Source of the DNA: a virus
Virus record (IMG/VR): IMGVR_UViG_3300021373_002516
Span: 1-36,201 of that record
Length of the DNA stretch: 36,201 bases
Direction: 5' to 3' (one strand)
In this document: positions 1-36,201 of the stretch, piece after piece
Numbering within the stretch: the stretch's first letter is position 1
Layout of the letters: every line of letters begins with the position of its first letter
The notes under the pieces: model-generated
Databases searched by the model: none
The model's input: only the letters and a program-made list of their open reading frames with translations
Told to the model about the DNA's origin: nothing
Translations under genes and position numbers: made by a program

Positions 1-146
1 ATGGCTATTTCATCGGCGTTCGCCCGGACGATGGATCCGCCAAACTGGCAAAGCAGTTAAAGCACCTAAAGCTAAAACGCGCCGATGATTACCATTCCAA
101 TGAAGATGATCTGCGGGGACTGCAAAGAGGATAAGCCAGAGTCTGA
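1..146. repeat. Left copy of terminal direct repeat (contig overlap)
   Basis: Bases 1-146 recur at 36056-36201 with a single difference: T at 20 against C at 36075. The difference falls in the third position of a Val codon (GTT/GTC) of the gene that crosses the junction, so it is silent. The simplest reading is that the genome is circular or circularly permuted and that the ends are an assembly overlap drawn from two population variants. A true short terminal repeat is possible, but exact repeats normally stay identical. Confidence 0.95.
3..134 (+). CDS. 3' part of Cys/His-rich phage protein (wraps from right end)
   Basis: This frame has no start inside the left end. It is the same reading frame as the last 43 codons of the complete gene at 35869-36189, so on the circular molecule it is that gene. 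It encodes the Asp/Lys-rich C-terminal part and stops with TAA. It should be counted once, using the right-end copy. Confidence 0.8.
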   Translation, partial: GYFIGVRPDDGSAKLAKQLKHLKLKRADDYHSNEDDLRGLQRG

Positions 147-360
147 GTTTTACACTGAGCCGGATGCGCCGAATGGGAGGTGCTGGTATTGCAAGCCATG
201 CAAGCGAGCTCGGACGAATGCCTATCGAGCAGCCAAACGTGAGCAGTATAATGCTGGCAACCGGCGATCATACCGGATGCGTAAAATGCAAAAGCTGATT
301 AAGACGCATGGACTAGCCCACGCTCAGAAAGTCATGAAATACGATCTATGGAACCCATGA
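85..360 (+). CDS. Small zinc-finger-like phage protein (HNH/EndoVII-type Cys cluster)
   Basis: This is a 91-residue basic protein. Near the N-terminus it has C10-x2-C13, then C33-x2-C36-x2-C39, followed by an Arg/Lys/Tyr-rich helix. The pattern resembles the small 'CxxC...KPxSEFY...CKxC' proteins common in phages, which are related to the zinc-binding part of HNH or endonuclease VII-like folds. No catalytic His/Asn set is visible, so it may only bind nucleic acid. Its start overlaps the end of the preceding gene across the circle junction. No clear ribosome binding site is seen; ATGs at 100 and 106 are alternatives and would keep the first Cys. The stop overlaps the start of the next small gene (ATGA). 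Role unknown. Confidence 0.7.
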   Translation: MITIPMKMICGDCKEDKPESEFYTEPDAPNGRCWYCKPCKRARTNAYRAAKREQYNAGNRRSYRMRKMQKLIKTHGLAHAQKVMKYDLWNP

Positions 361-443
361 GCATATTCCTGCTCGGCTGTTGCTTCGGCTTTGCTGCTGG
401 GTTCATGGTAGCGGTCATGCTGCTTGATAGCAACATACGGTAA
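357..443 (+). CDS. Tiny single-pass membrane protein
   Basis: This is a 28-residue ORF. Its ATG overlaps the TGA of the previous gene (ATGA), which is the usual coupling in this genome. Nearly the whole protein is one hydrophobic segment (SIFLLGCCFGFAAGFMVAVM, then LL), ending in a short polar tail (DSNIR). A Gly-Cys-Cys near residue 7-9 could be lipidated, but no proper signal sequence precedes it. On the circular map it lies about 0.6 kb downstream of the RlpA-like putative lysin, so a small lysis or membrane-associated role is possible. The family is not recognised. Support comes from coupling and composition. Confidence 0.5.
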   Translation: MSIFLLGCCFGFAAGFMVAVMLLDSNIR

Positions 444-486
444 ACTCTGAGTTGTAATATTCAGCTCATATGCTCATGAGTGAACC

Positions 487-711
487 ATGGTTACTCTCAC
501 AGTAAAAGTATGTCAGAGCGAGGATGGCGAAGTTGATATCACTAGGCAGGTAGTCTCCAACGATGGCACCGAGTCCGAATCGTTCCTGGCTACACACATT
601 GTGAGCGTGGTCGACGCAATGCTCGATGCGTCTGATAGTTTGCTCGCCGATTTTGAACCTACGGAGGAATACGATGGCGAGTCTGCTGAGACATTTTTTC
701 GGCGTAACTGA
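487..711 (+). CDS. Hypothetical acidic protein, 74 aa
   Basis: This small acidic protein is rich in Asp, Glu, Ser and Val and has no recognisable motif, membrane segment or Cys cluster. It begins with ATG after a weak purine stretch (gagtga). Its 3' end overlaps the start of the glycosyltransferase gene by 38 bases, in another frame. The glycosyltransferase ribosome binding site (ggagga near 663) lies inside it, suggesting translational coupling. It could be a small regulator or accessory of the surface-modification cassette, but nothing in the sequence shows this. Confidence 0.5.
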   Translation: MVTLTVKVCQSEDGEVDITRQVVSNDGTESESFLATHIVSVVDAMLDASDSLLADFEPTEEYDGESAETFFRRN

Positions 712-1774
712 AGAGCCAGTTACCCCAGATCCCAGAATGAAATTAATTGTCCGAGCTCAAATCGGAGACAACTCCAGTTACGATTTCCACACGAGAATCA
801 TCGTTGATGGTCTTCTCAAACGTAAATGGGAGTTGTGCCTGATACCATACAATGATGACGCGTGGACTCGCATCATCCCGAAGCGTTATGATCGGATACT
901 TGCCAGGCAACCACAATTTGATGCACCCACGTTAATCATCCATCCGCCGAAACAACATCCGGACGATCCTCAAAGAACAATTTACTCCACCATGTGGGAA
1001 ACTACCCGCATACCGCAAAACTGGGTTGGCAATCTCAACCGTTGCAAAGCTCTCATCATACCAACCATGGCAAACATGCTGGCACTATCCGGCCAGGGAG
1101 TAAAAGCCCCGATGCACAAAGTTGAGTTTGGAATTGATACAGATGCATTCCAGCCCAGGGAGTTCCCTGTTCGCAAACATCTGGTATTCGGTACGTCTGG
1201 TATCACGAGGCATGGTTGGCCTCGTAAAGGTTTTGACGAATGCGTCGAAGCATTCACGCGAGCATTCCCCACGGGAAGAGAGAAAGTCGAGCTTCACTGC
1301 AAAGCCTACCCGAAAGATCCACTTCCAGGATTCACTGACGGTCGGATAGTAATCGACCAGGGAGAGTTTCCCAAAGACAAGCTCGCTGATTGGTATGCAT
1401 CTCTGGATGTTTACCTATGCATGAGCCGGGGCGAGGGATGGGGACTCATGCCGCACGAAGCTGCTGCCATGGGCCGCCCAAGTATTTTGCCCATGTTCTT
1501 TGGTTTCTCTGAATACATGCAATCGGATATGTGTTACCCGGTCGACTATGACTTGGTCCCGGCAACTCATTATTACGAGGGTAACGGCGCCTGGGCAGAA
1601 CCAGACGTAGATCATGCCGCGCAAATCATGCGACACATTTACAACAACCAGGACGAGTTAATGGCTAAAAGTAAAGCCTCTGCAAAAAGAGCCCGGGAGT
1701 ATTCGTATGCGCGAATGGTTGATGGTTACGCAAACGTGATTGAAAAGTATTTTCCAAAGAGCGATGGATATTAA
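674..1774 (+). CDS. Glycosyltransferase, GT4/GT-B type
   Basis: This 366-residue protein has the C-terminal signature of GT-B retaining glycosyltransferases. The segment SRGEGWGLMPHEAAAMGRPS carries the E-x7-E motif that binds the nucleotide-sugar donor, preceded by a HKVEFGIDTDAF stretch typical of the inter-domain region. It should transfer a sugar from an NDP-sugar to an acceptor, probably a host surface glycan or a virion glycan. ATG 674 was chosen because ggagga sits 5 bases upstream; an upstream ATG at 626 has no such site. It leads a four-gene cassette with two methyltransferases and another likely transferase, all overlapping or nearly so. In a temperate phage this suggests serotype conversion or receptor masking, but no flippase or GtrA/B-type membrane partner is present. 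Confidence 0.85.
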   Translation: MASLLRHFFGVTEEPVTPDPRMKLIVRAQIGDNSSYDFHTRIIVDGLLKRKWELCLIPYNDDAWTRIIPKRYDRILARQPQFDAPTLIIHPPKQHPDDPQRTIYSTMWETTRIPQNWVGNLNRCKALIIPTMANMLALSGQGVKAPMHKVEFGIDTDAFQPREFPVRKHLVFGTSGITRHGWPRKGFDECVEAFTRAFPTGREKVELHCKAYPKDPLPGFTDGRIVIDQGEFPKDKLADWYASLDVYLCMSRGEGWGLMPHEAAAMGRPSILPMFFGFSEYMQSDMCYPVDYDLVPATHYYEGNGAWAEPDVDHAAQIMRHIYNNQDELMAKSKASAKRAREYSYARMVDGYANVIEKYFPKSDGY

Positions 1775-2411
1775 AGAACTCTGCGAAAAAATCAGCTCAG
1801 TAGCTGAACAGGACACTTGGGTTCCCGAGGAGGAATACAGTGTATTTAACCAGTGGGATAAAGAGTATTACTGCTCGCAACGAGAGGATTTTACCCACAA
1901 GTATCGTGTCTTCAAAGCGATCTCATCAGTGCTTCAGCCCAGCAGTATAGTTGAGCTTGGAACACATGGTGGATCTGGTGCGGACGCATACTTGACCGGA
2001 GTAGATTACAATGCGACTTACACTGGCTATGACACTTTTGGAATGGCGCACGATAAAGACGGTAACGAGTGGCCCCCCGCTGACCGATGTAAACTTTTAT
2101 TTCAGGCACGTAAATTCGATCGCTACAATTTAGTGCAATGTGATTTAAGACAGATAGAAAAAGTAGACCACGCTGACTTGGCAATCGTGGATGCGGAACA
2201 TGATTACCGAAACTGCTATCAGGACTTGCTGCTATGCCTGGAGTCGCAAGCAAGATACATCCACATAGACGATTGCCCTGGTCATAACAACTTAGTCCAA
2301 TTTGCAATTGAGGATTTTGCCAAAAACTTTAAACGGAATGTTGTGGGCTACGGTTTCATCCCTCACGTATGCGGATCGGGACTAATAAAAATGAGATACG
2401 ATGATACCTGA
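1764..2411 (+). CDS. Class I SAM-dependent methyltransferase (Methyltransf_24-like)
   Basis: This is a 215-residue Rossmann-type methyltransferase. Motif I is IVELGTHGGSGADAYL, with the acidic residue of the following strand at GYDTFG. An LAIVDAEHDY motif near residue 140 matches the metal/acceptor-side acidic cluster of Methyltransf_24 and macrocin O-methyltransferase-like enzymes. The next strand is YIHIDDCPGH. It probably O-methylates a sugar or glycan. ATG 1764 overlaps the glycosyltransferase end by 11 bases; an ATG at 1740 is possible but has no ribosome binding site. The stop overlaps the next gene by 11 bases. Substrate unknown. Confidence 0.8.
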   Translation: MDIKELCEKISSVAEQDTWVPEEEYSVFNQWDKEYYCSQREDFTHKYRVFKAISSVLQPSSIVELGTHGGSGADAYLTGVDYNATYTGYDTFGMAHDKDGNEWPPADRCKLLFQARKFDRYNLVQCDLRQIEKVDHADLAIVDAEHDYRNCYQDLLLCLESQARYIHIDDCPGHNNLVQFAIEDFAKNFKRNVVGYGFIPHVCGSGLIKMRYDDT

Positions 2412-3012
2412 ATTGAGATCAGGCACATGGGACGAAGATATATGGAATCTCGTTTACGGTATGAACGAGTACCGGGTAAACCGATTCGCTGGTAAAATTG
2501 TCGTAGATGTAGGGGCGCACATTGGTTCGTTTTCCCGCCTGGCCGCTGATAACGGTGCTACGGTTGTATATGCTTTTGAGCCCAACGAAAACAATTACAA
2601 GCAGCTTCTCAAAAACGTCCAGGGAACTCAAATAAAACCATACAACATGGCGATACATTGCAACTCTGGGCTGCTCGTGAAATCAATTCCCAGCCTCGAG
2701 GAAACGAATACTGGAGGCAGTAATTGTGTTTTAAGCCCCGATGGCACGGGCACTCCAACGATATCAATGGATGACATTATTGACCTGGCAGGTTATGTGC
2801 ACATTCTAAAAATGGATTGCGAGGGAGGCGAATATCCAGGTCTGCTCAAATGCACAAAGCTAAACCGGGTTGATGCTATCGTTGGTGAATACCATGGCCA
2901 CGCAACAGAGACCATTGACGGTTTGAAAGATCACTTGCAAGCCAACGGTTTCAGTGTAGGTCTCGAGCCTACTGTCGATCCTCTGGGACACTTCTTTGCA
3001 GTTCGTTTATGA
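2401..3012 (+). CDS. FkbM family methyltransferase
   Basis: This 203-residue protein shows the full FkbM pattern. It has motif I VVDVGAHIGSFSRLAA (residues about 34-49), YAFEPNENNYKQL for the ribose-binding acidic strand, and the hallmark ILKMDCEGGEYPGLL near residues 135-150. FkbM proteins are SAM-dependent O-methyltransferases often found in O-antigen, capsule and exopolysaccharide loci, and they are common in marine phages beside glycosyltransferases. It overlaps both neighbours (11 bases upstream, 4 downstream), so the cassette is translationally coupled. It likely methylates the glycan built or modified by the neighbouring transferases. Confidence 0.9.
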   Translation: MIPELRSGTWDEDIWNLVYGMNEYRVNRFAGKIVVDVGAHIGSFSRLAADNGATVVYAFEPNENNYKQLLKNVQGTQIKPYNMAIHCNSGLLVKSIPSLEETNTGGSNCVLSPDGTGTPTISMDDIIDLAGYVHILKMDCEGGEYPGLLKCTKLNRVDAIVGEYHGHATETIDGLKDHLQANGFSVGLEPTVDPLGHFFAVRL

Positions 3013-3932
3013 GGACAGACTTACCCATTCATTACTACAATCCAGAACTTACACTGGACTGGCTGATTAACAATTGCCCATTACAGGACTGGTATACTCG
3101 TCTGCTTGAAATTGATCACAGTGTAATCAGGTGCCCAGATGCTGAGATAGTGATATCGGCCAGTTTGTTTGATCGGAGTTTAATAGATCACACAGGCCAG
3201 AGCAAAAACGAAAACTGGAATCAGAAATATTACAGCTCGCTTCTAAAAAACATAAAAGATCTCGATAAGTTAAACAGTAATGTTTGCGTTGATATCTTTG
3301 TGGATCCGGAACTGAGTGACAGAGCAACCAGTGACATAGAGTCTGACCGGGTAAACTTTCATTATATGAAGCACTCATCAATCGGTGCTACTGGAATGTT
3401 TTGGAGGTTTCTGCTGAGCGACATTATTGGTCAGAGGAAATGCTCGTCCACCATGGTCATTGATATTGATCTTAAATGGGCAGACCATTTTGACATACTC
3501 AAAAGCAACTACCCGTGCACTCTCGTCTTTTATTCCAGGGGCGAAGATGCTCTTGTCGTATGTCCCACTACACGCTCAGAAAAATACACCTCGGTATGTG
3601 GAGGTCTGCACACATACCCTCTAGACGTTATCGGATTTAGCATGCGAGACGCAATCGCCAGGTATTGGTATTACGTCAACAACTTACTCTACCTGGAACC
3701 TCAGAATGAATTTAACAGGCCGATGGTTCATCATCAATGCGGATTCGGAAACACATGGAACTTTTACGGAAACGATGAACGGTTCCTGTGCAAGTTTCTG
3801 TATTACTTTTTAAAACGTAAACGCTCTCTAAATTTAGTTATGCAGAGAGTGGGTTTAGAAAACCCGTTACAAGCGGAGAAAGCGGATATGGAATTCACCC
3901 AATCCCAGGGATGTAAAGTGATCGGAGTCTAA
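3009..3932 (+). CDS. Probable GT-A-like glycosyltransferase
   Basis: This 307-residue protein has no full family signature that I recognise. The segment GMFWRFLLSD followed about 13 residues later by MVIDIDLKW resembles the 'WRFL...D' plus DxD metal-binding arrangement of GT8-like GT-A transferases. It also has a late MVHHQCGFGNTWNFYGNDE stretch with His, Cys and acidic residues typical of the C-terminal half of such folds. It is the last gene of the surface-modification cassette. Its stop overlaps the large terminase start by one base (TAATG), linking the cassette to the packaging genes. The function is inferred from motif and context. Confidence 0.55.
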   Translation: MRTDLPIHYYNPELTLDWLINNCPLQDWYTRLLEIDHSVIRCPDAEIVISASLFDRSLIDHTGQSKNENWNQKYYSSLLKNIKDLDKLNSNVCVDIFVDPELSDRATSDIESDRVNFHYMKHSSIGATGMFWRFLLSDIIGQRKCSSTMVIDIDLKWADHFDILKSNYPCTLVFYSRGEDALVVCPTTRSEKYTSVCGGLHTYPLDVIGFSMRDAIARYWYYVNNLLYLEPQNEFNRPMVHHQCGFGNTWNFYGNDERFLCKFLYYFLKRKRSLNLVMQRVGLENPLQAEKADMEFTQSQGCKVIGV

Positions 3933-5356
3933 TGCCAGCACACGATAAACCTAAGAAAATTACTCAGCGCCAGAAAGACGCGTTTGATCAAACGCTCGTC
4001 CACCTCGATCGATTTGCCGAGGACATATTCGGGCTGCGACTTTACAAGTGGCAGCGCGATGTTCTTGGGGATCTTGATAAGCCTGGCTCCCGAGTAGCAC
4101 TAAAAGCGGCAAACGGTAGCGGTAAGACTGCTATGTGCGCGGCCCCAGCAGCACTCTGGCATGCGCTCATGTTTCCCAATAGCGTATGCGTGACAACGTC
4201 CGGCGTCTATCGCCAAGTCAAAGAGCAGTTATGGCCGACGATCAGATCACTCTCTCGTAAAGTCGAGGGATTTGGTATTGAGATCAATCAAACAGATCTG
4301 CGGATTCCCCAACTAAATTCTAGGGTAATTGGTTTTTCTACGGATGATCCTGGCCGCTTCGAGGGATTTCACGCTGACAACTTGATGGTCATCATTGACG
4401 AGTCCAAATCAGTGAAAGACTCCATCTTCGAGGCTGTTGAAAGATGCCAACCAAACCGCATGTTGGTCATGTCTTCGCCGGGAGGAAACTCTGGTGAATT
4501 TTATCGCATCTTTACCCGGCACTCTGACATTTACAAAACGCATACGGTAACGTCATTCGATTGCCCACACATTGAGAAAAGCTGGATAGATCAGCAGATA
4601 AAACGTTGGGGCGAGGATCATCCGTTGGTGCGTTCGATGATCTTTGGAGAGTTCATGGCGACGAGCGATGAGAGTCTCTTGGTCACTTACGATGCCTATC
4701 AAAAATGCTTAACGAATCCTCCCCGGCATGAAAAGACAGCACCGATTGCTGGTGTAGATTTTGCCGCTGGATCCGATGAGAACGTATTGGCAGTGAGGGA
4801 GGGCAATAAGCTAACGCGCATTGTTTCTTGGGTGGATAAAGATACCATGGCCGCTGTTGGTAAATTCATCGTTGAGTTTCGCCGGGCCGGATTAAAGCCA
4901 GAGGATATATACTGTGATGAGGGCGGGTTGGGTCGCCCAATGGCAGACGCGCTCAGGGAAGCGGGATGGGATATCAATCGGGTAAACTTTGGAGGCCGGG
5001 CCCGAGACAGTGATGCGTTTGTGAACCGATCTGCTGAAATGTGGTATGAAACTGCCAGGCTCATTGAGAAACAAGAGCTCATACTTATCGATGACGAGGT
5101 GCTCATGGCTCAGTTGACCAGTCGACGTTGCCGGGCCAATAAAGCCGGGAAGATGGAACTAGAGACCAAAGGCGAAATGAAAAGCCGAGGTCTATCCAGC
5201 CCAGATAGAGCGGATGCAGTCTGCATGGCAGTAGCCATGGGCTCGGATCATGATTACATGGACACATACGTCAGGCCGAGCATTGAAGAGATGTTTGAGG
5301 GCGTTGAGATACCCGATGGTTACCAATCCACAACTCACGGTATTCATTGCGGATAA
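3932..5356 (+). CDS. terL: Terminase large subunit
   Basis: This is a 474-residue packaging motor and nuclease. The Walker A motif is AANGSGKT (about residues 59-66), preceded by the YKWQRDVL adenine-binding region. The Walker B motif is LMVIIDE (151-157), and the coupling region is MLVMSSPGG. The C-terminal RNase H-like nuclease carries the expected acidic residues at GVDFAAG (D276), YCDEGG (D329) and SSPDRADAV (D425/D428). It cuts concatemers and drives DNA into the prohead through the portal encoded just downstream. The candidate small subunit lies about 5 kb away across the circle junction, which is unusual because terS normally sits next to terL. Confidence 0.95.
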   Translation: MPAHDKPKKITQRQKDAFDQTLVHLDRFAEDIFGLRLYKWQRDVLGDLDKPGSRVALKAANGSGKTAMCAAPAALWHALMFPNSVCVTTSGVYRQVKEQLWPTIRSLSRKVEGFGIEINQTDLRIPQLNSRVIGFSTDDPGRFEGFHADNLMVIIDESKSVKDSIFEAVERCQPNRMLVMSSPGGNSGEFYRIFTRHSDIYKTHTVTSFDCPHIEKSWIDQQIKRWGEDHPLVRSMIFGEFMATSDESLLVTYDAYQKCLTNPPRHEKTAPIAGVDFAAGSDENVLAVREGNKLTRIVSWVDKDTMAAVGKFIVEFRRAGLKPEDIYCDEGGLGRPMADALREAGWDINRVNFGGRARDSDAFVNRSAEMWYETARLIEKQELILIDDEVLMAQLTSRRCRANKAGKMELETKGEMKSRGLSSPDRADAVCMAVAMGSDHDYMDTYVRPSIEEMFEGVEIPDGYQSTTHGIHCG

Positions 5357-5410
5357 AATACGGTAAATTGGTTGTTGGCGACTTTTGCGCCTCCCATATG
5401 GTGGTCCGAA

Positions 5411-7324
5411 ATGGATTACTCTGAGCTCTACAGTTTGACGGTCGAAGATCTGGCGGATCGTTCCGTTTGGGAAACCCGTCAGCAGATGTATTATGATCTC
5501 AGGCATCACGGTTTGAGACGCAAGTCCAAACCATGGCCGGGTGCAAGCGATGCCCACTTCCCTCTTTCAGACACAATCATCAGCAACCTCAAACCGTATT
5601 ACGTGCAACAGTTGTTCGCCCTGGATACGGTCGCCTCATTCGTCTCTCTCAAAGATCAGAATACAGCTCTTACAACCGCAGCAGCTCAGTGGTTTGACTA
5701 TAAGCTCAAACAGAAATCCAATCTCCAGGATGAGATTATATCGGCTATTGACGCTATGCTCGTCAGTGGTCGAGGAATTTTAAAAACTACTTACGACTTC
5801 GATCACAAAAAGATCAAGTTTGAGTCTGTCGATCCCATGCACCTGATTGTTCCCAATCAATGCAGGTCACTTGAGACCGCTGATCGATTCACACACATCC
5901 AGCACTACACGCCCGAAAGCTATCGGCGCCAGGTTGGATTCAATCAAGATGAAGACTTTGTAAAGACAATCACCGGAGGATACTCCTCCCAGGCAGGCGA
6001 TGACACGCGTCGACAGTCACAAACTGTCCGTGAGGGAATCACTGATGCCCATGAGAGGCAGATCATTGTCTGGGAGACATACTGCCAAAATGACGATAGT
6101 GAGTGGGAGATTTATACATACTCACCGCAAAACCCAGATGAGCCCGTGCGTCCGCCAATGCGGATACCCTATGACCACGGGTTGCCTCCATTTATTTCTT
6201 TCCAATACGAGGTCAAAGATCCCGGTTGGTATTCGCCTCGAGGAGTGGTCGAGTTGGTTGCTGTATTTGAGACCGCACTCTCCAAGCTGCTGAACGAAAA
6301 GAATGACGCCATGACGCTCTATAACCGTCCTCTGTTCCGTTCCTCTCGTTCGTTACCTAATACAAGCAACCTCCGATTTACTCCAGGTCAAATACTGCCC
6401 GAAGACATTGCACCGATACCGATGCCGTCTCCGCCGATCAGCTTTGACACACACATGGTGCTCTACCGGGACCTGGCTCAACAGCGAGTTAGTACTCCGG
6501 ATTTCGGTATCTCTCAGTCCCTGGACAAACAGGAACGGCGCACGGCAACTGAAATATCCGCGATCGGTAATCTGTTCAGCCAAAGCGCTGATCTTCGCAT
6601 GCGAACATTCCGCATGCAGTTAAGCAAGCTCTATGAACAATGCTGGTCACTACTTAATCAGTTCGATGGATCCAGCCTGAACTATTTCTACCTCGAAACA
6701 CTCGAGCAGGTCCCCCAGGAAGCAATTCACCAGGAGTATGAAATCATCCCATCCGGATCGGCTGATGGTGTAAATAAGACTTTCCATTACCAGAAAGCGC
6801 TCGGTCGATTTCAGATGTTTGCACAGGATCCGTTCGTTAATCAGCTCGAGCTACGCAAGTCTGTCCTCGAGGCCGACGATAGCGGCCTGGTCAAGCGATT
6901 ACTGGTCGATCCCAACTTCAAAGCAGCCGATGCCGCCGAGGAACAGGCAGTTGAGCTCGGTATCATGCGAATCGGATTTCCTGCTCAGGTCAAAGCCACT
7001 GACGATCATGCGGTGCACGTTCGCACGATGCTCGATTACATGGCACTCAAATCATCGCAGAACGCTGAGACTGATCCAGTCGAGATACAGCGAATCCAGG
7101 AGCATCTTGGTCAGCACATGGCCATGTTCCAGGAACAGGACGGTAAAGCAGCCCAGGCTTTAGCTCAAGAAGTGGCAGAACTTTCAAATGCACTTAATCA
7201 ACCTACTCAAGACACTATGGCGCCTCAACCGAATGGTCCCCAAGACATCCAGCCCGGTATGGACACGGGAGGAGGCGAAACTCCTGGAACAATTTCTCAG
7301 CAGCCAACTGGGGCAGAAAATTAA
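5411..7324 (+). CDS. Portal protein
   Basis: This 637-residue protein follows terL. It has a portal-like layout: an N-terminal basic/aromatic region with PWPGASDAHFPLSD, then an AALNDAML-like helix region (AIDAMLVSGRGILKTTYDF), and a long acidic, Gln-rich helical C-terminus. Proteins of this type form the dodecameric ring through which DNA enters and leaves the head. The frame is also open from a TTG at 5372. ATG 5411 is preferred because ggtgg lies about 7 bases upstream. The C-terminal tail is Pro/Gly/Gln-rich and overlaps the next small gene. Identification rests on length, position and general resemblance to podoviral portals. Confidence 0.85.
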   Translation: MDYSELYSLTVEDLADRSVWETRQQMYYDLRHHGLRRKSKPWPGASDAHFPLSDTIISNLKPYYVQQLFALDTVASFVSLKDQNTALTTAAAQWFDYKLKQKSNLQDEIISAIDAMLVSGRGILKTTYDFDHKKIKFESVDPMHLIVPNQCRSLETADRFTHIQHYTPESYRRQVGFNQDEDFVKTITGGYSSQAGDDTRRQSQTVREGITDAHERQIIVWETYCQNDDSEWEIYTYSPQNPDEPVRPPMRIPYDHGLPPFISFQYEVKDPGWYSPRGVVELVAVFETALSKLLNEKNDAMTLYNRPLFRSSRSLPNTSNLRFTPGQILPEDIAPIPMPSPPISFDTHMVLYRDLAQQRVSTPDFGISQSLDKQERRTATEISAIGNLFSQSADLRMRTFRMQLSKLYEQCWSLLNQFDGSSLNYFYLETLEQVPQEAIHQEYEIIPSGSADGVNKTFHYQKALGRFQMFAQDPFVNQLELRKSVLEADDSGLVKRLLVDPNFKAADAAEEQAVELGIMRIGFPAQVKATDDHAVHVRTMLDYMALKSSQNAETDPVEIQRIQEHLGQHMAMFQEQDGKAAQALAQEVAELSNALNQPTQDTMAPQPNGPQDIQPGMDTGGGETPGTISQQPTGAEN

Positions 7325-7490
7325 AACGGTAATTTTTCAATGGATAGTTAAGCAGAGTTTAGCGTCTATTGATCGTGGGTCTACTGACGCCCAATACAAT
7401 GTTGGTTATGCAGCGGGTTTTCGAGACGGCATAGGTTGTCTCGATACGTTGGTCTCGCACGGACTACTCGCGGATGATGAAGAAAAATAA
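7233..7490 (+). CDS. Small hypothetical protein between portal and scaffold
   Basis: The part that does not overlap the portal gene (from 7325) encodes a conserved-looking segment with SLASIDRGSTDAQYNVGYAA and a following GFRDGIGCLDTL, a style seen in short phage head-region proteins. The start is uncertain. ATGs at 7233 and 7188 both fall inside the portal gene and neither has a clear ribosome binding site, although ggaggagg at about 7268 precedes a CTG. The stop overlaps the scaffold start (TAATG). Its role is unknown; a head-assembly accessory is a guess from position. Confidence 0.5.
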   Translation: MVPKTSSPVWTREEAKLLEQFLSSQLGQKIKTVIFQWIVKQSLASIDRGSTDAQYNVGYAAGFRDGIGCLDTLVSHGLLADDEEK

Positions 7491-8380
7491 TGGACGAAGC
7501 AATGGATCGCGAGTCTCTCTTGAGAATGCTCGCAGGCGAAGAAGTGGAAGAGTCGCCGACTTCCGATCCGGAGAAAGAGTCTCCTACAGCGAACGAACCT
7601 GACGCTGCCAATGAAGAGGTTCAAGTCGATGATCAGACCGATAAAACGGAACCGATCGAGACAGAAGATGCCGCCGATGAGGCCGATGCCAAAACCGAAA
7701 GTCGCTATGAAAAGTTACGGAAAGCGGAAGCAAGACAAGCAAAAACCTGGAAGAAAATCGAACAGGAAAAAGAGCAGCTCAAAGCGCTCAGGGAGCAAGT
7801 CGAAGCGGACCGGAACGTATTAGATCAAGAGCGAGTAAAAGTCGCGGAGGAGTTATCTCAATCAGGCACTGAGCATTCGCCGGACGTGTACGATCAGGTA
7901 GCTCAGAGATTCGAGGACGAGGGGGAGCCGGATCTCGCTGAACAGGCGAGGAAGATGGCGGAAGACTCTCGGAAGCGGAAGCAGAATGCATCTAAAACTG
8001 TCGAGATCGAGAAGTTTAAACGGGAATGGTCTCAGTCCGTTGCAAAGCTCTCGGAAGAAAACCCAGATCTGAAGCAGCCGGACAGTGAGTTGTATAAAGC
8101 GGTGAAACATTTGCTTGATAACAAACCCGCTCTGACAACTTACAGCACGGGATTCGCCGATGCGGTAGAAGTCGCCAAGTATTATGTCGACTCTCGCAAA
8201 CTCGAAACCATTAAAACCGAAAACAAAAAGCTCAAAGAAGAGCTCGATAACTTTAAACGAAAAACAAACCTCGGAGGAGGGGACGTTACCAGGAGAACAG
8301 GTCCGCCGGGCTTTAGCGATATGTCGCGCTCGGATCAGCGGAATGCAATTCTGAAAATGATCCGCGAGTCCGATAATTAG
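7490..8380 (+). CDS. Capsid scaffolding protein
   Basis: This is a 296-residue, very hydrophilic protein. The first 75 residues are Glu/Asp/Ala/Thr-rich and probably disordered. They are followed by a strongly helical, coiled-coil-like stretch rich in Lys/Glu/Gln (about 75-125 and 235-255). The C-terminal end is basic and helical (SDMSRSDQRNAILKMIRESD), a typical capsid-contacting scaffold tail. Its place between portal and major capsid genes fits the usual order. No protease gene is seen nearby, so the scaffold may leave intact. The identification comes from composition and context. Confidence 0.85.
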   Translation: MDEAMDRESLLRMLAGEEVEESPTSDPEKESPTANEPDAANEEVQVDDQTDKTEPIETEDAADEADAKTESRYEKLRKAEARQAKTWKKIEQEKEQLKALREQVEADRNVLDQERVKVAEELSQSGTEHSPDVYDQVAQRFEDEGEPDLAEQARKMAEDSRKRKQNASKTVEIEKFKREWSQSVAKLSEENPDLKQPDSELYKAVKHLLDNKPALTTYSTGFADAVEVAKYYVDSRKLETIKTENKKLKEELDNFKRKTNLGGGDVTRRTGPPGFSDMSRSDQRNAILKMIRESDN

Positions 8381-8392
8381 GAGATTTAAAAT

Positions 8393-9388
8393 ATGGCTAC
8401 AGACGCAAGTAGGAACTTAACTTCAACCATTGGTTCAGGGACTAACGATTTAAAACTGCATGCATTGCAGGAATACTTCAGCAAGTCTTTGTTGGATACT
8501 ATCGAAGAAACACTGGTTCTGGATCAGTTTGCATCCAAGCAATCTCTGCCAGAAAAAAGCGGATCAAATTCCATGCGTTTCTTCAGATACGCCGCTGGAG
8601 ATGCCGCAAACGTGTCAGCAATCACTGAGGGCACTAACCCGGCAGCAAACGCTTTGGCAATCGATTCGATCGATGTTGATTTGGAGCAGTTTGGTCAAGT
8701 TATTGCAATTTCAGATCTGGCATCTGCTACTGAATTGTTCAACAACCTGGAGCAAGCCACGCTTCGAGTGGGTAGGGATTCAGCGCTAAAGATGGATTCA
8801 CTCATCCGCGATGAACTATTCAGAAATGATACCGGTATCCCGGCTGCAAACAACATCTTTTCAGGATCCACAACTTCCTGGGGATCTTCCATCACGGCTG
8901 TTGACGCAACTGACTTTTTGGATGCTGCGACATCTTTGAAGATTCAGTCCGCAACTCCAATCAACGGGTTTTATATTGCTGTTGTCGGACCGCAGGTCGC
9001 TCGCGATTTGATGAATGATGGAGACTGGATTGCCGCTCACCATTATGCAAACCCAGACAGCATTGTCAGGGGCGAGATTGGTCGATTGCACGGTGTTCGT
9101 TTTGTTGAAACCACTCTTCCATTCCGCGCCGCTGTTGGGGATCAATACACACACTCAGCTAGTGGAGCATACTACGGTTCTGCTGTAGTTGGTGCCGAAG
9201 CATACGCATGTGCGAGCTTGAATTCCCAGAGCCCATTCGCGCCATCAGTGCAGATCACCAACGGTGCAGACAAGTCAGATCCTCTGAACTTGCAGACCAA
9301 AGTTGGTATGAAGTTTTACACCGCCGCGAAAAACATTCAGCCACTGCACATCGCGAGGGTCTACTCAACCACTAACTACGGACAATAA
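8393..9388 (+). CDS. Major capsid protein, N4 gp56-like
   Basis: This 331-residue protein has the look of the N4 gp56 family (HK97 fold). The N-terminus is Thr/Leu-rich and is followed by a helix, ALQEYFSKSLLDTIEETL. After that comes the E-loop region with KSGSNSMRFFRYAAGDA and TEGTNP, then the spine helix with LATRVGRD-like residues (ATLRVGRDSALKMDSLIRDE). A good ribosome binding site (agga, about 12 bases upstream) precedes the ATG, as expected for the most abundant protein. Hundreds of copies should build the icosahedral head around the scaffold encoded upstream. Confidence 0.88.
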   Translation: MATDASRNLTSTIGSGTNDLKLHALQEYFSKSLLDTIEETLVLDQFASKQSLPEKSGSNSMRFFRYAAGDAANVSAITEGTNPAANALAIDSIDVDLEQFGQVIAISDLASATELFNNLEQATLRVGRDSALKMDSLIRDELFRNDTGIPAANNIFSGSTTSWGSSITAVDATDFLDAATSLKIQSATPINGFYIAVVGPQVARDLMNDGDWIAAHHYANPDSIVRGEIGRLHGVRFVETTLPFRAAVGDQYTHSASGAYYGSAVVGAEAYACASLNSQSPFAPSVQITNGADKSDPLNLQTKVGMKFYTAAKNIQPLHIARVYSTTNYGQ

Positions 9389-9393
9389 TCAGT

Positions 9394-9645
9394 ATGCCAT
9401 TCACAATCGATATACCCGCTGAAGCTGTCCAGCTAATGGATGGCGAGGAAGCGGTGATGCCGAGCCAGGGAGATTCTGTCTCGGTGACGATTGAGGGCAC
9501 CGTCGAATCCATGGGGGATGGCACTGTCAGTATTTATGCTAATAGTGCCAATGGCGTGGATCTCGGAGGTGAGTCTGAAACCCAGAGCGGCGGCGATCTT
9601 GATCGCGATGGCATGCTTGCAATGTTAGAGGGAGCACAATTATGA
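9394..9645 (+). CDS. Small acidic protein after capsid gene
   Basis: This is an 83-residue, highly acidic protein that appears to be mainly beta (alternating Val/Ile/Thr with Gly). It has a C-terminal helix ending in LAMLEGAQL. It begins 6 bases after the capsid stop and overlaps the next gene by 4 bases (ATGA). Position and size suggest a head decoration or head-assembly helper, but no known family is recognised. Confidence 0.7.
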   Translation: MPFTIDIPAEAVQLMDGEEAVMPSQGDSVSVTIEGTVESMGDGTVSIYANSANGVDLGGESETQSGGDLDRDGMLAMLEGAQL

Positions 9646-9881
9646 GCGAAGTAAAAGTACGCCTGGCGCAAAAGCCAGTCAACGAACCAATCACATTTGT
9701 TGTCGATGATGAGGCTGGAATCGGATTCCAGGGAGATGCGTCATCCAGTGCAGGATCTGTCATTAAGACAACGTCCAGCCTGGGGAGTATCACCTACGGT
9801 TTGAAAGTCAAACTGGTCGACAGTTCGGGCGCCGCGATTGGCGCCGGGACATACTACATTCCGCTGCAAGCGGAGTCTTGA
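9642..9881 (+). CDS. Small virion-type beta protein
   Basis: This 79-residue protein is Ser/Gly/Val-rich with a beta-sandwich-like pattern (VKVRLAQKPV, SITYGLKVKLVD). It is free of Cys and has no charged clusters, which resembles head fibre or decoration proteins. It is coupled to the upstream gene by a 4-base overlap. A strong G-rich hairpin follows at 9897-9920, between its stop and the next start. Function is not recognised. Confidence 0.65.
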   Translation: MSEVKVRLAQKPVNEPITFVVDDEAGIGFQGDASSSAGSVIKTTSSLGSITYGLKVKLVDSSGAAIGAGTYYIPLQAES

Positions 9882-9896
9882 TGGGGTTACGTGTCA

Positions 9897-9920
9897 CGGG
9901 GGAGGGGAGACTCTCCCCCG
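9897..9920 (+). promoter_or_regulatory. G-rich hairpin with GAGA (GNRA) tetraloop before a start codon
   Basis: A ten-base arm cgggggaggg pairs with ctctcccccg, with one G-T wobble, around a GAGA loop. The 3' arm ends 7 bases before ATG 9928, exactly where a ribosome binding site is expected, and the G-rich 5' arm holds the only purine-rich, Shine-Dalgarno-like sequence. It could sequester the site, protect an RNA end after processing, or act as a weak terminator, although no T-run follows. A near-identical element is at 29213 and a related one at 32468. Confidence 0.8.
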
Positions 9921-9927
9921 CTTAAAA

Positions 9928-10179
9928 ATGCCAACATATACATTTGAAAATCAAAGTGGATGCACCATGGAGGTCAACGTACCTATGGGCACCGAAACAA
10001 TAGTCCAGAACGGAGATAGCTGGACGAGAACAAAAACCCCCGAGGGTTGCATGGTCAATGTTGGCGCACAAATGCCAGACCAAAGAGCAGCCATGAAACG
10101 CGGGTATAGCCAGGCCGAAGATCTCGGATGGAAATCAAAATTTAGCAAAACACAAATTAAGAAAATCTGGAACCTATGA
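9928..10179 (+). CDS. Small hypothetical structural-region protein
   Basis: This 83-residue protein has a beta-rich N-terminus (MPTYTFENQSG) and a basic C-terminus (KSKFSKTQIKKIWNL). ATG 9928 lies 7 bases after the hairpin at 9897-9920. An upstream in-frame start at 9838 would run through the hairpin and overlap the previous gene by 44 bases, so it is rejected. It overlaps the next gene by 4 bases. No family is recognised. Confidence 0.65.
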   Translation: MPTYTFENQSGCTMEVNVPMGTETIVQNGDSWTRTKTPEGCMVNVGAQMPDQRAAMKRGYSQAEDLGWKSKFSKTQIKKIWNL

Positions 10180-10400
10180 ACGATCTACCGTCCAGCAGAG
10201 TAAAAGTAATTAGGGACACATCATCCTACACAGGTGCATTTACGCACATTCAGTGTCTCAGTGACTGCGTAATCACAAGCATGACTTCGTCCGCCGAGGG
10301 TAGTGTCACCAGTTTAGCTTTGCCAGCGGGAACTCTCTGGCGATTGGACATAACGCAAATCCAATTAACTAGCGGCGACATGTCGCTGACTAAAGCATGA
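10176..10400 (+). CDS. Small virion-associated-type protein
   Basis: This 74-residue protein is Ser/Thr-rich and probably all beta. It has two Cys (CLSDC) and a segment VTSLALPAGTLWRLDITQIQ that resembles short spike- or tail-associated proteins found before fibres in podoviruses ('...G.t.y..it.i.l.sG...'). ATGA overlaps occur at both ends. It is one of six consecutive tiny genes between capsid and fibre. Function inferred from context only. Confidence 0.6.
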   Translation: MNDLPSSRVKVIRDTSSYTGAFTHIQCLSDCVITSMTSSAEGSVTSLALPAGTLWRLDITQIQLTSGDMSLTKA

Positions 10401-10528
10401 TTGCGTTAATGCATCGTATATTTTTCGGTCGCAAGCTAACCGAGTCCAGCACCGGGACGTTTGCGACATACATAACCACTGACACTGGTCACACGCTCAG
10501 TGATGGCAGCAACTCAATTATAATATAA
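10397..10528 (+). CDS. Very small protein before tail fibre, 43 aa
   Basis: The start overlaps the upstream TGA (ATGA) and the stop overlaps the next ATG (TAATG), filling an otherwise empty 127-base gap exactly. This is strong support for a real gene. The product is Thr/Ser/Ile-rich (ATYITTDTGHTLSDGSNSII) after a basic N-terminus (RIFFGRK). No known family is recognised. It may be a minor virion component. Confidence 0.6.
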   Translation: MIALMHRIFFGRKLTESSTGTFATYITTDTGHTLSDGSNSIII

Positions 10529-11154
10529 TGGCTAACATACGCGTCAAAGATCTTCCCAATACCGATACCCTGGCAGATGCCGATGAGCTGATAGTCGACT
10601 CATCATCAGCCGGGACTCGGAGAGTCTCATACTCGGAACTTAAAACAGAGGTCGCCGCTGATTATGTAGCGGCCCCTAGCACCTATAAAGTTGCGACACT
10701 AGCGTCTGACAACAAGCTCGATCCGAGCCAGGTTCCAGACACGCTTTCTCAGGGGCTTAACTTCGTTGGCACCGCAAATTCTGCCGGGGATTTAACGAGC
10801 ACAACTCAGGGTGACTTTTACGTCATCCAGACCGCGTTCGGCTCATACTCTGTAGGTGACCAAGCTGTTTATGATGGCAGCAGTTATGTAAAAGTTACAG
10901 ACGGCACGAAGCAAATCGGTGAGGGTGGAACCGGGGCTACGAGCCTTTCGCAAGCTCAGATAAATTTGGAGATAGGAAATATCGGAACGCAACCACAAGA
11001 CATTCCACTCTGCGGATTCTTGGGCGACCTCGCATTTCAAAGCTCAGAGGGAACTTCACTGGCAACGCTAAAACTAACGAACCTCCCAACCTCCGCACCG
11101 TCAGAAAGCGGCAGCGTCTGGAATGACTCTGGCACTCTTAAAATTGTCTCTTAA
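10528..11154 (+). CDS. Tail fibre/appendage protein
   Basis: This 208-residue protein has an N-terminus typical of podoviral tail appendages (IRVKDLPNTDTLADADELIV, then a RRVSYSEL block). That sequence type attaches a fibre to the tail. Later comes a VTDGTKQIGEGGTGATSLSQ segment, matching the 'GGTGAT..' linkers of collar and fibre proteins. It likely anchors the larger receptor-binding protein encoded directly downstream. It resembles part of the fibre at 13971-14930, which carries the same 'DEFLVLDG...KKITYQNLQ' block, so the two may be paralogous adaptors. Confidence 0.75.
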   Translation: MANIRVKDLPNTDTLADADELIVDSSSAGTRRVSYSELKTEVAADYVAAPSTYKVATLASDNKLDPSQVPDTLSQGLNFVGTANSAGDLTSTTQGDFYVIQTAFGSYSVGDQAVYDGSSYVKVTDGTKQIGEGGTGATSLSQAQINLEIGNIGTQPQDIPLCGFLGDLAFQSSEGTSLATLKLTNLPTSAPSESGSVWNDSGTLKIVS

Positions 11155-11159
11155 AAATT

Positions 11160-12974
11160 ATGTCGATTTCAAATTCCTATCCCACACAACGGCCCAGCCT
11201 CAACCTAGACTTCGCGAATTCGGGCAAGCTAGACTCGCGTATATCCTACAGTCGTTCCAGCACGGGGACGGCATTTAGTTCAGAGCGGCATTTGAGTAGT
11301 CTCAATTTGGTTACGAATTCCGAAGATTTTTCTGCGTGGTCCGAAAGCAATGCAACAGTAACCTCAAACACAACGGCAGCCCCAGACGGCAATACCACAG
11401 CATCCACGATGACCGGTAATGCTGGTACTGCTGAAAAGCGTTTGCAGAGCAATTCGGTTGCAGTCACTGACCCCGTCATTAGCGTTTATGCTAAAGCTGG
11501 CACACACAACTATATCCAAATAAGCGACAACCAAAGCAGCCAAGAATACGGGAATTTTGACCTCGCAAACGGGACCGTTGGCAATGTCGGGACGCTGGCA
11601 ACAGCGGCCATTGAAGCTGTCGGGTCAACCGGTTGGTATCGGTGCTTGATGCGAGTTGAGAGGACTGCATCAGCGTTTACGTGGCGAGTCTTTATGATTG
11701 ACAGCTCTACTGCTGCACGACAGTCCACAACAAGCTCAACTGGTACGGTCCATCTTTGGGGAGGCATGATGACCGAGCTTGGCGACCTAACAAATGTTGT
11801 TGCTTACCAGTCGAGTGGCTCCCAAGTACACCGCGAATTCGCTCCCACGCTCAAGAGTTACTCTAGCGACCAACCCAGATTTGAATATGACCCCGCAACG
11901 GATGGTCAGTCAGCAGCTGGAAGTCCGAGAGGCCTCCTCATAGAATCGAGTGCAAGCAATCTTCAGAGATACGGTTCTGCGTTTGCGAGTTGGTCAACGT
12001 CCCAAAATGTGAGCATTAGCAGCAACTCGGCAGTTGGTCCCAATGGCGAGCTGGAAGCTGATTTACTGGTACCGACTGCGGGTAGTTTGCCTCATTGGAT
12101 TTATGATGGTCAAGCCAGTGTAGCTTCGGGGACAACTTACACGTTTTCAGTGTATCTGAAAGCAGCCGGATACCGTTACGTCCAACTGCTCGCTCTGGCT
12201 TCGTTGCAGTCTAGCGGTCATATCACTTTTGATTTAGAAACTGGAACACTGTCAGCCAGTGGCGCACACACCGGCACAATCAAGAGCGTTGGCAACGGTT
12301 GGTTTCGCGCCTCAGCCACTGTCACAGCTACATCGACAACAACCAGCGGATTTTTAATTGCGGGAGCAGACTCACTTAGTAACGGTCGCAACCCTCAGAC
12401 AACCGGAAATTCATATGACGGTTGGCTCTGCTGGGGAGCGCAGCTTGAGGCAAATTCCGTAGCGTCATCGCTGGTGAATTCGGGTACGAGCAGTTCTGGA
12501 GTCACCAGAGCAAGTGACTCTTGCTCACTTGTTTCTGCACCACTTTTGGACAACGGAGGAGGGACGATTTACGCAGAATCAAGCCCTAACAATCTCGGCT
12601 CAGTGTATTCTGGTATTGTTAGTCTAAATGCTGGCGGCCTCGATAATCGAATTGAAATTATACACAATTACGCAGCACTGCGCTCAACGGTTTCTGCTGA
12701 CGGTACGACCTATAACGCAACAAGCGGAGGCACTTTCAGCAATGGGGACAACATTCAGTCTTGTTTGATTTATGAGACTGATAGCGTAAGTCTGTTTGCG
12801 GACGGAGCTAAAATAGGAGCCACAGACACTAGTGCTGTTATGCCCGAAGTTTTTAAACTGACGATTGGCAACGTTGCCACTGGCAGCTTTCCGCTCAATG
12901 GTCACTTGAAACGACTCGCTGTTTATTCTGACTCAATTTCCGAGACCTCAGCCTCGGCACTCACTTCCTCTTAA
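11160..12974 (+). CDS. Receptor-binding tail fibre with two related carbohydrate-binding-like modules
   Basis: This 604-residue protein is Ser/Thr/Gly-rich. Two related jelly-roll-like segments (about residues 45-230 and 260-450) share the order NLxxxSxxFxxWS, PDG/PNG...A, ISVYAKA/FSVYLKA, YxQI/YVQL, FDLxxGTV, GWYR/GWFR, WGxxxE. This suggests a duplication of a CBM4/9-like domain. The C-terminal 120 residues (GGTIYAESSPNN and onward) look like a LamG/concanavalin-like sandwich. The first about 40 residues (LDFANSGKLDSRISYSRSST) resemble the N-termini of other phage fibres that carry such modules. It should recognise a host surface glycan. It is placed after the adaptor fibre gene with a 5-base gap. 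Confidence 0.75.
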   Translation: MSISNSYPTQRPSLNLDFANSGKLDSRISYSRSSTGTAFSSERHLSSLNLVTNSEDFSAWSESNATVTSNTTAAPDGNTTASTMTGNAGTAEKRLQSNSVAVTDPVISVYAKAGTHNYIQISDNQSSQEYGNFDLANGTVGNVGTLATAAIEAVGSTGWYRCLMRVERTASAFTWRVFMIDSSTAARQSTTSSTGTVHLWGGMMTELGDLTNVVAYQSSGSQVHREFAPTLKSYSSDQPRFEYDPATDGQSAAGSPRGLLIESSASNLQRYGSAFASWSTSQNVSISSNSAVGPNGELEADLLVPTAGSLPHWIYDGQASVASGTTYTFSVYLKAAGYRYVQLLALASLQSSGHITFDLETGTLSASGAHTGTIKSVGNGWFRASATVTATSTTTSGFLIAGADSLSNGRNPQTTGNSYDGWLCWGAQLEANSVASSLVNSGTSSSGVTRASDSCSLVSAPLLDNGGGTIYAESSPNNLGSVYSGIVSLNAGGLDNRIEIIHNYAALRSTVSADGTTYNATSGGTFSNGDNIQSCLIYETDSVSLFADGAKIGATDTSAVMPEVFKLTIGNVATGSFPLNGHLKRLAVYSDSISETSASALTSS

Positions 12975-12995
12975 AACCAACTGACTACGAATCAA

Positions 12996-13334
12996 ATGAG
13001 CTATACAGATTTATATTTAAAATTCAAAGACGAAGCAGAAATGCGTTCCGTGCTTTTTGAGAAAGTCCCAACGAAATTTGAGGACGCAACGGAACCCGAT
13101 GGGGAGCCAATTCCAGTTGAGTTTGAAGAGCGACAGATTTACCGCAATACGGACATCGTTGGACTTATCGTGGATAGTCCAGCGCAACTCAGTGAAGAGG
13201 GTGAAATTATCTCTGAAGCAACTTACATCGATGGAGTCCACGTAAATATTCGCGCGGTAGGTGAAGACACTTCCGCGCTTGAAGATTACAAAGTCAATCC
13301 AGAGCCAAACACCCCGGCGCGCGTTTGGGCATAA
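12996..13334 (+). CDS. Hypothetical acidic protein between fibre and lysis genes
   Basis: This is a 112-residue acidic protein with Glu/Pro-rich loops and a VNIRAVGEDTSALEDYKV segment, ending in PNTPARVWA. Small proteins with this 'NIR...G...L.....V.P..P.RVWA' ending occur next to fibre genes in several podovirus and siphovirus genomes. They may be fibre assembly factors, but I cannot name a family. It ends 3 bases before the holin candidate. Confidence 0.6.
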   Translation: MSYTDLYLKFKDEAEMRSVLFEKVPTKFEDATEPDGEPIPVEFEERQIYRNTDIVGLIVDSPAQLSEEGEIISEATYIDGVHVNIRAVGEDTSALEDYKVNPEPNTPARVWA

Positions 13335-13337
13335 GAC

Positions 13338-13517
13338 ATGAACAGTTGGGTTGAGCACGCCAAGTTAATGGCAGTAAGCACGCTCGGGGTCACAGTTACG
13401 CTGAGTGAAATTAACGTTGTCATTCAGCTCGGGATCGCACTTGCCTCACTCGCATATGCGATACTCAAGATGATGCACGCGTTTCGCGATTATCGAAAAC
13501 CTAAAGATGATGATTAG
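13338..13517 (+). CDS. Holin candidate, two membrane segments, 59 aa
   Basis: This short ORF fills the gap between 13334 and the lipoprotein gene. It has a first moderately hydrophobic segment (KLMAVSTLGVTVTL) and a clear second one (VVIQLGIALASLAYAILKMM). The C-terminus is strongly charged (RDYRKPKDDD). Small size, two membrane segments, a charged tail and overlap (11 bases) with a lipoprotein/spanin candidate match small class II-like holins. It would time lysis by opening the inner membrane. The lysin itself is not next door; the only candidate is the RlpA-like gene at 35576. The first segment is weak, so a single-pass topology is possible. Confidence 0.65.
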   Translation: MNSWVEHAKLMAVSTLGVTVTLSEINVVIQLGIALASLAYAILKMMHAFRDYRKPKDDD

Positions 13518-13971
13518 AAATTCAACGATCATAACTGTCTGCCTCGGATCATTGCTAGTAGGTGGATGCGCTCAACTCGATAGCCTCACTGGGAGGTTTT
13601 ATGAACCGCAAATAACAAACCACACTAACACTGTGAGCACGCCGCTAGGGCCGGTCGACGTTGTCTTAAGCAAAACAAACTGGGTGGTTAGTTCGGGCTC
13701 CCGAGCAGCAGCCGAGCTACCCGGCCAACTTAATATACCGTTCGGATCGCTTATTACATTTCTCGCGTTATCGGCGTTGAGCATAGGGGCATCGATTCGC
13801 TCAAAAAAATATAAAGAGGCTACGATCTCCGCGTTGGATTGTGGCAACCAACTCAAAGACGAGCTCAAGAAGCACAACATTGAGATCAGCGGGATAATGA
13901 AGTCAGTTGTTAAAGATCAAAAATCTCGAGGCACTTTCTCGATCATCCGAAAACTTTTAGATCTGATATAA
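13507..13971 (+). CDS. Lipoprotein with internal membrane segment, u-spanin candidate
   Basis: This 154-residue protein begins with a lipoprotein signal. A basic start is followed by TIITVCLGSLLVGGC, with the lipobox Cys at about residue 21. A second hydrophobic segment lies near residues 79-96 (FGSLITFLALSALSIGAS), followed by a basic, helical C-terminal about 55 residues. An outer-membrane lipid anchor plus a transmembrane segment in one chain is the design of unimolecular spanins, which fuse the two membranes in the last step of lysis. The classical u-spanin has its membrane segment at the extreme C-terminus, so the long tail here is odd. It overlaps the holin candidate by 11 bases and the next fibre gene by one. 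Confidence 0.55.
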   Translation: MMIRNSTIITVCLGSLLVGGCAQLDSLTGRFYEPQITNHTNTVSTPLGPVDVVLSKTNWVVSSGSRAAAELPGQLNIPFGSLITFLALSALSIGASIRSKKYKEATISALDCGNQLKDELKKHNIEISGIMKSVVKDQKSRGTFSIIRKLLDLI

Positions 13972-14930
13972 TGGGATTATCATCCGGACATACTTTCACT
14001 GATGGTGAAACGGTCACTGCTGCCAAGTTAAACAACCTGGTCAACAATGGCACGATCACAACGAACACGATCACCACGGGAATGCTCCTGGATGATTCGG
14101 TTACGTCCGCCAAGCTCGCGCCCAATGCAGTCACTGGGGCCAGTCTAAGCGCAAACACAATCAATCTCTCGACGTTAAGCAATGCGTCGGGAGGTACATC
14201 GGGGACGCTCGTTCAAAGTGGATCCGGCGGAGTATTCGAAGAGTTGAGCCCAGGCGCCACTGGCACGGTTTTAGTTTCTGGAGGGTCGGATGCCACACTT
14301 AGTTTTGGGACCATAGATAATGTGGCGATAGGCGCCACAATGATCAGCGGTCATACTGAGATAAGCGATCCCGGCCAGGACGATCTACTGCTGGTTAAAG
14401 ACAAAAATGCCGGAGTAAATAAAAGCGTTCAGATCCAGAATCTATATAAGACGGTCAACGATCTCACTGCTCTGAGCTCGAGCGATATCGCAAACCCGGA
14501 CGAGTTCCTGGTCCTCGACGGTGGATCCGCGCCTAAGAAAATAACTTACCAGAATTTACAGAGTTCGCTCGGAGGTTTAACGTCGACTGCTTTTGCTCGA
14601 GCTAAACTCTCATTTGCAGACATGAATTCCAGTTCCGGGACGGTTACTGTTTCTGAATCCAGTAATGTAAGCACTTCAGCATCCCTGGACTTTTCTAATA
14701 GTCATTACACGCTAGTTACTTTGACTTTCACGTCAACTGCTTCAAGCGTACCTACACCTATAATTACAGCAGCAACGGCCCGAGCGGTAAGTGGCGATGT
14801 TCAAAGTTGGTATCGAGAAGTCTGGGTGCATGACATAACTACAACGGAAATCATTATTGCAGTCCCTGGAACAAGTGACGTTGACGCATCAGAGGATGAC
14901 TTTGTTTTTTATGTAGCAGCTACTTTATGA
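13971..14930 (+). CDS. Tail fibre-like protein
   Basis: This 319-residue protein has an N-terminus GHTFTDGETVTAAKLNNLVN followed by repeated Thr/Asn turns (NTITTGMLLDDSVTSAKLAP). This pattern is seen in many fibre proteins that carry 'tAakLN.l' headers. The middle has a DEFLVLDGGSAPKKITYQNL block like that in the fibre at 10528. The C-terminal 110 residues are Ser/Thr/Val-rich beta. It is coupled to its neighbours by 1-base and 4-base overlaps. It is probably a second appendage on the tail, perhaps with its own receptor. Confidence 0.7.
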   Translation: MGLSSGHTFTDGETVTAAKLNNLVNNGTITTNTITTGMLLDDSVTSAKLAPNAVTGASLSANTINLSTLSNASGGTSGTLVQSGSGGVFEELSPGATGTVLVSGGSDATLSFGTIDNVAIGATMISGHTEISDPGQDDLLLVKDKNAGVNKSVQIQNLYKTVNDLTALSSSDIANPDEFLVLDGGSAPKKITYQNLQSSLGGLTSTAFARAKLSFADMNSSSGTVTVSESSNVSTSASLDFSNSHYTLVTLTFTSTASSVPTPIITAATARAVSGDVQSWYREVWVHDITTTEIIIAVPGTSDVDASEDDFVFYVAATL

Positions 14931-15907
14931 CACTCTCAGCAATAGCAAATTTTGTCTGCAACAAGCTCGGAAAAACCGATGCTTCATCCATCAATGCTGC
15001 CAAAGACTTTATTCGTCAGCGTCATGAGATGGTTGTCGATACCGGGCTATGGAAAGACACTCTGGTCATTTCAGAGTTCGATTTGCCAACTAGGGAATCC
15101 CCGGACACTAACCCATACACTGCTAACGCATCTGTAAGCACAAGCTACGAAGAGGAGTTTACTTTACCCTACGAGATCGCTCGTCCGATTAACATAATCT
15201 ATGACGATCAGTTAATGGCGTATCGCGATTTGCAGTCCCTGGTTCGCACTCAGCCAGACCAGATTCTAGGCACCGGCAAACCAGTAGCGTTCACTGAAAT
15301 CGAACCAGTCGCACTATCCAGGCTAACGAGTTCTGAACCATTTAAAATACAGCTCAAAGCGCACGTTAATAGTTCCGATAGCGGTAAGACGATTTACTTT
15401 AAAGGTAAGAACAATTCCCGCCCTGTGAGCGAATCACTCACGTTATCATCGAGCAATTATTACGGTGCTCAAGATTTCGATGAGGTGCATTACGTTTCCA
15501 AAGAGATCACTGCTGGTGATGTATTATTCTCAAACGGTGCATCGACCGAAACTATCCCGGCGGACTCAACCAAGTATTCGCTTTGTCGCGTTCGGCTTAA
15601 TCTCAATCCGGATTACGTCGACGGCGAAACGATAAAAATTATTGTTGTTGGCAAGAAACGAGTCAGGCCAATGCGGCATGATTATGATGAGCCGCAAGTC
15701 CGAGGAATCGATAACGCTATCATTTCTTTTTGCGAGGGAGACATGTTAGAGCGGGCCAGGCAATACGGCAAAGCCCAGGTTAAATATTCAGAGGCATCCA
15801 GTTTACTTGAGATCGCTCGAGACATTGAGCGTGGACAGTCTGCTGCCATTTCCACACTGCAACCGAATGTAAACGGTGAGTATGACCGTCACGATTTTGG
15901 ATTCTAA
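14927..15907 (+). CDS. Tail tubular / head-tail adaptor protein
   Basis: This 326-residue protein resembles podoviral tail tubular A/adaptor proteins. It starts with a helical pair (LSAIANFVCNKLGKTDASSI, then AAKDFIRQRHEMVVDTGLWK) and ends with a helix that carries ERARQYGKAQVKYSEASSLL. The middle is beta-rich. Proteins of this class join the portal ring to the tail nozzle. It is followed directly by the nozzle candidate, matching the T7-like gp11-gp12 order. Assigned from architecture and neighbours. Confidence 0.65.
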   Translation: MTLSAIANFVCNKLGKTDASSINAAKDFIRQRHEMVVDTGLWKDTLVISEFDLPTRESPDTNPYTANASVSTSYEEEFTLPYEIARPINIIYDDQLMAYRDLQSLVRTQPDQILGTGKPVAFTEIEPVALSRLTSSEPFKIQLKAHVNSSDSGKTIYFKGKNNSRPVSESLTLSSSNYYGAQDFDEVHYVSKEITAGDVLFSNGASTETIPADSTKYSLCRVRLNLNPDYVDGETIKIIVVGKKRVRPMRHDYDEPQVRGIDNAIISFCEGDMLERARQYGKAQVKYSEASSLLEIARDIERGQSAAISTLQPNVNGEYDRHDFGF

Positions 15908-15909
15908 AG

Positions 15910-17655
15910 ATGCCAGTCTATTTCAATGATGCAACCGATGATCCGATTACTTATGATTCCCAACCAGTCATCCAGGGAATCAACTCATACGGTCGCGCAT
16001 CGACCATCCCGCCCGTCTTGGCAAGCAATCTCGAGAACATAGAGCTTTCGACTGCTGGCATTACAAAGTCTCGGCGCGGCGCCTGGAAGATCTCCAACGA
16101 TACATACACAACGATCCACGCGATCATCGCCCTGCGAGTCACCACCTGGGATTACGGGTTGATGATATTTGCAGATGGCAATGTGTATCTGCATACGCCA
16201 ACCACCACCGGGATCTTGTTCACCGGGGAATACGATAGCTCGGCTTTACCGCATCAGTGCAGTGTAACAGAAATCAATGGAGCAGTATATTTTACCGATG
16301 GCACGGGAGACATACTTGCTGTTCGTCAGACTGGATCTGAGGACATTCTGGTTGATGATGATGGCAACAGTGTATGGGATGATGTTAGCACTATCGTCAG
16401 TTACGATGTTGCCGTTGAGATCGCAGATACGGACTCACCGGAAAATACTCGAGCGCTAACATCTCACATGTTTCGTTTGTTTTGTGCGACAGGCATCGAC
16501 ACGCTTCATGTGTCACATATCTTGCCCGAGGTTGGTAGCGATGATGCTGGCGGAACCGAAAGTTCAGATCCGGGCAACTCAGACTCTGCAACAGGAGATG
16601 CATTTCCTCCGCTAAATTCCATCAGGGTTGGAACGGGTAGCTCGGATGCGATACGTGCGATTGTCCCGTTTAAAGATTTCCGAATTGCGATCCTCAAAGA
16701 GAATTCAATTTACGTCATCGATGCAAACCCATCACTGACGCCTGACCAATACAACGTGCAGATGGTCTCTGATAAAGTTGGTTGCCTGGCAGAAAAGTCA
16801 GCGGTCAGAGTTGGGGATGATATACTCTTTCTCAGCCGAGACGGTGTTCGTTCAGTAGGCACTGCATTCCAGCAGGACCAGATTGCAACCAGCGATCCTA
16901 TATCGCTACCTATCCAAGATATCATTGAGGAAATCAACTGGGGTTCAGCTTTAAAATCGTGCGCGTCATTTTGGAGGGGCCGATACATACTCGCAGTTCC
17001 AACAGGATCTTCAACTGTTCCTAACACTGTCCTGGTATACGATACCAATTTAAAACAATGGGCCGGGAGGTGGTCTGGATGGCAACCATCGATGTTCGAT
17101 ATTTATGAGCCATTGAATGATCGTCGACGTTTGGTATGGGCGGATACAACTAACAACAATGTCGCTTACTTGCGCGATCATATAGACGAAGATTCGACCA
17201 CCGAAAACGATTACGCCGATTACCTGGGATCCAGTTACACTCAAGTGCCGTTCGAGATTCTTACTCGCGGTCTTACGTTTAACGATCCTATATCACCGAA
17301 GACATGTGATTTTCTCGAAGTAGAATTTTTTAAAAGCAAAGCTCGAGCGAACATCACGCTGATCCCCGATGGAGGCGACGAAGTGATCCTAGATAGCGGT
17401 CAACTAGTCGACACTGGAACTGGTGAATTGAGATTGGACTTTGTTCTTCCAGCGGTGTTAGGCAAGCCAGGAATCGTACGCCACAACATGAGTTTAACAG
17501 GGACGAACCAGGGACGAGAGTTCCAGGTCAAAATCACTAATTCAACGGCAACTCAAATTACCGAGGCCGGACTGGAACTGGATGATCAGAGATACATCGC
17601 ACTGCGAAATGTGAACCTCGGAGCATTTATCGAAACACTAGAAAAACAGGTTTGA
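15910..17655 (+). CDS. Tail nozzle/tubular B-like protein
   Basis: This 581-residue, mostly beta protein has short repeated strands of the 'hRLFCATG', 'IRAIVPFKDFRIAILKENSI', 'DDILFLSRDGVRSVG' and 'LVYDTNLKQWAGRWSGWQP' kind. These patterns resemble beta-propeller blades as in podoviral tail nozzle proteins. The start (NSYGRASTIPPVLASNLENI) matches the 'G...n.rPf..P.....NV' opening of that class. It should form the distal tube that DNA passes through. It lies between the adaptor and the ejection proteins. Confidence 0.75.
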   Translation: MPVYFNDATDDPITYDSQPVIQGINSYGRASTIPPVLASNLENIELSTAGITKSRRGAWKISNDTYTTIHAIIALRVTTWDYGLMIFADGNVYLHTPTTTGILFTGEYDSSALPHQCSVTEINGAVYFTDGTGDILAVRQTGSEDILVDDDGNSVWDDVSTIVSYDVAVEIADTDSPENTRALTSHMFRLFCATGIDTLHVSHILPEVGSDDAGGTESSDPGNSDSATGDAFPPLNSIRVGTGSSDAIRAIVPFKDFRIAILKENSIYVIDANPSLTPDQYNVQMVSDKVGCLAEKSAVRVGDDILFLSRDGVRSVGTAFQQDQIATSDPISLPIQDIIEEINWGSALKSCASFWRGRYILAVPTGSSTVPNTVLVYDTNLKQWAGRWSGWQPSMFDIYEPLNDRRRLVWADTTNNNVAYLRDHIDEDSTTENDYADYLGSSYTQVPFEILTRGLTFNDPISPKTCDFLEVEFFKSKARANITLIPDGGDEVILDSGQLVDTGTGELRLDFVLPAVLGKPGIVRHNMSLTGTNQGREFQVKITNSTATQITEAGLELDDQRYIALRNVNLGAFIETLEKQV

Positions 17656-18086
17656 CCATTGAGGACGTTATTAAATTTGCGAGCGAGAATGGCAACGGAA
17701 AATTATTTTCAGATTGGACGGAATCCGAGGTCAAACAGCACCTCTGCCTCCATGCGAAAAACAAAACGCTCATGGTCGCCGAGGAAAATGGAATCATGCG
17801 CGGGTTCGCAACGTATCGCCGGATCAAAGATTTCACCGGGGATATTGTGCCGCATTTTTGGGAGCCGAATTGCTCGACGGGTGAGCACGTATATTTCCAC
17901 GAACTTTGCAGCGCTGGGGAGTCTGCGACATACACATTGTTTACCAATTTTGAAGAGCACAACAAAGACGCCAACAAACTGATTTACTGGGGCCATCGTC
18001 AATACGATTTAAAACGATACAGATACAGAGACTTTAAAAGATTAATGTTATGGGCAAACCGAAACCACCAGCACCACCAGACATAG
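17652..18086 (+). CDS. GNAT-like protein of the ejection cluster
   Basis: This 144-residue protein has a start ambiguity. The frame opens with TTG, overlapping the upstream TGA (TTGA), and no ATG exists close by. The segment KNKTLMVAEENGIMRGFATY and then an FHELCSAGES-like strand fit the central beta strands of the GNAT acetyltransferase fold. The C-terminal half (DANKLIYWGHRQYDLKRYRY) is basic and aromatic. Small GNAT-like proteins sit before internal virion protein genes in several podoviruses. No clear acetyl-CoA pyrophosphate loop is visible, so enzymatic activity is doubtful. Confidence 0.55.
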   Translation: MTIEDVIKFASENGNGKLFSDWTESEVKQHLCLHAKNKTLMVAEENGIMRGFATYRRIKDFTGDIVPHFWEPNCSTGEHVYFHELCSAGESATYTLFTNFEEHNKDANKLIYWGHRQYDLKRYRYRDFKRLMLWANRNHQHHQT

Positions 18087-18928
18087 CAGCAGCCAACGAG
18101 GCCGCTGTATACGCTGATATCGATACGTTGCCGATCCGGAAACAGATCGAGTCCGCTTCCACGATGGGAACATCCGTAACGTACACGGATCCAAAAACGG
18201 GTGAGCAAAAGACCGCTGACTTTACCGGGTTCGGTGACATTGATCAGATGCGTAATCAGCTCGAGTTTATGTCTGAGTCCGCCAGGACAATTGCAGAAAG
18301 CCAATTGGACGTTCAGGAGGAGTTCGGTGAGAGAGCAATTAGGCAGAGACTTAAAGAGCTTGAACTCTCGGATCCCCAGGGAACTGAAATCAGAAAGCTG
18401 CTTGGTGAGGAGGCGAAGAAAGATCTTGAGGCTGGATATGGTTTAGGTGATGAATTGCGAAGCCAGGTCACACAGTCCATCAGGGGAGCCCAGGCTGCTC
18501 GAGGGAATGTGCTGGGGGACGCTAATGCAGCGGCCGAGGGATTTGCTCTTGGCGACGCTGCCATTCGATTACGTCAACAGAGACTAGCTAACGCATCGAG
18601 CTTCCTCTCAGGCATAACTCCAGTTGCTCAGTTCGGAGCAATCTCTGGGGCGCAACAGGGCGCCGCTGGTTTCAACCCGATGGGCATTCAACAGGGAGCC
18701 GGGCTCAATCCAAACGCTATGCAGATGGGCGCAAACTTCGCTCAACAATCTTACAAGCAAGCTAGTTCAAACGCATTCCAGAGCGCGGAGATGAACCCGT
18801 GGAATACCGTTCTAGGCGCGGTTGGTGGAGCAGCTACATCAGCACTCACTGGCGGAGTTGGAAGTTTAATGGGAGGCGGCAAATTTGGTGCTGGAGCAAG
18901 CAATGCATTAGGAGGGGCGTGGTCATGA
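18050..18928 (+). CDS. Internal virion/ejection protein A
   Basis: This 292-residue protein has a Pro-rich start (GKPKPPAPPDIAAANEAA), a helical middle rich in Arg/Glu/Ala, and a Gln/Asn/Gly-rich region. It ends with a glycine-alanine hydrophobic segment (WNTVLGAVGGAATSALTGGV). This layout is characteristic of the small ejection protein of podoviruses (T7 gp14-like), which enters the host outer membrane to start the DNA channel. It overlaps the GNAT-like gene by 37 bases and the next gene by 4 bases. Confidence 0.75.
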   Translation: MGKPKPPAPPDIAAANEAAVYADIDTLPIRKQIESASTMGTSVTYTDPKTGEQKTADFTGFGDIDQMRNQLEFMSESARTIAESQLDVQEEFGERAIRQRLKELELSDPQGTEIRKLLGEEAKKDLEAGYGLGDELRSQVTQSIRGAQAARGNVLGDANAAAEGFALGDAAIRLRQQRLANASSFLSGITPVAQFGAISGAQQGAAGFNPMGIQQGAGLNPNAMQMGANFAQQSYKQASSNAFQSAEMNPWNTVLGAVGGAATSALTGGVGSLMGGGKFGAGASNALGGAWS

Positions 18929-20355
18929 GTTTTAGGAGTGGATTCGCACAGGGCACACAGATAGCGGCACAACTGCAAAACAAAGCATCGCGTGAACGAG
19001 CGTCCGATTTACAGGAAGCTCGAGACAGGATTAACGCCGAAGCTCAGAAACAGTTAATCGATCAACGCAAAACTGAGTTTGAACGAAAGCGAGACGTTTA
19101 TCGCAGAACCGAGGAGGATCGCTTAACGAGCGAGACTGCCCTCGGTTATTACGCATCCGAAGCTGGCAAGCTGAAGTTCAATGACCGAGAAGATGTAACC
19201 AAGTTTCGAGAACTCACGGCATACACCATGAGCGAAATGAAAGATCCAGAGGTGCTTAAAAAGTTCGGCATGATCATGGACATGCATCAGCAGAAGTATG
19301 CATACAAAAAGCAGATTGATCGGACCATTCGAGCTGAAGAACTCAGCACTGAGTATGAAGATCTCGCTGATGAAATGCACAAAGAGACTGGCGTTACGCT
19401 TAGTCCCAGCGATCCAGAAAGTCGCAGCAGACTCGATGCCTGGGGGCGTAAAAAGAAAATGGACGCTCACTTAATGAAACTAGGTGTAACCTACGAAGAC
19501 GCTGGAGTGGACGGGAGCCAAGAGGGATTGTCCGCAAGCCAGTTTGCGACGATGAATAATTATCTCCTCGAGAGCGGTAAGCAACAGCGCATTTACAACG
19601 ATAAAACAGATCAACAGAAGAACGCTGAGACTGTTAAGAAGCGAGTGGATGCGTTACCGGAAAACGCAACTCTCCAAGACAAAATGGCAACCACTGCTGG
19701 AAGTAATGAGCTGAAGCAGTTTGAGGCTGAAGCACTGAGCCAGGCATTTATTGCGATCGATCTTGTGACTAGTTCCGAGAGGCAGATGAAGAATCTGGGC
19801 ATACCGCTACAGGGTAATGAATTTGGAACATGGTTTGCTGGTCTTAAAGAATTCGCTGCACCATTTACCGGTCAAGATGTAAGCAACATAAAGGCATTTA
19901 GGTCTACAATAACTCAGAGCGTGCCCGTCCTGGCTAAAGGTGTATTCCAAGAGACTGGCGTTTTAACGGATGAGGACGTTCGCAGATACTCAGCAACTAT
20001 TGCGAGTATCGAGAACACTCCCAACGCAAACGAGAGAGTCATGGCAGCAACCCAATCTCTTATTGCCAGGATAACTCGAAATCAGCTTCGCAGGTCAGTG
20101 TCTGGAGGGAAAGATGTCAGCGCTTATGTTGAGGATGCTGCTCAGTTGGCAAACATGCCAAAAGCAGCTTATTGGGGGCCATCAGATCTTTCTGGGGAAG
20201 AGCTCAAAACTTTTTACCTAAAAGAGCTCTACCGCGATCTTATAGAGGACATGATTATTTACCCTGGCGAAAAGTTTAAATACAGGGTGGGTAACCAGTG
20301 GGAAGAAATGGTAGTTCCTGAAAAGTCATTCTTTGATACCAATGCCAAACAATAA
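18925..20355 (+). CDS. Internal virion/ejection protein B
   Basis: This 476-residue, mostly helical, charged protein begins MSFRSGFAQGTQIAAQLQNK, followed by a long Arg/Glu/Gln coiled-coil-like region. ATG 18925 overlaps the upstream TGA and follows an aggagg site about 9 bases away. An in-frame upstream opening (18799) would read the previous gene in another frame and is rejected. It corresponds in order and composition to the second ejection protein of podoviruses (T7 gp15-like), which forms part of the periplasmic conduit. Confidence 0.75.
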   Translation: MSFRSGFAQGTQIAAQLQNKASRERASDLQEARDRINAEAQKQLIDQRKTEFERKRDVYRRTEEDRLTSETALGYYASEAGKLKFNDREDVTKFRELTAYTMSEMKDPEVLKKFGMIMDMHQQKYAYKKQIDRTIRAEELSTEYEDLADEMHKETGVTLSPSDPESRSRLDAWGRKKKMDAHLMKLGVTYEDAGVDGSQEGLSASQFATMNNYLLESGKQQRIYNDKTDQQKNAETVKKRVDALPENATLQDKMATTAGSNELKQFEAEALSQAFIAIDLVTSSERQMKNLGIPLQGNEFGTWFAGLKEFAAPFTGQDVSNIKAFRSTITQSVPVLAKGVFQETGVLTDEDVRRYSATIASIENTPNANERVMAATQSLIARITRNQLRRSVSGGKDVSAYVEDAAQLANMPKAAYWGPSDLSGEELKTFYLKELYRDLIEDMIIYPGEKFKYRVGNQWEEMVVPEKSFFDTNAKQ

Positions 20356-23300
20356 ACCAGATTTCAGCAAACTCACACTTGATAACTTGGCCCCTGCTGA
20401 GTCGAACGAGGTTGATTTCAGTAAACTTTCTCTCGACTCGTTAAGCACTGCGAACCAAGAGCAGCCAGACTTCGATGCGTTGCCATCGCTTTATGATGAG
20501 TTTGAGATTGCCGATGATGAGCAGCTTTTCAAGATGATGAAAGCTGAACCTGGGAAAGCATACTCCCGGGAGCAGTGGGATCGTTATCTGACCTATATGA
20601 GTGAGAAAGATTTCTCTCCCATGCAGGTCACTAAAGCATTCTTCGGCGGAATCGGCCCGATGCTTACTGAGATCGGCCAGGGAGGATTAGAGGTCGCAAA
20701 AGAGATCAGCAAGCTCTACGCAACCGATGGATCTGGCCGCGATAGGAAAGCTCTCGAGAACATCGCAGGGATGACTGCGGAGGGATCACTGAGAGCAGGG
20801 TATGACATGGGAATGATCGGTCACATGATTGCTCTCAACGAATCTCTCACTGACACTGTCGCCACTCCGAGCGGAGGTCTCCAGGGAGGTTACGGATCCG
20901 GATACTCATTTCCGAATTACCGTAAACGATCCTACAAAGATTTTCCAGCAGACAAAAAAGACAAAGTGATCGGCAGAGCAATGAAGCTCGCCAAATATAT
21001 GTCTGACCGCGAAAAGTATGCGACAGGCCAAGACACCATCATGGGGGACTTAACTTCGTTCTTTGCCGATGATGAGGAGTCCGTTGAACAATTTGAAGCG
21101 GTCAAAGATACATTGGCCGCCACTATCAACCCCAAAGGAGCAGAGTTCCTATCTATCTTTAACCCGTTTGCTCCCGAGGCACTGGCCGCTGGGGTTGGAC
21201 GCAAACTTGCAAAGCCTGGGAAGTTGGGCGTCAAAGATAAAGTCTTGGCGGCAGGTCAAATTGGAGCGCAAAAAAGCGCTGACGCCGCTGGTTGGGTTGG
21301 TGAGAAGCTCGACAATGTTAAATTAAAAATGGGTGACGAGGCATCCGATCTTGCAAAAGTTCGAGGTGTTTCTCCTGGCATGATGCAAAGCTCGTTCCAG
21401 ACAATTGCAGACACTCTCGCCGCAACCCGGCGACAGGTCGCTAATTCTGGATCGGAAAATTTCTTCATGAAGATGAGCCGCGATGGTGATTACGCCCGAG
21501 CGAATCCCCGGATGCATCAGCTCATGCGTTTTCTCGGTCACGGCATATACAATGATATTCCTGCATTGAGCCCGGTTCTGAGAACCACCGCACCAGCAGC
21601 TCGAGTGGTAGTAGATACTGCTGGAGGCGCTATAGAGGGAGGCGTTGCTGGCGGGGCCATGGTGTTACCAACCATGGACGAAGAGATGATCGGCACAACC
21701 ATGGCATCTGGTTCCACTTTAGGCGGAACCGTTCAGGGAGGACGTAGCGCTTTTTGGAACAATAAAATAAAAGTCAACGCGGCTGCTGAAACATTCCTAA
21801 ACACTCTTGGGGCCGACTTGCGAAAGATCGTTGATGATCGCATTGAACGCGGCGAGCTTGGCATGGGAGATATTGCCCGCATGGCGTCTTTTGAGAATTG
21901 GCTTAAAGGCTTTACTCGAGGAGTCACTGGGGACACTGACGTTGATTTTATCTACTGGGATGGTGCGGATCTGGATGTTGTTGAAAAATACTTAACTGAC
22001 AACGGAGTCGACCAAGCACTCAAGATTGATGAGGTCTCAGAAAACTATGCTAACCAATTTAACAACGCGGATGCTGATCGGATTGTAAGTCCAACCAGGG
22101 GTGTTCAAATTCTGAACACTCGTCGGGCAGGGAGCAAACCAATTGCGCTAGTCAACCTCAACTCAATGAGTGGCACTACCAGTATTCACGAGGGCATCCA
22201 CGCGCTCAAAAGACTGGACCTCTACCGAGGAGCATTCGATGACCTCGAGTCCATACTGTTTGATAAGCCTGGCAGAGGTGAGGACTCTTCAACTAATGGC
22301 CTCGTCAGTGACGCGGATCTTCAGAGATACTACCGCGAATACCTAGATCGATTTGTCCAGGCCGCTCAGACTCCAGAGCAACAGGCGCAAGCCAGAAAGC
22401 TGATTAAAGACATCGTCAAAGCTGATCAGTTAAGAGCAGATAACGCGACTCCAGGAACTCCCCAGGCAGAGGTTGAATACTGGCAGAGAGTGAGGATGAA
22501 AGAGGAAGTTGTCGCGGATGTATTCGAGTCATTCCTGGCTAATAAAGATCCTCTCTACATAACCAAGACTGGACTCAAAGATAACACAACTAGACTAGCT
22601 CGACCGTTTTCGCAGGTTGTCAAAACCATGGGCTCATGGATCATGGCCAACTCAAATGGAGAGGCGTTATCCGTTCAGAATTACACTGGCCGGGATGGCA
22701 AACGATTGGCGTATGACAGTCCCGAGCTCGAGGCGACAATCAACGGTCTCATCAATTTCAGAAACAGAGTCACCCAGAAAGACGGCAAACTAACTCGAGC
22801 CGAAGCGGCCGAGGGCGAAACCGGAGATGCGTTCAAGAGGACTCAAATTAAGCGGGGCACTGCACTCGCCAAGAGCCTGGAGAGCAGCTTACTCGTCAAA
22901 CACGATGACGAGGGGCGAGCAGTCTATGACGCTGACGGGAACATTGTTTTTGAGGACAGTCAAAAAGCAGTCAGGGATAAAGAGCGGAAGCGCCAGACTT
23001 TTCTTCGAGACACGATCACAAATCAGATCATTGAGGATACTGAATCTATCCCCGGCAAAGAACCAGTGAGGTTCGATAAAGACACTGAGGAGATCTCTGG
23101 TGATTACTTGCATGAGGACACGATGAAGCTGCTTCGTAATGCTCCCCGGAGCGTTATGCCTAAGTCGCTTCTCGAGCATCTTGAAAAAGTCAACGAGGCG
23201 ATCAAGACAGGGAACGTAATCGAGATGGATTACAATCCCCGGCTGTTTACAAAGAACGGTCGCAGCACCGCAAAAGCCCAATACTCATCAGCGCTGGGGT

Positions 23301-26300
23301 CCACGATCCGGTTATCCATTCCGTTCAGCATGCGGATGACTAAAGCTGGAAATTTCACGATCAATACACTCGACGTAACTCACCTGATCGATAAATACAA
23401 CCGGGTGCTGGGTGACAGTAAGCGCTCAAAGTACATTCTAAGCGTCTGGGGCAATGATAGGAACGCGTTTAATAAAGATCTTGCTAAATACCTCGAGAAC
23501 ACGATCAACCCGCCTGAACAGTTTGATGGCGGACTCGCCTCTGGGCTGGATGCGGATCCAAAAATAGCCCGGCAAAAAGCCAATCGCTTGTCTGCATTTC
23601 TAGGCTTTAAAAAGAAAGACATCGACTGGAGGAACAACGAGGCCCGACAGGACGCGATGCTCAAAGCTCTCAACCCAGAGCGCCAAGATAACTTGATCAG
23701 GACTCGTCGACTAGACGGCATTAATTCTGTTAGGTCAACGGATCTACCTCGGATGCCACTGAGCCGATCTGGGTATAAACGAATTCAGAGAAACTTTGAG
23801 CCTGGTGAGATTGGCGGTTTTAATGTTCGCAACGAAGATGGAGCACCATTTGCTGATCTGATCGCAAGCGGAGAGAAGACTATCGAAACTCGGCCCAATA
23901 CTCGGTTGGACTCTCAGATAGGTAAGCGCTTAAAGATAATCCGCACTACAGGAGTTGGATCGGAAGCTCGAGTTGTTGGAGAAGTGACCATTGGCCCTCG
24001 AAAGTTTTACGGAACAAAAGAGGAGTTTGACGCTGATCTCGACAAGCATTTTGTTACTGAAGAATCAAAGTTTGCGTTCCCTGAGACAGGTAAATACGGA
24101 TATGAAATGCTGGATCCTGTAAAGTATCAGGAACCGTATCCGTTAACGGTTAACAAAGGCATCACAACAACCAGGGTTGTTCCCGGTCGCAGATATGAGC
24201 CTGGATCTATCGACTCAAAAGAGCGTCTGAAGAAGTTGGACGTTGGCGATAAGACAGGAACGCAAGTTGGTCTCAGTATAACAGATTATCCCAAGAACCC
24301 AGACTCCAGTTCAGTAGCTCTTCCAGCTCGAAGAGGTTTGGTGAATGAGAATATCGTGGGTGTTCCGGACACTTATGACGAGGTGTTAAACATCGTTGAA
24401 GAGCAGGTAAATCGGATAGCGGCAATGAGGCAACGCGATCCGGAATTTGCAAAGCGAAGCGCCGGGTTTTATGAGGACATGGCTCGAGTTGGTCTCAACA
24501 TAGCGACACAACTCAAACCCAAGAACAGGTCGGAGTATGACGCCGCCGATCTTATAATTCGGCTGCTCGCTTTAGGATCCCCGAGGTCTTCAGTTAGTTC
24601 CAACTCATCCAAGAGCGTTCGCTCTGCAATGGCCCCTGTTGGCGCTTCAGCCGGGTTTAAAATAGGGATGGGGACAGCACAACTGGGCGCCAAGAAAACA
24701 GCGTCTGATTGGAACCAGGGTAATCATTTCGATGTTCTGTCAAAAGATGCTATTGGTGCGGACGATAAAGTTCGCAACTTTTATTTAAATGCACTTGCTG
24801 ACCTCATAGACATGGCAGCAGCCCAGGGTAAAAAGAACGATGTTCTGATGCTGCAAAAGCGAGTAGCAAAGACTTTAGGGCTACACAAGACAGGTGAGTT
24901 TGGGAAAGACAAACAGGATCAAGTTCAGACTTTTCTGGATGGATTGGCAACTGTCGATATGTGGGACATGGCCGCTAAAGGTTACGCGCATCCCGCGTGG
25001 ATTACTCCCAAAGGCAGGGAAACTAAGAAAGAGTTTGCTTGGTCTGTTCCCAAGCACCGAGTGGAAACAACTTTTAAAGATCCCCTCTGGAACAAAGCTC
25101 TATCTGATGCCGAAATTCAAGTGACGGGCGATGATGGAAAAAGCAAGAAACGAGCAGCAACAAGTCCAATGGAACTGGATTACCAGTTTGCCAGGGCGTT
25201 TCAGATTGATGGTCGCCGGGACTGGGATCCAGTATCCTGGGAAGCTCGAAAAGCCGAGGGATTTGATAGTGACACTAAGTGGAGTTATTACGCCAAGAAC
25301 GATGAGGGCGGACTCTCTCCCGGCGGATCAGGACCGGTTTACGATGCCCAGCAAATGATTGATGGGCTAATTGCAGATGAGCTGAATAGTCAGGGAGTAG
25401 CCTCTTTCTACGGCAAGACAAAGATTAAAGCTCGCAACGCTCAAGAGATACTCTGGGCTATTGAGAAGCTCGATAATCCATACTTATCCAACAGGGAGTT
25501 GGTCCTGTTTGGGGACCGTCTCAACGATTTCACTGACGCCCTGAAAGTCATGTTCGAGGGCGGGGATGTTGCTGACAAGATCTCTGATAAAGCAGCTCGA
25601 GCAATTGCTCTGATTGAGGACACATACAATAAAGTAGAGTTGCAGACAATCCCTATTGAAGTGACCAGTCAGGGTAAAAGCGCTGAAGCAAAAGCTATTC
25701 AAGATCTAGAGTCTGAAGTGGGAGTTGAGCCCATGACTCAGGCAGTGGCTGATAACTTGGTCGAAGAACTGCAATCTGCTCTGGATACGGTCAAGTCATC
25801 CGTTCTGGTCAACAAAGTTAAAACAGGGCAGGGCGGTTACATGGAGGGGGGTAAAAGTGCAGTGACTCCAAACATTGTCATAGAGCTTCGAGGCAAGCCA
25901 AACGAGACCAGGGAAGTCATGGAGGCAATGAGTCTTGCATGGGATCAAGACGGTGGGAACTTGATGAGACGCCCTACGCTGGAAGAGTTGTCAGGGGAAA
26001 GAAAGCTGAACACTGCCATCAAGTTTGACACAACAGAATTGAGCGCAAAACAGAAAGCTGAATTTTACGAGGATCTTTCAAAACTGACAGATGGTAACGG
26101 CCAGTCATTCTTGACTGGGTATACAGAAACAGCCGATGGAATGTTTATTGGCGATCAGTTTTACGATGGTGACCTAGAAGCCGAAATTGAAAGAAGCGCC
26201 GAGAAAATAGAGGAAATTGCATCCAACCATAATGTCTTTGAGTTTATTACAGAGAACATCGTCATTGAAGATTTCAGTCGACCAGCGGAACAGGCGGACA

Positions 26301-26680
26301 GGGACAAGCTAATTAAGAAGCAGAGCAAACTGTCAAAAGCAGTTTACGAGCTATCTTTAAGCAAGATCCAGGAAGTCAGGAAAAAGATCAAGCAGTCTGG
26401 AACAAAAGATGTTAACCAAAAGCTGGAGGTTGTTGCTCGAGCAATGCGACTTGCTAAAGGCACTAAATCAGTCACCGGGAAATCAGCCAGGGACAAGCTC
26501 AACGTAGCATTGTCCGAGCCCATTGACTTGTTAGCGATGGACGGTGATATTGACTTAGCAGAGGCTAAAGAGATTAAAGCCGATCTCAAAAAGATCGTTA
26601 ACAAAATCCCGCTCAGAAAAAAGAGAGCAAAGAAAAAAGCGTTGCCAAAAAAGAAAACTAGTGTCAAAAAGAAATCATGA
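20342..26680 (+). CDS. Giant ejected polyvalent protein with HExxH and ASCH-like domain
   Basis: This 2112-residue protein is the largest in the window and occupies the place of T7 gp16. The N-terminus has two copies of a DFSKLxLDxL motif. Residues about 550-740 hold a metallopeptidase-like region: TSIHEGIHAL gives HExxH (H616-H620), and a later KEEVVADVFESF (about 720-731) could supply the third zinc ligand. Residues about 1155-1265 form an ASCH-like domain, with GEKTIETR (1177-1184) matching the GxKxxExR signature and a VVGEVTIG strand after it. The last about 30 residues are extremely Lys-rich. No lytic transglycosylase motif is seen. Such multi-domain proteins match the 'polyvalent protein' class that phages inject with DNA to counter host defences. 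ATG 20342 is chosen over the TTG at 20333. Confidence 0.85.
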   Translation: MPNNKPDFSKLTLDNLAPAESNEVDFSKLSLDSLSTANQEQPDFDALPSLYDEFEIADDEQLFKMMKAEPGKAYSREQWDRYLTYMSEKDFSPMQVTKAFFGGIGPMLTEIGQGGLEVAKEISKLYATDGSGRDRKALENIAGMTAEGSLRAGYDMGMIGHMIALNESLTDTVATPSGGLQGGYGSGYSFPNYRKRSYKDFPADKKDKVIGRAMKLAKYMSDREKYATGQDTIMGDLTSFFADDEESVEQFEAVKDTLAATINPKGAEFLSIFNPFAPEALAAGVGRKLAKPGKLGVKDKVLAAGQIGAQKSADAAGWVGEKLDNVKLKMGDEASDLAKVRGVSPGMMQSSFQTIADTLAATRRQVANSGSENFFMKMSRDGDYARANPRMHQLMRFLGHGIYNDIPALSPVLRTTAPAARVVVDTAGGAIEGGVAGGAMVLPTMDEEMIGTTMASGSTLGGTVQGGRSAFWNNKIKVNAAAETFLNTLGADLRKIVDDRIERGELGMGDIARMASFENWLKGFTRGVTGDTDVDFIYWDGADLDVVEKYLTDNGVDQALKIDEVSENYANQFNNADADRIVSPTRGVQILNTRRAGSKPIALVNLNSMSGTTSIHEGIHALKRLDLYRGAFDDLESILFDKPGRGEDSSTNGLVSDADLQRYYREYLDRFVQAAQTPEQQAQARKLIKDIVKADQLRADNATPGTPQAEVEYWQRVRMKEEVVADVFESFLANKDPLYITKTGLKDNTTRLARPFSQVVKTMGSWIMANSNGEALSVQNYTGRDGKRLAYDSPELEATINGLINFRNRVTQKDGKLTRAEAAEGETGDAFKRTQIKRGTALAKSLESSLLVKHDDEGRAVYDADGNIVFEDSQKAVRDKERKRQTFLRDTITNQIIEDTESIPGKEPVRFDKDTEEISGDYLHEDTMKLLRNAPRSVMPKSLLEHLEKVNEAIKTGNVIEMDYNPRLFTKNGRSTAKAQYSSALGSTIRLSIPFSMRMTKAGNFTINTLDVTHLIDKYNRVLGDSKRSKYILSVWGNDRNAFNKDLAKYLENTINPPEQFDGGLASGLDADPKIARQKANRLSAFLGFKKKDIDWRNNEARQDAMLKALNPERQDNLIRTRRLDGINSVRSTDLPRMPLSRSGYKRIQRNFEPGEIGGFNVRNEDGAPFADLIASGEKTIETRPNTRLDSQIGKRLKIIRTTGVGSEARVVGEVTIGPRKFYGTKEEFDADLDKHFVTEESKFAFPETGKYGYEMLDPVKYQEPYPLTVNKGITTTRVVPGRRYEPGSIDSKERLKKLDVGDKTGTQVGLSITDYPKNPDSSSVALPARRGLVNENIVGVPDTYDEVLNIVEEQVNRIAAMRQRDPEFAKRSAGFYEDMARVGLNIATQLKPKNRSEYDAADLIIRLLALGSPRSSVSSNSSKSVRSAMAPVGASAGFKIGMGTAQLGAKKTASDWNQGNHFDVLSKDAIGADDKVRNFYLNALADLIDMAAAQGKKNDVLMLQKRVAKTLGLHKTGEFGKDKQDQVQTFLDGLATVDMWDMAAKGYAHPAWITPKGRETKKEFAWSVPKHRVETTFKDPLWNKALSDAEIQVTGDDGKSKKRAATSPMELDYQFARAFQIDGRRDWDPVSWEARKAEGFDSDTKWSYYAKNDEGGLSPGGSGPVYDAQQMIDGLIADELNSQGVASFYGKTKIKARNAQEILWAIEKLDNPYLSNRELVLFGDRLNDFTDALKVMFEGGDVADKISDKAARAIALIEDTYNKVELQTIPIEVTSQGKSAEAKAIQDLESEVGVEPMTQAVADNLVEELQSALDTVKSSVLVNKVKTGQGGYMEGGKSAVTPNIVIELRGKPNETREVMEAMSLAWDQDGGNLMRRPTLEELSGERKLNTAIKFDTTELSAKQKAEFYEDLSKLTDGNGQSFLTGYTETADGMFIGDQFYDGDLEAEIERSAEKIEEIASNHNVFEFITENIVIEDFSRPAEQADRDKLIKKQSKLSKAVYELSLSKIQEVRKKIKQSGTKDVNQKLEVVARAMRLAKGTKSVTGKSARDKLNVALSEPIDLLAMDGDIDLAEAKEIKADLKKIVNKIPLRKKRAKKKALPKKKTSVKKKS

Positions 26681-26844
26681 ACTACAGGGAAGAGAACGAA
26701 AAAAGCCAAAAAACCATTGACCGAATCAATGAAAGATGGCGCAAAGCTGGCAAACTCTCCAGCAAAACTATATTCGGCAATGATGCTGATGCTGTAGCGA
26801 TCGTTAACGTAGCCAATGACGCCATGGCGGACTCCGAGGAGTAG
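26677..26844 (+). CDS. Small protein ending the late operon, 55 aa
   Basis: This ORF overlaps the giant gene's TGA (ATGA) and ends 18 bases before a good terminator, so it looks like the last gene of the late transcript. The product is charged and helical (RINERWRKAGKLSSK) with an acidic end (NDAMADSEE). No family is recognised. Confidence 0.6.
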   Translation: MNYREENEKSQKTIDRINERWRKAGKLSSKTIFGNDADAVAIVNVANDAMADSEE

Positions 26845-26861
26845 TCTCACCATCACTCTCG

Positions 26862-26889
26862 AGGCCAGGTTCACGCCTGGTCTTTTTTT
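26862..26889 (+). terminator. Rho-independent terminator of the late operon
   Basis: A stem with CCAGG pairing to CCTGG (extended to about 8 bp with wobbles) and loop ttcacg is followed directly by a run of seven T. It follows the last late gene and precedes a strong promoter, so it separates late structural from early/regulatory transcription. Confidence 0.9.
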
Positions 26890-26928
26890 GTGACTAAAAA
26901 TAAATCGTAAATAGTTATTGTAAACTTG

Positions 26929-26957
26929 TTGACAGGTACGGGTGTTTAACGTATCTT
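26929..26957 (+). promoter_or_regulatory. Sigma70-like promoter for the small early genes
   Basis: TTGACA (26929-26934) is a perfect -35 box and TATCTT (26952-26957) a fair -10, exactly 17 bases apart. The spacer contains gggtgtttaac (26940-26950), the reverse of the AACACC operator-like word found at other promoters here. A second copy of the word (tttacaccgtaac, 26956-26968) overlaps the start site. The arrangement suggests a strong promoter under repression. Confidence 0.75.
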
Positions 26958-26980
26958 TACACCGTAACGAGAAACATAAC

Positions 26981-27001
26981 ACCAACAACAAACAGAAAGA
27001 T
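26981..27001 (+). repeat. Leader repeat, copy 1
   Basis: A 21-base sequence containing acaacaaacagaaagat lies 5 bases before ATG 27007 and is repeated exactly before ATG 27267. It has no canonical Shine-Dalgarno core (only agaaag). The shared leader probably sets translation of both genes in the same way. Confidence 0.85.
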
Positions 27002-27006
27002 ACAAA

Positions 27007-27213
27007 ATGACTAAAAGCCACAACACCCTCACCATTACAGATTGCCGAGACAACACCATCATCATTGAAGATTGCCTAGAAGTAAATACTTCTGATGATA
27101 TCACACGAGCTCTTGCTGAAGATGGACGCTATACGCGCGACAGAAATGGAAACATTACAGATATTGACGGCAGAGAGGTAATAAATTCCCCATTCTTTTT
27201 CAGTGTGAAATAA
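27007..27213 (+). CDS. Hypothetical early protein, 68 aa
   Basis: This is the first gene after the strong promoter. The product is short, Asp/Thr/Ile-rich, with an ITDCRDNTIIIEDCLEV pattern and a hydrophobic Phe-rich C-terminus (PFFFSVK). No family is recognised. Immediate early position after a repressed promoter suggests a host-takeover or regulatory protein. A UUCG-loop hairpin follows 8 bases after the stop. Confidence 0.6.
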   Translation: MTKSHNTLTITDCRDNTIIIEDCLEVNTSDDITRALAEDGRYTRDRNGNITDIDGREVINSPFFFSVK

Positions 27214-27221
27214 CCCCAACC

Positions 27222-27237
27222 GGGGGCTTCGGCCCCC
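27222..27237 (+). terminator. UUCG-tetraloop hairpin between early genes
   Basis: gggggc and gccccc pair perfectly around ttcg, an extra-stable tetraloop. No T-run follows, so it is a poor terminator. It more likely caps the 3' end of the first early message or protects processed RNA. The second leader repeat follows 4 bases later. Confidence 0.6.
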
Positions 27238-27241
27238 AGCA

Positions 27242-27262
27242 ACCAACAACAAACAGAAAGAT
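27242..27262 (+). repeat. Leader repeat, copy 2
   Basis: This is an exact second copy of the 21-base leader at 26981-27001, ending 4 bases before ATG 27267. It follows the UUCG hairpin, so each of the two genes carries its own identical leader, as if the gene-leader unit had been duplicated or recruited. Confidence 0.85.
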
Positions 27263-27266
27263 TAAA

Positions 27267-27605
27267 ATGAATCACATAAATCAATTTTACAAATACATCG
27301 AACTGGTCTCACAGGAGATCGTTGACAATAACGAGACTCTAGAATCCAGCCTCGATCAAACCTGGGATGACGCCAATGATTCGGAGTATGTGATATATTA
27401 CGGTAAAGCTCTTCGGCTAATTGATGTTGTGAGTGACTGCGAAAACTCACTAGTCACTGACGCTATTACCGAGGTGGAAGACCAGGGCAGCGACACTTCG
27501 GACTTCTGGAAGCACTGCACTCTGGTGAGTTATCACATTATACGGTTAGCTCTCGACAAGAAAGTCAATGAGCTTTGGGCTGATCGTGAGGAGGTCGCAG
27601 CATGA
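27267..27605 (+). CDS. Hypothetical early protein, 112 aa
   Basis: This is an acidic, helical protein (Asp/Glu/Val/Leu-rich) with a KHCTLVSYHIIRLALDKKVN segment. It has no membrane part, Cys cluster or known motif. It starts behind the leader repeat and overlaps the next gene by 4 bases (ATGA). Small acidic early proteins of phages often inhibit host enzymes, but nothing here shows a target. Confidence 0.65.
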   Translation: MNHINQFYKYIELVSQEIVDNNETLESSLDQTWDDANDSEYVIYYGKALRLIDVVSDCENSLVTDAITEVEDQGSDTSDFWKHCTLVSYHIIRLALDKKVNELWADREEVAA

Positions 27606-27817
27606 AGAGATATAGCGTGAAATTTGAGTTTCCCCAGTGGAGAGATAATGAATACAGACTTAATGCGACAAGCGCCGATCAGGCACTAAAGAAAGCAATC
27701 ACATGGCATGTCAAAGATACATCAGAGCAGGGGCATGTGAAGTGGGGCGAAGACGATGTTCCCGGTAACCCGCACTTCGTTAGGGCGCTGGGAATAAGTA
27801 TCAACCAGGTTTCATAA
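27602..27817 (+). CDS. Hypothetical early protein, 71 aa
   Basis: This short protein has a beta-start-like opening (RYSVKFEFPQWRDNEYRLNA), a helix with SADQALKKAITWHV, and a Gly/Pro-rich end. The pattern 'y.v.f......y...A.s..eA...a' is seen in small phage proteins of unknown function. It is coupled to the preceding gene and followed 14 bases later by a terminator, which ends this small operon. Confidence 0.6.
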   Translation: MKRYSVKFEFPQWRDNEYRLNATSADQALKKAITWHVKDTSEQGHVKWGEDDVPGNPHFVRALGISINQVS

Positions 27818-27831
27818 GACAACCAAATCAG

Positions 27832-27855
27832 CCGAGGTTAAGCCTCGGTTTTTTT
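27832..27855 (+). terminator. Rho-independent terminator before the attP-int region
   Basis: CCGAGG pairs perfectly with CCTCGG around ttaag, followed by seven T. It isolates the small early operon from the integrase region. Confidence 0.92.
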
Positions 27856-27880
27856 GTGCCTAAAAATATTAAACACCGTA

Positions 27881-27920
27881 TTGTCAGGCTATTGACAAGT
27901 TATTGAAAGCAGTGTAAGTT
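27881..27920 (+). promoter_or_regulatory. Candidate integrase promoter with palindromic operator
   Basis: TTGACA (27892-27897) is a perfect -35 box with TAAGTT 17 bases later as a weak -10. The -35 is the right half of an inverted repeat TTGTCA-N6-TGACAA (27881-27898). Eleven bases upstream lies ttaaacaccgtatt, another copy of the AACACC(G) word. It is likely the promoter of int, with the palindrome as a binding site for a regulator or the integrase itself. Confidence 0.5.
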
Positions 27921-27945
27921 ATAGCTCTTGTAAGCAATCTCTCCG

Positions 27946-27995
27946 CTTGACTACGGATCAGGAGGTTTGGGGTTCGACTCCCTACGGGTGTACCA
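27946..27995 (+). other. attP core: 3' half of tRNA-Arg(ACG)
   Basis: This stretch reads as the anticodon arm through CCA of a tRNA. It has anticodon stem cttga/tcagg, loop ctacgga (anticodon ACG at 27953-27955), variable aggtt, T-arm tgggg-ttcgact-cccta, acceptor strand cgggtgt, discriminator a, and CCA. There is no D-arm or 5' acceptor strand upstream, so it is not a tRNA gene. A tRNA 3' half immediately before a tyrosine integrase gene is the usual form of an attP core, which restores the host tRNA-Arg gene on integration. The 5' limit of identity with the host is unknown. Confidence 0.88.
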
Positions 27996-28015
27996 TTTTT
28001 TCAGGGGGCACTTCA

Positions 28016-28045
28016 ATTGCTTGCAAGAACAACAACGCAAGCAAT
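28016..28045 (+). promoter_or_regulatory. Perfect 9-bp inverted repeat abutting the int start codon
   Basis: attgcttgc (28016-28024) and gcaagcaat (28037-28045) are perfect complements around a 12-base A/C-rich loop, and the ATG of int follows directly. It replaces any Shine-Dalgarno site. It could be a translational control hairpin, an operator, or an integrase/Xis arm site; a related ttgtaagcaat occurs at 27929. Confidence 0.6.
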
Positions 28046-29101
28046 ATGAAAATAAAAAAGTTCTCTCTATTCAAGCGCGGCAAAAAGTGGTCTGCGAAAA
28101 CCTCCAAACAGGGTACAGTCTATACAGTATCTACCGGCACTTCCAACAAGTCTGACGCCTGGGAAATTGCTCCCCGAAAGCTGGCGTTAAAAATCCAGGC
28201 AGACCGGGCCCGAGGCGCTTCCGTTCGATCAGCGGTCAATCATTACTTGGACTACAATCAGGACTCCCGGCCAAAGACCAAACAGGGCGTTGTCGGGTTC
28301 GTCAAAAACTACCTCCAGACACTCGGGCTGGACTGGGAGACGCAAGCCAGCGAAGCATTCAGCAAGCGCTCGGCGATTGAATTCCAGCAACGCCGTTTGC
28401 GCGGCATTTCTGCTAGTGATCGAGACCGTATTGCCAGATCGACTAACAGTATTTTGCGCTCAGTAAAATCGATTTACAGTGAGCGGATTCTCGATACTTA
28501 CAAGACCATCCCCGAGCATGTCAGCGACTTTAAGCGGGTGCGTTCGCTTAGGTGCGGGACAGTGCAATACACGGTTGTCGACAAGCGCGAATCCATTCGC
28601 CAGGCGATCGAGCGTTGCGAGAAACTTAAAGACACTAGCCCCGGTGCATACATAAGCTATTACCTGTCACTCCATGCCGGGCTCAGACGCGGCGAAGTGG
28701 CAGCGGCCAAGTGGGATTGGCTAACTCCCCAGGGGATCCTCATTCAAAACGATGGAGACTTCCAAACCAAGTCCGGACGATCCCGGCTAGTGCCCCTCTC
28801 AGCAGCTCAGATTGAGCATCTGCGATCGTTTCAGGGCGCATCTGATTACATTGTCCCCGGCGCATACACGAGCAGGTACAGAGTATATCCGGACGAGGTA
28901 GCGCGTATTATTCGGGAGTGTGGTATTGGTGGATCCAAGTCATTTCATGAGCTACGAAAATACTACGGAGCAAACGTAGCAACTCAGCTCGGAATCTTTC
29001 ACGCGCAAAAATATCTGGGGCATCACTCGCCGGATCTGACCAGTAAATATTACGCTGATATCATCGATGCAAAGCCTGTTGAAATAAAAATTCTTGCATA
29101 A
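28046..29101 (+). CDS. int: Tyrosine recombinase integrase
   Basis: This 351-residue phage integrase has the full catalytic set in the C-terminal domain. R214 is in HAGLRRGEVAAAKW, K242 in FQTKSGRSRLVPL, H301 and R304 in SFHELRKYYG, H326 in KYLGHHSPDL, and the nucleophile Y335 in TSKYY. The N-terminal part is Lys-rich and includes a core-binding helical domain. ATG 28046 is chosen because the upstream extension (from 27947) would translate the tRNA-like attP core. It should recombine the adjacent attP with a host tRNA-Arg(ACG) gene. No excisionase is recognised; the 55-residue protein at 30093 is one small candidate. Confidence 0.95.
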   Translation: MKIKKFSLFKRGKKWSAKTSKQGTVYTVSTGTSNKSDAWEIAPRKLALKIQADRARGASVRSAVNHYLDYNQDSRPKTKQGVVGFVKNYLQTLGLDWETQASEAFSKRSAIEFQQRRLRGISASDRDRIARSTNSILRSVKSIYSERILDTYKTIPEHVSDFKRVRSLRCGTVQYTVVDKRESIRQAIERCEKLKDTSPGAYISYYLSLHAGLRRGEVAAAKWDWLTPQGILIQNDGDFQTKSGRSRLVPLSAAQIEHLRSFQGASDYIVPGAYTSRYRVYPDEVARIIRECGIGGSKSFHELRKYYGANVATQLGIFHAQKYLGHHSPDLTSKYYADIIDAKPVEIKILA

Positions 29102-29109
29102 CTTGTGAA

Positions 29110-29124
29110 ACACCGTATAACACC
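29110..29124. promoter_or_regulatory. Operator-like double AACACC site downstream of int
   Basis: ACACCGTATAACACC differs in one base from ACACCGTTTAACACC at 30071-30085. Both are paired direct copies of the AACACC word spaced for the same face of the helix (9-10 bases). This one lies 8 bases after the int stop, in the leader of the next gene. Confidence 0.5.
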
Positions 29125-29212
29125 TAACGTAATCAACCACCGCTTGAAGTTTATTACAATCTTGAGGCAACCGGGTTTATTCATAGTATTGATTTACACT
29201 GTTGTTGTTGCA

Positions 29213-29236
29213 GTGGGGGGAGGCGACTCTCCCCAC
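29213..29236 (+). promoter_or_regulatory. G-rich hairpin with GCGA (GNRA) tetraloop plus T-run before start codon
   Basis: gtggggggag pairs with ctctccccac over ten positions (one wobble) around GCGA, followed by attttt and then ATG 29243. It looks like an intrinsic terminator whose T-run touches the next start codon, or a translation control hairpin. Size, loop type and placement match the element at 9897. Confidence 0.8.
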
Positions 29237-29242
29237 ATTTTT

Positions 29243-29740
29243 ATGCACTATAAGCCAACCCCATCTCAGCACACTTCAGTTTACCTGGACGTATTGACGA
29301 ACCCGGCGCTCATGAAAGCGAGCGCGGTGGATCGCAAGTTTGATAGCCAGAGTTGGAACCTCAGAGTGTATCGCCGCATGGCAAGCTACCTGGCCGAAGC
29401 TGGCATGAATTTGGAGATGGGCAACGGTTTTTTATATGGTCTGAGAGGTCAACCAGATGTTCCCCCAAACATCGAAGTCAAGTGGAGTAAGCGAGGAGAC
29501 AAACTAATTGTTCCTCAAAAATACATGGAGGATGATCTGATTTACGTCCTGGCAACTGGGTATCCAACCATCAAATATCTCGGCTGGGCTCCCGGCAAAA
29601 AGATTACCAGGCCGTATATGCAAGCAGCAAATAGGACCTGGTATTTACGAGCGGACGAACTGAATAAATTTCCAACTAATTCAGGGGTTGGTCAGGGATT
29701 GTCGCACCCCGCCGCTTACGCTTCAACCATGACTTCATAA
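29243..29740 (+). CDS. Putative PD-(D/E)XK nuclease-like protein
   Basis: This 165-residue protein has PD (71-72) followed by E78-V-K80 in the segment GQPDVPPNIEVKW. It then has DKLIVPQKYMEDDLIYVLAT and IKYLGWAPGKKI, resembling the core strands of PD-(D/E)XK nucleases ('PD...EvK...l.v...d.y.l......i.GW..g'). ATG 29243 follows the GCGA hairpin; the frame remains open upstream to 29105 but would translate the hairpin. The 3' end overlaps, in antisense, the last 65 bases of the repressor gene on the minus strand. It could act in DNA processing, exclusion of other phages or host DNA attack. Family assignment is tentative. Confidence 0.55.
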   Translation: MHYKPTPSQHTSVYLDVLTNPALMKASAVDRKFDSQSWNLRVYRRMASYLAEAGMNLEMGNGFLYGLRGQPDVPPNIEVKWSKRGDKLIVPQKYMEDDLIYVLATGYPTIKYLGWAPGKKITRPYMQAANRTWYLRADELNKFPTNSGVGQGLSHPAAYASTMTS

Positions 29741-29864
29741 CAGTTTCAATCATATTGGAAAGATTTCGGTTTTCTTCATCCGCGAACGCTTTGATCTCGT
29801 CACGGATTTCTTTATTAAGCCACAGGCCAACCATGGCTTTATTTGGATCTCTTTTATTAGGCAT
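29676..29864 (-). CDS. Ribbon-helix-helix repressor candidate (Arc/CopG type)
   Basis: This is the only minus-strand gene. The 62-residue product starts MPNKRDPNKAMVGLWLNKEI, with a short beta strand, then helix A (RDEIKAFADEEN) and helix B (LSNMIETVMKSWLKRK), the Arc/MetJ/CopG layout. The tail is basic. It lies opposite the early operon, like a lysogeny repressor. A minus-strand promoter candidate upstream (29962 to 29935) has an AACACC(G) site inside its spacer, which would give autorepression. No cI-, Cro- or LexA-like protein is seen anywhere in the window, so this is the best repressor candidate. Its 3' end overlaps the convergent gene by 65 bases. Confidence 0.8.
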   Translation of the reverse strand: MPNKRDPNKAMVGLWLNKEIRDEIKAFADEENRNLSNMIETVMKSWLKRKRRGATIPDQPLN

Positions 29865-29934
29865 TTTCGTTACTTGGTTGCATTTTAAAACTGGCCCCAG
29901 GGCCGCCCTCAGTTTGCACTCCCGCCACTGTTAG

Positions 29935-29962
29935 ATATTAACAGCTTGTTAACACCGTTCAA
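29935..29962 (-). promoter_or_regulatory. Candidate promoter of the RHH repressor
   Basis: On the minus strand TTGAAC (29962-29957) and TAATAT (29940-29935) are 16 bases apart. The spacer holds the reverse of gttaacaccg (29948-29957), and tgttagatattaaca, a palindrome, overlaps the -10. The leader to ATG is about 65 bases. Position and the site inside the spacer suggest repressor autoregulation. Confidence 0.45.
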
Positions 29963-30037
29963 GTATTAATTACAAATAGGATCTAATTATACAATGTAAT
30001 AAGCTCTAATAAAACACTATACATCGCAAAAATAAAT

Positions 30038-30068
30038 TTGACATATTAACAATTTGCCATCAGATTAT
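30038..30068 (+). promoter_or_regulatory. Candidate promoter of the recombination/replication operon
   Basis: TTGACA (30038-30043) is followed by GATTAT (30063-30068) with a long 19-base spacer, in a very AT-rich region. The paired AACACC site at 30071-30085 lies directly downstream, where a bound repressor would block it. The -10 is weak, so another start may be used. The stretch 29865-30092 holds no gene on the + strand. Confidence 0.35.
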
Positions 30069-30070
30069 TG

Positions 30071-30085
30071 ACACCGTTTAACACC
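30071..30085. promoter_or_regulatory. Operator-like double AACACC site at head of early operon
   Basis: ACACCGTTTAACACC is the near-identical partner of the site at 29110. It sits 7 bases before the first codon of the early operon, overlapping the expected transcription start region. It is the best candidate operator for lysogenic repression of recombination and replication genes. Confidence 0.5.
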
Positions 30086-30092
30086 AATCAAA

Positions 30093-30260
30093 ATGAAACA
30101 CACCGAAATTAAGCTCGAAAGCCAGGTTTACCAGCAACTGCTGGAGCAACGGTTGCCAGGTGAACACGAGACACAAGCACTTGAGAGAATATGGAACTGG
30201 TACAAATCATCCCGGTCCTCGGAATCATCGTCCTCGGAGGATGCGTCCTGGGAGGAATAA
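30093..30260 (+). CDS. Small RHH-like or Cro/Xis-size protein, 55 aa
   Basis: The ATG lies 7 bases after the double operator. The first 40 residues (KHTEIKLESQVYQQLLEQRL, then LERIWNWYKSS) show a strand-helix-helix pattern like a short ribbon-helix-helix protein. The rest is a Ser/Glu tail (SSRSSESSSSEDASWEE), which is the out-of-frame reading of the next gene's hydrophobic segment. As the first gene opposite a divergent RHH repressor it holds the place of Cro or of a recombination directionality factor. Not recognised by family; function is inferred from position. Confidence 0.55.
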   Translation: MKHTEIKLESQVYQQLLEQRLPGEHETQALERIWNWYKSSRSSESSSSEDASWEE

Positions 30261-30304
30261 AAACAGAAGACGATAACGATGCTGGAATTAAAAGAGATCA
30301 ATAA
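30191..30304 (+). CDS. Tiny lipoprotein or membrane protein overlapping the 55-aa gene, 37 aa
   Basis: In another frame of the 55-aa gene an ATG opens a 37-residue ORF. It has a strong hydrophobic stretch with a lipobox-like end (VQIIPVLGIIVLGGC) and a short charged tail. The stop is one base before the ERF start (TAATATG). The overlap is 70 bases. Hydrophobic coherence and close junction to ERF favour it being real. It could be a superinfection-exclusion type lipoprotein, but no family is recognised. Confidence 0.45.
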   Translation: MELVQIIPVLGIIVLGGCVLGGIKTEDDNDAGIKRDQ

Positions 30305-30305
30305 T

Positions 30306-30806
30306 ATGACAGATAACGCAACAACAGATCAGAACGATAAAATCGCAAAACTATGGGCAGCGCTGGCGAAAGCTCAAACCAAATTAAAAACGATTCCCAA
30401 GAGCGGGCTGAACCCACACTTCAGGAGCAAGTATGCGACACTCGACGATATCCTAAAAATTGCTCTTCCAACTTTTGGAGCGTGCGGAATATCAATCACT
30501 CAATGGAATTCGACTACCGAGCGTGGCGTGAAAGTGCGGACGGTTATCGGCCACGAAGATGGCGCAAGCATCTCGGATGAGCTCGAGCTTCCATGTGATA
30601 TTAGCAAACCACAATCTTTCGGATCCGCATTCACGTATGCCCGGCGCTACGCTCTACAAAGTGCGCTAGGCATAGCGGCCGAGGAGGATGATGATGGGAA
30701 CGTAGCTCAAAGCTCATCGGTAAATCAACGCCGAGGAGTGACTAGCAAGCCCAAAAACGCTGCACGTAAAGTGCCTGGAACCGATCCTAAATTCACATTC
30801 GATTGA
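30306..30806 (+). CDS. erf: ERF family single-strand annealing protein
   Basis: This 166-residue recombinase has the ERF motif order. IAKLWAALAKAQTKLK is followed by PHFRSKYATLDDILKIALPT, then a VKVRTVIGHEDG strand pair, and KPQSFGSAFTYARRYALQSA with the conserved 'G.a.TYarRYaL...lGi'. ERF proteins form rings that anneal complementary single strands in phage recombination and genome circularisation. ATG 30306 is preferred over 30279 because it sits just after the upstream stop and has a purine stretch. The operon continues with an exonuclease, SSB-like protein and a resolvase-like nuclease, giving a full recombination set. Confidence 0.92.
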   Translation: MTDNATTDQNDKIAKLWAALAKAQTKLKTIPKSGLNPHFRSKYATLDDILKIALPTFGACGISITQWNSTTERGVKVRTVIGHEDGASISDELELPCDISKPQSFGSAFTYARRYALQSALGIAAEEDDDGNVAQSSSVNQRRGVTSKPKNAARKVPGTDPKFTFD

Positions 30807-30808
30807 TT

Positions 30809-31792
30809 ATGAGCTCGGAAAGAAAACATCACGATTTTGGATGCAGCAAATGGCCGGACCTACTCCGGTGCGCGGATTATAAATCAACTGGCGGATCATC
30901 CCCGGCGGCGGAGCGCGGGACTCGCATTCATAAATACTGGGAACTCATTGGAACGAACCAGGATTTGCCAGAGGGCTCGGATCCAGAGGAAGTCGCCAAC
31001 GCTGCATGGGCGGCCGGAGTGGTCGACTCACTGGCGGATGCTGCCAACGTTGAGTGGGAGCAGGAAATCAATTCAGAGACACCGGAGTATTTCGGTTACC
31101 TCGATGCATGCTGGTATAAAAATCCAACGACGATCGTTATTTGTGATGGCAAGAGCGGCCAGGGTAACGAGGAACAGTGGATCCAGTTGGTAGGTTATGC
31201 CAACGCCATGATCCAGGAAGACGATAACATCGAGCGCTGCATTCTGCATTTTATTTACTGGGACAAGCGGTCACTGAGAACCTATGAGTTTTCTCGCGCC
31301 GAGGTGTTAAACGAAGTAAAGAAACTTCTACACCACATTTCAACGGGCACCAGAAACACTGGGGTTCAGTGCGGGAGATGCGCTCACTATGAGACATGCG
31401 GACAGGTGCAGGGGATCCTACTCAGGACATGGCAAACCGATTGGGCCGGAGTCTGGAACTCACCGGATTCACTCGGAGAGATCATGGATGACTTGTCTTT
31501 TCTGGAGAACATGAAAAAGCGAGCGAGCTCCAGGATTAAAGAGCTCATTGCAGAGGGCGTTGAGGTCAGTGGCTACAAAGTCTATGACCGTAAAGGTTCA
31601 AGTAAAGTCGACACGCTTAAAGCTTGGGAGGATCTAAAAGAAACCATGAGCGCTGATGATTTCCTCAAGTGCTGCTCAGTAAATCTTAAAGCTCTTCAGT
31701 CAACTTTTCAGCTTCGCACCGGGGAGGAGTTGAGCGGTGAATTCATTATCCCCGGCAAACCATCACAGACACTAACCAAATCGAGAAAATAA
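30809..31792 (+). CDS. PD-(D/E)XK exonuclease with Cas4/AddB-like cysteine cluster
   Basis: This 327-residue nuclease has RGTRIHKYWE (RecB-family His motif, H41), then GYLDACWY (D99), VICDGKSGQG (D113, K115) and QLVGYANAM (the QxxxY motif). Cysteines at about 12/21 and 188, 191 and 197 (QCGRCAHYETC) match the 4Fe-4S staple of Cas4 and AddB. It should resect DNA ends so that the ERF protein can anneal the exposed strands. The reading frame also opens at TTG 30803, which would overlap ERF's stop; ATG 30809 is chosen. The C-terminal about 90 residues are an added helical part. Confidence 0.88.
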   Translation: MSSERKHHDFGCSKWPDLLRCADYKSTGGSSPAAERGTRIHKYWELIGTNQDLPEGSDPEEVANAAWAAGVVDSLADAANVEWEQEINSETPEYFGYLDACWYKNPTTIVICDGKSGQGNEEQWIQLVGYANAMIQEDDNIERCILHFIYWDKRSLRTYEFSRAEVLNEVKKLLHHISTGTRNTGVQCGRCAHYETCGQVQGILLRTWQTDWAGVWNSPDSLGEIMDDLSFLENMKKRASSRIKELIAEGVEVSGYKVYDRKGSSKVDTLKAWEDLKETMSADDFLKCCSVNLKALQSTFQLRTGEELSGEFIIPGKPSQTLTKSRK

Positions 31793-31793
31793 T

Positions 31794-32084
31794 ATGCCAC
31801 ATAAGTATACGAAAATAGCAAGCGGACGGTTGTTTAAAAACGCAACCGAGGATGAAAACGGAAACCCCAGACGAGGACCGTCACTGAGTAATTCCAAAGT
31901 TGAGATTATGGAAGATCTTAAAGCCGGAGATACTGTCGAGCTGGCGGGATGGGTGAACAAAAACGATGACGGTGAACAGACGTTGACCATCACTGTTACC
32001 AAGAAAGAGTTCATGGGCGATGATCAGCAGCAGCAGTCACGCCCGGCGCCTAAAGTCACCGCTGATGATATTCCACCATTCTGA
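31794..32084 (+). CDS. SSB-like single-stranded DNA-binding protein
   Basis: This is a 96-residue protein with an OB-fold-like beta pattern. It has KYTKIASGRLFKNATEDENG, then a strand/turn VELAGWVNKNDDGEQTLTIT, and then a Gln/Pro-rich linker. Its end, ADDIPPF, is the acidic tip by which bacterial SSB proteins recruit partner enzymes (usually DDDIPF). With ERF and the exonuclease it makes a three-gene recombination unit. At 96 residues it is much shorter than typical SSB, so it may be a compact phage version. The stop is two bases before the next gene. Confidence 0.72.
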   Translation: MPHKYTKIASGRLFKNATEDENGNPRRGPSLSNSKVEIMEDLKAGDTVELAGWVNKNDDGEQTLTITVTKKEFMGDDQQQQSRPAPKVTADDIPPF

Positions 32085-32086
32085 TC

Positions 32087-32458
32087 ATGGTTCACTCCCG
32101 CAACAAAGGCAAACGAGGTGAGCGCGAGTTTGCCCAGGTGCTAATACACTACGGGTATCCAGCTCGGCGCGGATCTCAATACAGCGCTCAGACCGATGAT
32201 GGAACTCCATCACCGGACATACATTGCGCTGATTTGCCAATACACTGGGAGGTCAAAAGAGTTAACAAACTCAACCTGCGAGACGCTATCTCCCAAGCAA
32301 AAGCTGATAGCTCTCGCTATGGTTGTGAACATTGGGCTGTTGCCTGGAGAGAGGACCATGGCGAGTGGGTAATCATGACATCGCCAGACACTTTCTTTGC
32401 AGCAACCCGTGGAGATTTCGCCGGAACAATTGAGAAGAAAATCTCTGAGATAAGTTGA
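32087..32458 (+). CDS. Hjc-like PD-(D/E)XK nuclease / putative resolvase
   Basis: This 123-residue protein shows NKGKRGEREFAQVL (E12/E14), then GYPARRGSQYSAQ, PD (43-44) and HWEVKRV (E55, K57). This order matches small Holliday junction resolvase-like nucleases (archaeal Hjc, phage 'PDDEXK' proteins). It should resolve branched DNA before packaging. It follows the SSB-like gene closely. The stop is followed directly by the G-rich hairpin at 32468. Confidence 0.8.
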   Translation: MVHSRNKGKRGEREFAQVLIHYGYPARRGSQYSAQTDDGTPSPDIHCADLPIHWEVKRVNKLNLRDAISQAKADSSRYGCEHWAVAWREDHGEWVIMTSPDTFFAATRGDFAGTIEKKISEIS

Positions 32459-32467
32459 AACCGGTGA

Positions 32468-32489
32468 GGGGGGCGCGAGTGCGTCCCCC
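32468..32489 (+). promoter_or_regulatory. G-rich hairpin with GAGT loop between stop and next start
   Basis: ggggggcgc pairs with gcgtccccc (one wobble) around GAGT. It is followed by an AT-rich stretch and ATG 32500, 10 bases after the stem. It closes the resolvase gene 9 bases after its stop. As with the 9897 and 29213 elements, the only Shine-Dalgarno-like purines are in the stem, so the hairpin should control or protect the downstream start. Confidence 0.75.
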
Positions 32490-32499
32490 ATTTAATTTT

Positions 32500-33063
32500 A
32501 TGATAATAGCAATAAGCGGTAAGAAGCATTCCGGCAAAAGTACAGCGGCCGGAATCCTAGAAAAACATTTGGGCGCTGGGGCGATCAGGATGAGCATTTC
32601 GGATCCTATCAAGCGCGAAGTTGCCAAGATCTTTGGGCCGTATGACGAATCCAAAAAAGAATATCTCCGGCCAGTTTATCAAGTGGTAGGGCAGGTAGGC
32701 AAGCAGGTCTACGGCCAGACAGTCTGGCTGGACATAATGTGGGCTGAATGGCAGAAGCGGATGCCAGCATTCCATACACTGCTCATCGATGATGTTCGGT
32801 TTCCCTATGAGGCTGAATTCTTGGCAGAACACGGTGCTCACGTATGGCGGATACAGGCGCCGGACACTGACGATAGCGGCGACGATGACATAAGCGAAAC
32901 CAGCGTCGATCTGATCAAACCCCACGCATACATAACCAACTTCAAAAACACAAACTTCGATAGAGATATACTCAATGAATACAACAGATCATGTAGTCAA
33001 ACTTTTAAAAATAGTAGCGAAACACTTTCACATGAGCCAGGACGAGCTCTTCAACAAGACTAG
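32500..33063 (+). CDS. Deoxynucleoside monophosphate kinase-like P-loop protein
   Basis: This 187-residue P-loop kinase has MIIAISGKKHSGKSTAAGIL (GxxxxGKS at 7-14), SISDPIKREVAKIFG after it, and LLIDDVRFPYEAEFL, the phage dNMP kinase pattern 'v..DvRfpnEae.i' (T4 gp1-like). It likely phosphorylates deoxynucleotides for phage DNA synthesis. ATG 32500 is chosen because the upstream extension to 32455 reads through the GAGT hairpin. The C-terminal 30 residues overlap the next gene by 89 bases in another frame and look non-homologous, so the essential domain may end earlier. Confidence 0.8.
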   Translation: MIIAISGKKHSGKSTAAGILEKHLGAGAIRMSISDPIKREVAKIFGPYDESKKEYLRPVYQVVGQVGKQVYGQTVWLDIMWAEWQKRMPAFHTLLIDDVRFPYEAEFLAEHGAHVWRIQAPDTDDSGDDDISETSVDLIKPHAYITNFKNTNFDRDILNEYNRSCSQTFKNSSETLSHEPGRALQQD

Positions 33064-33280
33064 GGACGTTCGGACAATCCAGGCTCGGGCCGCTGCCACA
33101 AAAGTGCTTCGAGATATAATGACTTTGAGCTACCCGCAATTGGCTCATGTCTTTAAGCAGACTCATGGCGCCAGTCATAATGCCTACAAGCGAGCTAACG
33201 AATGGTTGAGGACCGATCGAAACTTTCGACGTAGCTTTGTCGCTCTGGAAAGCGAGCTCAGAAAACGAGGAGAGCTGTGA
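32975..33280 (+). CDS. Free-standing DnaA domain IV-like DNA-binding protein
   Basis: This 101-residue protein has the order of the DnaA C-terminal helix-turn-helix. HFHMSQDELFNKTRDVRTIQ is followed by ARAAATKVLRD, then a SYPQLAHVFKQTHGASHNAY turn, and NEWLRTDRNFRRSFVALES. In DnaA the corresponding loop is GGRDHTTV, which contacts DnaA boxes. Only the S-H part is kept here, so the specificity probably differs. No AAA+ domain is attached. With the O-like and DnaC-like genes directly downstream it may bind the phage origin or recruit host DnaA. It overlaps the kinase gene by 89 bases and the next gene by 4 bases. Confidence 0.75.
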   Translation: MNTTDHVVKLLKIVAKHFHMSQDELFNKTRDVRTIQARAAATKVLRDIMTLSYPQLAHVFKQTHGASHNAYKRANEWLRTDRNFRRSFVALESELRKRGEL

Positions 33281-34047
33281 AATACATACGGTTCTACAGT
33301 GATGCCTGGTTATCATCTACCAGGATAATGAGCAACGAGGCTAAAGGCGCCTGGATCGATTTGCTCTGCTTTCTTAACGCTCAGTCAACGCCAGGAGCAG
33401 CCGAGCTGAGTGAGAGTCAACTCTCCCGGCTATGGGGAGTGGATACTGAAAAAATGCATGAGCTGATCTCCGACATACAGACTTCACAGGTCTGCGAGAT
33501 CGAGGTTGGCGATAAGATACAAGTCAAATGCAATCGACTAATCAGGGAGGCTGAAGAGCATGCAGAGTTCATTGAGAAGTGCCGGGAAGCTGGAAAAAGA
33601 GGGGCCAAAGTGAAGCAGGGAACCCTAAAGCCTACCCTAAAGCCTACCCCTAAGCGAACCCTACAGGGTACCTCAAAGCGAACCCATGAGGGTACCCATA
33701 AGCATACTATATCTAACACTAACACTAACTCTAATAAACTATCATTGCATAAATCTCCGACTCTCAAAGACGTTCTCGATTTTTGCGATCGCGAGAAAAT
33801 TTCACAGGACTTAGGAACTAATTTCTACGACTACCACGAGGGACAACAACTCTGGATAAACAAGAACGGCAAACCCATTCAATGGTGGTTTGTTTTACGA
33901 ACATGGGAGAAACGAGGATATGGCAGAGGCAAAACAAATAGGACAGGCGGTCATGAAGTTGACCGGAATCGAGGAAACGCCAACGAAGACGCGTCCGCCA
34001 GTGATTTTGCGGAAGTGGGCAGAGTGGTTCAAAATACAGCTACTTGA
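33277..34047 (+). CDS. Lambda O-like replication initiator/primosomal protein
   Basis: This 256-residue protein has an N-terminal winged-helix-like domain (YIRFYSDAWLSSTRIMSNEA, then GAWIDLLCFLNAQ), as in DUF1376 and phage replisome organisers. Next is a basic linker of seven T-x-K/Q/E-x repeats (about residues 116-143), encoded by the iterons at 33622-33705. The C-terminal part has YHEGQQLWINKNGKPIQWWF, the 'w.....Gk.i.nW...l..W' ending of O/DnaT-like proteins. A DnaC-like gene follows. The gene order and internal repeats match lambda O-P. Its 3' end overlaps the loader gene by 128 bases, unusually long. Confidence 0.75.
   Translation: MKYIRFYSDAWLSSTRIMSNEAKGAWIDLLCFLNAQSTPGAAELSESQLSRLWGVDTEKMHELISDIQTSQVCEIEVGDKIQVKCNRLIREAEEHAEFIEKCREAGKRGAKVKQGTLKPTLKPTPKRTLQGTSKRTHEGTHKHTISNTNTNSNKLSLHKSPTLKDVLDFCDREKISQDLGTNFYDYHEGQQLWINKNGKPIQWWFVLRTWEKRGYGRGKTNRTGGHEVDRNRGNANEDASASDFAEVGRVVQNTAT
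33622..33705 (+). repeat. Seven 12-bp tandem iterons inside the O-like gene: candidate replication origin
   Basis: Seven in-frame 12-base units of the type ACC-CTA-AAG-CCT follow each other without gaps. The first two are identical, and later ones vary at the second and fourth codons (e.g. ACCCTACAGGGT, ACCCATGAGGGT, both palindromic). An AT-rich stretch with six-base CTAACA-type repeats follows at about 33706-33760. Iterons plus an AT-rich unwinding region within the initiator gene is the structure of the lambda origin. Confidence 0.7.
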
Positions 34048-34534
34048 CGAGGAGGTTGAGCGAATGGTCAGAGTCTCGGCGGAGTGGGCTCGAGATGTTC
34101 GGGATGGTGAGAAACCTCGATGGTTATCTCTCCTGGGCTCATCAGGAACCGGAAAGACTCACATTGCCAAAGCGCTGTGGAATTGGTTAAGCAAGAAAGA
34201 GGATTTTGAGGACAAAGCTCAATACGTTCCTCAGTGGATCTACTGGCCAAAGCTAGTCGAAGATCTCCGGAGCGGTAACGCATACAACCGGTATCGGGAC
34301 ATGATGAGGTGGAAGTATCTGGTCCTCGACGAGGTCTGCGCTGAGAACCAGACAGAGTTCTCAACGGAGAAACTTCACAACCTCCTGGGATCTCGAGTAG
34401 GGCGGTGGACGATCGTTACCTCGAACAAACGAGCTGTAGATATAGCCACACTCGATCGGCGCATCGCCTCGAGGATGGCTAGGGGCGGAAGCTACGTGGT
34501 CGATATCAGAACTAAAGACTATTCACTGAGATGA
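33920..34534 (+). CDS. DnaC-like helicase loader ATPase
   Basis: This 204-residue AAA+ protein has Walker A GSSGTGKT (73-80), Walker B KYLVLDEV (D137, E138), a sensor-type IVTSNK strand (about 162-167), and an arginine-rich LDRRIASRMARGG end that carries the Arg finger box. DnaC/IstB-type loaders bring the host DnaB helicase to the origin; lambda P is the functional analogue. The start is uncertain. ATG 33920 has gggaga 9 bases upstream; ATGs at 33890 and 33953 are possible. It overlaps the O-like gene by 128 bases with ATG 33920. Confidence 0.88.
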   Translation: MAEAKQIGQAVMKLTGIEETPTKTRPPVILRKWAEWFKIQLLDEEVERMVRVSAEWARDVRDGEKPRWLSLLGSSGTGKTHIAKALWNWLSKKEDFEDKAQYVPQWIYWPKLVEDLRSGNAYNRYRDMMRWKYLVLDEVCAENQTEFSTEKLHNLLGSRVGRWTIVTSNKRAVDIATLDRRIASRMARGGSYVVDIRTKDYSLR

Positions 34535-34788
34535 ACACACTCACGGTAAACGGTAGAGAGAGAGAAGTGCTCGAGCCTGAAGAGGCAATCAACCGGGGCT
34601 ACTTCGCTTTCACCTACGGTTATCATCCGCGCTCAGAGGCATGGATGCTAGATCGAGTTGCCAGGGACATGGACCGAGGAGGCGCTGATTGGGTAATCGT
34701 TTACGCTAGGGATCCTCACGGTAAAGATGAGACTGACTACGTTGAGCTTTGGAAGCGGTCTTACAAGAATGTCAGATCTTTGATTTAA
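34531..34788 (+). CDS. Hypothetical protein after helicase loader, 85 aa
   Basis: This small mixed-charge protein has a YFAFTYGYHPRSEAWMLDRV segment and a VIVYARDPHGKDETDYVELW end. It overlaps the loader's stop by 4 bases (ATGA). No family is recognised. It is the last gene before an operator-like site and the small terminase, so it ends the replication group. Confidence 0.6.
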   Translation: MNTLTVNGREREVLEPEEAINRGYFAFTYGYHPRSEAWMLDRVARDMDRGGADWVIVYARDPHGKDETDYVELWKRSYKNVRSLI

Positions 34789-34790
34789 GA

Positions 34791-34805
34791 GGGTGTTAAA
34801 CACTG
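34791..34805. promoter_or_regulatory. Operator-like palindrome gtgttaaacac before small terminase gene
   Basis: gtgttaaacac is a perfect odd-centred palindrome and contains the reverse of gtttaacacc. It lies in the only gap (34789-34864) between the replication group and terS. TATGAT at 34811-34816 follows, a candidate -10, but no good -35 box is seen. It would put terS under the same regulator as the early region. Confidence 0.4.
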
Positions 34806-34864
34806 TGTAGTATGATTTAACCTAAAACAAACGAAACGCGCTCACAAAGCATCCTCGAGCGATT

Positions 34865-35464
34865 ATGAAGCATTTAAAGCCAACTAAGACTAAAAGACCT
34901 GCACTAGTTGTTAAAACTCCATCACTGGATCCTGTCCAACCAGACAACATCCAGGAGATCTTTGAACCGTATAAAGATAACATTGAGGAGATGATCCCTC
35001 AGAGTGCTAAAGACGCTTCCAAGAAGATCCTAAGAGACCAGGACAGATACAACCGGGACAACGTCAGAGTGATCATCCGCCATCTCATCAAAGGCATGTC
35101 ACAGATTGGAGTGGCTCGAATGATTGGGGTAAGTCCAGAAACATTCAGCAGATGGAAAGCTAAGTATCCAGACTTCGATGCAGCAGTGGAACAGGCTCGA
35201 GCTCTTAACAGGGAGATATTGATAAACACGGTTTGGTCAGGGATGCCGAAGACACCGCGCATGGCTATGGAAATGCTAGGTGTTCTGTTCCCGGATGAGT
35301 ATGCGCCGACGAAAAGGGTAGAACAAAGTGGATCAATCGCTCACACACATGGGCCCAATCAACTGCTTGAAAAGCTTCATCAAACCAGACAGATGGTCGA
35401 CTCGGCTGATGATCAATCAGTTGTTGTTGATGTGGAACCTGTTGATAATAAAGACGATCAATAA
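34865..35464 (+). CDS. terS: Terminase small subunit-like protein
   Basis: This 199-residue protein has a helix-turn-helix near residues 72-100: HLIKGMSQIGVARMIGVSPE, then TFSRWKAKYPDFDAAVEQAR. That 'g.s...vA...GVs..Tf..W...yP.F..a...A' pattern is typical of small terminases. The N-terminal 50 residues are Pro/Lys-rich; the C-terminal 60 are acidic (DVEPVDNKDDQ). It should bind the packaging site and guide TerL. It lies about 5 kb before terL on the circle, across the lysin and surface-modification genes. A plain transcription regulator is the alternative. Confidence 0.7.
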   Translation: MKHLKPTKTKRPALVVKTPSLDPVQPDNIQEIFEPYKDNIEEMIPQSAKDASKKILRDQDRYNRDNVRVIIRHLIKGMSQIGVARMIGVSPETFSRWKAKYPDFDAAVEQARALNREILINTVWSGMPKTPRMAMEMLGVLFPDEYAPTKRVEQSGSIAHTHGPNQLLEKLHQTRQMVDSADDQSVVVDVEPVDNKDDQ

Positions 35465-35510
35465 GACTGTACCCAAGATACATAGCGAAAACAGGTTACT
35501 GAGAGCGTAG

Positions 35511-35567
35511 TGGGGTAGGGGCCCCCAGCAGCCAATCATCGATCGAACACCCCCACCCCCATTTTTT
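35511..35567 (+). terminator. Long G/C hairpin with T6 run before the putative lysin gene
   Basis: tggggtagggg pairs with ccccaccccca (nine pairs around a 2-base mismatch; loop of about 28 bases), followed by tttttt and, 8 bases later, ATG 35576. It likely ends the early operon after terS. It is the fourth case in which a G-rich stem, a C-run and T-run lie directly before a start codon. Confidence 0.6.
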
Positions 35568-35575
35568 CCTCGCGT

Positions 35576-35872
35576 ATGAAAATCCCAATTCTATGTCTGC
35601 TTGTCGCCTCCTGGTATGGGGAGCCCTACCGTGGCCGCCCTACAGCGAGCGGAGAGCCCTACGATCCATCGGCCATGACTTGTGCCCATCGAGAGCTACC
35701 ATTCGGAACCAGGCTGCTGGTCTTTACTCCCGACAAGCATGTCATCGTGACCGTGAATGACCGTGGCCCGTTCATTGCCGGGAGAGAGCTGGATCTCAGC
35801 TCATATGCATTTGAGCAACTGGCCGATCCTGACCAGGGACTGGTGCACGTGAATTACATACAGTTGAAATGA
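35576..35872 (+). CDS. RlpA-like lytic transglycosylase (putative lysin)
   Basis: This 98-residue protein is almost only an RlpA-type double-psi beta barrel. ASWYGEPYRGRPTASGEPYD is followed by TCAHRELPFGT and VTVNDRGPFIAGRELDLSSY. The Glu of TASGE (E27) and the Asp of NDRGPF (D62) correspond to the Glu and Asp needed for cell-wall cleavage in Pseudomonas RlpA. The N-terminus is a very short hydrophobic stretch (MKIPILCLLVA), barely a signal peptide. No other peptidoglycan-cutting enzyme is recognised in the window, so it is the best endolysin candidate. It is preceded by a long terminator-like hairpin. It overlaps the next gene by 4 bases. Confidence 0.8.
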   Translation: MKIPILCLLVASWYGEPYRGRPTASGEPYDPSAMTCAHRELPFGTRLLVFTPDKHVIVTVNDRGPFIAGRELDLSSYAFEQLADPDQGLVHVNYIQLK

Positions 35873-36189
35873 AGAGACACAATAAGAACGCCCGGCCATT
35901 ACTCGTTGGCGACATTTGCAGTTTCGGGCACGTGATCCGCGTCTGGTGTAACCATTGCGGACGATATCACAAGCATGGTTGGGATAGCAGTCTGCCTGAA
36001 AATGACGTTGAGCATCGAGGTGCTCACTGTGACATGGATTCACCATACAGGGAGCATGGCTATTTCATCGGCGTCCGCCCGGACGATGGATCCGCCAAAC
36101 TGGCAAAGCAGTTAAAGCACCTAAAGCTAAAACGCGCCGATGATTACCATTCCAATGAAGATGATCTGCGGGGACTGCAAAGAGGATAA
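35869..36189 (+). CDS. Cys/His-rich phage protein
   Basis: This 106-residue protein has HVIRVWCNHCGRYHKHGWDS, followed by His/Cys in VEHRGAHCDMD. That is a likely zinc site resembling the widespread short phage proteins with 'C..CGR.H.HG'. The C-terminus is Lys/Asp-rich. It overlaps the RlpA-like gene by 4 bases and, across the circle junction, the zinc-finger-like gene at 85-360. Its last 43 codons lie in the terminal repeat and appear again at the left end. Function unknown. Confidence 0.7.
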   Translation: MKRHNKNARPLLVGDICSFGHVIRVWCNHCGRYHKHGWDSSLPENDVEHRGAHCDMDSPYREHGYFIGVRPDDGSAKLAKQLKHLKLKRADDYHSNEDDLRGLQRG

Positions 36190-36201
36190 GCCAGAGTCTG
36201 A
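36056..36201. repeat. Right copy of terminal direct repeat (contig overlap)
   Basis: This copy equals bases 1-146 except for C at 36075 (T at 20). It holds the end of the Cys/His-rich gene and the first 62 bases of the zinc-finger-like gene (36140 onward), which is complete only at the left end. The flanking bases before 36056 have no counterpart, as expected for a circular join. Confidence 0.95.
36140..36201 (+). CDS. 5' part of zinc-finger-like gene (continues at left end)
   Basis: The start of the 91-residue zinc-finger-like protein is repeated here and runs off the end of the window after about 20 codons. It is identical to 85-146 and should be counted once. Confidence 0.8.
   Translation, partial: MITIPMKMICGDCKEDKPES

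What the first reader, a model, noticed from the sequence alone, without database searches (positions are those of the whole stretch)
22150..24145. Giant ejection-cluster protein combines an HExxH motif and an ASCH-like domain
In a 2112-residue protein in the T7 gp16 position, HEGIH (616-620) and a downstream Glu-rich helix suggest a zinc peptidase, and GEKTIETR (1177-1184) in a barrel-like pattern suggests an ASCH/PUA-like nucleic acid-binding or RNA-modifying domain. Its place suggests it enters the cell with DNA. The pair fits the 'polyvalent protein' idea of injected multi-domain counter-defence proteins. This particular combination with no visible lysozyme deserves study.
Basis: partly seen in the sequence, partly recalled or inferred. 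Interest (0 to 1): 0.75.

Follow-up and report, generated by a model that had tools for sequence, protein, structure and literature searches.

The report
Phage giant protein with swappable cargo
This phage makes one giant protein with a peptidase-like part and a cargo slot that holds a nucleic-acid-type (ASCH) domain here but other enzymes in near-identical phages; short repeated peptides bracket each cargo, as if the protein were built to be cut into pieces.

Summary
Both motifs are real. HEGIH (22187-22201) and a glutamate 102 residues further on (E725) are among only 11 near-invariant columns in 20 relatives, most of them 13-20% identical to the window. The ASCH domain passes Pfam's cut-off (25.2 vs 21.2 bits).

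The new part is the anatomy. The ASCH domain is one cassette in an exchangeable slot. Relatives carry ADP-ribosyltransferase, LPD37, kinase or RadC domains there, or nothing. Genes 90-98% identical on the upstream side differ by whole cassettes, with junctions exactly at short linkers (FEPGE and YEPGS here). Linkers repeat within one protein but differ between proteins (FEPG, FMPA, RFSP, AFCPTG, ALGSG). The same ASCH or ADP-ribosyltransferase domain carries the linker of whichever scaffold it sits in (permutation p < 2e-5 in both sets). In 14 proteins with a defined first linker, that linker type never occurs upstream of it. Linker codons often vary synonymously.

Most likely this is a virion-packaged, self-processing polyprotein whose N-terminal zincin cuts at scaffold-specific linkers to release cargo. 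Cutting is inferred, and some punctuated proteins lack HExxH. No paper found describes such linkers.

The parts
20342..26680 (+). giant modular (polyvalent-type) protein, 2112 aa from ATG (2115 aa from TTG at 20333)
   Evidence: 26 relatives in the first IMG/VR scan, none in 50,697 phage records
20342..21772 (+). N-terminal region (residues 4-480): DFSKLxLDxL repeats near the start and a Gly/Ala-rich hydrophobic stretch at 426-444; candidate virion/membrane part
   Evidence: diverges in step with the upstream gp15-like gene; function inferred
21773..22700 (+). zincin-like metallopeptidase region (about residues 481-790)
   Evidence: conserved HExxH and downstream Glu; AlphaFold2 pLDDT mostly 53-83 with dips to 33-38; weak matches to zincin/HExxH structures, Z 2.7-3.6
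22187..22201 (+). HEGIH, putative Zn ligands and catalytic Glu (residues 619-623)
   Evidence: conservation
22505..22507 (+). Glu725, putative third Zn ligand on a downstream helix
   Evidence: near-invariant column E245 of alignment A2; helix 234-256 of the model
23090..23788 (+). beta-barrel domain resembling WYL domains (about residues 920-1152), last scaffold domain before the slot
   Evidence: VIA-align best Z 6.8 to PafBC, 6.5 to BrxR, 6.3 to CapW; suggestive only
23789..23809 (+). linker 1, RNFEPGE
   Evidence: same-protein control top 0.5%
23810..24187 (+). exchangeable cassette with the ASCH domain; GEKTIETR at 23870-23893
   Evidence: PF04266 25.2 bits; 91% identical to L008's cassette while flanks are 55% and 71%
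24188..24208 (+). linker 2, RRYEPGS
24194..26677 (+). conserved C-terminal domain, 828 aa (residues 1288-2115), no PDB fold match; shared with other giant phage proteins
   Evidence: AlphaFold2 pLDDT 88.8, pTM 0.86; best PDB match E 0.27; 10 BFVD matches E<=1e-3; no Pfam family
18925..20355 (+). gp15-like gene directly upstream (476 aa)
   Evidence: syntenic in relatives; identity 98/90/52/30/30% tracks the giant protein's N-terminal 300 residues, 96/97/52/33/29%; identity as ejection protein inferred
18050..18928 (+). gp14-like small Gly-rich protein upstream
   Evidence: syntenic, 72-98% in five near relatives; no family match; identity inferred
15910..17655 (+). 581-aa protein of the same virion-gene block
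   Evidence: PHROG matches annotated amidase, virion structural, internal virion, head closure and tail appendage protein; 65-99% in five near relatives

Best explanation
The protein is a polyvalent-type phage polyprotein. A conserved scaffold (N-terminal virion region, zincin-like peptidase, WYL-like barrel) is followed by a slot for interchangeable effector cassettes, here one ASCH domain, and then by a conserved 828-residue C-terminal domain of unknown fold. Each cassette is bracketed by a short peptide typical of that scaffold (FEPGE/YEPGS here). The simplest working model is that the protein is packaged with the genome, and that the scaffold's own peptidase (or another protease of that phage) recognises the linker and frees the cargo during virion maturation or after injection; the ASCH domain then acts on host RNA, nucleotides or modified bases. 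Shown here: the two domains, the conserved ligand residues, the exchangeable slot, scaffold-specific repeated linkers, and cassette gain or loss exactly at linkers. Inferred: packaging, injection, cleavage, which protease cuts, and what ASCH acts on.
For: Slot: L003, L004 and L005 match residues 1-1156 at 86-98% by segment but carry an ART-like cassette instead, and a C-half only 36-60% identical. L009 equals L008 (98.1% and 95.7% nt on the two sides) minus 986 bp between two copies of TTTGAACCTGG; L003 equals L004 plus 396 bp between two linkers. Slot contents in relatives: ART-PolyVal, LPD37, Kinase-PolyVal, RadC, Phage_L5_gp82, ASCH. Linkers: own-type motif 0 times upstream and 42 times downstream of the first linker in 14 proteins; swap test p = 1e-4. 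Motif-free test of a cassette's two flanks: within-protein similarity exceeds swapped pairs, p < 2e-5 for 18 ASCH clusters and 39 ART clusters. Same-protein control: 7/17 ASCH and 16/40 ART proteins in the top 5% (p 1e-5 and 3e-11); the window in the top 0.5%. Vivid cases: [FY]MPA five times in L207, AFCPTG four times in L203. Synonymous codon variation among linker copies. Linkers fall in low-confidence ends of the two models. Peptidase: conserved HExxH and Glu. Literature precedent: DdrB of phage P1 is processed before packaging, and autoproteolysis by polyvalent MPTases was proposed (PMC5512222).
Against: No cleavage data. Several complete, linker-punctuated proteins have no HExxH in the same polypeptide (L177, L192, L103, L121, L097), so an in-cis zincin cannot be the only reader of linkers. 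N4 vRNAP, which also carries an HExxH domain, is packaged unprocessed (PMC5512222). The zincin fold is supported only by weak structural matches. Within the window family the linkers share 8-11 identical bases, so DNA recombination at repeats could also maintain them. Only about 40% of tested proteins show the flank similarity.
Confidence: 0.5

Rival explanations
1. The linkers are recombination ports only. Short repeats between cassettes let phages gain, lose or swap domains by homologous or illegitimate recombination; the protein is never cut and works as one multidomain chain.
For: Cassette gain and loss falls exactly on linkers that share 8-11 identical bases; the window phage encodes an Erf-like annealing protein and an exonuclease.
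Against: Linker copies in L013, L038 and L116 keep the peptide while codons change, including Ser AGC/AGT against TCA; related aromatic-x-Pro peptides of different types in different scaffolds (MP, SP, EP) are hard to explain by DNA homology alone.
Confidence: 0.25
2. The linkers are recognition tags rather than cut sites, for packaging into the head or for unfolding and translocation through the tail, one per cargo domain.
For: One linker per cassette border, specific to the scaffold, confined to the region from the first linker on; independent of an in-cis peptidase.
Against: No phage packaging tag of this kind was found in the papers searched; the conserved HExxH scaffold domain would be unexplained.
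Confidence: 0.15
3. An ordinary giant ejection protein: HExxH is structural or a host-directed protease, ASCH is a DNA/RNA-binding module that helps genome entry, and the linkers are unselected spacers that happen to resemble each other.
For: Gene order resembles T7-like ejection clusters; some polyvalent MPTases were suggested to attack host proteins (PMC5512222).
Against: Flank similarity is far above swapped and same-protein controls; the ASCH cassette is absent or replaced in close relatives, so it is not needed for entry.
Confidence: 0.1

Closest known systems
Polyvalent proteins of phages and conjugative elements (Iyer et al. 2017, PMC5512222)
   Same: One giant chain with disparate domains, HExxH...E metallopeptidase as hub, encoded beside virion genes, cassettes of the same families (ART-PolyVal, LPD37, Kinase-PolyVal, RadC) in relatives
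   Different: ASCH and linkers are not mentioned in that paper's main text; single defined slot with natural presence/absence and scaffold-specific repeated linkers; C-terminal domain without a Pfam family
Phage P1 DdrB
   Same: Giant head-associated polyvalent protein with MPTase; processed before packaging (PMC5512222)
   Different: No sequence relation tested; MPTase is C-terminal there, upstream of the cargo here
N4-type virion RNA polymerase
   Same: Giant ejected protein with an HExxH domain next to a large domain of unknown fold (PMC5512222, PMC12633501)
   Different: No RNA polymerase family match here; N4 vRNAP is packaged unprocessed
EOLA1/CXorf40 and YqfB-type ASCH proteins
   Same: GxKxxExR-type signature; EOLA1 is the nearest solved sequence, weakly (E 0.022)
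   Different: YqfB's catalytic Thr (Lys+3) is an invariant Glu in the phage subfamily; extra invariant D and H (F.AD.DKH.V)
T7 gp14-gp15-gp16 ejection cluster
   Same: Order small Gly-rich protein, medium protein, giant protein after tail genes
   Different: No family match to gp14/15/16; no lysozyme match; integrase and Erf/exonuclease genes present

Membership tests
Polyvalent proteins (Iyer et al. 2017) | several unrelated domains in one polypeptide | tested here: met
   HExxH region, ASCH over Pfam cut-off, large C-terminal domain in one ORF
Polyvalent proteins (Iyer et al. 2017) | shares the domain repertoire of the class | tested here: met
   homologous slot holds ART-PolyVal, LPD37, Kinase-PolyVal, RadC in relatives
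Polyvalent proteins (Iyer et al. 2017) | encoded among packaging/virion genes | tested here: met
   terminase, major head, tail and virion-structural PHROG matches upstream on the same strand
Polyvalent proteins (Iyer et al. 2017) | packaged and injected into the host | not testable with these tools
   needs virion proteomics
Zincin-like metallopeptidase (gluzincin type) | HExxH plus a downstream Glu on a later helix, conserved | tested here: met
   H619, E620, H623, E725 near-invariant in 20 divergent relatives; E725 on a predicted helix
Zincin-like metallopeptidase (gluzincin type) | zincin fold | tested here: inconclusive
   modest model confidence; VIA-align Z 2.7-3.6 to HExxH/zincin-type chains
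Zincin-like metallopeptidase (gluzincin type) | zinc-dependent proteolysis | not testable with these tools
   needs an assay
ASCH superfamily (PF04266) | profile match over the curated cut-off with the G-x-K-x-x-E-x-R motif | tested here: met
   25.2 bits vs 21.2 for the cassette; 25 bits in the genome search; 20.9 in full-length context; G, K, E and R of the motif invariant in 20 aligned phage sequences
ASCH superfamily (PF04266) | PUA-like beta-barrel fold | tested here: inconclusive
YqfB-type N4-acetylcytidine amidohydrolase | Lys21/Thr24/Glu74 catalytic triad (PMC9599836) | tested here: not met
   the Lys+3 position is Glu, invariant in the phage subfamily; the NCBIfam ac4C model matches only 2 of 20 members, best E 0.07
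T7 gp16-type ejection protein | lysozyme/transglycosylase domain | tested here: inconclusive
   no Pfam or PHROG match; N-terminal 480 residues not modelled

The most novel reading that the evidence does not exclude
Many giant phage polyvalent proteins are punctuated polyproteins: each has a private linker 'word' repeated at its domain borders, read by a cognate protease, and any cassette inserted must adopt the word of its host scaffold. Cargo (ASCH, ADP-ribosyltransferase, kinase and others) is thus plug-and-play and individually released.
Probability: 0.4. Interest if true: 0.92.

Novelty: new variant of a known kind. Interest (0 to 1): 0.78.

Why it matters
Polyvalent proteins are a widespread class of suspected injected phage weapons, but it is not known whether they act whole or in pieces, nor how domains are swapped. 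Scaffold-specific linkers make both questions directly testable, predict cut sites in dozens of proteins, and offer a sequence rule for finding unknown effector domains: any segment between two copies of a scaffold's linker is a candidate cargo.

Tried and rejected
A fixed zincin+ASCH pair: rejected, since close relatives swap or lack ASCH. YqfB-type ac4C hydrolase: rejected on the missing Thr. Virion RNA polymerase in the C-terminal region: no Pfam family in 22 members. C-terminal domain as an efflux-pump relative: VIA-align listed RND porter subdomains (Z up to 8.4), but these cover only a ferredoxin-like part and Foldseek gives no significant PDB match. Foldseek/PDB on the zincin-to-ASCH model gave only noise; Pfam M48, DUF6782 and M78 matches were sub-threshold. 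A DUF7178-like reading of the C-terminal motifs was recalled from memory; Pfam gave no match. Linkers as recent DNA duplications: not enough, since codons differ among copies. Host by prophage: two scans of about 85,000 genomes found no relative. In-cis zincin as the universal linker reader: rejected for the whole class because; kept for this family.
Full report
What is there. The window is a 36.2-kb virus record. The ORF at 20333-26680 encodes 2115 residues from TTG or 2112 from the ATG at 20342. Upstream lie terminase, major head and tail-type genes, then a 581-residue virion-type protein, a small protein, a gp14-like Gly-rich protein and a gp15-like protein; downstream lie integrase, Erf-like annealing protein, exonuclease, RusA and helicase-loader genes. 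The gp15-like gene diverges in step with the giant protein's N-terminus (98/90/52/30/30% against 96/97/52/33/29% in L002, L003, L010, L031, L008). That fits two proteins assembling together, but neither has a family match.

Peptidase. In an alignment of 20 relatives, most only 13-20% identical to the window, H619, E620, H623 and E725 are among just 11 near-invariant residues. AlphaFold2 puts HExxH and E725 on separate helices. VIA-align lists several zincin or HExxH chains (Z 3.6, 3.2, 2.7), which is weak. The same model suggests a WYL-like barrel before the slot (best Z 6.8, within the range seen for models without clear relatives). This fits the MPTase description of Iyer et al. (PMC5512222), but zinc binding and activity are untested.

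ASCH. The cassette alone scores 25.2 bits against PF04266 (cut-off 21.2). 69 viral loci encode relatives, both as small stand-alone genes and inside giant proteins. The phage subfamily has invariant K, E and R in GEKTIETR plus invariant D and H in F.AD.DKH.V. It lacks the Thr of the YqfB triad (PMC9599836). EOLA1 is the nearest solved sequence, weakly. ASCH proteins elsewhere hydrolyse acylated cytidines (PMC9599836), cleave single-stranded RNA (ZmASCH, cited in PMC13160076), or, in an ASCH-like fold, remove glucose from modified phage DNA (PMC13160076). A role on nucleotides or modified nucleic acid is therefore the best guess, not a result.

The slot. Between residues 1157 and 1287 relatives differ completely. 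L003, L004 and L005 are about 96% identical to the window just before it and unrelated in it. Slot contents include ART-PolyVal (over cut-off in L012, L026, L013, L015, L036; weak in L003, L004, L010), LPD37, Kinase-PolyVal, RadC, Phage_L5_gp82 plus ASCH, or nothing in L009 and L031. The window's ASCH cassette is 91% identical to that of L008 although the flanks are 55% and 71%, which points to exchange as a unit. Two natural experiments fix the borders. L009 matches L008 at 98.1% and 95.7% nt but lacks 986 bp exactly between two TTTGAACCTGG copies. L003 matches L004 with an extra 396 bp exactly between two linkers.

The linkers. Each cassette border carries a short peptide: RNFEPGE and RRYEPGS in the window; FEPG/YEPG/FDPG in its clade; LMPP/YMPP in L012, L014 and L026; FMPS in L038; LSP/FSP/YSP in L013. 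For 14 proteins with a defined first linker, the own type occurs 0 times upstream and 42 times downstream, and swapping types between proteins gives p = 1e-4. These types were chosen after looking, so two motif-free tests were run. Similarity between a cassette's upstream and downstream flanks within a protein exceeds that of swapped proteins for 18 ASCH clusters (539 vs mean 396, maximum 532 in 50,000 permutations) and for 39 ART clusters (992 vs mean 725, maximum 844). A same-protein control gives 7/17 and 16/40 proteins in the top 5%. The rule therefore reaches beyond this family: AFCPTG four times in L203, [FY]MPA five times in L207, ALGSG twice in L210. In proteins whose ART ends in an MP linker, other [FYL]MP-type sites occur at 1.74 per 1000 residues against 0.12-0.26 in the other classes. 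Synonymous codon differences between copies argue that the peptide, not only the DNA, is kept.

Mechanism. A peptide that is constant within a scaffold, differs between scaffolds and brackets every cargo is what a cleavage site read by a cognate protease would look like, and the scaffold supplies a peptidase-like domain ahead of the first linker. Iyer et al. already proposed autoproteolysis and cite processing of DdrB; their main text does not mention linkers or ASCH. Against this, some complete punctuated proteins have no HExxH in cis, and N4 vRNAP is packaged uncut. A different phage protease, a packaging or translocation tag, or recombination ports remain possible.

C-terminal domain. Residues 1288-2115 are modelled with high confidence (pLDDT 88.8, pTM 0.86). 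There is no significant PDB match, but ten BFVD matches with E <= 1e-3, some annotated as polyvalent-domain or RelA/SpoT proteins. It is probably a shared scaffold domain of such proteins; its function is unknown.

Limits. The giant protein has no tblastn match among 50,697 phage records, no prophage relative was found in two genome scans, and the host is unknown; the best terminase matches are Akkermansia phages at up to 38%. Nothing was tested experimentally. The literature check covers open-licence papers only.

Noticed in passing
L018 10763-10765 and L020 3894-3896: In two relatives the giant gene is interrupted by a single in-frame stop at different places (ORFs 6149-10762/10766-12538 and 3-3893/3897-5279); sequencing error, natural split or stop recoding not distinguished.
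   Followed up: no
window 20342-20500: Three copies of a [PV]DF[SD][KA]L-type motif at the N-terminus (PDFSKLTLDNL, VDFSKLSLDSL, PDFDALPSL); could be a packaging or assembly signal.
   Followed up: no
window 27947-29101 and 30279-34534: Integrase with Erf, exonuclease, RusA and DnaC-like genes suggests a temperate or recombining phage, yet no relative of two virion-type proteins was found in about 85,000 bacterial and archaeal genomes.
   Followed up: partly
window 3932-5356: Best terminase matches in phage records are Akkermansia phages (32-38% identity), a hint of a Verrucomicrobiota host.
   Followed up: partly
window 626-1774 and 2401-3012: Glycosyltransferase- and methyltransferase-type genes precede the terminase.
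   Followed up: no
L003 residues 1173-1306: An extra cassette of about 134 residues without assigned family between two EP linkers; candidate unknown effector domain. A second unknown cassette lies in the L263 giant protein, residues 1142-1357.
   Followed up: partly
L047 6425-16090 and L048 2766-12431: Divergent relative of 3222 aa with no HExxH and about 1350 further residues after the conserved C-terminal domain, without Pfam match.
   Followed up: no
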